A DNA stretch of 64,000 bases from assembly GCA_001692895.1 (NCBI GenBank), contig KV748185.1:2170001-2234000 (forward strand), read 5' to 3'. Each line of letters begins with the position of its first letter. Position 1 is the stretch's first letter. Under the pieces are notes generated by a model. That model worked only from the letters and a program-made list of their open reading frames with translations. It searched no databases and was not told the DNA's origin. The position numbers and the translations under genes were made by a program. Of the stretch, positions 1 to 64,000 are shown piece by piece. The DNA comes from Cenococcum geophilum 1.58. Lineage: Eukaryota; Ascomycota; Dothideomycetes; Gloniales; Gloniaceae.

Positions 1-215
1 AAAAATATACTAATCACCCCTTAGAGCGAAGTACCCGTTATATGTTACTTTAGCCACCCTTTCCTACTTTAGAATATATCCCTATATACTTATTTAACTA
101 AGTCCTTTAAACAAAACCCCTACTACCTTACCAACGTAGAATTAAAACGACTATATCGCCGTTTTGGCCACCCTTTAGTTAAGCGTCTTGTATAAATACT
201 TAAACGCTTAGGACA

Positions 216-2361
216 TAAGCTTCACCACACATGCAACCTTACCAAAAGGTGGCGCCGCACTTCAAAACTTACGCATACCCATCTTACCATCAAAAACAAT
301 CGATTTCCTAACTTTCAAGACCTAATTCTCACTGCCTAGCGAGCTAGAGGTGGATTTATTTGTCATTTTACCCCCTTTCCCCTAGCAGAAAATTCTTCTT
401 AGGGGTGGTCCTAGCTTATAAGCGAGGCACGGACAGGAACACTAAAACTACGACTACTACTACGAATACCAATAGGGGCTAGTCTTTCTACTACCTTTTA
501 GCCTAATCTCCCCAGAAATCTTCTAGTAGGATTAGTAAGGAGAAAGGGTATAAGGATAGTAAAAACTAGGAAACCCCCCTATAAGATACAAAATGCCAAG
601 GCCTAATAGGTCTAAAAAAAAACCTCCTATAGAAATAAGTGATGAAGATTCTACATCTACTTTTTCTCCCCCTTCTCCTTCTCCTGGCCCGTTTAGGANA
701 GGAGAAAAAANAGGANATCCTNAGTCTTCTCCTNAAAAAGAAAACCAAAAACCTGCAAAAAAGACAATAAAACCAACGACTACTACAGATAGTATGCATA
801 ATATACCTCTCTCTTCCCTTTCTCCAGAGGAACATCTATGCGAGGCTTTAAGAAGCCTAATCCAGGCCTATAAAGGGCTAGAAGGAGAAGAGCAAGAAGA
901 ATAAGTTAGATAGCTAGTAGACTATACACAAAATATCCTAATAGGAAAAAACCCTTTACAAAAGAAGAAGAAGAAAAAGAGGCAAAAGAGGTCCTAGAAG
1001 GACTAGTAGAAGAAGTAAAAGCTCTCTGTAAGGAGGTAGCTTCTACCAAAAATACTTACGCAGAGAGACTGAAGAAGGACCTCCCTTCTTCTTCGTCCTC
1101 CCTACCCTCCTCATTATCACCACCACTACCTTCTACCCCTTCTCCTTCTAGTAGGGGTTCTACTTCTACTAGAAGTAAGAAAAAGCAGCTATAAGAAAGG
1201 AAGCTAGTCCTAATTACAAACAAAAAGAACTAACCTCTAGATACCTTCTCTATACGAAATAAAGTCAATCAACTATTTGCATCAAAACTGCAAGTAAAAA
1301 AGCCAGTTCTAGCGTCTATAGCTAGAACTAAAGGAAAACAAAATATTCTCCTTACGACTACAGAAGAGTATAATGCAGATTTCCTAGTCAAATATAAGGA
1401 GATCTGGCAAAACTGCTTTACCTTTCAAAGAGAAAACAAAAACTAGAACCATGGGTTCAAATTATAGCCCATGGGGTTCCTACCCTACCGTTCTTAAGAG
1501 AAGGAGGCTCTAAGCTTCTAAAAGAGGAAATTAAGACTTTAATCCTATAAGGATACAAGGACCTAACCTAGATGGATCTCATCTAGTGTAAAAAGACACG
1601 ATCCACAGACCAGATTTAGCTCTATAGTTTTTACTATAGAGAACGAAGAAAAAAGACAAGAAATCCTCAAGCAAAAAGAGATATTAATGCAGGTACAGCT
1701 ACTAAGGTAGTAAATACCTCGAAGTCTCTCCTACTACGCCAGTGTTAATAGCTGCCAAAAATTTGGCCATATAGGAGACAGATGCTCTACTAGGGCCTGT
1801 AGATATTATGCGGCTTGCACACCTATCTAAAGACCACTGCTGTCCTACTTGCTTAATAAGCGGCAGGCCTTGCAAAGCATACCACCCCTCTTTGCATTAA
1901 TTGTAAAGAAAAAACACTTTGCTAATTAGTAGAGACTGCGAGAATCTTAGAGCAGCTAAACCTAGTACATAGTACTAGCGTAGAAGACTCTATGGAAGAA
2001 TAAAATTAATAGGAGTCTAGAAGGAGGTAGCTCCTACTAGGCTCTTAGGTTAAAAGACAGTAGAGAGCAAAAGGACAGAAATAAATTGCAAAAGGACAGG
2101 GATAGGGGTTAGGATTTCTTACAGTTTTTCTTACCATTTTCTCATTCCCTAGTAGTTGTAGTATCTTAGTATTTTTACTAGGAAACTATAAACTCCTAAT
2201 TTAGGGGTTTATAAACTACTAGGACATAGCTACTAGTACATATTAAGCTGCCTAAGAAAAGGATTTATGTATATAGAACTATAGCGCCATAGCCAAAAGG
2301 CTGCATGCGCAGTATTGTACGTAGTATAATACAACGGATAAAAAATAAAAAAAAACAAAAA
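216..2361 (+). mobile_element. Non-LTR retrotransposon (Tad-like LINE), ORF1-only copy
   Basis: The insertion is flanked by a 14-bp direct repeat, aaacgcttaggaca, at 202-215 and 2362-2375. It splits one Copia integrase-region reading (LKRLGH...) and ends in an A-rich tail (about 2339-2364), as expected of target-primed reverse transcription. Inside are a leader (216-592), an ORF1 remnant ending near 2003, and about 330 bp of AT-rich 3' region. No reverse transcriptase or endonuclease is visible, so at 2.15 kb this is either an internally deleted copy or an ORF1-only non-autonomous derivative. The 5' end starts without obvious truncation. Many stops are present. Superfamily assignment rests on the zinc-knuckle ORF1 and is tentative. 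Confidence 0.8.
593..2003 (+). pseudogene. LINE ORF1 (gag-like, zinc-knuckle protein), broken
   Basis: The start at 593 gives MPRPNRSKKKPP, a basic N-terminus, then a Ser/Pro/Glu-rich low-complexity stretch. It stays open to 904 and is recognisable afterwards only across stops and frame changes. A middle part reads SKLQVKKPVLASIARTKGK. A cysteine/histidine cluster (about 1749-1935) contains CQKFGHIGDRC followed by further CxxC-type spacing, as in nucleic-acid-binding ORF1 proteins of Tad/I-type LINEs, which coat the RNA during retrotransposition. Ambiguous bases at 699-734 blur part of the N-terminal region. The frame ends near EDSMEE (about 2003). Most stops replace Gln codons, consistent with RIP. 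It is not functional. Confidence 0.65.
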
Positions 2362-5121
2362 AAACGCTTAGGACACGATATTAATAGCAAAACCTTAAAT
2401 TATCTTATACGCTACTGCCACCATTATCAAAAATATAGAAAGTCGCCTGGTAGGTTTAGATTTACCTTATATAATAATATTAATTTTAACTATTTAATCG
2501 TGGTTAATATTATATATATTAATGGCGCTCCCCTTCTATATATCGTTAATAAAGGAACACAATTTTAAACTAGCAGATAGCTGCAAAATATTAGCGCTAA
2601 ATATATATGGGACGTATTATAAATATACTGGATCGACATATACCTAGGACCCCCTAATATTATTATATATAATATAGGCAAGAACTTTATAAGCAAGGAA
2701 TTTAAACAATACGCTATAATATTTGGAATAACTATAAGAAGCATACCTGTCAAAGCCCACAATTTAGTCGGAATAGTAGAACGCTACTATGGCCCCCTCC
2801 GTCGCATATACTATATCATTACTACGGAACTACCAGACATTAGTAAGGACATAGCCCTATAAATAGCTTTTAAAGTAATTAACGATTCCGCAGGCCCTAA
2901 CGGTCTTATACCCACCTTACTAGTATTTAGAGCTTACCTATATATAGTGGAATCCGACGCACCTAATCCTACGGTTACACAACAAGCAATAGCTCTTAAA
3001 AAGGCTATAGAAGAAGTTAAGAAGCTTAGAGCTAAGCGCTAAGTAGTAGATGCCCTTAATATGCGCAACGGACCCAAGACAACCGTAATTTATAAACTAC
3101 CACTTAACTCACCCGTATTGGTATAGAGAGAAGAACCTACAGGCTAACCTGGTTACTGGTCTAGTCCATATAATCTACTTAGTATTAAAAATAAGACCTA
3201 TACTATATAACTCCCCTATAGACCTACTAACTTCCGCAGCATGGTTGTGAAATTATATTTAGTAAACCCTAAGATTACAGAGGATATATAGCTAGAAGAT
3301 AATAAAAGCGAACTACCCTAAACTAAGCCTAAACCCCTACCTTAAACTAAACCTAAACCCCTACCTTAAACTAAGCCTGGACCTTAACCTATTAAGCGTA
3401 GAAGAGGTAAACTACGCAAGTACCCTATTAAAGCGAATACCGCAAACATTTTAATATATCTATAAGATAAGGACAATAATCAACTTATAAAGTCCAATTA
3501 GTTTATAGTATTACGCCAGAAGGAAATTAAGGGATTACTTAAGAAAGGAGTTTTCAAACTGGTTAACCCTAAAGATATACTATAAAGCAACAGAGTATTC
3601 AACTCTAGATTCGTTAACGAAATTAAGAACCCCAGCTCTAATAAAGCCTTTAAGAAGTTAAGACTAGTTATATAGGCATACAATAACCTAAAAAAAGACC
3701 TTATACTAACCCAATTACCTATAATCTAACGAGTTAGCCAACGCCTTATTCTTTATATTACGGCTATAACTTAGAATAATAGTATATATCTCTACTTACA
3801 AGATATTTCACAGGCCTATATATAATTAGCTATAAAACTAAATCGAGATTTCTATATTAGGGCACCTCTTAAACTTAGTACGGCACTTAGAGTCTTATAA
3901 GGCATAATCCTAAAGGTTGTTAGACCTTTATACGGCATTCCTAAGGCAGGCAATTATTAGTTTAAGACTTATTATAACCACTATATTAAAGAACTAAACA
4001 TAAGCCAATCTACTTATAACCCCTACTTACTCTACCTTAACAACCCTATAAATTTCGGAATAGTTAGTTTATAGACTAATAACACCCTCCTACTAGCCAA
4101 CTTAGTCTTTACAGCTTTAGAATAGGAGAAAATTAAAAAAGCTAAGTCCCTAACTAAGGAACGTGAATAACTTACGCTAGAATACCTAATTAAGTTTAAT
4201 GGAGGTATTATCCAATAACAGGATTATATAATTACGCTTATATAGGAGCGCTAATGCTAAAACTTAACCCTTATTAATATTAAGGAAGCTATTATAATAA
4301 CTAGTTCCAGAGGCACTATTCGCATAGCACTTATACTTAAGGACTAATACATCGCCTAACGAGTAAGAGGAGCTTATATTGCGTCCGTATGCCAGCCCAA
4401 AGCTTCTTTTAATTTATCCTACGCTGCCCAGGTAATTAACCCTAATAAGAAAGACGCAAAACTACTTAATAAGAGGATTTAGTGGCAAATTAAGAACCTA
4501 ATAAGAGGTTTAAACTTTGTTAAACTCGATATAGAGACATTACAACTACTTATATTTACTAATTCCTCATTTACAAATAACAAGGATCTCTTATTATAGA
4601 TTAGATACATCCTAGTACTAGCAGACTTATTAAATAAGGCAAACATTATCCACTAGTCCTTAGTTAAGTGTAAGAGAATTACTAGAAGCGTACTAGCCTC
4701 TAAATTATATGCTATGGCCCATGGTTTCGACATTGGCGCTATAATTAAGGCCATAGTCAAATTACAACTTAATATCAGCCTACCACTTATCCTTTGCACC
4801 AATTTAAAGTTAATTTATAAATGCCTCATTAAACTAGGAACTACACAGGAGAAGAGACTTATAATTAATGTTATGTGCCTACGTCAGTTATATAAAAGAC
4901 GTAAAATAGCTAAAGTTAAGTGGATTAATGGAGACAGTAACCCTATAGACGCTATAACTAAAAGCAAACCGTTATTAGCTCTTAAGCGACTTATTAACAC
5001 AAACCAAATCAAGTTAAAAATAGTAGAATAGGTAGAACGTGCTACTAATAATAGCACTAATATAAAGGCATAAAGGAAGGAAGGAAGGAAGAAAGGAAAA
5101 AAGGAAGAAAAGAAAGAGAAG

Positions 5122-5456
5122 TGTATATATGGATTTTCGAACTGTACAGTTATAGGATACTAGTCCTCCGTATTTTTTAAAGTACTCCTAGTATAGCTAG
5201 AATATATTGCATTGTAATAGGAGGCAAATTGCCGCCATATATGGCAAGTTGCCGTTACGTAAGGCAAGTTGCCGTCACGTGTTACCGCGGCACTAGCGTG
5301 GTAAGGAACCTTAAGTTCCTCACCCTTCTTTATATAAAAGACAACATCTATCTACAACACCGCATAGTATATATCATTGTGATATATATATTCTGCACGT
5401 TATTAAAGCATACCAACAATACCTTAAGTGTCCCTTTTATATATATATAGTAACCA
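5122..5456 (+). repeat. Probable 3' LTR of Copia I
   Basis: It begins TG directly after a long purine tract and ends near CA. It holds three GGCAAnTTGCC palindromes spaced 20 bp apart (5223-5233, 5243-5253, 5263-5273), a CACGTG-like box and a palindromic AAGGAACCTTAAG-type block. The same array occurs in the LTRs of Copia II, so the families are related. Both ends are estimates. Confidence 0.6.
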
Positions 5457-5494
5457 TAGCGTCGCCGGAGCTCCGCCTTTATAAAAGGGGGGGT

Positions 5495-5917
5495 TATAAC
5501 GGAACCTTATAGCAGGTATTATAATAGGCTCGTTAATAGGCTAGGTATATAGGTAATATAAATTAAAGTTAATAACGTAATAATAACTAGTGGAGTGGTT
5601 GCCTAATAGATTAACTCTAATTATATTCTAAGAATTACTATAAGGAAGGAACTATCTAGGTAGGGACTAAGGGTCCTTAAATATATAACCGTACTCCTAT
5701 AAAATCTTCTTATATATAATAATCGTATACTTTATCTACTCTATTATAAATCCTATAGATTGTATAGATTATATAGATTACCTTATATAACTTTAGTTAC
5801 TATTCCTTATTATATAGCTCTATCGGCTTTATCTTAGATAATATTTAAATTAACTAACTAGCTTCTTCTAACTCTTCCCTAAGTAGTTATAATATTGTAC
5901 TTAAAGCGTCCNTAANA
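5495..5917 (-). repeat. 3' LTR of Gypsy I
   Basis: It matches 14144-14558 along its length. The termini are RIP-altered forms of TGTTACGG...CCGTTACA. Several bases near its right edge are ambiguous. Confidence 0.9.
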
Positions 5918-6796
5918 CTATCTCCCTCCTNTTTATCTTNNTCCTTAAAGATTNNNAATATCTNTAAGTNGTTTACTAGAGGTNTAATNTNNGTCTAATT
6001 AATTTAGTTAATATTATTACTTATTATACCTAAAGCAATTTCCTCTTCCTTAACTGTCCGTCGCATTCGCACTATTATAGTAATATTATCTCTTAGTGAG
6101 ATTATACTGTCTCTATATTCTTACTATTTAAAAGAGGGGTTAGTTTATATTACGTTAGCAAACCTATCTTTATAATAACTATCCTTTTACTTAGAATGTA
6201 CTAAAGCAAATATTCATTCGTCTTGTAATATTTACTCCGTCTCTAATGCTAAATATATATAACTTATTACTCTAAATAGTTGTCTAGTTCCCTAATTAAT
6301 TTATCTTAGGGTTTTGTATTTAATCTATTACTGTATAGCTAGATAATAAACTATCTGTTACTTTAGCGGAGTTATATTATTCTTATAACGTAAAATGGGA
6401 GGCTATTAATACTTAGCAACAGGTTCTTAAGTCTTGTCTTACGGCGTCTACTTAGTTAATCTATCTTAAGAAGGTTTATAAGAAGGTCTATTTTAAAGAG
6501 TGGAAGCTTATAAAATAAGGTCTGTAGGAACTTAATAATAAAAAAACGGATTCTTTTTAAACCGAGAAGGAAATAGATCTAAGTAGTTTGGCAACTGCTC
6601 TTCTTAGGTCCCCCTTAAATAACTTATTTTTTAGCGATCCTTCTTTATTAATGCTGCCTGGCCTAATCTCTTCTAATACTCCTATACCTTTCCTATAGCG
6701 TTTTTTAAGTTCTCTAGTAGTTTCTAGGTAGTCTTATTATAGCCTATCTACTTAACCTTATATTATATTTTTATTGTTAATGTCCTTATAACTAAT

Positions 6797-7137
6797 TGTA
6801 ACGGAATTCCCCAGAAGGTACATATTAGATGAGACAGAAGGAGGTCTTATCTATGTTCCATCTACGTCCCAGAAGACACGGTCAGACAGATAAGGGGCAA
6901 AGGGTTTTACTAGCGTCTCAGAAGGATTATATAGGGAGCTGGTTCTCCTCTAGAGAAGAACCAGCGATTAGTCTCTAAATGGAAGTGGTCAGAAGCATTT
7001 GTCCTTCAATACGTGAAACTCATTATACCTTCAACTTACCTCCTACCTACCTTCGACGTACCTTTGACTTACCTTCTACTTACCGGTGACACTGTCGATT
7101 AGATAATCATACGTTCCGGTCAAGCTGGCCTCTTACA
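6797..7137. repeat. Solo LTR inserted in Gypsy I
   Basis: This 341-bp TG...CA unit starts tgtaacggaa and ends cttaca. It is flanked by a perfect 5-bp duplication, ctaat (6792-6796, 7138-7142). Base composition is ordinary, unlike the RIP-altered host element. A short run of diverged CTTACCT-like repeats lies at about 7025-7084. Strand is undetermined because no internal part remains. It is younger than Gypsy I. Confidence 0.8.
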
Positions 7138-9462
7138 CTAATAATCTTTAAAACTTACTATTTATCTTCTTCTTATCCTCTATACGTGTCTACTTTATAA
7201 ACTAGTGGCTTAATATTCCTATATACTGGCTCTAGTATCGCAATATACTATATAGGGTAGATCTTCATTTTAGCTAGTAGGTTTAACTTAAACGTAACTA
7301 GTAAAATCCTCTATTTAATTTTAAAAGGTCTTAGTCTAACATAGTCTAACTTCTTACTTAGTTATTAACTTTTAAAATTTTTGTGTAGTAGCTATACTTT
7401 ATCTCCCTCCTTAAGATCTGGTCCCTTAGATCTCTTAGCATTATAATACCTTTTTATTCTTTTTTATACTATTTTTATTAATTTTATAAGGTCTATATAA
7501 AGATTTATTAATGTCTTTATTCTTTCTTTAGCTATGCTACTTATTTTCTTTACTTATTATAGTAATAACGATATTCTTAGCTTATATCTATAGTTTGCCT
7601 TAAATAGTAATATGCCTATCCCTTCTTATAGTGTTATATTATATATAAACTATATAACTAGTAACAGTAATACCTAATTATTCTATACGTAATTAATATA
7701 GTACCTTAAATACTACTCTAGTGTCTAATTTAGTCTTTCCGTTTAACCGTCTGTCTGCGGATAATATGCGGTAGAAGTTACTGCTCTAACTCCTTATTCC
7801 GCTAAAAATACCTCCTAAAATACTACTATAAATCTTAGATTTTTGTCTAATATAATCTTACTTAGTACTCTATACCTTATAAATACTTCTTTAATATAGA
7901 TTCTAGCGATATCTTCTACTAATATTTCTTCTGTATATACTATAAAGTATTCCCACTTTATAAGCTTGTCTACTATTACTAAGATTATATTATAATCTTA
8001 TCCTATAATAGGGTCTCTTAACTTTAGTAACTTAATAATAAAGTCCTATATTATAACCTCCTATAGTCTTTCTAGTATTTTAATAGGTTATAGCCCTCTA
8101 TACGACTTATGCCTTATTAGTTTATTCCTCTAATAATCTAGATATTCCTTTATAACTTTTCGTACTAAGCCCTAGATTCTATTAATAATATATTCTTCTT
8201 AGAGTCTTAACACTAAGCCTATAGCTCCGTTGTATCCTTAAGTCATTTCCTTATAGAAATCTTCTATAAAGTATCCTACTATACTTTATAGGATATACCT
8301 TACCTCTCTACGCTTATATAGTGCTTCTTCTTCTAGATATTCTAACTATTCTTCTAGCTATACCTTAGAGATCCTTTATGCCTAAAAGCTCTCTAGTAAC
8401 TCGTAAACTCTATTTAGCTCTTCTTAAGTTGCTATAATCTTTAGATAATTATACCTAATTAGTATGTCTATATCTTTTCGCAGTAAAGCCCCTAATAGCT
8501 TTTTATCGTTTTATAGCTTAACTTTTTAACTTAGAGTATCTGCTCTTATATTATCTATACCCTTAGTATACTAAATCTTAAAATAGTATTCTATAAGTAT
8601 TTTTACCCATCTAACCTATCTTTAGTTAAGTTCCTTTATTATTAGGAACCTTGTTAGGTTCTTATAATCTATTTTAACTATAAATAGTTTCTTTATACCT
8701 TATAAGAATACTCTCTATTTCTTTAGTACTGTAACTATACCTAATAACTTCTTATTATAGATGTTATAGTTTAACTCTAGTAGTATTATTTTCCAACTAT
8801 AATATGCCACTAGGTGCTATCCATCTTAATGTTTTTATATAAAGTATGCCCCTAGTATATAGTCTAATATATTTATTTCTATAACTATTTCTAATCCTAG
8901 TTAATAAATCTTAAGAACTAGCTCCTAAGTAAATAATTCTTTAACTTTCTTAAATAATTCTTTTTATTCCTCTCCCTATACCTATAGTTCTTCTTTCTTT
9001 ATTAGTTATATAAATGGTTTAATATCCTTTAACTATTGTGCTATAAACCTTCTATAGTAATTATAAACCCCTAAAAATAATCTTAACTATATAACATTCT
9101 CTAGTTCTTACCAATTTACTATAGCCTTAATCTTCTTTAGATCTATGCTAAGCTAGCCTAGTTTAATAATAAATTTAATAAAATCGGTCTTCCTAGTAAA
9201 GAACTCGCATTTCTTAATTACTACTAGCATCTATTCTTCTTATAGTCTCTTTAAAACCTATTTAACATATTCTCTATACTCTTCCTTATTTATTAAATAG
9301 ATAATAATATTATTAAGGTATACCATAATAAATTTATCTAAGTGTTCTCCTAATATATTATTAATACGCTTTTAGAATATTACTAGCGCGTTTATAAGCC
9401 CAAATTATATAACTAATAGTTTATACAGTCCTTCCTTTAACCTAAAGGCTGCCTTTTATTTA

Positions 9463-10149
9463 GGTCGCCACTATTTATACACCCCCTAAATAATACACGT
9501 ACACCCCCCAATTGATACGCATACACCCCCTACCTCATTTGGTTTAGATGCATCCTCATCAAGTTAGAATATCACGTGCGTTTAACTTGTTTGCGCCTAC
9601 ATCACGAAAATCAAAGTGCGAGTTCATAGTATTTCGCTCAAATGCTAAGGGCTCTCTACGAGTTAATCTGTCGACGCGATTGGCAATTGTAGAGCTAGCT
9701 GTAGAGTTAATTGGCCGACTGCTGCGACGCTCTATAATTGTAGGCTCTTAAATGCGAAGTAGAGGTGTTGATTTAGGTCCCACCGGGCGCAGGCACGGGC
9801 GCGGGCGTGGGCGTAGGCGTGGGCGCGAAGCAGAGGTAGCAGCACCCAAATTAGGTTGCGCGACGCCTCACAAAGCACTGCGCAATCCAATTAATTAACT
9901 TAGGCGCGATCCAAATTTAGACTCTACTACTTATACTATAACTAAAATCAAGACTTAATCGTGATGTTGCAGCCACAAAACTTATATTGCGCGCACTTTA
10001 ATTTTCGCGATGCAGGCGCAAACAAGTCAAACGTACGTGATATTCTAACTTAATAAGGAAGCATCTAAACCAAATAAGGTAGGGGGTGTATGCGTATTAA
10101 TTAGGGGGTGTACGTGTATTATTTAGGGGGTGTACGAATAGTAGCGACC
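9463..10149. mobile_element. Non-autonomous DNA element with ~120-bp terminal inverted repeats
   Basis: The ends form long inverted repeats (about 9463-9583 and 10029-10149) starting GGTCGC. They are flanked by an 8-bp duplication, tttattta (9455-9462, 10150-10157); restoring one copy closes the Gypsy I RT region. Each arm holds three reiterations of a roughly 20-bp unit containing ACACCCCCT. The core is GC-rich with GGGCGnGGGC-type repeats and shows little RIP. The open stretch 9548-9751 shows no recognisable domain and is probably chance. An 8-bp duplication suits hAT (or P), but the termini are not CAGNG, so I leave the superfamily open. It is younger than Gypsy I. Confidence 0.8.
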
Positions 10150-10359
10150 TTTATTTATTACCTTCCTTAATCCTAATCTAATAGTATGCCTATCTTAAAT
10201 CTATCTTTATAAAGATTTACACGTTACCTATCCTATCTTAGATTTTGCTAATTAAGGGTAAAGGATACCTATCCTTCCTAGTAATACTATTTAACTATCT
10301 AGAGTTAATACACAGCCTTAGTTTACTATTCTTTTTTAGTACAAATAGTACTAGATAAC

Positions 10360-10542
10360 TGTCACAGCGACTTAGTCAATCGAGGCACGAGCGCCGTAGA
10401 ACGTATGCAAGCCTGTACAATTGGTAGTCTATTGACCCGGATATCAAGATGAGGAGCAGAAGGTAGAAAAGGACACGTCTATATACATATGCCAAGGCTT
10501 AAGCGAGAGCCCCCTGACTAGATTTGTTACGGTGCCGTAACA
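10360..10542. repeat. Solo LTR inserted in Gypsy I
   Basis: This 183-bp unit starts tgtcacagcg and ends gccgtaaca, with the perfect 5-bp duplication ataac (10355-10359, 10543-10547). Composition is normal, with no visible RIP. It is similar in length to the solo LTR at 51832 but not obviously the same family. Confidence 0.8.
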
Positions 10543-13500
10543 ATAACCCGTTAATAACTATAATAGTCTAATATATCCCTTTTATAAGTTTTCCTAGATA
10601 AACTCTTTTAATGCTCTACCTTCTTCTTTAGTAAGCTTATAGATTAAAAAAAACCTTAGACTTATTCCTAGTTCTAATTCTATTTTATAGTCCTATACTA
10701 TATACTCTAACAGCTTTTTATTTTCTAGTAACTATAGTTTCTTGCCATACTTATAGTATCTCTTTAGTATATAGCTTAATCCTTTTTCCGTTTCCTTATA
10801 GGTCGCTCCTACTTAGTACTATACTATTTTAGCTTATTATTATATCTTACGTTATTATATATTTCTAATATTAACCTAACCTATAATCTAATTAATCCTT
10901 AGATTATATTCCTGTAACTAAGGCATTCCTAGCACTACCTTATTATTCCCTAATAGTAATATATCAAAAGACATCTTAATTTATCTTCCTTTAATGGTTA
11001 ACTAAATAGGTCCTATTGTAAAATTAATAATACTTTCTCCGTAGGCTATTAGATCTCCTAAAATTATCACTAATAGGTAAGGATGCTCCTTTTTCCTATG
11101 TGGTAACCCTATTTTTTTTAACTACTACTAGTAAGATATAGTTCCTTATTACTCTACTATCTATTAATGCTTTAAACTATTAATCTTACCACTTAACTTA
11201 TAAATTTAGGTGTTATTTTTAAATTCCTTTAAGGGTTTAAGGCTCTACTACTAGTTCCCTCTAGTCCTATAGGCCTCTACTTTTCCCAACTATTAGCTAC
11301 TTAATCCTATTTATACTTAGTCCTCTTTTAGCTAATACTTAGTTCGCTTTTTATCTTTAATATACTATAAATATATATTCCCTGGGCATTCCTATCACTA
11401 TTATCCATCTAGGTATTCTTCCGTAAGGAATGTTCCTAATTAAAATATTAAGTCCCCTTAGCTCTGCACTTCTACTAGGTGCTAACTATATATATACTTA
11501 GCATTTCTATATTTCGCCTTATCCAGTGCCCAATATATCCTTACTAGGTACTTCCGGTTTTTATCTTTAGGTACTCTATATATATTATATATATTATCTA
11601 TATATACGATCTATACTAATATATAATATACTTAGTGTCTTAGGTTAACTCTTAGTTTATCTTTATCCTTAAGTTTAAACCTCTCTTATATTAATTTAAG
11701 CGTTACAACTTTATTTGCAGGTACTAAGATTTATCTCTTACTTCTCTAGTCCTCTAATTACTCCTCTAAATCCTTTAACGTTATAATTAAGGCTCCTTTA
11801 ATATAACTTATAGCCTTTTCTATAATTAGGTAATCTTAGATAACTTTTTTATCTAACTATATATAGAAATCTTCCTACTTATTATTATGTCTTTATCTAT
11901 ACTACTTTTAGTATAACTTCTTAAGTATATACGGCTTATCTGTAAAGAAGTATCTTTTTATTACTATATTGTAATAGCCCTTTATATATCGTTCTTTAAA
12001 CCTAGTTAGAATTCCTAAATCCTCTTCTTATTCTAGTTCGGCGAGCCACTTAGCTCTTAGTGTGCCTATCCTAGGCCTATTAGTAATTCTTTATACAGGT
12101 GCTCTGTCCCTTATATAACCTAGTGTACTAAATCTCTTATCTAGTTTCTAGTTTTGCTATAAGGTAATTCTTACTCTAAATTCCTCTATAGTTTCTTTTC
12201 CTTCGCGTTTTATAAGTGGATCCTTAAAGTCTTCTTACTTCTTAATCTTGTCAATAGTCTTTATTTATATATTAAAGTCTTAGTCCTATAGGATTCTCAA
12301 TCCTAAGCTTGCTTCTATCTTAAGCTTTACTCCTACTTTAGTCCAACTAAGCTTAGGTATTCTTATCTCATCTTAAGAGTCTTAAATCTTACTTATCTCG
12401 TCTTAAGAGTCTTATGCCTATAAGAAACTCTATCCCGAGCTTATTTATATATCTTTAAATTAAGCTATTACCCTACTCTATTAGTTTTCGTCTGTTATAG
12501 GTCCTTAGATATACCTTATCTCGTCTTAAGAATCTTAGTCGTCTCTTATCTCATTTTGAGAATTTTAAGCCTTTAGCCTTTTACCTTTATTAAGTGCCAA
12601 AGTAGTTTACTGTTTTACTTCTCTTATATCTTATAAAGTAATAGACATTATATCTAGTAGGGTCTTAATCCCTACTAATATTCCCTACTCTATAGTAGAA
12701 TTATTCTCTACCTCTTTTATAACATTTTTAAGGTCTATATACTTCTAGTAAGCTGCCCTTATTACCTTATTATTACTAAATATTTCGCCTATATTAAATT
12801 TATTGTCCTTAATATTCGATCTACAAACTAGTTTATTAGTTCCCCTATACTCTAAGGATTTTAGCTCCTATGGCTAATAGCTTACGCCATACTTAGTATC
12901 TTTATAAATTTGGTATATGTTATTATAACAAAATATAAAACTTCTAATTAAACATTCCTTTATTCCTCGCAGTATACTATTATCTTTCTATATATATATA
13001 TCTTCTACTAGTCTAGTTCCCTTTATTATGTAGTAACTCTAACCATCTTTATAATCCCTTGCGAAGTAACCTTATTTTTTACAATTTATATAAGCTCCGT
13101 CTTTAAACCATTAACTTTGCTATAAAGTTCGCCTAAACGTCTTCTACTACTAAGATCCCTGGTTTAGCCTCTACTCCTTAGTCCTATAATCACTAAATCC
13201 TTAACCTCTAGGTTTTTATAGTTTCTTACTCCATCTCTTATAGGCTTCTTTAGTACCGCTTAGGTCTATTAGCTCTATGCCATACCATAGTTTCTAATTT
13301 GGCTTTAGTTATTGCGTACTTTACGCCTTATATAACTATAGAACTCTATCCTAGCCTCTCTTAGCCTATTCCCTTTTAGTAGATCTAATTATTAATCTTA
13401 ATTACTTAATCTATTAAATCCCTTAGGGTATCCGCATCTTCTATTAGGATAATTATATCCTAAAATTTAGCCTTAAGTCCCCATTTATACTGTGCTATAA

Positions 13501-14143
13501 GCGCCTTATTATTCCACTTAACTTATATAGCTAGCGTCTAGAACTATATTATATACTTAATTGCTAAGGTTTATTACATAATATCTTAGAGTTTTCTTTC
13601 CGCTATAGTTACCGCCTTTAGATCTCTAAATATTTATATAAGTCGCTCTATAAACCCCTCCTAGCTTAAAAACATAAACCACACCTCTTAGTTAGTGGTT
13701 ATTATTCCGTTTGCTTATATTTCCATAAGGTAAAGTTTAAACTACTTAAGTGCCCTTTCTAATAGAAATAGTCCCATATATACTATTCAATCTATAGGTA
13801 TTAGCAGCTTTACTCCTTCTTGCGTAACTTTAAAGTGCATTTATATAAGAAATCCCTTAAGCTTTAATCTCTCTCCTAAGTACCTCTTGATTAATAGTAA
13901 CTTAATCTTTACCGCTCCTATCCCATTAACTCTTTCTTCCAGCGCCGCATTATTTATTATTAATTAGCTAACTATCTCTTATAGTTATCTAACCGTTATA
14001 GGTTATTATAAGTCAGTATCTGCTATACTAGTATCACCTCCTAACCTTAAAGTAGTTGCCGCCATTAATAGCGTTATAGTGGCTGCTTTTAGTAGCATAT
14101 TATTCAACTTTCTATATTTAATACTATAACTAGGTAGTAATTA

Positions 14144-14558
14144 TATAACGGAACCTTATAGCAGGTACTATAATAGGCTTATTAATAGGCTAGGTATATA
14201 AGTGATATAAATTAAAGTTAACAACGTAATAATAACTAGTGGAGTAGTTGCCTAATAGATTAACTCTAATTATATTCTAAGAATTACTATAAGGAAGGAA
14301 CTATCTAGGTAGGGACTAAGGGTCCTTAAATACACAACCGTACTCCTATAAAATCCTTCTTATACATAATATACATATACTCTATCTACTCTATTATAGA
14401 TTGTATAAATTATATAGATTACCTTACGTGACCTTGGTTACCATTCCTCATTATATAGCTCTATTAGCTCCATCCTAAACTGTACCTAAATTAACTAACT
14501 AGCTTCTTCCGACTCTTCCCTAAGTAGTCGTAATATTATACTTAAAGCGTCCGTAACA
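14144..14558 (-). repeat. 5' LTR of Gypsy I
   Basis: It is the partner of 5495-5917. The right edge retains ccgtaaca and is followed by the duplication ggggt. Differences from its partner look like C/T and G/A transitions, so LTR divergence cannot serve as a clock here. Confidence 0.9.
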
Positions 14559-14565
14559 GGGGTGG

Positions 14566-14854
14566 TATTACGGAACCCTACCGTAGGGGCCTCCATAGGA
14601 GAACCCCGTGCTCTTATATATACCTCATATACAGCTTATATTAGCTACGCGTAGGTATATTACCTCCTTACGCCCTCGACCCTTACGATCGATCGCGCAA
14701 CGTCTTATAGACTCCTCAAATACATATACTCTGTAGCCACTGCCCACGTCCCGTAATAGGTATATAGGTAAATAAAAAGTTAATAATATAAATATAATTA
14801 GTAGAGTAGGTTGCCTAATAGATTAACTTTAATTATATTCTAAGATTTACTATA
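14566..14854. repeat. Left half of a diverged LTR relic related to the Gypsy I LTR
   Basis: It begins tattacggaacc, like the Gypsy I LTR edge. From about 14757 it aligns by eye with the middle of that LTR (shared gttgcctaatagattaac). The stretch 14566-14758 is bounded by an 8-bp inverted TATTACGG/CCGTAATA, so it could instead be a separate solo LTR, but I find no matching 5-bp duplication. The relic is cut at 14854 by a TA-flanked element and resumes at 21997. Confidence 0.55.
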
Positions 14855-14921
14855 GGTAAAACTCCTTAGTACGGTATGGGTTTTGGCGCTAAGTATATCG
14901 TAATACTAATAGTATTGTTAT

Positions 14922-15122
14922 TGTTGGACTCACAAGGGGATATCACGTAGCTACGGTTCGTAGATAGTATAATGTTTGTTATTGTATATTCTTCCAAGAA
15001 AGGGGAAGGGTAAGGAACTTAAGGTTCCTTACCACGCTAGTGCCGCGGCAACACGTGACGGCAACTTGCCTTACGTGACGGCAATTTGCCGCATATGGCG
15101 GCAATTTGCCCTATTCCCAACA
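14922..15122 (-). repeat. 3' LTR of Copia II
   Basis: Three GGCAAnTTGCC palindromes at exact 20-bp spacing (15060-15070, 15080-15090, 15100-15110) stand beside CACGTG (15052-15057) and the palindrome AAGGAACTTAAGGTTCCTT (15012-15030). It is nearly free of RIP, unlike the internal part. Confidence 0.9.
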
Positions 15123-15284
15123 CTAGCAACTCTTCTTTTTATAGTTGCTATCTATAAACACCTATAGATTGCTACTATATAAAAGTATAAAGCTAAGGGG
15201 AAGAAGAAAAAGAGGAAGGGTGTTAGGGGGTTAATATAAAGACGAGTAGGCCGCTAAGGCGCTAGTAGTAAGCAAGCTAATGGC

Positions 15285-15432
15285 GATTTTTTATACCGGG
15301 TATGGAAAATCCTAATTAGCTAGATTAACAAATGGCGTCAGCAGAACTCCACACCGCCACCCGAATTAATTAGGCGCGGCGCTCTTAGCAAGAATCTAAC
15401 TAATTAGACAACTTTAACCGGTGGTTAAAGTT
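15285..15432. repeat. Dyad modules A and B in Copia II
   Basis: Module A (15285-15311) has arms GATTTT/AAAATC around a CCGGG-like centre. Module B (15410-15432) is AACTTTAACC-n3-GGTTAAAGTT, preceded by a TAATTAGA block. The same pair recurs in Gypsy III and IV at near-equal spacing. Confidence 0.75.
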
Positions 15433-18400
15433 CTATAAGATTTCAACTTCTCTAAATTTTCCTCTTAACCTAACCTTTAACTCGCATATATAGAGTATTT
15501 ATATTAACGAATGTCTTTAGTGCCTTATTTAAGTTTACCTTTATTATTATATCTGCCGGGTTATCTTAGCTATTAATCTATTAAATCTTAAAGAGTTCTT
15601 AACGCTCATAGGATTACTAAAGTGCTATAATATTAATTATAAGACGCTTCTCCTTTATAGTGCTAAGCTTAACTAAATACTTATAGAGGGAGTATAAGTC
15701 GGTGTATATAATTGTAGGAATAGCGGGAATTTCGAGTCAATCTGTAATTATCTTAAGGGTAGTTCCAATTGCAATTGCTATATTAACTCCGCTAACCATT
15801 CTATATATCTCTAACGCTAGAACGCTTTAAGTAACATATTTACTCTTAGTTAAGCTCCAATAGATAAGGTTGCCGTAAATTATAAAGTTATTCTCTCTAG
15901 TAGATTTGTTCGTGATAATAATCTTATATCCTAACTAAAAGCTAAAATCTTTATTATTAGTAAATAATCTATTAACAAACACAAAGATCTTAGCGGTGGG
16001 GAGATTAATAGGCATATAGAGTAGCCCTTAGTTAAGATAATTTATTTACTAGGAAAGGCGCTTATTTAGAGCAAGAACATTATCCTTAGTTAGTTCCTAG
16101 TGTTAGGCGGCAACAAAGAGATTAAAGGAAGCCTTAAGTTAACAGATAGAAGCAATATAAGCCCTATAAGCGCGTTGTTCCACATATCCTTATTTTAGAG
16201 AATTAATGTTAATAACGTTAATCTTCTTGCCTTAACCCTTCTAGCGTAAAGTAATGGAATCCTCATTTATAGAAAGGATACATCTATTAAAGAGCAATAG
16301 TGTTATTAAATCAAGTCTTTCCTTTGGCTTTGCTATAAGATTTACCTTTACTAGCTCATCTTCTTTAAGAGCTAAGAATTGGTTATCTCCTAAGATAATT
16401 ATATTATTAGTTTATATGCCAATAATTCCAAATGGAGTTCCTATAGTTGTAATAAGGAAGCAGGGATTAAATATAGAAATAGTTATTAAAAGCTTCTCTT
16501 TGTGGTGCTTGCTGTAAGTAGCCCACTAATAAGTTCCTGCCTCTGTGATTCCGTATAATAGCTTAAGGACAACTATAATTATATCTTTAGGATATTAGTG
16601 GCGAATTTACTCTAGAAGATATGCGAGTATTAAGCGCTAAAGGCACGTCTCTAATTAGGTATAGGCCTAAGTAATATCTCGCAAATAAACTGCCATTCCG
16701 TTCTTTATTAAAGAGGAAGCTAGTGCAACAATAACTTGCTAACTAGCTCGTTAAATTATAGGAGATTACATAAGAATTATCTCCTTACTATTATCGTTAT
16801 AACCTTAAATAANAAGCCTTAATTTCTTAAATGGGGCGTTAATAGCCTTACCCTTAATCTCGTTAACTATTCTTAACTTAAAGATACAAATTCCATTAAA
16901 CTTAGTAGGGTCATACTTCTTAAATTTAAAAACTCCTCTCGCAATAAGACTGTTAATCTCCCGCTTATTAGATGCTTAAAAAAGGGCTCCTTAAATTATA
17001 ATACAACCTTCCTTTTAGAGCTATTTTACAAGCTTAAAGTCAGCCTTCTCTTTAGCTGTTATAAAGGCCATTAACAGCTCGGCTCTACTCTTAATAGCGG
17101 CAATAAACTACTCTTCGAAATTAATAAAATGTTAGTAATTTCGTGATCCCTTCGGGCGGCCTCTACCGCGTTATAGTTGCGGTATATCTACTACAATTAT
17201 ATTAAAATCGTAGTCGCCTTCTAGGGCACGCTAATCGTGGTTCTCCTCTAGGGCATCTTCTAGGGTATCTTCTAGGGTATCTTCTAGGGCATCTTACAGA
17301 GGCTCGGAACTGTTATCTTTATAGTAGGGCTTAATAATAGTTAAACGGAATTAGGTAGGTCTGTAAGGCATTTAAATAGTATAAGTTTAGCTATTAATTA
17401 TAATAAGTTTATATAGGCCTAACCATCCTCCCTTTTCGCGCCATACGCGTACCTTAGATTGGAGCGGCAGATTAAGCGTAGTTAAGGTATTTAGGCCATT
17501 TCTTATTCCTAGTACGTTATTAACCTAGCGCGTAGCGTAGAGACGTCGTACCTTTTTCGTTACTTTATAAATAGCCTCGGCTCGTTATATAATAAAAGGA
17601 GATAGTAAAGAATTATTAGTTATTTAAGGGTAGGCGCCAAAGACTAGCAACGTAGGTATAAGCCTATCTAGACTAGCGGAGTCGTTAACAGCCTTAACAG
17701 CCATCTATAAGATAAGCTCTTCATTAGCGTCCTCTAGTTCCAAAGAAATAATCTTATACGCTCGGCGTAGTAGCGTATAATATCATTCTACTTTTTTAAT
17801 ACTATTATGTGCCTTAACAGGGACTTCCTTAACCTTAATTGCTATTGCTTTTACTTATTACTAAAACTCTATAGATAAGAAGTTCCTTTTTATATTATAA
17901 ATAACTTAATCCAGGGGTCCTAGGTAGACATTAATCTAGTATAATTAGAGAGTATCCTATGCGTTCCTAGCTAACATATCCTTTAAAAAGCGTGCGGCTT
18001 AAAAGGAGGTTAAGAAGTTAACAACTTAGAGTACTAGCTTGCCGCTAAAATATATAATGTTAATAATAATACAAAAGTTAAAGTTATAGTTATCTTTAAG
18101 GGTAAACTTAAATCGGCTAGGGGACTTCTAGTTTATTTAGCAGTAATAGCAGTACTTTATAAGATGCTTAATTATCTTAACCTTAACTTTATAACCTACT
18201 TACTAAAGAACCCTAAGCAGTTAGTAAATAGATAGGTGGCTAAAACAACGGTGTAGTTAACGTAGCTCTGGCTCAGTTAAGTAACTTTAAGCAACGCTCC
18301 TTTCTAGCTGTTAAAGGAGTAACCAAGGATAACCCCACTTGCGTATAATAGGCACCCAATTATCTCCCTAAACGAGCATATTCTTAAGGTTATTAAGCTT

Positions 18401-20439
18401 AACGCCTAATCTATCTATATCTTAGATATAGAATAGAAACGGGGTATTCGTGGGGATAACGTAGAAAGTAATATATCCTAACAGGGTTTAGACCTTAATT
18501 GTGCCGAGAGAAATCACAGTACCCTTACCGAAGCGAATTATATATTAGCCTGCCGTTAATTAGTTAATTTAAACAGAGCTATTAAGCTGCTGAAGAGCTT
18601 AAACTTAAGGTTCTCCTACTATAGATACTTCTGCGGCTCTAGTATCTAACATAATACTATAGAAGACGTTCGCCAAGTATCTATCGTTAAAGAAAAATAC
18701 GGAACTTTCCTTTAGCTTATTAAAGATATCTAACTTTATAACAGAATAGAACGTAGATTAGTCATTAAGGATAGCAACGGTTTATGTGCCATTTACCTTA
18801 CTATACTCAGTAAAGTATTAGTTAGGAGAGTAGTCCTTAATATCCATATCTATAAGGAGCTGTTTAGCCTTATTAACCTTATTCTTAAGGTCTTCTATAC
18901 CTTTATATTAGACTAAAAAGCTTTAAAAGTAGGCCGCAGTAACCTTATAATTTTTAACATTTTTTATACTCTGTCGGAACTTATTATATACCTCCTTTTA
19001 CTTATTAAGAGAGTGTCTATTTAACTAGCAATTTGGCTTCTTATAAATATAGCACTTCTTCTAATAGTTGTTCCGAAATAAACCTCCATAAGGACCTCTA
19101 CGATTGCTTTATAGTTAATATTAATTATACCCTCTACTATATCCCCTACTCCGGCCGCCATATATTTAATTAGTTTAGTTATAATTATATTAGTTTAGAA
19201 TCCCGGTTTAAATAGGGTTTTCAGTATAGAATTATTAGGGTTCTTATATTTATATTATAGTGCCTATAGCAAAGCGTAGTTTGGTATATACTCCTTTAAA
19301 TATATCTATAGGTTTATATAGCGCCAAGTTACACTTAGGAACGCTATAGTATGCTAAAATAACCTAGTCCCTTAGACTATTTTTATTTTAGTAAGTTTTA
19401 GTAAAACCACATTGGATTTTCTAGAGTTTATTAAAGAGTAGTTAAAGATATTCTAGGCGAGTCGTTATTAGGTTAGAAGCAATAACTTTCTAGAATATAG
19501 TCTCCCGCTATTTAGATATATAGAGTTAGCGGTTCTTATTAGTTTTAAAGTAGGCTCTAGTAAGCTAAAGTATTATATTAAAGCTATAGTTTTTACCTAT
19601 AATATAGTTATAATAGAACGTCGCCGCCCGTCCCTTTAATATAATAAAGAAAGCATAATAGAACTAGTGGCGTTAAATTCCGACCTTATTGCAGCAGTTA
19701 TAAAAGACCTATAGTTTTGCTCTAAGTATATTATACAATTCTCCTCTAAACTTCTTCTCTTTATCTAAATATACCTTTATTAAATTCGTAACTTCTTAAG
19801 ATAAAGGCTTATTGGTTGGCTAGGATAAAGGGGTTAAAGGTAATAAAGGTAGAGGAAGAGCACCTCTAGGTAGGAGAGTACCTTTAGGTAAAAGAGTAGC
19901 GTTTTAGGGGTTTTGTTCCAAATTAAAGTTGCCTTCTAAAGAATATAGGTTAGTTTTAGGTTTCTATAGTTAACGTATAATCTTAGCTTCCGTCTATACT
20001 AGTTCTTCTATACTAGTAAGAACGGCGTAAATATTACTAGTAATTAGGTTACCGTCCTTAGTAATATACACCCCATTCCTTTAAAGGGAGTCTTAAAAAT
20101 CCTAAATAATATTAATATTACTAAGTACCTAGGTGTCGGCGGTCCATCCTATAAAATCCTCCCTAAAGTATTCCCATAACTATAAATCGGCGTAGTAGCT
20201 ATTTTGGTAGAATAGAATATAGTATAGAAGAAAGCCGTTAACTTATTTTACGGTATAGGTTATTATATTAAAGGTAAATACGTCCTAATCTTTATTGATA
20301 AGTTTCGCGTATATAGCTACCCCTAGTAGTAAGGAGTCTCTCTAGTTATTTAGAGTGGCCATAGTTATATCTTTAGAGAAAGGGAATATTAGTAGTGTAG
20401 GGATTGTCGTTTAGTACGCGTTTATGATGTGTATTTGCG

Positions 20440-20620
20440 ATTATAGGGCTTAGGACTAGTTCTGGCCTTAAATCGCGAAGACTTATAAAGTGTATTATTC
20501 TGCGTAATAGACGTAAGAATCTGTAATCTGGGGAAGGCTTAGGACCAGTTCTGGCCTTTAGATCCTTAGATTTATGGAAGAGTTCTATTTAAGGTTTAGG
20601 ACCAGTTCTAACCTTAAAAG
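20440..20620 (-). repeat. Three spaced copies of a ~25-bp motif in the Copia II leader
   Basis: A motif of the form GGCTTAGGACCAGTTCTGG occurs near 20447, 20535 and 20590, at uneven spacing of roughly 55-90 bp. Its centre, GGACCAGTTCTGGCC, has partial dyad symmetry. It lies between the 5' LTR and gag, so a packaging, translation or transcription signal is possible. Function is not shown. Confidence 0.6.
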
Positions 20621-20722
20621 ACAGCTTCCCTTAGCACGAGTAGCACTAGTACAGTAGCTTATCTCTTCTTAGTGAAAACCTAGCTGTTCTGTGGTATAAC
20701 AGTAAAGTTAACTACTAATTAG

Positions 20723-20923
20723 TATTAGACTTACAAGGGGATATCACATAGCTACGGTTCGTAGATAGTATAATATTTATTATTATATATTCTTCTAAGA
20801 AAGGGGAAGGGTAAGGAACTTAAGGTTCCTTACCACGCTAATGCCGCGGCAACACGTGACGGCAACTTGCCTCACGTGACGGCAATTTGCCGCATATAGT
20901 GGCAATTTGCCCTATTCCCAACA
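20723..20923 (-). repeat. 5' LTR of Copia II
   Basis: It is the partner of 14922-15122. The palindrome array is conserved at 20861-20871, 20881-20891 and 20901-20911. The differences are transitions. Confidence 0.9.
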
Positions 20924-21070
20924 GTTATATTAAGAGTTACGTGTAGGGTAAATAAGCAGTACAGTAAAAAAAAAATTATAACGATATACTTTATATTATG
21001 ATCTACACCCCTAAATCAAGCCTTTTTTATGCAGTATTACAATATTTTAACATTTAATAATATTATAGAG

Positions 21071-21640
21071 ATGGCCCCACTAGAATTGGTATAAGGAGTT
21101 TTAAATTCATTAGATTTGGCCTTTCCTTACCATAAGTTTAGCTATTAATCTTTATTACACAACGATTAAAATCTAGTAGAGTAATGCTTATATCTTTCTC
21201 TCCATACTTAATTCTATCTTATTTATTATGCCTAGATCTTAAAATATATGGCTAAATAACTACGTGCTGCTAGAAGGATCTATAAGCTTATAAATATTTA
21301 ATTTTTATTTATCTTCCGGGCGAAGATATAATAGACTCTACTAAGGACCTTATTAAGTATATAGCGGAGCTCTATACTAGGCTAGATCGCGATATAGAAA
21401 TAGATAAAAAGGACTCCTAATAACCTTAAATTAAACTCAATAAGGTAATAGAGGCCTTGTAAAAGCTTTATCTATATAAGGAGCAATAGAAGGATAGTAA
21501 GAGAGAGGTTATTATAACTCTATTAAGGCATAAGCGTTAAATCCAAGGACAGCGACTCTAAAACACCGAGCAGACGACAATTAAATCGTTTTTTAGTGGA
21601 GCTAATCGCTTAATTTTGGCTTTAGGCTCATAGATATGCA
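21071..21640 (+). pseudogene. Unidentified broken reading frame in the TA-flanked element
   Basis: From ATG 21071 the plus strand reads MAPLELV and continues across TAA/TAG codons. Further on, a charged, helix-prone stretch (KREVIITLLRHKR...) resembles the coiled C-terminal tails of some fungal transposase-type proteins. I do not recognise the family. No DDE motif, zinc finger or membrane segment is visible. The frame changes at least once between the two parts. It lies inside a TIR relic, so a transposase fragment is the simplest guess, but this is inference only. Confidence 0.3.
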
Positions 21641-21996
21641 ATATTATTATATAATTTTAACGTTTAATATGTTTTACGTATAAATTCTAAATATAATAAT
21701 ACCTTTAGTATAATAATATAGACAACGTAAAAAACTATATTGTTATAAAAAGTTTTTATTATAAAACTTTAATAAAAGTGGATCTTAAAGCCTAAAGGGT
21801 ATAGATTTCCCTCCTTACGGGCTAGATATACCCCCTTTTTATACAACTAGTTATACTAATATTAGTAGTAGAGTTTAACAATATCATTAAAAGTTAGATT
21901 ATTATTAGTTATACCAAAAAAGGTTTAATTAGGGCGTATAGATTATAATACTAAATATATCGTTATATACCCGGTATCGTATTAAGGACTTTTGCC

Positions 21997-22240
21997 TATA
22001 TAAAGAAGAGAACTATCTAGGTAGGGATTATAGTCTTTTAAATATATAATACTGCGTCTAAAAAATATACTAAGTACGTTAGTACGTCCCATATTCTTAT
22101 ATTTCTAAATTTTTACGTTCTAAACTTATAATATAACTAGCTATATAACTTAGCTACACCTTATTCTATAGCTTAATTGGTTTTAGCGCGTCCTATACTA
22201 TCTTAACTAACCTATTTATATCTCTCTTTAGTAGTTATAC
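21997..22240. repeat. Right half of the diverged LTR relic
   Basis: It contains gaactatctaggtaggga, the next block of the Gypsy I-type LTR after the point where the left half stops. It ends near gtagttatac, where the Va element begins. The junction with 14854 is consistent with a TA insertion. The remainder of the LTR is not visible in the window. Confidence 0.55.
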
Positions 22241-22480
22241 TGTGGGAGGGTACGACCTCTCTAAGATGGGAAAGTTACAGTGCGGTCGGTCGGTCGGTTA
22301 GTTAATCAGTTAGTCAGTTAGTAGAACAGTCAGTAAGAAAGAAAGAAAGAAAAGAGTGTATTTCCGGTAACTAGTAAGGTCGTAATGTATATAATAGAGG
22401 GAAGAAGGAAGGAAGCCGAAGGCTCTATAAATAGAGGAAAATGCCAAGACAGTAGGCGACGTCCAATCTACACCACTACA
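22241..22480 (-). repeat. 3' LTR of Va
   Basis: It starts tgtgggagggtacg and ends ctacaccactaca, matching 36939-37195 and 43127-43383. It includes a run of GTCG/GTTA-type short repeats (about 22284-22335). Confidence 0.85.
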
Positions 22481-22659
22481 TACCTCCCCCACTAAGAACG
22501 TTGTCCCCTAACGTTCTGTACTATAAGAACAGCCAAACAAAAGTATAATAAAAGTAGAATAGATAAAGGAAAGCATATCCCTAAAAGAACGTAGGTAACC
22601 TTATCCTTAGCCCTACTATAAAACTGCTCTACGGCGTCCTTCTGTTATCCATAGCCAAA

Positions 22660-23080
22660 ATCTGATCTTCCTACTAGTAGCAACTAGGACAGCAGTAAAC
22701 CAAAAATAATAATGGCAGTAGTAACAGCAGCAATGGCAGTAACAGTAACAGTAGCATAAACAGTAATAAAAGCAGACAGTTAGCGCAGTAAAATAAAATA
22801 GAACAGTCGGCGGCAGAACAGTCGGTAAAAGAACTCGGTAACAGTTAGTAAGCAGTAGGACATTCAGCAACGGAACTTTTAGTAGCAGAAATCTCGGTAG
22901 CGGCAGACGGTTAATAGTAGTCGGTCGGTAGCAGTCGGTTAATACAGCAGTAGCAGTAGCAGCAGTAACAGAACGGTCAATGGCAGTTGGTCAGTAGCAG
23001 TCGGTCGAGACAGTAGGGACAAATAGCCGGACGGAATAGCGGTAGCAGCGGCAGCGGCAGGGCAGCCAAACAAGATAGCA
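22660..23080. repeat. Imperfect CAG/GTAGCAG trinucleotide-rich tract in Va
   Basis: There are long runs of cag, tag and aac-type triplets, counterpart to 37390-37990 in V. The open reading 22616-22870 on the minus strand is a low-complexity Cys/Tyr translation of this tract and is not taken as a gene. Confidence 0.7.
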
Positions 23081-23099
23081 GAAAATTTGGCCGTTTGAT

Positions 23100-24400
23100 A
23101 TCAAGACTCTGCATCTAGCTCTGCATCAGTCCCTGCATCTAGCTATGCGTCTAGCTGCGCATCTGGTTGTGCATCAGTGGCTCTGCATTGCATATTCTGC
23201 GTCCGTGTCTGCGTGCGTGTCTACGTGCGTGCCTATATATCTGCTTTGACTGCTGGCCGAAGACTATCTAATTGGTCGGCGACGACGTGCTGCAACTAAT
23301 CGTTTGGTCGTTTAATTAAGGTAGAAAGTCGGCCCAGACAAAGGTTCTGATTGTCCTAATTTGAATGCGGAGATGGCGTTTAACTAATTGAGATTTTACG
23401 AGGCCCTAGCTTAACTTAAGGTGTCTTCTACTACTGTTAAGAATTGGGTGGCTGGGCCCAATATAGGGTGGCTGTTACCAGCCACCTAATTATTGTTGTA
23501 TATAATACGAGCTTCTTACCCTACCAAATATCAAGAATTCAACCTTCCATCTTACATTTGACTCCCCTCAGTCGTTCATTTCAACAACTACATGTACGAC
23601 TAAGGCTTCGCATCCGTAGACGATTAATTAAAACTTCCGTGTAGACGTACAATCGGATAAGGCTCCACATCTGCCGTTCAATTAAGGCTTTACATATATC
23701 GGCGTCCAGTTAAGCTGCCGTACTGTTGTCTAATTAAGGCTCTGCACCTGTATGCTCCATATCCGTAGACTCCGTATACGACTCCGTGTGAGACTCCGTG
23801 TAAAGCTCCGTATCTATATCTGCAGGAAAGGTCGTTCTAGGTAACCAATCCGTGGGCGTCAAGACGGGCGGCAATCAATCAATAAGGGGGGGGTTAAAGG
23901 GAGAGGCTCTCGCAGAGGCTTCAAGACGTTAATTGGCCGTATTTCTGACGCTGTCGGCAGCATACTAATTTCCTAATTAACCCTAGTACCTGTCTATCTG
24001 CCATTGCAGGATCTTTAACTGCTGATCGAAGACGTCTAACGGCGACGGTGACTGACTCGACCGATAGTGACAACGTACGATCGACGGACGTTCAAATAGG
24101 GTATTAGGTCGGCCCAACTGAAGGCTCTAATTTAACAACTTAACTTGCACAGGCGGCGTTCGACTAATCAGGATTTGACTAAGGCTCTGGCTTAACGCAA
24201 GGTGTCTTCTACTGCACGTACGACCTGGGTTCTGCATCCGTAGGCTCTGCATCTGCGGACAACCAATCAAAACTTTGGCTATGCAGTCGTTCTATCAAAG
24301 CTTTGTATCCATGTAGTCAATCGACTGGGGCTCTGCATCCGTAGTCGATTGAGGCTCTCAGTGTCCACCAGACGTCCAATCCAGAGACCTATCTTAAGAC
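23100..24400. repeat. Degenerate GCTCTGCATC-type repeat field in Va
   Basis: Dozens of diverged units resembling ggctctgcatccgtag and cgattaaggct are scattered without fixed period. The same field lies at 38000-40150 in V. I see no coding potential. It forms most of the element's long non-coding half and may be structural cis sequence of the retroelement RNA. Confidence 0.6.
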
Positions 24401-24914
24401 TTCCTTCCTCGTAAGCATAAACGGCAGCTTCCAGTAGACCATTTTCGCGGGCCCGGTGTGCTTTTCTAGGATGTCTTTTGCGGCTGCTCCTTTGTCCCCA
24501 CTACAGGCAGTACGCTCGCGTATCCTTGGTATCCTCCAAAACCATCCAGTAACGACTTCTCGGTTGTTGTAACTACCTCCGTCGCATATCCCTTGCCCTT
24601 GTGTTCACAATACGGTCCTTCATCAAAACGATCTCTGAGGAAAGCGCTAACTCCTATACATCTAACTCCTGTTCCCTTGTAATCCTTAACAAGGCCCTTT
24701 ACTAGCTTAGCCAGATACGGCTTTGTCCTGTCTTCAGTCGCATAATGATGGCTTGGGCTTAACGTGGTCAGCCGTGCCCTATATACAATCTCTTGCAGTG
24801 CCTTTTTATATACTGCTTTACCGTTCCGCGGTGCTTATTTTTCAATATCATGCTGCTGCCTTTATACAGGTCCCTTCCCTGCCGCGGTGTCCGTTCTCAT
24901 CGTGCAGCTGGCGC

Positions 24915-25783
24915 CAGACTTGCTATTAAGCAAGCTGGCTTGACAGCTTGCTTGGCTTGCTTGATTGGTAATCAAGCAAGCCAGCAAGCCAAAAGAGGGC
25001 CTGCTTGCTTGCTTGCTTGCCCGCTTGATAGGAAATATATATATACAATTTCGGTAGAGATCTGAAGTTCGTNATAGATTTTTGGTGTTGTAGATGAACG
25101 ATTTTGAGTATGCAAATAGAGCAAACAGGACTATTTAGGTAACACACTAGCCGCGTGGCTCAAAGCTCTATCGACGCGTCGGACGAATACGAAGCTTAGA
25201 AGGCTCTGCCGCCACTACCAGACGATCACCCGTTGGCGTACGACTCAGCCGAAGCTCGCATGGATGGCTCTTGATATATTGACTATACTGGCTACAAGCG
25301 ACAACTGCGAACGGGCGTTCGGTGGGACTGATGATCTACTAGAACCGCGTCTCTCGAAGCTCCGCCCTAATATNATTGCTGCTTTGCAATGNAATCGCAG
25401 CTACTCAAGCTAACCGTTGGAGTCAACAGCAGGATCTTCCTACCAAGGCCTTCCTACCGAAACCTTCCTCACCACCATGCCAAGCCTTGTATAGACATCC
25501 TCAGCCACGCGAACTTCCTCATTACGTTATCTCTATGTTATCTTATATTACAATAACTATAAATCGGGGCTGCAGAGGAGCTTTTTGGCCAAATCGGCGG
25601 CTCGGAGGCATAATTTTGTATATTACTCCAAAATATCTATAAGATCAAACAAGCCTTCAAGCAAGCCAAGCAAGCCGACTGTTCCGACCTATCAAGCCAA
25701 GCAAGCCAGCTTTAGGTGCGAAAAGTTTTAAGCCAGCAAGCTAAGGCTTTCCGGCTTGGCTTGCTTGCTTAATAGCAAGTCTG
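24915..25783 (+). mobile_element. Non-autonomous hAT-type element carrying only a transposase C-terminus
   Basis: The TIRs start CAGACTTGCTATTAAGCAAG, and the flanking 8-bp duplication is gctggcgc (24907-24914, 25784-25791). The V copy of the same host sequence shows the empty site, with a single gctggcgc at about 39840. Dense AAGCAAGCC/GGCTTGCTT repeats next to both ends (about 24930-25030 and 25650-25775) look like subterminal transposase-binding arrays. The interior holds a hAT dimerisation-domain fragment. It is hardly RIP-altered. Confidence 0.88.
25147..25413 (+). pseudogene. hAT transposase C-terminal dimerisation domain fragment
   Basis: One open frame reads AWMALDILTILATSDNCERA followed by FGG and RLSKLRPNIIAALQ, ending at TAA 25411-25413. 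This matches the conserved end of hAT transposases (ALDIL...P.S..CER.FS...R..L....I..L), the part that mediates multimerisation. The catalytic RNase H-like core and the BED finger are absent, so the fragment cannot transpose by itself. Two ambiguous bases (25374, 25392) fall inside. Retention of just this domain within intact TIRs suggests internal deletion of a larger parent. Confidence 0.8.
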
Positions 25784-26172
25784 GCTGGCGCAGTACTGAA
25801 TTCGGATAGGAGCGGCAGTCGTGCTGCGATCAGTCGTCATTCGATTAAGGAACAAGGTCGGCCCGGTCGAAGGCTCTAATTTAACGACATTCGACTGACT
25901 CGATTCAGTGACGTGACGTGCTGGTATCGAGGCTCTGGCTTAATTCGATTCCTCAACCGGTCGTGGCTTTTATACGGTCGCTCGATTGATCAAGGCTTCC
26001 GTGCAGTCATTCGATCAAGGCTTTGCGTCTAGCTCTGCGTCTGGCTCTACATCGTACAATCGGCTCTGTATCCGTGCAATCAATTGAGGCTCTTGGTGCC
26101 GTTCTCATCGTACAGCTAGCGCATTTCCAGGGGTAGGGCTCTGCCGGCTTTATTGCTAAATAGACCAATTAG

Positions 26173-26199
26173 GATTTTCCATCCTGGGGATGGAAAATC
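26173..26199. repeat. Dyad module A in Va
   Basis: A near-perfect palindrome: GATTTTCCATCC, a short centre, GGATGGAAAATC. It sits 30 bp before the pogo I insertion point and corresponds to 40227-40253 in V. Confidence 0.75.
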
Positions 26200-26229
26200 G
26201 CTATTGGCTCGGTAACAGGCGGTGAGCTA

Positions 26230-26267
26230 ACGTGGGACCCCAGGAAGCGAGACACCCCCCTAGCGAG
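26230..26267. repeat. Left TIR of pogo I
   Basis: It begins ACGTGGGACCCC, pairs with 52847-52885 inverted, and is preceded by TA. Confidence 0.9.
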
Positions 26268-26655
26268 CCATTCGCGCCTATGCCTCCCCTTCTTCTTCCC
26301 CTGCCAAATTACACCCAAATCGAAAATTTCTAGCACAAATCACCATGTTCCTTCCTAAATTCAGTTCTCGCGAAGCCGAAGCCTCCATACAAAAAGCTAT
26401 ACAAGACGTCGAATTTGGCGTTGAGCCGTCGATTCGCAAAGCCTCCGACGTTCGCGCATTACTACCCTCTACCGTTGCCCATCGTCTTGCTGGGCGTCTT
26501 CCTCGACACCTGGCCTATAAAACCCTACTGCATGCTTATCAGGAGGATCAAATTATTAAATGGATACGCGAATGTTAGTCCTGGGGCTTTCCAATAAGAG
26601 TTAATATGCTTCCTATAATTAATTACGAACTCGTTCTTAGCAGAAGGCAGGGTTA

Positions 26656-28609
26656 CCCGTGGCATGAGTTTTCGCTCCGCTCAAAATCTCGCTTCGCTCA
26701 ATTCCACCTAGCAAGCTAGGTGGCCGCCAGCTCAGTGCACAGGCATGCCCAATACACAGGATAATATACAACTACAATTATTTCTTTACTCTAGGGCCCC
26801 GTGGTATAATAATTCCATGCGCCTTATTGTAGGCCCGTTGTACCTTCCTGGCAGTAACGTCTTTGGCCTTCTGCGCCTTAATAACCTTATTGGCCGCCCT
26901 TTTTTCTAGCCGATCTAGCCTCTCCCGTGCCTCTACTAGTTTTGCTAGCTCTGCATTATCAACGGCCTTACGTCCATTTTGTACATAAAGTACACCACCA
27001 GTTTGCAGCGACTGTCGAGCGTCACGACGAGCGTCCGCACGCTTCTGCGCCGCTGCTGTGGTGCGTGCTAAGTCCCTATGTGCGGCCTTAGCTGCAAATG
27101 CAATTGCAAGGCTTCCGCGCATGAACTTATCTTGCAGGATATTCCATGTCTCTTCACCTAGGTCTTCCTCACCATTAAGAAGGTTAGCTATTGTCTCAAG
27201 CATGCGTGCATTTAATGGTGTTGCAAGAATCTAATTATCTGTCGGTCCCGTAGGTAGCAACGGCGTGGCCGGTCGTGGCAGTAATAGCGGACGTATTTGA
27301 TTAATAACAATTAATGGATTAAATGGAATTAGGCCTGATTTCCTCCATACGCTTAGTATAGTAGTTCTTTTAAATATATCAAGTCTGACTCGATGTAGGG
27401 CCTATAGAAATTCCATTTTATTGAAGTTAATACAGCTATTTCGGAATGCACGGGCGACCGCTTTCCCGTACCAGTGCTTATATGGCTAGAATACTATAAC
27501 GTTAAGCGGCTAATAGATATGTGTAGTATGTGGTATTATAGCAAAAAGGATAATTGTATGGTCGTCGCAGAATTGAATAAACTGCCTAGTAAAATGGCTG
27601 GTGTGGCCATCTAGGATAAGAAGTCGAAATTTGCTAGTTTAACGCTTTGATGACCATAATTTAAAATGAATTGCCTACTGTAATAGCAGGTTATTATTAA
27701 TATATGCAGTGTCGCTTACAGCAAGTAGGTAATTGCCTGGGAGGTCCTCTGTCGTCTGTGTACACCACCGCTTTTGGATAGTTTTGCCAGCCAGAATTAT
27801 AAGTAGAGGGAGGACAGCGCCATCGCCAGAAATCGTCTCCGCAATAGTAGCAGATTCCCGGCTAGTATCCTTTGCAGCAGTAATTCTTAAGGCCTTAGAA
27901 ATAGTTGTAATAACCTTCTCCTTCTTGCCTACACCTAGGCGCACGCCTGTCTCATCATAGTTGTATATATCCCCCACTATAATATTATAAATGCCCACTA
28001 TACAATTATACTCTTTAAACCATGCCGCCAACGCAATTGGGTCCTCTGCTGCTTGTCTTTTAAGCTCCTTAGGATTCTTAGTATATAGGCTAAACTTAGG
28101 GTGCCGTCGTAGGAAGCGGGTTGTCCAGTGGTCGCCACAAAGTGGTGGGTCGCCTGGACCGGCGTGACGCGACGCGAGTATACAGTTACACTCCCACTCG
28201 AGTTCCTGGATTGTTGCACGCGTTCTAAGCGTGTCTTAGCGTCGAAGCCAGATTAGAAGGCCTTCCTCTTCTACTGTAAAAAGAAGCAGGTTGGTTAGTT
28301 GTCGATTAGTACGCGATACGCGTCCATTGACACGATTCTTGACGCGGTCGTAGTATGCGCCAAAATGGCGTGCAGCGGCGGCAATTGTGGTAAATTCGTT
28401 GGCAGTATAGGCAGCAGAGGCCTGTTGGACAAGGCTCTCCTCTTCTGCATACGTAGACGTCATAATTATGGTGTATTATTACGGTTGTAAGTAGGAAGTT
28501 GTGTTCTGTGCATTGAGCATGCCTATGCACTAAGCTGGCGGCCACCTAGCTTGCTAGGTGGAATTGAGCGAAGCGAGATTTTGAGCGGAGCGAAAACTTA
28601 TGCCACGGG
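26656..28609 (-). mobile_element. Second pogo-like transposon (pogo II), nearly RIP-free, inserted in pogo I
   Basis: The TIRs are about 105 bp (26656-26760 and 28505-28609), starting CCCGTGGCAT, with only a few differences. They are flanked by TA (26654-26655, 28610-28611). Each TIR contains an inner perfect palindrome, CCACCTAGC/GCTAGGTGG, and the near-palindromic GCTCCGCTC/GCTTCGCTC pair. One long minus-strand frame fills the interior. At 1.95 kb it is of full pogo size. GC content is far higher than in surrounding DNA. Confidence 0.92.
26778..28463 (-). pseudogene. Pogo II transposase (DDE_1 family), one frame with seven stops
   Basis: A single 562-codon frame from ATG 28463 to 26778 has no frameshift. 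It is interrupted by about seven TAA/TAG codons, each explicable as CAA/CAG with C to T. The N-terminus (MTSTYAEEESLVQQ...) contains AAAARHFGAYYDRVKNRVNG, a Psq-like helix-turn-helix, then a CENP-B-type half. The catalytic core shows YNYDETGVRLG (first Asp) and LLILDGHTSH (second Asp). The third block reads PLNVIVF, where Asp is expected and Asn is found. The tail is Ala/Arg/Lys-rich and probably coiled (26778-27203). The family performs TA-targeted cut-and-paste. Light damage suggests recent arrival or few copies. Confidence 0.88.
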
Positions 28610-29083
28610 TATAGGTAAACATTGGGGGGAGAGATTTATGCAACGCCACGAGCTCTATAGTATTATAAGTCGTCAATTAGATTGCTAGAGAGCCTAGAAC
28701 GATGATCCAGTTATTATTCGTGACTGGTTTAAGTTCTTTTAAAGCGTATAGGATAAATACCCAATTAAGCACTCCAAATTTATGCATAACTTTAACGAAA
28801 AAGGGGTAATGCTAGGCCTTGTAGCATTGGCCCGAGTAATCGTAGATGGCAAGACTAGTAAGGAGAGGTTAAAGAATCGGACTATTTAATAACCAGGAAC
28901 ACAAGAGCTAGTCTCTATAATTAAAACAATTGGCGCTAACGGCTCTTACCTACCTCTATTTATAATTTAGAAAGGGCAGTAATACCAGGAGACTTAGTAT
29001 TAAATTACTAAGCAGGATAAACGTCTTCGCGGGTATACCTATGCAACCTCAATAAAAAGCTAGACGGACGACTCGCTAGGCCT

Positions 29084-29386
29084 TATAAGGGCGCGGAGAG
29101 ACTTTAGGGAAGATTTGAAGGAATAATATAAATTCTATCTAAATCTAAGGGTATATAGCTCTCGCTAAGAACAAGACGTTGCGTAAAGAAGAGAAAGGAA
29201 TAATAAGAGAATTATATAATTAAATAGTTAGGGGCTTGGTGGTTGATACGTGCGCATATACGCACGCGGTCTTTAACGGACTTCGGTAATTTAATTGCTC
29301 TAGTAGATTTTAGTTAAAGCGTTGGAATTTATCTATTAAGTGTTTTACTAAGATATTCTTACTATAACTAGATTAGTCCCGTTATA
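29084..29386 (-). repeat. 3' LTR of Gypsy III
   Basis: It starts tataagggcgcgg and ends gtcccgttata, the RIP-altered form of the partner's gttaca. It includes a TGCGCATATACGCACGC dyad near 29250. Confidence 0.9.
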
Positions 29387-29518
29387 GTACCCCCCCTTTT
29401 AGCCGAAGGTCTAAATAATTTAATTTTAGTTAAGACTTATAACTTATTACGTGTTATGTTTTCGCGTCGGGTGGCGGTGTAGGGTTTTACCAATTCTATC
29501 GTTAAATGGACTAATTAG

Positions 29519-29648
29519 GATTTTCCATCCCTAGGATAGAAAATCGCTATTAGCTTAGTTAAGGCGGTGAGCAGAACTAATATCTTTATAGTAGGTCTTA
29601 GCAAGGCGGATCTAACTAATTAGATAACTTTAACCGGTGGTTAAAGTT
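29519..29648. repeat. Dyad modules A and B in Gypsy III
   Basis: Module A is at 29519-29545 (GATTTTCCATCC...GAAAATC) and module B at 29626-29648 (AACTTTAACC-n3-GGTTAAAGTT), about 240 bp inside the 3' LTR. Confidence 0.75.
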
Positions 29649-31454
29649 CCTTAACATCTTATATATCACGTAATTGTATTATAAATGTTATAACGTATTT
29701 TAAGTCTTTTTTTTTAATTTTAAGCTTCCTACTATTGTGTTTTATGTATTTATATTAGGTGGTAATTATTTACTTTTATATTATATCCATCTAGCTAAAG
29801 TAGGCCGCAAAGGATAGTCCTTGTAGAATTCTTTTACTAGAGAAGGCGTATTGGTCTTAATCTGGTTATAGGTTTCCTAAGTTTATATTTTATATCCTTC
29901 CTATTTAACAAGAAGTTTAAATTATTTAGATTGTGTCTTTTATCGCATATTGTTAATTAAGTTAATGAAGTAAGAACCGTTGCCGTTGTTAATAATTACA
30001 AGAGGTAGCGGTGGTACTTCGCGAGTTATAGGTTTACCCTTTAAGGGTTATAGTAAGTTTATATAAAACGTTAGATATATTTTTATCTTAGTTAGTAGTT
30101 TAAGTTTATAAGTATATAGGCTTAGTTTCTTCTTAACTTAGTACGGACCCGTAAACTTTTAGTCTAGTTTCTTTAAAGGTCGTTAAGTCTTTAGGTTTCG
30201 TATATTTAGGTAAACTATATTACCTTCCTTAAAGTCCCACGCGGGAGCTTGTCCTTTATTTATATGCCATTTCTATACCATTTAAGTGTACGCTAATTTA
30301 CTTTATAATAGTTCCGTTAACTACTTTATTTAATTAGCGAAGTTATATACGTTAATTAGTTAAATCCTCTTAATTATAGGTCCTATTATATTAATTTTAG
30401 GTTATAGTTTAAATCTAAGTTAAAGGTCTTATCCGTAGGTTGCGTAGAACAGCGTTACGCCTATTAATTTGTTTCTTATATTATTCGCAGTAAACTTAAC
30501 TAACAGTAGCTATTTCTCCTAGTTGTCTTACAGGTAGGAGCAGTATATTTATAGGTATTATTCTATAATCGCGTTCGCAATTTTAGTTTAACTATCTATT
30601 TTTAGATAAAATATAGTCAAGAGTCGTGTTTATATGCTTAATTATTTATATAGGGCTTACTAGAAGTCTAAAACGAACTAGCTTCTATAGTTAGATATTA
30701 TTAAATTAGGAAGTCCGTGTAGCTTAAAGACATACTTAATAAAACATTCGGCTACTAATATTGCATCGATTAAGTCTATAGGAATTATATATTATATTTT
30801 CATAAGACAGTTAATAACTACTATAACATTTATAAACCTATTACTATTAGGTAGGTCGACTATAAAGTTAATTAAGATATCTCGCTATCTTTGCACTAGA
30901 ATTGGCAACGGTTAAAGTACTCCTTACTTCTTTATATAAGAGGTCTTCCTACGCACGCACATTTTATATACTCAAACGTATTTTTGTATATAGTTATATA
31001 TTATAGGCCAGTAGTATACTTATTAAATAATCTTATAGGTCTTTATATAGCTAGGATGCCCTACTATAGAGGAATCGTGTATAAATTTAAGTATCTTAAA
31101 TCGTAAGGGTTTAGAATTTGGGACTACTGTCTTCTATTAATAGTATAACCGATTATTATAGATTTCGTATTCGGCGAGTGTAATATCCTTATATTGCCAT
31201 TTCCCTGTTTAAATCGCTTTTATTATATCTATTATCTAAGGGTCGTTCTTATATTTATATTCTATTAATTTATTAATTTCTATATCCCACTTATTAATTT
31301 CTAATTTATTCCTATTAAGCTCCGCGTTTAGGAATATAGGGTGTAGTTTCTTAAAGCGTTTAGGGGGCAGTAGAATTTGTAATTAATTTATAATCCATTT
31401 ATTAGAGGCGTTTATAGGTAAGTTTTATAATTATTATATTAATAAGTTAGGCTT

Positions 31455-31641
31455 TATTACAGTGCTATAATGAAGTAAACTAAATAACTACGTTATAGTA
31501 TAAAGAGGAGAAGAAGGTGGAAAGGGGGTATTGTATATAAATAGTAGGGCCGGCCGCTAAGGTGCTAGTAGTAGGCTAGCTAATAATAGGAAACAGTATA
31601 AGATAGTATAAAACAGTATATGTTAGGTTAGTGCCGTAATA
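31455..31641 (-). repeat. 3' LTR of Gypsy IV
   Basis: 187 bp, starting tattacag and ending gccgtaata. The C-rich complement of a polypurine tract (ctcctctcccc) follows it at 31644-31655. Confidence 0.9.
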
Positions 31642-31772
31642 GTACTCCTCTCCCCTAGATAGTTTAGTCCCTAAACTAAATAGATAACTCTAAAATAGGC
31701 AGTATTTAGGGTCGCCTATTTTTTATTATAAAGATATTAGTTCCGCTTACCGCCCTTAATTAAGCTAATAGC

Positions 31773-31920
31773 GATTTTCTGTACCGGGCATAGAAAATCC
31801 TAATTAGTTAGTTTAGTAAGTAAGGTTAGCAGAACTCTATACCACCGCCTAAATCAGTCCGCGTGGCGTTTCTTAGCAAGAATCTAGCTAATTAGATAAC
31901 TTTAACCGCCGGTTAAAGTT
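31773..31920. repeat. Dyad modules A and B in Gypsy IV
   Basis: Module A is at 31773-31799 (GATTTTCTGT...AGAAAATC, with CCGGG at centre). Module B is at 31898-31920 and is a perfect dyad around CCGCCGG. Their spacing equals that in Copia II. Confidence 0.75.
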
Positions 31921-34900
31921 CTATAACATCTTAACTACCACAAATTTTAATACGGTGGTCGGCTATAACCTTAGCATGACTTTTCCTTATCTTATACCTA
32001 GTCTAGGGGTCTTAGCTTCTTAGGGTGTTGCTTATAAAAGCGCTATATAGCCTATTTATAACCCTTTAGGTTTTTTTTTAGCTGCTAAGTTATATCCTTA
32101 TAATATTTCCATTTAATCTTATAAGTTAGGCCTTGGGGGTCTTTATTATATATATTAAGGATTTTCTTAAACTCCTATTTATCTTCTATATTACTATTAT
32201 CGTCTCTCTCTACTACTCGTCCTTATATATTACGGCGCTCTATAGTATTAATATTTACTTAGCTAGGGATCTCTTTAGTAGCCTAGAGGCGGACCTTAGA
32301 TGTGTAGAAGGATTTATTTACTTAAATATAGTTTAGAAGGTCTACTATAACTGCCTCTTAGTATACTGCAAGTACGGGGTATAGGCCGTTCTATTTATCG
32401 TCCCATTTCTTCTTAGGTCTATTTATCTTTATATTTTCTAAGCTAACTATAACTATATNNCCTTNNTANAATAACGNGCTCTTATNCCTANNGGTATTAG
32501 NATTNTCTTTATAGNNTTACTATNAAATNNNGGCTAGGGCCTTAAGCTATATTAATATCCGCTTAAAGCGGTTGGCTATAGAGTCTACGCGGAAGAACTC
32601 CTTCTTTACTTATACTAATAGTATTAATAGGTGGGGGCTAGTAGGCTTAATTCCAAGGCGAGGGTTAAAGCTATAGTTTATAAAAAATGGGGAGATGCCT
32701 ATACTCTTATTAATTTGGTTATTTATAGCAAACTTAGTAAGCGGTAGGTAGTTAACCTAGTTATCCTATATAAAGCTAACAAAAGCATAGAGGTACTTAT
32801 TTATAGTAGCATTAATAATTTTAGTTTGGCTATCTGTTTCTGGGTACTAGGCTAAGCTTAGTCTTAAGGTTATTTTAAGGCGTTTACTTAGTTGTTGCTA
32901 AAAGTCGCTAATAAATTATATACCGTAATTAGAGATAATCGTGCTTAGTATACCGTAGAGCTTATATACGTTATTAATAAAGCTATTAACTAGCTCCTCT
33001 ATTAAGAGTCCTATTACTAAAATAAGGTATTATATTTTAGTTAAGCGGTCTATAATAATAAGAATATATTTATATACCTTACCGTGGCATTGGTATACCG
33101 GTAGCGTTATAATATATTTAATTAAAATATTAGTTTATAGGCGAGCGGGTAGTTCTAGTGGCTTTAGGAAATTGAGCGGGGTAAAATAAGGGGTCTTAGT
33201 GCGAAAGTATAGGGCACAGTCTTTAATGAAGGTAGCCGTAAATTAGGAGATTCCTAGCTACTAGTATATTTAGTTTAAGAGGTTAAGAGTCTTAACCTAG
33301 CTAGGGTAACTAGCGGGGCCGCTGCTATAAGAGTAATAAATAACTTCTAGGTAGAGGTCTAGGGCGTTAGGGATAAAGAGACGTTGGCGGAAGTAGATCT
33401 ATCTATTAATAATACTATATTTTAATTTATCGCAATAAAGTAATTTCCTAATCTTCTTTAGCCAACGGTAAGCTTTCCGATCTTATAGGGCCGCTACTAT
33501 ATCTCTTATAAGTTTGTTCTCCTAGTATCCTAACTAAATTAACTTATCCAGTAACTTTTTAGCTATTTTAGGGTCTAGAGCGGCTATAAACTCCGCATTA
33601 TTAGAGTTACAGAACTTATATAGCAATTCTTCTAAAATTATAGGGTTAATTTTTTAGGGCGGTATAATGACTTGGGCTTAGTAGCAGAGGCGTTTATTAT
33701 TAGCGTCCTTAGGCCTTATTCCTAGTAGCCGGCTTAGAGCATTAGGGAGCGTGGCTTTGCTATTAGGTCTATATATAATTATAAAGTTAAACTATAAAAG
33801 GAACTCTGCCTACTAAACTTAGCATTAATTTAGCTGCTTAGTAGTTATAAACGTCTATAGGTTCTTATAGTCGGTAATAATTTTAAACAGCTCCTTAGTC
33901 CCTTATAGCTTAGGACACTATTTCTCTAAAGCCTTAACAATAGCTAAGAGTTCTTTATTATAGATCTTATAGTTATACTTTAGCGTAGAGTGCTTTACGG
34001 AGAAGAATGCAACTGGTCTTAATTTACCGTCATTATTATACTGGAAAAAGACTCCACTAGAAGCCTAATTTAATACGTCTATCTCTACTACTATCTTCTT
34101 TATATAGTTATAGTATACTAGTACTAGTGCTAAGGTAAAGGCTCCCTTAAGGGCCTTAAATAATTTGGCTTATTTTAGTCCCTATAGCTATCTAATATCC
34201 TTCTTTAGGAGTTTTGTTATAGGTATAGCAATAGCAGAATAGCCTTAGATAAATCATTAGTAGAAGTTCGCGAAGCTAAGAGATTGTTATAGTTCTTTAA
34301 TTAATGTCGGGTCTTTTTATTCCTATAAGGCCTATACCTTTTTAGGGTCTATAGTTATACTATTAGTTAAGATAATTAAGCCGAGGTATTTTATTTTAGT
34401 AGAGTAGAACTTAGACTTATTAATATTAATCTAAAGTCTAGCGTTACCAAGTCTTTGGATAACTTTATTTATATACTTAGTATGCTCGGTATATATTTTA
34501 GAAAAAATAAGGACGTTATTAAGGTAGGTAGTATAGTAGTTATTAAGGGCGTTATATAAGATATAATTAATATAGTTCTGGAATATAGCGGGTGCGTTAT
34601 AGAGGCTAAATAGTATAACTAGCATCTTATAGAGTCTGAACTGAGTAATAAATGCTATAAGCTACTTATGGCCCTCTATAATCCAAATTCGGTTAAATAC
34701 AGCAATTATATTAAGTTTAGTAAAGTACTTAGCATTATAAAGTGCGTTAAGTGTCTTATAGATTAGTAGTAGTAGGTACTAATTCTTAATAGTAACTATA
34801 TTTAGGCCTTAGTAGTTATAGTAGATTTATATACCACTACTAGGCTTAGTAGCGAGGAGGAGTAGTACGGTAGCTAGTAAGGTTAATTTGTGAATAAAAC

Positions 34901-36938
34901 CCTTATCTAGCATTTTATTAATCCACTTTTTTATATACCTAAGTTTAGTAGGTAAGAGTGGTCTATTTTTATAATATAGGGCCTGGTTTCCAGGGATAAT
35001 CTCAATTTTATGGTCCCATAGTTAGTAAGGGGGCAGCTTATCTGCGTTTTTAGGGAGGAAGTGTTTAATATATTCGCGGAACTCCTTTAGTAAGCGTTGC
35101 AAATATCTTTACGGGTTAATCCTAGTTTGTCTTTTAGGAATTTTTTAACATTAGTATTAACTATCTTCCGGCGTAGAGACTTAGGCTTAGTTTTTAGGTT
35201 TGTTTTAAGGAAATTATAAAAATAAGGGGGTAGCGCTTTATAGGCTTCTTTTATTATATAGTCGCCCTCCACTAGCCAGCGGAAAGACTTTTTTAATAGG
35301 TTTAGTACTTCTATTAGGCCTATAGGCAGCTCTTTAAGTAGTTATTAATATTTTTCTTATTTAACTAGTTCTACTAGCTCCGCTATATAGATCCTCATTA
35401 CCTTTACGCCTTTTTATTTATAAAACTGGGTAAAATTGACGGTATAAGTGCATCTAATGTTGTCTAGTTTAGGGCGTATTTGGTTCTCTAGTACTATAGC
35501 TAGGCTAGCGCGGCTTAGTTGGCCCTAGGGGGCGGAAACGCGGCGGCGGCCCTATACGGTATGCGTGGGAGACGGATATAAGGTTGGGCGTTATGGGGGG
35601 AAGGTCTTAATTGCTCTAGTTTTGGTCTTAGCTGTAACGCCTTTAGCTGTTATACGCGCGGTCGTATATACATATAGCAAATAACTTAGAGTTAGGTATC
35701 TTATTAGCTGGCCTAGGTTAAGCGGGTGTATATAGGGGACTTATAGTTCTAGCGGTGTTTATATTCTTAGGGGTAGGGCGGTATTTCTTAGGGGTAGGGC
35801 GGTGGTCCAGTCTTCCAGAATCTCTATTTTGTTTACTGTGTATATTAGCTTACTAGTATTAGGTACCTCTTTTACTATTAGCTAATAGTATTTAAGCATT
35901 AGCCGTGTAATATGTCTATATAGTACTACTTGGTTATAATTAGGGATATACCATAAAAGACAGTTATAGGCATAGTAGTTAGAGTTAAACTTAAGCCCTA
36001 AAACGGGGAAGTTTATACTTAGGTTATACTTTTTAAGCTAGGGCATTTTAAGAATTACTAGTATTAAGGGTAATAACTTTATAATATAGAAAAGCATAAA
36101 TTCTGTATAGTAGCCGATTATTATTTTTATTGTAAAGTAATGGGTAATAAAGCTAGATCGGAGTCTATTAGTAAGGCGGAGTAGTTTTAGGACTAGAAGT
36201 CTTTTTATTATAATATTATGCTTCCTTATAAGTAAGTCTTTGTCTATAAACACTAGTACTATACTACTACTATTAATAAGGCTTACTATTTTAATAAGAA
36301 CTTTTAGGAGTAGGTTATATAGTAAAAAAAGGTAAGTCTAAATAAGGATGGAATTTCTATTATTATTTACTGTTCTAAGGTTAAATAGTAGCTAGCTTAG
36401 AATAAGGTCTAACTAATCTAGTAGTATAGATCTAATCCTTTTATCCTCCTCCCCGTATAGTTCTAACCCTTAAAGGCGACTTAATTTAAGGGTTGGCCTT
36501 TTAATAGCTGCGTTATAGGGCTTAGCTGGTGGCTATAGTTTTAGCTAGTATGTCCTAATATATTGGTCTCTAACGGTATATATATACTAGAGGGTACTTC
36601 GCCGATAATATAGCCGGTCTCACGGTTAGTAGTAATACAGAGTACTTGTCCGTAGTTTACGTATAGGACTATTAGCTAGGGCTGCGTTAGGGAAGGGAAT
36701 TATAGGGGTAGGTTTCTATATCCGAACCCATGTCCTCATCTATAGTTACCGCCTTAATTACTATCCCCTCTATTAAAGAATCCGCCGTGGCTAGGGGGGG
36801 GTTAGCGTAGTAATATTGGAAGGGGATTTAGGTTTTACTAGGGGTCGTAAGTATCTTTTTAATAGCTAGGTTAACCACACGCTATATAAAGTCTGTTATT
36901 TATATAATGTCTTTAGATATTATTAGGGAGGCTAATAC

Positions 36939-37195
36939 TGTGGGAGGGTACGACCTCTCTAAGATAGGAAAGTCATGGTGCTGTTAGTCAGTCTATCTGT
37001 CGGTTGGTTGGTTAGTCGGTTAGTTAGTTGGTCGGTTAGTAGAACAGTTAGTAAGAAAGAAAGAAAAGAGTGTATTTCCGGTAACTGGTAGAGTTGTGTT
37101 ATGTATATAATAAGGGAAGAAGGAAGGAAGCCGAAGGCTTTATAAATATAGGAAAATGCTAAGATAGTAGGCGACGTCCAATCTACACCACTATA
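36939..37195 (-). repeat. 3' LTR of V
   Basis: Same length as 43127-43383. The visible differences are C/T and G/A, more of them T and A here. Confidence 0.9.
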
Positions 37196-37999
37196 TACCT
37201 CCCCCACTAAGAACGCTGTCCCCTAACGTTCTACAATATAGAAGAATAGCAAAATGAGAGTATAGCAAAAGCAGAATAGATAAAGGAAAGCATATCCCTA
37301 AACAAACGTAGGTAACTATATCCTCAGCCTTCCTATAAAACTGTTCTACGGTGTCCTTTTATTACCTATAGCTAAGATTTAACCTTCCTACTAGTAGCAA
37401 CTAGGATAGTAGTAAACCAGAAATAATAGCGGCAGTAGTAATAGTAGCAACAGCAGTAACAGCAGCAACAGTAACGGTGGTAGCAATAGTAATACGGCAG
37501 ACAGTTAGCGCGGTAAAATAAAATAGAATAGTCGGCGGTAGAATAGTTAGTAGAAGAACTCGGTAACAGTTAGTAAGTAGCAGAACTTTAAGTAGCAGAA
37601 ATCTCGGTAGCGGCAGACAGTTAATAGCAGTCAGTTAGTCGCAGTTAGTTAATACAGCAATAGCAGTAGCAGTAGCAGCAGTGACAGAACGGTCAATGGC
37701 AGTGGTTAGTAGCAGTTAGTTGGAGGCAGGGCGATCGAAACGGTAGGGTATGGCGGTCGGGAGAGCAGCAGTAAAATAGTTAAAATAGCATTAGGCCTAG
37801 AGCAGGTCGGTTGGAACAGTTAGACGGTATAAAGATTTAGTAGACCTGGCAGTAAAATAGATCTAGTAACGACACAGATCTAGAACAGTAGAGATAGAGT
37901 AGTTGGTTGAGACAGTAAGGACGAAATAGCTGGACGGAATAGTGACAGCAGCAGCGGTGGCGGCAGGGTAGTTAATTAAGATAGTAGAGATTCTGGCTT

Positions 38000-40150
38000 A
38001 ATCTAATTGTTCAGTTGGCTATTTAATATTAAGACTCTACATCTAGCACTGCATCGGTCTATATTGTACGCAGCTTCTTAATCAAGGCTCCGCCCGTAGC
38101 TTTGCATCAGGCCCTGCATCTAGCTGTGTATCTAGCTATACGTCTGGCTACACATCTAGCTATGCATTAGTAACTCTATATTGCATATTCTGCGTCCGTG
38201 TCTGCGTGTAGGTCTATGTGCCTACTTTAACTGCTAGCCGAAGACTGTCTAATCAGTTAGCGACGACGTGCTACAACTAATTGTTCGGTCGTTCGATTAA
38301 GGTAGAAAGTTGGCCCAGTTAAAGGCTCTGACTGTCCTAATTTGAATGCGGAGACGGCGTTTAGCTAATTAAGATTTGGTAAGGCCCTAGCTTAACTTAA
38401 GGTGTCTTCTGCTATATATACGGCTAAGGCTTTATACCCGTAGACAATTAATTAAAACTTCCGCGTAGACGTACGGTTAGTTAAGGCTCCACATCTACCG
38501 TTTAATTAAGGCTTCTCCTATATAGGCGTCCAGTTAAGCTGCCGTACTATTGTCTAATTAGGGCTCTGCACCTATATACTCCATATTTATAGACTCTATA
38601 TACGACTCCGTGTAAGACTTTATATAAGGCTCCGTATCTATATCTACAGGAAAGATCATTCTAGTTAACTAATCCGTAGGCGTTAGGACGGGCGATTAAT
38701 CGATAAGGGGGTAGGTAGTTTAGGGAAGAGACTCTTATAGAGGCTCTAAAACGTTCTTCTAGCCGTATACTAATCTCCTAGTTAGGCCTAGTACCTGCAT
38801 GCCTACGTGTCTACCATTGTAGGATCTTTAACTGCTAATTAAAGACGTCTAACGGCAACGGGTAACTAATTTGATTTAACTGTAACCATACAATTGCCTG
38901 ACGTTTAAATAGGGTATTAGGTTGGCCCAACTAAAGGCTCTAATTTAACGACTTGGCTTGTATAGGCGGCGTTTAACTAATTAGGATTTAACTAAGGCTC
39001 TGGCTTAACTTAAGGTGTTTTCTGCTGCATATATAACCTAGGTTTTGTATCCGTAGGCTCTATATCTATAGATAATCGATTAAGACTCTAGCTGTGCAGT
39101 CGTTCTATTAAAGCTTTACATCTATATAGTTAATTAATTAGAGCTCTACATCCGTAGTTGGTTAAGGCTCTTAGTGTCCACCAGACGTCTAATTTAAAGA
39201 CCTATCTTAAGACTTCCTTATAAGTATAAGCGGCAGCTTCTAGTAAACCATTTTCGCAGGCCTAGTGCTTTTCTAGGATATCCTTTATAGCTGCTTCTTT
39301 ACCCTCGCTGCTGGCTGTACGCTTACGTATCCTTAATCTTCTTCCAGCTTAAGAACCTTCTTAGGGTTGTCTTCTGCTTTTAATCTCTTTGTTATTGTTT
39401 TACTAGCTCTGCGCTTTATCTAAGTTGTCCTTAGTATCTTTAAAGCCATCTAGTAACAGCTTCTTAGTTATTATAACTACCTCCGTCGCATATCCCTTAC
39501 CCTTATGTCTATAATATAGTCCTTTCGTTAAGATAATCTCTGAGAAGTGCTAGCTTCTGCACGTCTAATGCCTACTCCCCTTATAATCCTTAACAAAGTC
39601 CTTTACTAGCTTAGCCAGACACGGCTTGGTCCTGTCTTCAGTTGTATAAGGATGGCTTAGGCCTAAGGTGGTTAGCTATGCCCTATATACGATCTCTTAC
39701 AGAGCATCCTTGTCTTCTCTTATCTCGCAGTGCCTCTTTGTATACTACTTTGCCGTTTCCACGGTGCTTATTTTCTAATATTATGCTGCTGCCCTTATAC
39801 AGGTCCCCTCCTTGCCGTAGTATCCGTTCTCGTCGTGCAGCTGGCGCAGTACTGAATTCGGATAGCAGTGACAGTCGTGCTGCGATTAGTCGTCGTTCGA
39901 TTAAGGAACAAGGTCGGCCCAGTCGAAGGCTCTAATTTAACGACATTCAACTGATTTAATTTAGTAACGGCGACGTACTAATATCGAGGCTCTGCTTGAT
40001 TCGATTCCTCAACTAGTTATAGCCCCTATATAGTTAATCGTTTGACTAAGGCTTCCGTGCAGTCATTCGATTAAGGCCCTACGTGTAGCTCTGCGTCGTA
40101 TAATTGGCTCTATATCCGTGCAATTAATTAAGGCTCTCGGTATCCGTTCT
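38000..40150. repeat. Degenerate GCTCTGCATC-type repeat field in V
   Basis: It is the counterpart of 23100-24400. V has roughly 100 bp (about 39310-39420) that Va lacks. Units are diverged and unevenly spaced, with no coding signal seen. Confidence 0.55.
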
Positions 40151-40226
40151 TATTATGTAGCTGTATTATTGAGTTCTAGGGGCGGTGTAGAGTTCTGCCG
40201 GCTCTATTGCTGATTGGACCAATTAG

Positions 40227-40253
40227 GATTTTCCATTCCCGGGATGGAAAATC
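40227..40253. repeat. Dyad module A in V
   Basis: GATTTTCCATTCC, CGG centre, GATGGAAAATC. It is flanked by CCAATTAG and CTATTGGC, as in Va. Confidence 0.75.
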
Positions 40254-42687
40254 GCTATTGGCTTAGTAACAGGCGGTGAGCTAAACTGACATCTCTGTAG
40301 CAGGTCGTCGCGATTGACGCGTCTTAACGTGTTGTAATTAAGAAAATAAACAAGAAAAGGAGCTTTAGGAAATACAGTAATTAAGCAGACAAATAGAAAT
40401 CTTTTTATACGGCCGTTACCTGCACCCTCTCCCCCACCTTAGAACTGGTCAAGCGTCCGTCTCCAAGACCGTCTCCAAGGGTCGAACGATTCATTCTTCT
40501 TCTAAGCTTTAGCCGTCTCATCCGCAGGCTATAACCTAATCTAGATGGAATCTCCTGATCGTACATTCTTCTACGGCGGAGCCTGCGGTACCTGCTACGG
40601 AGCCTGCTGCGGAGCCTGCGGCTTAACGATTGTCCTGGCCGTACAGCTGTCTCTAAGGGTCGGGCGAGTCTGCGGACGTTGCTGGCTGGGCGTTACTACT
40701 AAGTCTGTGGGCCGTACTTAATAGCAGTCCTCCCAGTTCGTACGCATTTTATCACTATTCTTTAGCACTACTCCGTTATAGAAAGCCGGTTGCTACGTCT
40801 GTTCTTTCCTTAGCCTATCTGGGTTAGTTCCTTAGTACGTACACAGCCAGTTCTTAATACCCTTTAGCTGTCCTTTATTGCCGAGCCGCGGGAGTTCCGG
40901 TCTAGGTTGATCGCGTATTTTAGCTGCTAGTCTTCCTTAATCAGATAGATGTATAAATCCTTGCTAAACGAGATCCTTTAGGCCTTAGTATTTGAATTTA
41001 GTAAAACGGTGACCTCTATATCCAAAATAGGTCTGCCAGCCTTGTCTTCGTGTGCCTTACTAACCCCGTACGTCCCACTGCGGCCGTCCAAAGGCAGTAA
41101 AATCTTGCGGATATTGACAGTCCTGCGGATATTAAGAACCTTGCGGATATTGAAAACCTTGCGGGGGTTGAGGGTCTTGTGGAGGTCGGGTGTCTTGCAG
41201 GACAAAGGGAGCTTAGGTGCTGTTCTGCCAGTCCTCGTATCCTTGTGCTAGGCTTTAAGCTATAGCCTGATCCGCGGTAGGTGACTGCTGCTGTATTAAA
41301 GCTCCTCCATGTACGCCTAGTCTAGCCGGGTTAAGAAGTCTTCCTTCCCTTTAGCGGTCGAGCTCATTTCTTTACTGCCGTAGCTCTTATATCAGTTAGA
41401 CATTTAGGGGCTCTTTTTCTAGAAAGACTTCTATTCGCTCGGCGCCCTCTATAACCATTAACTTTAACTCTACAGCCTCCTTCAGTCTTTTAAATACAAG
41501 GGTACTAGGCTCGTCTGCTACGGCCCCTGTCTTCTCCATTACGTGCCTACGGTATTTAATAGGGAGTCCTCGTATAAACCACCACCCCTTCTCTCGCTCA
41601 GTAAGGTTTCCCGCGGCTACTGCTTTAGCTGAAATACTGGTGAAATTTTGCATATAGTGACGCAAGTCGCCCAGTTATTCTATAGATATTCGAACATAAG
41701 CTTCCACAAAGTCTCTTATCTCCATACGTTGGTAGTAGTCCTCGGCTTAATATTCGGTCCTAAGCCTTTTTATAAGCTCCGTCTAGTTACTAATTACGAA
41801 CTCAGGCAGGCTTCGGATCCACATCCCTATCCAATAATTGCAGTACTCCAGAAGGCCCTGGTGCTTCTCCTTGCTCGTGACGTAATATCGGGCGCATAGT
41901 CGTTCGTACTGCTCAATAAACTATAACACGTTCTGTCCTATAAAGTACGGAGTTCTAATAGTCCCTGGGGCTGGCATAGGCTGGGTCACAACGTAGATCC
42001 TGTCCTAAGCCGTCAACTACTGGTCATAGGGTGGTGCATTTAGAGCTTCCTCAGGAGCTTACAGGTGGTCCTTATAGCTCACATCCTTCGTCTGCTGAGG
42101 GTCATCGGTCCTAGGTGTCACGGGTAAACGCTATGGTAGGTCTGCTTGCATAGCCGTGGTCTTAACAGAGGGTGTCCCAGATAGCTGTCCTGGCGGGACC
42201 TTAATAGGTATATACTGCGGCTAGTCTACTTGTACAGCCATATCCCTAACGGAAGGCACCTACTTCTTAACGCCTGAGGGGGGGTCTTCCTGGGAGAGCA
42301 CGGAATCTTCATCACCTACTGCCACCGGGTCTCGGTACGTCCATCTATTTTAGCCTGTCATTATTCCACGCGGTAGGGTGCTGCTAAGCCTCTTGCTTTT
42401 ACTTACATCTACTTCTTTACGGAACGCCTCTAGAGCTACTACTGATATAATCCGGATAACTTAAAAGAGGATAAAGCTAAGCCAGAATAGGAAGCTTTTA
42501 AGGACAGATCCGATCTCATGTGCTTGCGACCTTGCTCAGTATTATCTCCTTTATTCGTAAATAGCAGTACTAACTTCCTTCGCCGCCAAATGTCTTAGAT
42601 CTCGTTTCCATCTAATTAATTAGCCCTTGGCTTATCGTCTTTACATCTTTAATAAAGGTCTGGCCATGCTTAGTAGTAGATCTCGGT

Positions 42688-42710
42688 AACTCCAACCGCC
42701 GGTTAAAGTT
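42688..42710. repeat. Dyad module B in V
   Basis: AACTCCAACC-n3-GGTTAAAGTT followed by ATCTAATTGG. It is in the opposite orientation to the copies in Copia II and Gypsy III, IV and VI, and near the 5' LTR rather than the 3' LTR. Confidence 0.7.
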
Positions 42711-43126
42711 ATCTAATTGGCTCGCTGGTTCGCCCAACATCCTTATATATAACTTTCCAAGACCCTTCTCTTCCTATGACCAAGTTAAGGTGGCAAAGAC
42801 ATCCGATTTAGGTTAACAGACTTACAGTCTTTTGCTTCTTATTGCCACTCTTTAGCCTATACGTTAAGTCTAGCTGTCCTGTCTTTTTCTGGTACTGCCT
42901 GGTTCCCCTTACTATTCGATATTGCCTAGTTTTCTTCTATTGTCTCGTCTGTCTGGCTGGCGGTTCTTCCACAGCTGGTTGTTCTTCTATAGCTGGCGGT
43001 TCTTCTATAGTCATAGGATGTTCCTACGTGTCTCCTATGTGTCTCCTGTATATCTCCTGTATATGTAGCACTAGACTTCTAATCCAAAGAGCTTGCCGTC
43101 ATCCCCACGTGGAATGCCATAAAATA

Positions 43127-43383
43127 TGTGGGAGGGTACGACCTCTCTAAGATAGGAAAGTCACGGTGCTGTCAGTCAGTCTGTCTGTCGGTCGGTTGGT
43201 CAGTTAGTTAGTTAGTTAGTCGGTCAGTAGAACAGTTAGTAAGAAAGAAAGAAAAGAGTGTATTTCCGGTAACTGGTAGAGTCGTGTTATGTATGTGATA
43301 AGGGAAGAAGGAAGGAAGCCGAAGGCTCTATAAATATAGGAAAATGCTAAGACAGTAGGCGACGTCCAATCTACACCACCACA
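43127..43383 (-). repeat. 5' LTR of V
   Basis: It starts tgtgggaggg and ends ctacaccaccaca, the least altered of the three LTR copies of this family in the window. Confidence 0.9.
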
Positions 43384-44703
43384 ATACTACCGCTACCGAA
43401 CTTAACGGCGTCTAGGTCTATTAGGTCGTTTTATAAAGATATAGGTTAATAGCCGCTAGCGGCACTTAGCTTAGCGGTATTTAACTTAATATAGTAGGTA
43501 TGGTTCTATAGGTTATAAGCAAATATATCTATCTGCTTACTCTAGCCTTTATAGTTAGTATCGCCAATCTTATAGCTAAGGGTAAAGGCTAGGTCCTTTA
43601 TTTTAGAGGAAATATTCTTTTTAAGCAAATCTACTTTTTGTTCCTTAGTCTTATTTACTTTAATTATTAACTTATTAAGCTCTACTTTCTAGGACTAGTA
43701 GTTACGCTCGCCTTAGCTTAAGATATCTAACTTATTTTTAGCCACTTAGGTTATATCTATAGTCTTATAGTATCCTCTTATATATATAAACATAGACTCT
43801 TAGTTAGAAAAGGTCTATTTACTTAGGTCGTTTGGGTATATATATAGCGTATTAAGGCTATATTTAATATAGTTATAAGCTTTATCCATTAGCATATCTA
43901 ATATATAGAGGATTTCGTCTATTAGGGTCTTAAAGCACTTTACATCCCTCCGGAAAACGCCTTAGATTTTTATTTCCTATATTTTAAAATTTTCTTACTT
44001 TTTAATTAGTGATCCCTTACTATTAAACGGGGTTAGATCTTTTACTTTACGCTTTTTTCTACAGGGCTTAGTTAATGGAGTGGAGCTAGTAGTATGGTTC
44101 TTATTAGTAATAGTCTTGGTAAGTATAGTAATCTAAAAGCTTAGGTTTTGTATAGTCTCGGTATATACGAGGGCTTGCTATTTATATTGTTTAATATATG
44201 GTTTAAGTGTCTTAAGGGAGTTAATTCTGTGTTAAGCTTTTTTAAGTTAGGACTTTATAGCTTGGCCTTTACTATAGACGGCTTAAAGGCCGCTCTTAAT
44301 ACTAGTCAAGAAGGCTGCATATATAGAGAGTTGTTAAAAGGTTCCTGCCACATTAAGGTCCTTTAGGTATTTAAGACCGTTCCTAATCGCCCAGGCGATA
44401 TTAGTATAGAAGGTATTAAGGAGGCGGGCGAGCGCTTCGCGAGGGTTCGTCAGCGGGACGTTATCTATATTGTGGTCGCCCATTCTAAGAGATCTAGGTA
44501 AGGCAATTAGAATCTATAAGGCTGACTATAATACTAAGATTGCTGAGACTGTACTAAGGCTATACTAAGACTATGCTAAGATTATCTAAGACTATAGTAT
44601 AGTATTATCGGTCACGCCGGGTTGTAATTATACTGGGAAAACGGAGATAGTAGACTGGGAAAAATAAAGATCGCGATAGGGTGCAATTAGAGATACTATA
44701 AAC

Positions 44704-45029
44704 TGTCATAGTGCTGCAATAAAGTAGACTAAATAACTACGTTATAGTATAAAGAGGAGAAGAAGGTGGAAAGGGGGTATTGTATAACGTAGGTGACAGG
44801 GTTTTGACGGTGTGATGGGTTTTGAACATCAAAACTTTAAGCGAGAGGACACAGACAAAGTTTGTATGGGAAACCTTAAAACCGTCAAAACTCATCACAC
44901 CGTCAAAACCCTGTCACCCACGTTATAAATAGTAGGGCCGGCCGCTAAGGTGCTAGTAGTGGGCTAGCTAATAGTAGGAAACAGTATAAGACAGTATAAA
45001 ACAATATACATCAGGTCAGTGCCATGACA
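44704..45029 (-). repeat. 5' LTR of Gypsy IV, with a MITE inside
   Basis: It starts tgtcatagtg and ends gccatgaca. Subtracting the 137-bp MITE and its 2-bp TA duplication leaves 187 bp, exactly the partner's length. Confidence 0.92.
44787..44923. mobile_element. 137-bp MITE with pogo-type ends, in the Gypsy IV LTR
   Basis: The 39-bp TIRs (44787-44825, 44885-44923) begin ACGTAGGTGACAGGG/ACGTGGGTGACAGGG and differ at two sites. TA flanks it (44785-44786, 44924-44925). The empty site is visible in the partner LTR near 31525 (gtattgtatataaatag). The ACGTGGG ends resemble pogo I, so a pogo/Fot1 transposase probably moved it. There is no coding capacity and no visible RIP. Confidence 0.93.
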
Positions 45030-45587
45030 GGCTTTTAGTTAAGTTTGCTAGGTTAATATATAATCTTAAAGTCAAATTATAAAAGGTATTTAGCCTAACG
45101 AATTTGGCGCTATATTAATTGCTTAGTAGTTATAAAGTACTGTAGGTTTTTATAGTCCGTTAATACGCATATTAGGAATAATAATCCTTTAAGTTCTAGG
45201 CGCTATTATTTAAAGCATCTAATAATTGTAAGCAGTTCCTTATTATATATCTTATAGTTTAATTTAGTAGGGGTAAGTTTCCAGGAGAGAAAGGCTACTA
45301 GGCGCAGCTCACCGTTCTTATTATACTGCGATAACACCCCTTTTAGTATATGATTAGATAAGTCTGTTTTAACAATATATTTAAGGTCTAAATTAAAGTA
45401 AATAAGGATTGGAGCAGTTATAAAACGATATTTTAGGTTATTAAAAGCTTGTTTACATTTAGTGGTCTATTTAAATCTTATATTCTTCCTTATTAAGTTT
45501 ACTAATAGCTAAACGATTTTTAAGAAGTAATTAATAAACTAATGGTAGAAATTTGCGAATCCTAGAAATCCTTAGATATTTTATATA

Positions 45588-45690
45588 CAGTCATCACCGA
45601 AATATCGGTAACTCGCTTAGGACGCGAAAAAGCCGCATCGCACCCCACCAAAATTTGTATAAGGGGTAATTCTTTTGATTTTAACCACCT
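45588..45690. repeat. Left TIR of the Tc1-like element
   Basis: It pairs with 48354-48455 in inverse orientation with about five differences over roughly 102 bp, and is preceded by TA. Confidence 0.9.
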
Positions 45691-45767
45691 ATTATAAGTG
45701 CCCAAATATTAAAGCTGGCGCGTTACCTAGTTAAGTCGATTATATAGAAATCTTAGTATTGCATCTT

Positions 45768-47384
45768 ATGGCGCCCCAACAGCAGCAGCCTACTTGATTA
45801 TTAGGTCGTCCTTAAAAGCCTTCTAAATAAAAGCGGGCTTAATCTATGCCTGCTTCTGCTATCCTATAGCCGCCTAAGAAGAAGGCGAAGAGGAAGGCGA
45901 AGATAGCGAAGAAGAGGCAGAAGACAATACCAGTACCATCACCGTCACCGTCACCGTCACCGTCACCATTATCGTCACCGTCACCATTATCGTTACTATC
46001 ACCGTCACCGTCACCGTCGCCGTCGCCGTCGGCGCCGGTAACGCCCGCAGAGCCTATATCTGCAGATGAGGTCAATAAGGGCGAGGATGAGAATACCGAG
46101 GAGCCTGTAGAGGTGGAAGATGAGGATATAGACTCGCCGCCGCCGCCGCCGCCGCCTGCACGCTTTACAAGTATTTGGAAGGCAGTTACGAGTAGTAAAA
46201 ATAAGTCTCTTCCTGGCATAAAGTCAGCTGTATTTAACACTAAAAATATATACTACGTTAAGCTAGATCTATAGCAGGACGAGGTTATATAACGTCTATT
46301 ACCACAGAAGTTTAAGATTACTTGGCTCCAAGCTATCGCCTTTTATAAGAAGGCCCGGTAAGCCAACTGCTGCCCTTAAGATATTTAGTTAAGTAAGGAT
46401 CTAAATCAAGCTCTCGCTATAATTAAGGAGTGGCATAAGCGCTAGCCGTTAAGGTCTCTATCCTTAAACTTCACCTTATATTTAGTTAAGGAGAAGGAGC
46501 CAGAGACTTAGGCTCCTACCGTAACTCTAAGTTAGCAAGTAGTTATTAGGCCTATAGGCAGAAGGACAGCTATATAAGCTTAACTTACCAATCTACCTAA
46601 CGTACTTATAGCTGAGGATGCTTCTAGTAATAGAATGCCGGCGATTATAGATAGGTGGCCTTATATAAATATACATTACCGTAATAAAGGCAAGACGTAC
46701 TAGTAGGATAAGAAGTCGCCCGACTTACCCAATACTATAATCAACCATTATCCTATTAGTATAGAAAACTTCCAGCAGTAGAATAAGGAGCTTCTCTCTG
46801 GTGACTCTACTATTAAGCAGCCGTTGTAACATCTTGTTGTTAACTTGGTTAACTACAAGGAGAGGAGTTGGAAGAGCTAGAAGGAGCCAGTAGTAGAGAA
46901 GGAAGATTCTACTACGTCGCATCTTAAGAAGCTTGCGTTAGTTATGCTTATAAAGGAGCTTAAATCTATAGATTAAAATCCTTACCTTTCTCAATAATAT
47001 CCTCCGCCATATTTAAATGTCGAAGCACCCTAAAACTTAAGCCCCGTTCAGTCGGAAATAGATCTAGTTAAGCTACTTAGCCAGTTCTTTAAGTAGCTAG
47101 CTAACTAGCTAGAGTTTAATAGCGAGAGGCAGAGTGCTATTTTGGAGTCAATTAAGGATAAGTTAGTAGAGGAAGAATAGAATATTAACTCGCTAAAGTT
47201 ATATAAGCCAGGTAAAAGTATAACGTTAGATTAGTAGGAGACCTATAACTTTAAGATTAGAACGCTATATAGAATTAGGGCTCTAATCTTAAAGTTTAAG
47301 CGATTAAGATAGTATCTGTCTATTAATCTATAATATATCCTGCTTCTTAGAAGTAAGCTCCTACGTATATACCATATACTTAAC
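45768..47384 (+). pseudogene. Unknown ~539-codon second frame of the Tc1-like element
   Basis: From ATG 45768 one phase runs without frameshift to about 47384, interrupted by about 30 stops: 29 TAA/TAG and one TGA, all explicable as C to T in CAA, CAG or CGA. Visible order: MAPQQQQPT; a basic nuclear-localisation-like KKKAKRKAKIAKKRQK; a Pro-Ser hexanucleotide repeat (about 45944-46025); an acidic run; a PPPPPPP run; then a mixed helical body (ARFTSIWKAVTSSKNKSL, FKITWLQAIAFYKK, PLRSLSLNFTLYL) and a charged tail. I do not recognise the family: no DDE triad, zinc finger, SET, helicase or membrane segment is seen. It could be a DNA-binding helper or a captured host gene; both are guesses. Confidence 0.75.
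45944..46025 (+). repeat. CCGTCA-type hexanucleotide repeat inside the second frame
   Basis: Tandem ACCGTC units with a few CATTATCGT variants encode a Pro-Ser run. The tract stayed GC-rich while the rest of the gene was RIP-altered. Such tracts vary in copy number. Confidence 0.8.
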
Positions 47385-48338
47385 TAACAGTAAAATATAA
47401 AAAGCTCTCAAAGCTCTTAAAGTCCTTAGCTAGCCGCTGGTTCCTTCTAATCCAAGCCTTAATATTATTAAACGTAGCCTTAATTAGATTATAATCTGGC
47501 GAGTACGGTAGTAGGAATTTTAGTAGGACGCCGTGTTGCTTACAAAGCTCTCGAAGCCGTGTTAATTTATAGATTAACGCGTTATTAAGAATAAGGACTA
47601 ATTATAGCCCTAAATATAGTGTATAATGGGGTAGTACCTACTCCTCTATAAAGGCTTTAAATATCGCAGAGGTAATAGAACCTTAAAAGATAAGGTAGCT
47701 GAGATATCCGTTAACTGCTAACGCTGGTAGAATACTCCACCTTTCTAACCTCTTAAGTACGCGTAATACAGCACATGTAGTCCCTTCTGGTAACTAGCCG
47801 TACTTCCTATCACCAGTCCTTTTATTTACTGCCAACTCATTAAGAAATATAAGCTGCTCTGCTACCTAGCTCTTCTGTATACCAATCCAGGCGTTGCAGA
47901 GGGGGGCGTTCCTTTAAGCTACACGAGCTATAACTACCTTCCGTGACCAATAAGCTCTCTTAAGAATACGGGCGATAGTTATAGCAGAGACTTGGGTGTC
48001 AAACTCGTTAAATAGGAAGGCCTGCATCTTATCTATATATGCGGTTGGCTAATCTTTAAGAAAGTCAAGGAGCCTCTACGTAGTTAAACAGTTAGCAAAA
48101 AGCTCAACACCATGACGCTATATATTACCATTTCTTGGTAGGGTAACAGAGCTCTCGGTCGCCCAAGAACAACGGTAGAAGGAGCGTATGGTTCGCCCCA
48201 AATATCAAGGTTTAATTGCATCTTATAAATCGTCTTCTTGGCCACCTTTACAGCCTCCGCAATGGCTGGTACCGCCTTACTAGCTTTAATACGAATCCTA
48301 ATTCTGTGAACAACTTTATCCGGAAGGCGGCGGCCCAT
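47323..48338 (-). pseudogene. Tc1-family transposase, RIP-broken, all three catalytic acids lost
   Basis: ATG at 48338 starts MGRRLPDKVVHRIRIRIKAS. A helix-turn-helix follows (AVPAIAEAVKVAKKTIYKMQ), then GRPRALLPYQE. One frame change is needed near 48125, after which the frame runs to TAA at 47323-47325. Conserved blocks read LNELAVNKRTGDRKYG, LILNNALIYK and LPYSPDYNLIKATF. The family has Asp, Asp and Glu where Asn, Asn and Lys now stand, all G to A on the coding strand. Several Gln/Trp codons are stops. The length of about 339 codons is normal for Tc1. The intact enzyme would cut at TIR ends and insert at TA; this one is dead. Confidence 0.88.
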
Positions 48339-48353
48339 AATAGCTTTAATTGT

Positions 48354-48455
48354 GGTGGTTAAAATGAAAAGAATTGCCCCTTATAGAAATTTTGGTGGGG
48401 TGCGATGTGGCTCTTTCGCGTCCTAAGCGAGTTACCGATATTTCGGTGATGACTG
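48354..48455. repeat. Right TIR of the Tc1-like element
   Basis: It ends ATTTCGGTGATGACTG and is followed by TA and resumed Gypsy III sequence. Confidence 0.9.
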
Positions 48456-51190
48456 TACTACTAGGACTTTTCTAGTTTACAATTACAGCAATTTTCTTAG
48501 GGTCCATTTTAATTCCGTTACGGGATATAATTAGGCCTAAGTATATAACTTTGGACGTATAGAACTTGCATTTCTTAATATCGCATTATAAGCCCGCGTC
48601 TCGCAGGCGTTTAAGGACTATTTAAACGTGCTTTTAATGCTTAGAAAGTAAAGACAAATAGATTAAGATATTATTAATATACGCGGTAATAAATACATTA
48701 AGGAATTCGCGAAGCGTATTGTTAATATATTGCTAAAATGTACTAGGACCATTCTTTACGCTAAACGGCATTACTAGGTATTTAAAAAGTCCCTATTGTA
48801 TACAGAAAGCTATATACTTCTTATCTCCTTTGCGAATACGGATTTAATTAAAGGTAGCAACTATGTTAAGCTTTGTAAAGTATTATACTTTTACTAAGCG
48901 GTTAAGCGTTTCTTATAGCAGAGGAATCGGATATTAGTTTTAAATTATAATTGCATTTAGGGCTTAATAATTAACATAGAATCTTAAGCCTTTTTTAGGT
49001 TTCTTAACGAATAGTATAGGTAAGATAAATAGTAATTAACTAGGGCGGATAAATCCTTTCTCTAGGTACTCTTTAAGGTATTATTGCATTATAAGTAACT
49101 CTTTTCGCAATATACCGTATAACGGGCCGAACTTTAGTATTATACTAGGTTTAAGTTCTATCTTAAAATCATGCTTATCTTAATATAGGGGTAGTTAGTC
49201 TACAAATTATTTCTTAAGCGTATTAATTAGATTATAATATTCTTTAGGTATAAGAGGTCGGGGGTTAATGTATTGCTTTAGTTCTAACGCCTTTTTAATA
49301 TCTTCTAGTGTTATAGCAAAGATCTTATGGTCTTGTTTTCTTGCTAATAAATAAAAGGGTACGGCTTATATTATACGAATTTTAAGAGGTTTTAATATAT
49401 TATCTTCGCATTCTTTACCGCGATTAGTAGTTATAACTTTATTATATTGGTTTAAAGTTTATAGCAAGGGTAATTTGTATTATATTAAATTTAAATAGTT
49501 ATATATATATTTATAGGGCAAGTAGTATTTTAAGTAATAACTTTAGCTATAGGTTGTATGGAATTTTAATATTTCTTTAACCCAGCTAATTAAAGGGTCG
49601 TGTTATTTTAGCTATCTATATCTAAGTATTACCTTATAATGCTTTAAGGGTGTTATAAATAGGGAAACGTATTTAAGGTATTCGCCTATCCGTATCTTTA
49701 TAAGAGCGTAGTGCGTTAGTTCACCATATATTAAAGGCTTGCTATTAAAGCCTTATAGGCCTTAGGGCTTATTAAGTTTCTTTAAATTTAAGTGTTAAGT
49801 TTTTGCGTAGTTTATATTAATAAAGCCTATATTAGTAGCTCCGCTATCTATAAGAATTTATACTTCCTTTTATTTTCTAAGTATTTAAATTTCGCTAAGT
49901 ATATTAAGGGAGTTATATTATATATTAGCACTAAAAGAGCCTAAACACTTATACTCTTCTACTTCTTATCCTAAGGCGTGACTTAGCCCTAGGATAATTT
50001 GTTTTCCGAATTAACTAAAGGTGAGATGCTTTATAGCGACTAAGTATAATTTATAAAATAAGTACAACTTAAGGACCGAGAGGAGCTACAGCGGACTTTT
50101 TTAAAAGGGTAAGTTCGGCAATCCCTTTAAATATATCCCTTTTTTCTATATCTAAAACATTCTCTATTTACGGCTTATGTTCTTTATTTATTAGTTCCTA
50201 AGGGTATATAGGATTAGGTGGCATTAAGGTCTATAGGGTTATATATAGGGCTTTTAGGTTTTAGAGATGGATCGCGCTTTGGGGTATATACTGGTTTTAT
50301 AGAGTTTTAAATATAAGGTATAGTTGGCTTTAGGGAACGAGTCTATTTATTATATTAAAGGTCCTTATTAATTCGTTAATATATTATAGTAAATTCGGGT
50401 AAGTCCTTTAGCAGTTCTCTACCTACTAACTATGCTCTAATTTTATCCAAAATAGCTTAGCAGAGAGCGGTAACTCTAGCGGCTTTATTCTAATCCAGTT
50501 CACTAATAAGGCCTAAAAATTCCGAAAAGAAGCTAGTAAAGTCTCGGTTCTATTATTATAGGTTTTTAAGTTTAGTAACAGCTATATATTTATAGCTAGT
50601 GTTATTATACGTTTATTCTAGTAGAGAGATAAGATTTTAAAATTAATAAAGGTGCTGTTATAGAAGAATGGGTCTATAGTTTATGTAGCGTCTTTATTTA
50701 AATAAGACATTCCATAGCTAATCTTACTAGCTTTAGTAGGGTATTAGTTATAGTTTGTTAAAAGTTTAAGACGGAGTTTAGTTATAAAGGGATATAGGTT
50801 ATTTTAATTTCTATTAAATATTAGAGGGTTAGGGAGCTTTTTAAATTTTGTAGTAGGTACTAGGTTTATTATAGGTATAGGTTAAGCTGCCATTACTAGT
50901 TTAGGGTTTATATTTAATGGGTTGGGTTCGTATATAGTTATTTTAATTTCGTTTATAGGTGTTGCTATTAGGGTCTCTAATATAAATACTTTAGCATTAT
51001 AAAGTTCTTTACGTATTGCTTTAATTAATTACTAATACTAAGCTTCTAGTATAGTTCGTTACTAGGCTAAGGCATCTATAAAGGACTATTGTATTATAGT
51101 TATTTATTCCCTAACTAGGGCTATAATAGTTGACGTGGTGGATTTAAGTTCGTTTGCTATTTTAAGGGTATTAGTATTAACATAACGTAA

Positions 51191-51493
51191 TATAAGGGCG
51201 CGGAGAGACTTTAGGGAAGATTTAAAGGAATAATATAAATTCTATCTAAATCTAAGGGTATATAGCTCTCGCTAAGAATAAGACGTTGCGTAAAGAAGAG
51301 AAAGGAATAACAAGAGAATTATATAATTAAATAGTTAGGGGCTTGGTGGTTAATGCGTGCGTATATACGCACGCGGTCTTTAACGGACTTTAGTAATTCA
51401 ATTACTCTAGCAGATTTTGGTTAAAGCGTTGGAATTTATCTATTGAGTATTTCACTAAGACATTTCTACTATAACTGGGTTAGTCCCGTTACA
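51191..51493 (-). repeat. 5' LTR of Gypsy III
   Basis: It is the same length as 29084-29386, with transition differences only by eye, and is followed by ggcct and resumed pogo I sequence. Confidence 0.9.
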
Positions 51494-51831
51494 GGCCTAC
51501 ACTATATTAAACACTATAATATATATACGTAATATCTTGTGGAGGATAATAAGGACGACATTTAAAGCTATTGCATGCTTATAATAGATAATTACTTAAG
51601 CCACGTTACCTGGTAGTTTATTAAGTATGCGCTGTTATATAAGATTATTCTAGTTACTCTCCTACCTTATTTAACGCACAAGCTTTAGCCACTAGATGTG
51701 AGCTGTTTTGGACCTCTTTAGTACTACTATAGCGTAAAGGCAGATAACTTCTATCGTTTTGGCCATGTAGGAATTAATAAAGAGTATTTTATAAAGCTTT
51801 ACCCTATAGTATATGCTAAGGCGTTTATATA

Positions 51832-52019
51832 TATCACGGCACTGACCTAACACGTTGTTATAACTCGGCGTTGCTGTGACACGAGCACAGACCTAACCCC
51901 TAAGCGACACGTATATATACCGCCTCACCTCTATACATAGATCCTTATACAACATCGTTTGTCAATAATATACAGTTACCTCGTACATCGTACCTTGATA
52001 GTCCGTACGTACTATAACA
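51832..52019. repeat. Solo LTR inserted in the pogo I transposase
   Basis: This 188-bp unit starts tatcacggcac and ends actataaca, with the duplication atata on both sides (51827-51831, 52020-52024). Pogo I coding similarity continues on either side of it. It shows few RIP changes. Confidence 0.75.
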
Positions 52020-52846
52020 ATATATAAGACGATTTATAGCGCCTGGAAAGCTATAGGCCTTCTACTATATAATCCTACCGCTGTTTTAAAGGCTCTACTA
52101 TGCATAGAGGCCTCTGTAAGCCCTAGAACGAGCTAGTTAATTGTAATTATAGACCGTTAAACGCTAAAGACCCCTAGGACGGTAGAGGACCTTAAGTCTT
52201 TACGAAATCAGATTACCAAATCAACTACTAAGCGACTAGACGGTATGCTTGAAACCCCTATTTAGTAACGCGTTAAAAAGCTGTTTAAAGCTGCTATTGG
52301 CTTTACTACTAATATATAAATACAGAGAGAAGAAAACAAGCGATTTTAGAAGTATAAGATAGATAAGAAAAGTAGTAGGAGACTCCTAAGTAAGGACAGA
52401 GTTCTTACCTAGGAGGACGTTGATTGATTAAAGTCGGAGGATCTATAAAAACAGGAGCTTGCTGCCCAAAAGTTAGCTTAAAAGGAGTATAAGGAAGGGA
52501 CCTCTCTACCAGAGCTTGACGTTGCTTTGTATACTAGAGCTATATTAAACCCTAGTAAATGTAGTTAAGACTAGGCAACATTTACATACGTCTTTCGGTG
52601 TGATCCTCAGCCTGCAAAGGAATTTGGTAGTAAGTTAATTTGGAGGGGAGGCTTAGAAGAGTGTGGTGGTAAGCTATCTAATTGATCAACGTTGGGGGCA
52701 AAATTACGCCTATAATGTACTCGGAAACTTCCAAGCCGTTTTCTTTTATAATAAGAAGCGTAATCGCTTTAATTTAGGCTATTTAGATTTAATACAAAGG
52801 CGTTGTTGATTTTATTATTAATACAAATGCATCTGGGGGTAAGTGA

Positions 52847-52885
52847 CTCGCTTGGGGGGGTGTCTCGCTTCCTGGGGTCCCACGT
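52847..52885. repeat. Right TIR of pogo I
   Basis: It ends GGGGTCCCACGT, the inverted partner of 26230-26267 with one extra C in the C-run, and is followed by TA and the resumed Va sequence. Confidence 0.9.
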
Positions 52886-53941
52886 TAAGCTGACATCTTT
52901 ACAGTAGGTCGTCGCGATTAACGCGCCGCGATTAAGAAAGTAAGCAAGAAAAGGAGCTTTAGGAAATACTGTAATTAAACAGACAAATAGAAATCTTTTT
53001 ATACGGCCGTTACCTACGTCCCCTCCCCAACCTTAAAACTTGACTGTCCCCTAGTCAAATATCCAACACCTGCTGCGGAGCCTGCTGCGGAGCCTGCGGT
53101 TAATGGCTAACCTGGTCAAGCGTCCGTCTCCAAGACCGTCTCCAAGGACCATACGATTCATTCTTCTTCCTAGCTTCAGGTGTCTCATCCGTAGGCCGTA
53201 ACCTAATCTGGATGTACTCTCCTAGTCGTACATTCATCTCCTATAGTGGAGCCTGCTGCGGAGCAATAGCTGTCTTGGTTGTACGGCTGTCTCTAAGAAT
53301 CGGGCGAGTCTGCGGACGTTGCTAGCTGGGTGTTACTACTAAGTCCGTGGGTCGTACTTAATAGTCGTCCTCCCAGTTCGTACGCATTTTGTCACTGTTC
53401 TTCAGCACTACTCCGTCATGGAAAGTAGTGAAATCCGTTCATACTACAGGGGCCCGTTACTACGTCTGTTCTTCCTTTGGCCTATCTAGGTCTGTTACTT
53501 GGTACGTACGGAGCCAGTTCTTAATACTTTTTAATCGTCCTTCATTGCTGAGCCACGGAAGTACAGGTCCAGGTCAATCGCATATCCACGCTACTAGTCT
53601 TCCTTGATTAGACAGGTGCACAAGTCCTTACTGGACAAGATCCCTTAAGCCTTGGCATTCGAACTCAGTAAAACGATAACTTCCTCCGCATCCAGAACAG
53701 GTCCGTCGGCCTTGTCCTCGCGTACCTTGCTGACCCTATGCGTCCCACTACGGCCGTCCAAAGGCAGTAGAATCTTGCGGAGGTCGACAGTCTTATAGGA
53801 CAAAGGGAGCTCAGGTGGTGTTCCGCCAGTCTTCGTATCCTTATGCTGGGCTTTAAACTGTAGCCTAATACGTGGCAGGTGACCTTCGGTAGTCATTCCT
53901 TTGCTGCCGTAACTCTTATATAAGCTAGACATTCTAGACAT

Positions 53942-53967
53942 CTTCTAAAAGTGTATCCAGTGTGGCC
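53942..53967. other. Short unassigned spacer between Va and hAT II
   Basis: These 26 bp include the hAT target duplication gtgtggcc (53960-53967). With hAT II removed they join 63401 onward, where ...gtggccaaca could be an LTR edge. Not resolved. Confidence 0.3.
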
Positions 53968-55644
53968 CAGTGATCTATTTGGACTGGAGCCGATTTGGCG
54001 CGTTTGGCTGGAGCCGATTTGCATTAGCTGTGGATCCAGTGATTTGATTGGTGGCGTGGAGTGGATCTTAAGGCTTTGGAGCTCTTAAAGCGCCAGTCGT
54101 ATATCTAATTAGAAGAAGGTGGCTATAGAGGAAGGATCAATAAGGTGTTAAAGCGTGGTGTTAAGCCAATCGGTAGAGCCATATAATAACTTAGTTTTCT
54201 AAAATGCGAACGTCCCCCATATAATCTATAAAGCCTACTTATTTCCTTTCCTTCCTACTCTCCTTCCTATATACTTAATTACTTAGTGGCTTAATTTTAA
54301 CTCCCTTACTGCTATGGAACGATTCTTTCCTATACGCGCAGCCGCGCCTACTAACAACGTTATTCTTATACCAAAATTAATCAATCCAAAGGCCAACGAC
54401 TCCAAGGAAGTTAACGAGTTTCGGCTCTATGGCAGATAGTATATTTGGTGTTAATCTCTTATAAAGCAGCCGAAGTATACTAAGCAACGAACGTTACCAA
54501 TCTAGCGGTAGGGTAAGGATATCTTCCTGAAAGATTTAAATGGCAAAACCACGTACTTTTACTGCTGGCTTTATGAAAAGTAGAAGCGCTACTAGGAGCT
54601 TATAATTATATTAAAAGGAAGGTGTACGGCTTTAGATTACCTTACGGAAGATTATAATATACATAGGACTAGCGGCAAGCTCTAGAATAGTAGTGTACCC
54701 AAATCGGATTAGCCAACGATTGAGGAGTACCCTACTAGGTGGGCTCTTGAGATGAGTCGTAATTTTAATAGTTTTAAACGGCTCCTAATTTGATGGATTA
54801 TATATTGCCATATTACCTTTTTCTAATTTGAGAATGTGTATTTTTAATAGCTCCTATTCTTCTTATACCTAGGCCTTAAGAAGCTCCTTCTAAAGGCCGC
54901 AAATATAATTTGGGGTTGGGTTATTGCGGCGTATAAAAAGTAGAAAGAGCAATTAAAGAAGGACCTTAAGGAAGCCCGCAGCACGATATTAATATTCTTT
55001 AATCTTTAGATGTCTCCGAATACGTATGCAGTTCTTAGGGTAGTTGCTTATTTTATTAATAGGAGAGGAAGGTATTGTAATACTGTTCTTAAACTATGAG
55101 AGATTTTAGGTAAACATAGCGGCGAGAATTAAGCGGGTATACTTATTGCTCTTTTTAAGGAGTACGAGATCTGCGGTAATATAGGATATTTTATGGCTAA
55201 TAATGCGGAGTTGAACGATACTTATATTGATGTAGTTCTTTAAGCTCTCTATAGTAATATGTTAGTAAAATAGCGGAAGGCATGTTGGCTACGTTGCTTT
55301 AGCTATATTACAAACCTTTACGCCTAGGCGTTTATTATAGGAAAGGACTCTAAGAAGATTTATAAGCAGCTCTCTACGGCCTATCGCGATTAGGATATAG
55401 CGACTGTTAAAAAACTATAGCGAAAGTGCGGAGCGGTTGGATTGCTTTATAATATTATCTAATATATTCGCCTAACCCCCTAGCGTTGTAGTTTCTTTGT
55501 AAAGATCTAAATGGGAGGTTCGTTAACTGAGTTTAATGGCTTAAAGGTAGGTGCTGAGATTCTATATAGGCATTTAGTGTTAAGGTTTAAGCTAACTGCA
55601 CCCCTCTGACGTCATAAGTAGGGGGTTTAATTGGCTCGGTTATA

Positions 55645-55671
55645 GATTTTCTAAAACGCCGGTAGAAAATC
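55645..55671. repeat. Dyad module A beside the Gypsy VI insertion, within hAT II
   Basis: GATTTTCTAAAAC...GGTAGAAAATC lies 10 bp left of the ctcta duplication, so it is outside Gypsy VI. It is the only A copy not inside a retroelement. The surrounding 80 bp do not read as transposase, so an older small insertion may lie here. Confidence 0.55.
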
Positions 55672-55685
55672 GTTAAGAGTCTCTA

Positions 55686-55896
55686 TATCACGGCTTAAAC
55701 AAATGCCTCTAAACCAAAGCTTGAACGAATGCTGTATTACGAAGATACTAAGCTAAAGAGAAGGAAAAGGGGTCGCTAGGACCAATGTAAACAAATATAT
55801 AGGGTGGGCCGCTAAGGCGCTAGCTTTGGGCGGGCTAATTATAGGTCGGCAGAATATGGCAGAATTTAGCAGGTAACATACGATAGCGCCGTTACA
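55686..55896 (-). repeat. 3' LTR of Gypsy VI
   Basis: 211 bp, starting tatcacggc and ending cgccgttaca. It contains the GGGCCGC/GCTAAGGCGCTAG block also seen in the Gypsy IV LTR and beside Copia II. Confidence 0.92.
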
Positions 55897-56117
55897 TTAC
55901 CCCCCTCTCTAAAAGAAAGCCTACCCTTAGGCTTAGTTAGAAAAAATAGGGTAGCACTAGGCTTATAAACGTAGGATTATAAAAATATAAGATAAGAAGA
56001 CAAAGGGGACACGAGTCCGTCCTAACTAAGTATAAAGGGCGATTGTGGGCTAAGTGGAAGCACTAGGCTAGAAAGAGTAGCCGCTAAAAGTCTTAGCACG
56101 GATCTAACCAATTAGAC

Positions 56118-56140
56118 AACTTTAACTGGCGGTTAAAGTT
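56118..56140. repeat. Dyad module B in Gypsy VI
   Basis: AACTTTAACT-n3-GGTTAAAGTT preceded by CTAACCAATTAGAC, about 220 bp inside the 3' LTR, the same relative position as in Gypsy III and IV. Confidence 0.75.
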
Positions 56141-59100
56141 CCTAGATATCTAAAATTTTATAGTACTGGCAGAAAACGGCAGAATATAGTAGAATTTGGT
56201 AGACAGCTATATTAGGGCTTTAGGGCGTTTTTGTCCCTATGTTCTTTCGGTAACTTATCGTCTTTATTATACTAGCATTCTATCTATTCGTCTAGGTACT
56301 TTAGGGGTCCAGGCGCATTAGGGTATTAGTTATAAAATTCTTTAAGCTTTTAGGGGTAGCCTATAAAGTTCTATGTAGGGTATTAGGTTAGGTTAGGATT
56401 ATAGCCCTTTTATTAGACACGGTATTTTAGTACTCCCCATACTATCTTATAGGCCAGTATTTCGTTAACCTCCTATTCATTATTACCGTTTACTTAAACT
56501 AGTAGGGGAGGCTTATTCTTTTATCTAGGCAATAGGTTGTTTGTAGCTTTTCGTAACTTATCTAGCAAGAAGATAGGGTGAACCCTAATTAAGTCTAGGA
56601 GCTTTATCTTATACAAGTTGCCTATCTTCTTAAGAACCTTATACGGTCCTACTATCTAGTAGTCCAGCTTATGGCTAGGTCGTTTAGTTCTTTAATTCCT
56701 TATTATAACCTAGACTATATCGCTAGGGGCAAAATCGGGCTCTTAACGGTGTTTGTTCGCCTACTGTTCTATTAACCTCTAAGCTTTTTCTAGGTTCTCG
56801 CGGGCTACCGTCCAGGCCTCCTCCAATTATTTGGCGTACTATTAGGCCTTAGTATAGGATAGCTTCTTTTGTATAGTCTGGGGTTCTTTTGGCCTTTTTT
56901 AGTTAAAGCTTATACGGGGTAAGTATCCCATTTCTAGCTAAATTGGGGCAAACCCTATGGAGTTATAGGGTAGGGTTGCTTGCGCGTAGTCTATTAAGGG
57001 TAGTAGTTTAGACTAGTTATCCTAGAAATAGTTAATAAAGGGCCTAAGCCTCTAGTCTAGGTACTAATTTACGATCTTTATCTAACCGTCTATCTAGGGG
57101 TAATAAGCCGTAGAAAGCTTTAGCTTAATGCCTAGGATTTAGGTAAACTTATTTTAAAAGGCCGATATAAACTGTGGCCTATAATCGGATATAATAGTAT
57201 CTAGTGGTCCGTAGATTTGGTAGACGTAGTGGATATATAGCCGGGCTGCCTCTTTGGCATTAATGTTTTTATAACATAGAATTAAAAATAGGCGTTTACT
57301 AAAGTAGTTAACTATAACTATAACTATATTGTATCCGTTACGGTCCCTAGGTAGTTTATAAAAGTCTATAAAGATATACTACTAAGGGCGCTCTAGTATT
57401 AGGAGTGGCTTAAGTAGTCCTAGGGTCTTATCCCGTGGGATTATAGCTCTCTAGTAGTCTTCGTAGTTCTATATATATTAATTAATATCCGCAACTATTC
57501 TTAGCTAGTAGTAGCAGCAGTTAATAATTTTACGGGTCTTGTTCTTGCTAGGGTATACCATAAAGACTTAGTAATAAGCTTTACGGATTAGTTTGGTCTG
57601 TAGATTGTTAACGTTAGGGACTATAAGCCGCTCTTGGTATAGGAGTAATCCTTCCTCCGTTTTAAAATTGGGGTCTCCTTTCGCGGCTTATTCGCGGAGG
57701 GCCCTTAAGGCGTTAGCCGTGCGGTTTATAGTTAGGAGGCGGTTAATTAGCCCTATTAGCTTATCTAAAGACTCCTCTATTAGTGCTAGCTCGTTTTACT
57801 AGGAGTCTAGCTCCTTAAGGATCTGTAGGTTAAGCTGTTCTAGATAGAGGAGGGCGCGCGTCCAATATTAGGTCTTTAGCTCATCCTAGGGTCCTATGTC
57901 TTATTTTCTTTGGGTTAGGGTATTAGCCTTAGAGTTTTACTTACTAGAACAATATATAATCATAAAGAAGAATTAGGAGAGTATTTTGGCCTACTAGGCT
58001 TATTACCCTATAAGCTACTTTATAGTTATAAAGTACTCTAAGGCTTTATAATCTATATATATCTTAATCCAGGAGTTTATACCTTTAAGCTCTACGCACT
58101 ATTAGAAGAGTAATTAAATAATAGCTAGCATTTCTTTATTATATACTTTATAGTTATACTTAGCCGGGTTTATTATCTTTAAAAAGAAAGCTATAGGGTA
58201 CTATTCGCCGTCTAGATGTAACTGTAATAGGATTCCCGCTATAACCCTATTAGAGGCGTCTGTTTCTAGTATTAATTTAAGGTCTAGGTTATAGTAATAA
58301 AGAATTAGGGAAGAAATAAGCCGATTCTTTACCTCTTTAAAGGCCTCTATATAGCTATTATTAAAGACAAAAGGCGTATCCTTCCTAGTTAGTCGTATAA
58401 GAGGTTTTACTATAATTCCGTAGTTACGGATAAACTGGTGGTAGAAATTATAAAAACTAAGAAAGAACTAGATTCCTTTTACTATATAAGGGGGCTTCCA
58501 GTTATAAATTACCTCTACCTTCTTAGGGTTAACTTTAATTCCTTCCGTAGTTATGATAAACCTAAGATATTTTATACGTTTTACCCCAAACTCGCATTTC
58601 TTAATATTAACTTATAAGCCCGCGTTCCGTAGTCTTTAGAGGACCTTCTTAATATAAACTTAATGCTTAAGTTTATCGTCTAAGTATATAAGAATGTCGT
58701 CTAGGTATGCCGTATAGAATTCATTAAGGTAATTAAAAAGAACGTTATTTATATACCTTTGGTATATAGCTGGTCCATTTATTAGTCTAAAAGGAAGAAC
58801 TTTGTATTTATAGGAACTATAGTAGTATAGAACATTATTAAATCTTCGGATGTAGGGTTTATCCTAATTTGGTAAAAAGCTTAGCGGATATTAAGTTTAG
58901 TAAAGATCTTTACCTAGCTTAGATATATAAGGGTCTCGTTAATTAAAGGAATAGGATACCGGTCCTTTTAAGTAATAGCGTTTAGCTTTTAATAGTTAAT
59001 ATAAAAACGAAGGCCTCTATTAGGCTTTTTTATAAATAGAATAGGGGAAGTAAAAGGGGCTTAACTTAGCTTAATAAACCCTTTATCCAGGTTGTTAATT

Positions 59101-61662
59101 AAGTACTACTTTATTGCTTTTAGCTTATCCATTAATTAATAATAGAGGGGGCTATAGCCTAGCGAGTTATTAGCCTCTAATTAAATCTTATAATTGTATA
59201 TCTAGTAGGGGGGTAACTTATCTAAAGCCGCCTTTAAGAATGTATTCTTATAGCCTGTATAAATGGTAGGAAGGAGGTATTTAACTAGTTCCTTGTCGGT
59301 TTCCTTATCTAGCCTTTCCTCTCTATTATTAATAATTCGGTTAATTTTATATAGGCTTATTATAAAGACCTTATTGTCCTTTTAGTATATATTAAAGTGG
59401 AACGCTATAGCGCTAATTGCGGTAATATCTATGGTAGGGGGGTTACCTAATAATAGGGGCGTATATGACTTTAGGGACTTCTAGGGTACTAGCGTTATCG
59501 TTACTCCTTTTAGCTCCTGTTGTATCTTTTGGAGGTTATCCCTTATATCCTATTAATACGTTCTTTTCTATAACGGTTAGATCTATGCGATTTAGACGTC
59601 ATCTATATTATTATCTATCCCGCTTTTATATGTAGAGTTCTCTTTAAACATAGCGCTTTAGAAGAGTATCTTTGTTAATATAGAGTTCTTTTTAGCTTTA
59701 TAGTGGGCGTCCTTTTAGGCAAAGGCTAGGTTATGGGCCCGGATATTCTGCTAGTAGGTAGGGTTAGCCCTTATAGCTAGTGTTTTGCGGTTGGTTTGGA
59801 TCTCCCTAATAAAGGAGGGCAACCTTAGTCTATCCTTTGGCTAGATAAACCGTCTTTTTTGTATATTTAACTAAATATCAAAATAGGATATCTATTTTCG
59901 TCTAAGGATTATATTGTGGGACCCTAGGTCTAGGATGCAAAAGGGGATACTATATTAGCGTTATCCGTTAAAAGCGATATATAACTTTAAGACGTAGGTA
60001 ACGGGCTAACCGGCTTAGCTGTTATAGCCCTTTACCTAAATAGGCTTCTCTAGTTAAATAGCTTCTGCATTTAAAAACTTGGCAATATTATTTATATAGG
60101 TAGTATTTATAAAGGCGAAGCTATTTGCTCTAGTATTAATAAGGGCGGTTATATTAACTCTATATCTATTTTAAGATACTATATATAGAACCGTAAAATA
60201 CTTTCCACCTATTAACTAACTAAGATTAATCTCTTTAAGATTAATAGGGTACCCTAGGGGGGAGTCTTTCCCTAGGGTTCTTCTTTTCCTAACTTATCGG
60301 ATATTTCTCCTTCCTCTATCTCCTTAATATCGCCTATATCCTTTAGCTCCAGGCAGGATAAGATAAAGTAACCTTACTTATCGCAGTTAAAGTATATAGC
60401 CGAGGTAGGGTTAATTGGAGTATTACGGCAAATACTAGTTAATGGCGTAGTATATAGCTAGTTGGGCGAGGCTCGCCGGTACGTAGTTATAACCGCCTTT
60501 AGTATAAGAGTAGTTATAACTTGTCTTCCTACTCTAGCTTCTATAGGTATAGCTAGCGAGTTCTAATTATTATGGAGTTGCTTCTACTAATTAGGGCGGG
60601 CGTTAATCCGCTTTAGTTTTAAGTCTAATAATAGGCAATAAGCTATAAGTCTTTTATAGGTTAGTAGGTTATTTAAGGTTATAGCGATCTTTTCTTATAG
60701 CTGGATAGTTAGCTTATCGTATAGGTCTAATTAGTAGTTCTTAAGGGGAACCTGGCCTTCTTCTATAAGGTATAGAAATTAAGTCTAGAATTTGGTAAAG
60801 GGTTAGTTTAGTTTTATTATTAGGTAATTATAGTTATAACGGGCATCCCGTACTTTATTTAGGTTAATATAAATAGCTGCTAGGTGCTATATTATCTTAT
60901 TAATAGATATAAATTAGATAGGGAAGTCGTCCTTAAACTTGGCTTAAAGGTGCCGTTAGGCGTCCCTAGTGGTTTAACTAAAGAGGTAGAGCATTTTGGC
61001 TTCTTTAAAAAGGAAATAGTTATAGTTAACGCGGAGCTTTTTTTATACTTAAATCCTCTAATTCTTAAAGGTAGGGTCTATCCCGTTAGATAGTAGTAGG
61101 GGGTTAAGAAGCTTAACGGACTTTAATTGCTTTGTTATTATATCTATATTCCCTAGTATATCGCATTTAGTAGAGTAAATAGGTCGGCTAGGGCTTTAAG
61201 AAGGGAAAGCCGGGCTATTTTATAGGGCCGTAAGGCTTTCTAGGATCTCTTATAGGGTCTCTTATATATTTCTCGCTTTAAGACGATTGGCTTCCTAGCT
61301 AGCTATAAGGGCGCGAATCTGCTCGCGTATATCTATAATATTATTATTATCTTTAATTTCTAATCCCAATTGGATTTTAGGTTCCTCTTAGGTAGAGGCA
61401 GCTCTCTTAGATAAGCTTGCTTTAGGTACTATTGTTAGCTTCCTAAGGTTCGTCGGTATTATACGCTTTAGTTTTAATTCCGGAGGTATAGGTCTAGTCT
61501 TATCTGGCTTATAAGGTGGGATATTATCTAGGCCTTCCTAGGTAATGTAGAGTTGTTTTGGTATCTAAGTATAGCGTGTCAATACGTTATTGCAGACGAA
61601 GTTTCTTTAGGGTAGGATATTATTAAGGCCTTCCCAGGTAAGGTAGGGAGAGCTTAGTATAA

Positions 61663-61873
61663 TGTCACGGCTTAAACAAATGCCTCTAAACTGAAGCTTA
61701 AACAAATGCTGTATTATAAAGATACTAAGCTAAAGAGAAGGAAAAGGGGTCGCTAGGACCGATGTAAATAAATATATAGGGTGGGCCGCCAAGGCGCTAG
61801 CTTTAGGCGGGCTAATCGCAGGTTGGTAGAATATGGCAAAATTTGGCAGGTAACGTGCGATAGCGCCGTTACA
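61663..61873 (-). repeat. 5' LTR of Gypsy VI
   Basis: 211 bp, starting tgtcacggc and ending cgccgttaca, differing from the partner by transitions. Confidence 0.92.
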
Positions 61874-63400
61874 CTCTATATGGTCGCAATATTTATTTTA
61901 TTTTATAGGTCAATACTAACACTAATTAGTTAATTTAGAATAACCAAATATAATAGAATTCCCTTTTTATGGCTATAAGTCGCTTCCTAAATTGCAGGAA
62001 ACGCGTTAAGCATTTCTGTAATAAGTATATAATAGCTACCTTAAAGCCCCTTACTAAGGATAATATACTTTAACCCCACCACTGGAACGAGCTTAAATAC
62101 TTATATAATTACTTAGAACCCTTTTATAAGGCTACCCTTATAGTAGAAGGGAATGCGATAAATCTTGCAGACCAATTTTAAATACTCAATTGGCTCCTAA
62201 ATAAGCTTAACACTACAAGGCAGAAGTTCTTAGAGATTTTAGCTAAGAAGCAGAAGCTCCGGCAGAGCCGCTATAAGGCGTAAAGCTATAAATATCTTGC
62301 AGGCTGCGCAGAAGCTATATAGTAGAAATGTGAGAAGTACTTTAAGAAGGCAGATGTCACTGGAGCGTACTATGTAGTAATTATACTAAATCCAACACTT
62401 AAGATAAAGTAGTTTAAGCAGTAATAGGGGAGCTTAGATAAGAAGAAGAAGTGGATTTTAATAGTTAAGGCTTTAATTATAGAGCTCTGGCTTAAATATA
62501 AAGACAAATATTTAGTAAGGTCCTTAAATCTACCTTATTTAAACTCTCTACCGCGGCAGCTAAATTAAGAGAAGATATATACCTCTGCTTAAGCTTATAA
62601 GCGCCTTAAAGTCTTTTACCAAGATTAATTAACTCCGCTTAGAAAAGATAATCTTACAGCCTACCTTAAAACTAATTGCGAGCCTATCAGCGACAATAAA
62701 TACTTTGACGTTTTACAATACTAGTTAAATCGCCTTAAGAGCCAGCCTAATTTAGCTCGCTTTGCCCTTAATATTCTGGCGGTGCCTCCTATATTAGATA
62801 AATGCGAGAGGCTATTTAGCAGCTGTAAGATTCTACTTAAGGATTATTGTTCTTAATTGCGGATGGATATAGTTAAGGCAAATAAGTGTTTTTGGCACTC
62901 GTATAGTCGTCCGCAGAAAGGTATATTTGATAATTAAGTAGTTAGAGAGGTAGAAGAAGAGCCTACAACTCCTTTAATCTTACCCTTATAAGCTTCCGCG
63001 GCTCGCAAGGCTGCGAAAGCTCTTACTCTACTACCTACTAAACCTAAGGACGCTTAGGGCTTTGGCTTTGAGGAGGAGTTTAATATAATTAAGGAAGAAG
63101 AGATTAGCTCTAAGGAAGAGCCTACACCCGGCGATGGGGTGGTGGTTATTAATAACGATGAGATTATAGAGGAAGGTAATAAGGAAACTGATGAGCAAAT
63201 CTAACGATCTTTTTTAGTAAGTTTAAACGCCTCCTACCCCTAAATACAACACCAAAGTCGTGCCAAGACTTACTATAAATAGTATATATCTATACTGGAG
63301 CTCTGTGGCGCTCCTGGAGCCAAATCGTCTTTTTGGTGGATGGAGTGGATTTGACCTCGGATCTACGCCACTCCAGTCCAAATAGATCACTGGTGTGGCC

Positions 63401-64000
63401 AACAGGCAGCGTCGCTAGCAGCGTCGCTGGCAGCTCGCTGCTGATATAAGTAGTCAGTTAGCGTACATAGTTACAATAGTTAGTTAGCGTACTTTTATGC
63501 AGCGCGCTAACAGCTCGCTGCTTAAGTGGTAAGGAAGGACCAATTTGGTAGTATTTTGAAGCTTTTTATAGAAGTTGAGGATCTTCGGATCTCCGGTTAA
63601 AATTCGGGTGAGAAACCCTGGGATATTTATACTAAATTATATGGTTTTCTCCAAATTCCCCGTCGCGTCTATACACACGTTTTGTCCACTAAATGTTAAC
63701 CTTTATCACAACAGGAAAATGCAACGGACTTTACATTTTACCTACTAGCAATATAACAGAGCTTTTTCCTCTACTCCTTCCTTATCCAATTCTTAATCTA
63801 CGCGTCTATTAAGCTCTTTAGCAGCTCGTAGACCTCGTAGATCTACTACTTCTACTCCCCTTATAATTAAAGACATATCTAAACCAAATAAGCAGAATAA
63901 CTCTATATCGCGAGAACCTCTACTAGCTGGCCAGAACTACGGCTGTATATTCCTAATTAACTAAAAGAACCTTTTTCTAGGCAAGTATGGCAAGCTTACT
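63401..64000. other. Unassigned right edge
   Basis: It contains GCAGCGTCGCT/AGCTCGCTGC reiterations (63407-63530), then AT-rich sequence with normal CA/TG content. From ATG 63719 the plus strand reads MQRTLHFTY and a Ser/Arg/Lys-rich stretch with two or three TAA/TAG codons, running off the window. This may be the N-terminus of another element protein. I do not recognise it. Confidence 0.3.

Follow-up and report, generated by a model that had tools for sequence, protein, structure and literature searches.

Tc1/mariner transposases are regarded as self-sufficient, a property to which the wide spread of these elements and their use as gene vectors are attributed. The typical Tc1/mariner form is described as a single transposase open reading frame (ORF), with the Tec and TBE elements of ciliates, which carry extra ORFs, as exceptions (available excerpt of PMC7325037). 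In the wheat pathogen Pyrenophora tritici-repentis, a Tc1/Mariner family of 46 members was reported with a second ORF between the terminal inverted repeats (TIRs), both coding regions being full in 31 members; transcripts map to the second-ORF element, and the authors call its origin transduplication (excerpt of PMC3538342). The same excerpt describes AM-BAC-13 of Alternaria alternata, in which coding sequences like both Pyrenophora ORFs are arranged in tandem (PMC3538342). TremE and TremF of Paracoccidioides, likewise fungal Tc1/mariner elements, have two ORFs between their TIRs; in our reading the TremF ORFs (CENPB; DDE) look like parts of one transposase, and TremE is perhaps a further published two-ORF exception (excerpt of PMC2836289). 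Besides TremE/TremF, the Pyrenophora family was the only fungal Tc1/mariner system with a second ORF found in the literature, as far as the accessible texts extend (PMC3538342). The two-gene kind of fungal Tc1 element is already known from these excerpts, though thinly described. The first-pass annotation of the present locus had stated that Tc1/mariner elements typically carry only transposase; according to the sources available this is right as a rule (PMC7325037), with the Pyrenophora family, Tec/TBE and perhaps TremE as exceptions.

The element analysed here is about 2.87 kb long and lies in a 64-kb window, which is the whole stretch of DNA that was studied. A repeat search returned terminal inverted repeat arms at 45586–45689 and 48354–48457 (104 nt including TA, 95% complementary). 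Inverted-arm matching gave a left TIR at 45588–45689 (plus strand) and a right TIR at 48354–48455 (minus strand) of 102 nt each, flanked by the left (45586–45587) and right (48456–48457) copies of a TA target-site duplication. Excision of the element and one TA in silico left both flanks in one minus-strand reading frame, which crosses the junction and has 16 stops among its 310 codons. Read separately, the right flank matched RVT_1 (6.8e-22, Pfam) and the left flank RT_RNaseH_2 (7.7e-25) and RT_RNaseH (6.2e-20); the two remaining frames of the left flank had no Pfam match at E up to 0.1. The insertion site was assigned to the RNase H part (45101–45585, minus strand) and the reverse-transcriptase (RT) part (48458–48900, minus strand) of the same Ty3/Gypsy-like pol, which has undergone repeat-induced point mutation (RIP). 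Since rejoining of the flanks at one TA restores a continuous Ty3/Gypsy pol frame, the element ends are exact. The TIR-bounded unit at a TA inside the Gypsy-like pol is a real element, and the 102-bp TIRs and TA duplication of the first-pass annotation were borne out by the complementary arms, the TA on both sides and the restored pol frame.

The element was present as one copy (n = 1), with no further copies within the 64-kb window; the outer 30 nt of the TIRs had no other match there with up to 3 mismatches allowed. Inside the element, outside the TIRs and a tandem-repeat stretch, no repeat of more than 21 nt was reported. Signs of RIP were strong, with a TpA/ApT ratio of 1.61 for the whole window and 1.61 for the element. 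RIP indices in 300-nt bins were 1.8–2.1 in mid-element, covering most of the second-frame core defined below and the transposase end, and were lower towards both ends. The elevated values across mid-element indicate that both genes were hit together.

Elsewhere in the window, another inverted-repeat element with 106-nt arms (95%) was located at 26654–28611. It contains minus-strand stop-free frames at 27675–28235 and 26778–27230, the former with a sub-threshold match to HTH_Tnp_Tc5 (0.029), and gives the impression of a pogo/Fot1-like element. The bin 24001–28000, which holds much of it, had the lowest TpA/ApT ratio of the window's 16 bins (1.07). Two diverged direct copies of ~3.5–4 kb occur at 22237–26230 and 36935–40284, with most pieces at 77–81% identity and one at 69%. 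A tRNA-Ala (tgc) at 62949–63041 (minus strand) is, with 93 nt, above the usual length and perhaps contains an intron. At 563–904 (plus strand), a stop-free frame of 113 codons, some read as X, encodes a basic, Pro-Ser-rich and Glu-rich sequence that gave the impression of a retroelement gag start.

The transposase is encoded on the minus strand, with its ATG at 48338, 15 bp inward of the right TIR. Exon 1 (48129–48338) encodes the N-terminal region, probably a helix-turn-helix (HTH_7, 0.0033, below its cut-off). Exon 2 (47326–48075) contains the DDE_3 domain and is followed by a stop codon at 47323–47325, as read from the frame. Between the exons, a putative intron of 53 nt (48076–48128, minus strand; GTAATAT..GCTAACTG..ACGTAG) is suggested by the frame change and by GT, GCTAAC and TAG signals between 48128 and 48076, and would connect the two transposase frames. 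The frame change fits a 53-nt intron of fungal type, a feature absent from the first-pass annotation. Together with the RIP signature, such an intron suggests that the DNA comes from a filamentous ascomycete. Transposase introns of 124–276 nt are described for six Tc1-Mariner families of Sclerotinia sclerotiorum (excerpt of PMC4188875).

The claimed minus-strand Tc1 transposase was corroborated by the match of exon 2 to DDE_3 (PF13358) at 6.8e-21, which identifies a Tc1/IS630-type transposase; the NCBIfam IS630 model gave 7.4e-21, though below the model cut-off. In the plasmid collection, distant matches to exon 2 were obtained in 121 records; the 20 matches listed had 23–29% identity, and 12 of them were annotated as IS630-family transposase. 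Two scans of viral_contigs for the transposase and a comparison of exon 2 with PDB sequences, both being collections other than fungal genomes, returned no match. The catalytic positions of exon 2 were placed by motifs that we take to mark them, and all three are substituted (N, N, K). Counted by eye, 34 residues separate the second and third expected positions, an apparent DD34E spacing. Stops occupy 9 of 320 transposase codons (2.8%), and these together with the three substitutions mark the transposase copy as dead. The DDE_3 domain, the TA duplication and the TIRs place the element in Tc1/mariner. Instead of the single transposase-only ORF, which is typical of the group and not a strict requirement, a second frame with a coding signal is present.

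This second frame runs on the plus strand from an ATG at 45768 and has candidate ends at 47232, 47235, 47310, 47331 and 47385. Up to 47390 it contains 31 stops in 541 codons. The frame of about 539 codons in the first-pass annotation was found again, with a different end: termination at 47385 is probably too far, because transposase coding ends at 47326 (stop 47325–47323) and the 150-nt block from 47268 has a codon score of -3.6. The stop-broken second gene was set at 45768–47312 (plus strand; ATG to TAG at 47310, 514 codons). Including the final codon, this interval has 29 stops in 515 codons (12 TAA, 16 TAG, 1 TGA). The ATG lies 78 bp from the left TIR, and the probable stop (47310–47312) is separated by 10 bp from the transposase stop (47323–47325). 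The two genes are oriented tail to tail and together nearly fill the element. Near both 3' ends, an inverted repeat of 21 nt with an 8-nt loop (47247–47296) could serve both genes as a signal for 3' processing or pausing, or may be due to chance. An intron scan of the plus frame returned one candidate near the frame end; the scan is insensitive and says little, as the intron of the transposase was also unreported by it.

Two kinds of stop-codon evidence were discarded. The first-pass annotation had argued for coding because all stops of the frame could be explained as C-to-T changes. The argument is invalid, since all stops begin with T and TAA, TAG and TGA can be read as C-to-T products of CAA, CAG and CGA in any frame of any DNA; it was rejected as a tautology. 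The number of stops was rejected as weak evidence on its own. Shuffled sequences had 44.3 stops on average where the plus frame has 29 (P 0.0045 for this one frame), but one antisense frame has fewer (25). A six-frame minimum as low as the observed one occurred in 2.1% of shuffles when the full frame was taken and in 7.4% when the core was taken. Stop density was 5.6% in the plus frame, 5.2% in the neighbouring RT frame and 2.8% in the transposase. The core has 24 stops and no TGA (shuffle mean 2.1), a pattern expected from RIP at CpA and weak when taken alone (P 0.10); one other plus frame likewise lacks TGA.

Coding tests were performed on a core of 1143 nt (46170–47312) that excludes the low-complexity repeats. 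Codon usage was learned from the transposase, a small training set of 320 codons. With it, the plus frame scored 37.0 and the next of the six frames 2.6; this score was reached by 0 of 2000 shuffles and the gap by 6 of 2000. The plus frame was best in both halves of the core; when its length was divided into 11 blocks of 150 nt, it came first in 6. Among other 1143-nt windows of the 64 kb, 19 of 154 reached the codon score and 18 of 154 the gap; several of the high-scoring ones overlap long ORFs at 26778–28235. With RT-trained usage the plus frame was best over the whole core, at a score reached by 43 of 1000 shuffles, and an antisense frame won the second half. Both positive controls (RT and transposase) were best on the wrong strand, so that the strand cannot be assigned from codon usage by itself, and the codon test was rejected as sole strand evidence. 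Amino-acid composition was scored against values that we take to represent Swiss-Prot. The plus frame had -3.6 and the five other frames -22.5 to -70.7 (0 of 1000 shuffles); it was as protein-like as the transposase control (-3.9, P 0.002). The composition test can miss real genes, as the RT control was undetected (P 0.519). From codon usage, composition and layout, the plus frame is very probably coding sequence. These three lines uphold the convergent second gene that had been claimed within the TIRs, in place of the invalid reasoning from stop type. The first-pass interpretation is supported in part; its reading of the product as a helper protein or captured host gene is weighed below.

The translation of the second gene contains all features claimed for it in the first-pass annotation, namely a basic block, a Pro-Ser run, an acidic run and poly-Pro. 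The basic, NLS-like block (45870–45926, residues 35–53) has 11 K/R among 19 residues. It is followed by the Pro-Ser run (45927–46043), which is encoded by the tandem-repeat stretch, and by an acidic stretch with seven prolines after it (46044–46157). Single-sequence AlphaFold modelling suggested, at low confidence, a possible small alpha/beta domain of ~120 residues (46158–46517) and a helical C-terminal part (46938–47309) with weak heptad-like periodicity near residues 419–460; in two of the eight segments examined, the uncorrected P for periodicity was about 0.01. The pLDDT was 36.9 for the 391-residue core (best 10-residue block 61) and 51.5 for a 107-residue piece (best block 66). A fold search with this piece produced 48 hits, all of them weaker than E 0.001 (best 0.37).

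No family above cut-off was found for the second protein in Pfam (searched whole, in pieces, and as core with TAG read as W) or in NCBIfam, nor any domain of an accessory role in these two databases. Matches of pieces to UN_NPL4 (0.027) and DUF7628 (0.12) were below the cut-offs and were rejected as chance. Seven PDB sequence matches (best E 0.24), mostly to the low-complexity N-terminus, were rejected as well. Further searches covered collections other than fungal genomes. In viral_contigs and genome_contigs, patterns for the second protein matched and none was confirmed, and an exact 24-mer of the outer TIR had 0 occurrences in each. The phage collection contained no relative of the second protein, and the whole element had matches in 3 plasmid records, all confined to the tandem-repeat stretch.

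Published systems were compared by description only, from the available excerpts. The Pyrenophora family resembles the present element as a fungal Tc1/mariner with transposase and second ORF between the TIRs. Its second ORF matched the coiled-coil model PF08946, and the C-terminus here is predicted, at low confidence, to be helical; PF08946 was unreported for the second protein at E up to 5 (whole) or 10 (two pieces), in a heavily mutated copy and with HMMER dropping weak matches. The Alternaria pair is in tandem, whereas the genes here are convergent. TremE/TremF differ by shorter TIRs of 42–43 bp and a smaller overall length, and are compared in their report with other Mariner families, Mariner-1_AF and Mariner-9_AN (PMC2836289). 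Tc1-MP1 (141-bp TIRs, DD34E) and Tc1-OP1 (169-bp TIRs) share a Tc1-type DDE transposase, long TIRs and TACA/TGTA ends with the element; in contrast to it they have a single ORF, with a serine-rich domain inside the transposase ORF in Tc1-OP1 (DD40E) (PMC9977792). Tec and TBE are alike in being Tc1/mariner elements with extra ORFs, one of three lying in the complement in Tec, and have DD34E, the spacing that is apparent here (PMC7325037). They differ in that they carry three ORFs, whose products include a zinc finger protein in TBE and a site-specific recombinase in Tec, neither seen here, and they are confined to ciliates. A second, non-transposase protein in a DNA transposon is also described for PHISTA of Puccinia (TET/JBP) and for Nuwa (Myb/SANT) (PMC12730594). 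These belong to a PIF/Harbinger-related superfamily, and no TET/JBP or Myb/SANT domain was found here with Pfam.

Three other explanations of the plus-strand region were weighed. The second frame could be a captured host gene or fragment (transduplication), carried as passive cargo with no role in transposition. Such capture by fungal DNA transposons has been reported, and the Pyrenophora Tc1/Mariner case was so read by its authors (excerpt of PMC3538342). However, the frame here takes up almost precisely the interval from the TIR to the transposase: its ATG is near the TIR and its probable end near the transposase stop. The published Pyrenophora-type pair is, moreover, present in two genera. 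Low-complexity linkers and the lack of a Pfam family would also be less like a conserved host gene, and capture is considered somewhat unlikely.

A nested insertion, with the plus region as the remnant of another mobile element inside a one-gene Tc1 copy, would suit a repeat-rich window in which at least one nested insertion, that of the element into the Gypsy-like pol, has occurred. Yet the extra DNA extends from the TIR to the transposase stop, the plus region has no match among the retroelement and transposase families of Pfam and NCBIfam, and the element has no repeat above 21 nt besides its TIRs and tandem-repeat stretch, which together make this origin improbable. That the region holds no gene at all, being a stop-poor register of non-coding DNA whose stop count is lowered by low-complexity repeats, would agree with the weak stop depletion, the antisense frame with fewer stops, the void stop-type argument and the limits of the codon test. 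It is, however, very improbable, as the repeat-free core exceeds all shuffles in codon usage (0 of 2000) and in composition (0 of 1000).

To the remaining explanation we give an even chance: a dead, RIP-mutated two-gene fungal transposon of Tc1 type (DDE_3, apparent DD34E), whose second protein would be a nuclear accessory. In a two-gene element of this kind, each TIR may act as promoter of the adjoining gene, and the transposase would cut and paste the whole two-gene unit. The second protein would consist of a basic N-terminus, a flexible Pro-Ser/acidic linker, a small folded region and a helical C-terminus. It would be located in the nucleus, where it may bind DNA, chromatin or the transposase and thereby aid the transposase or the expression of the element. 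An accessory role is proposed by analogy with the additional proteins encoded by Nuwa or by fungal transposons that carry TET. More tentatively, and with clearly less confidence, the element may represent a fungal Tc1 lineage with a dedicated, co-inherited convergent gene, whose nuclear product would be required for transposition or would shield the element from silencing or RIP.

The compact tail-to-tail layout at this locus lends further support to the view that such a second gene can be built in, where the available excerpt of the Pyrenophora report called its ORF captured (PMC3538342). A stable second gene in fungal Tc1 elements would be an exception and would raise the question, worth testing, of whether its product aids transposition or counters genome defence. 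If true, a dedicated second gene would constitute a two-component Tc1 system outside ciliates.
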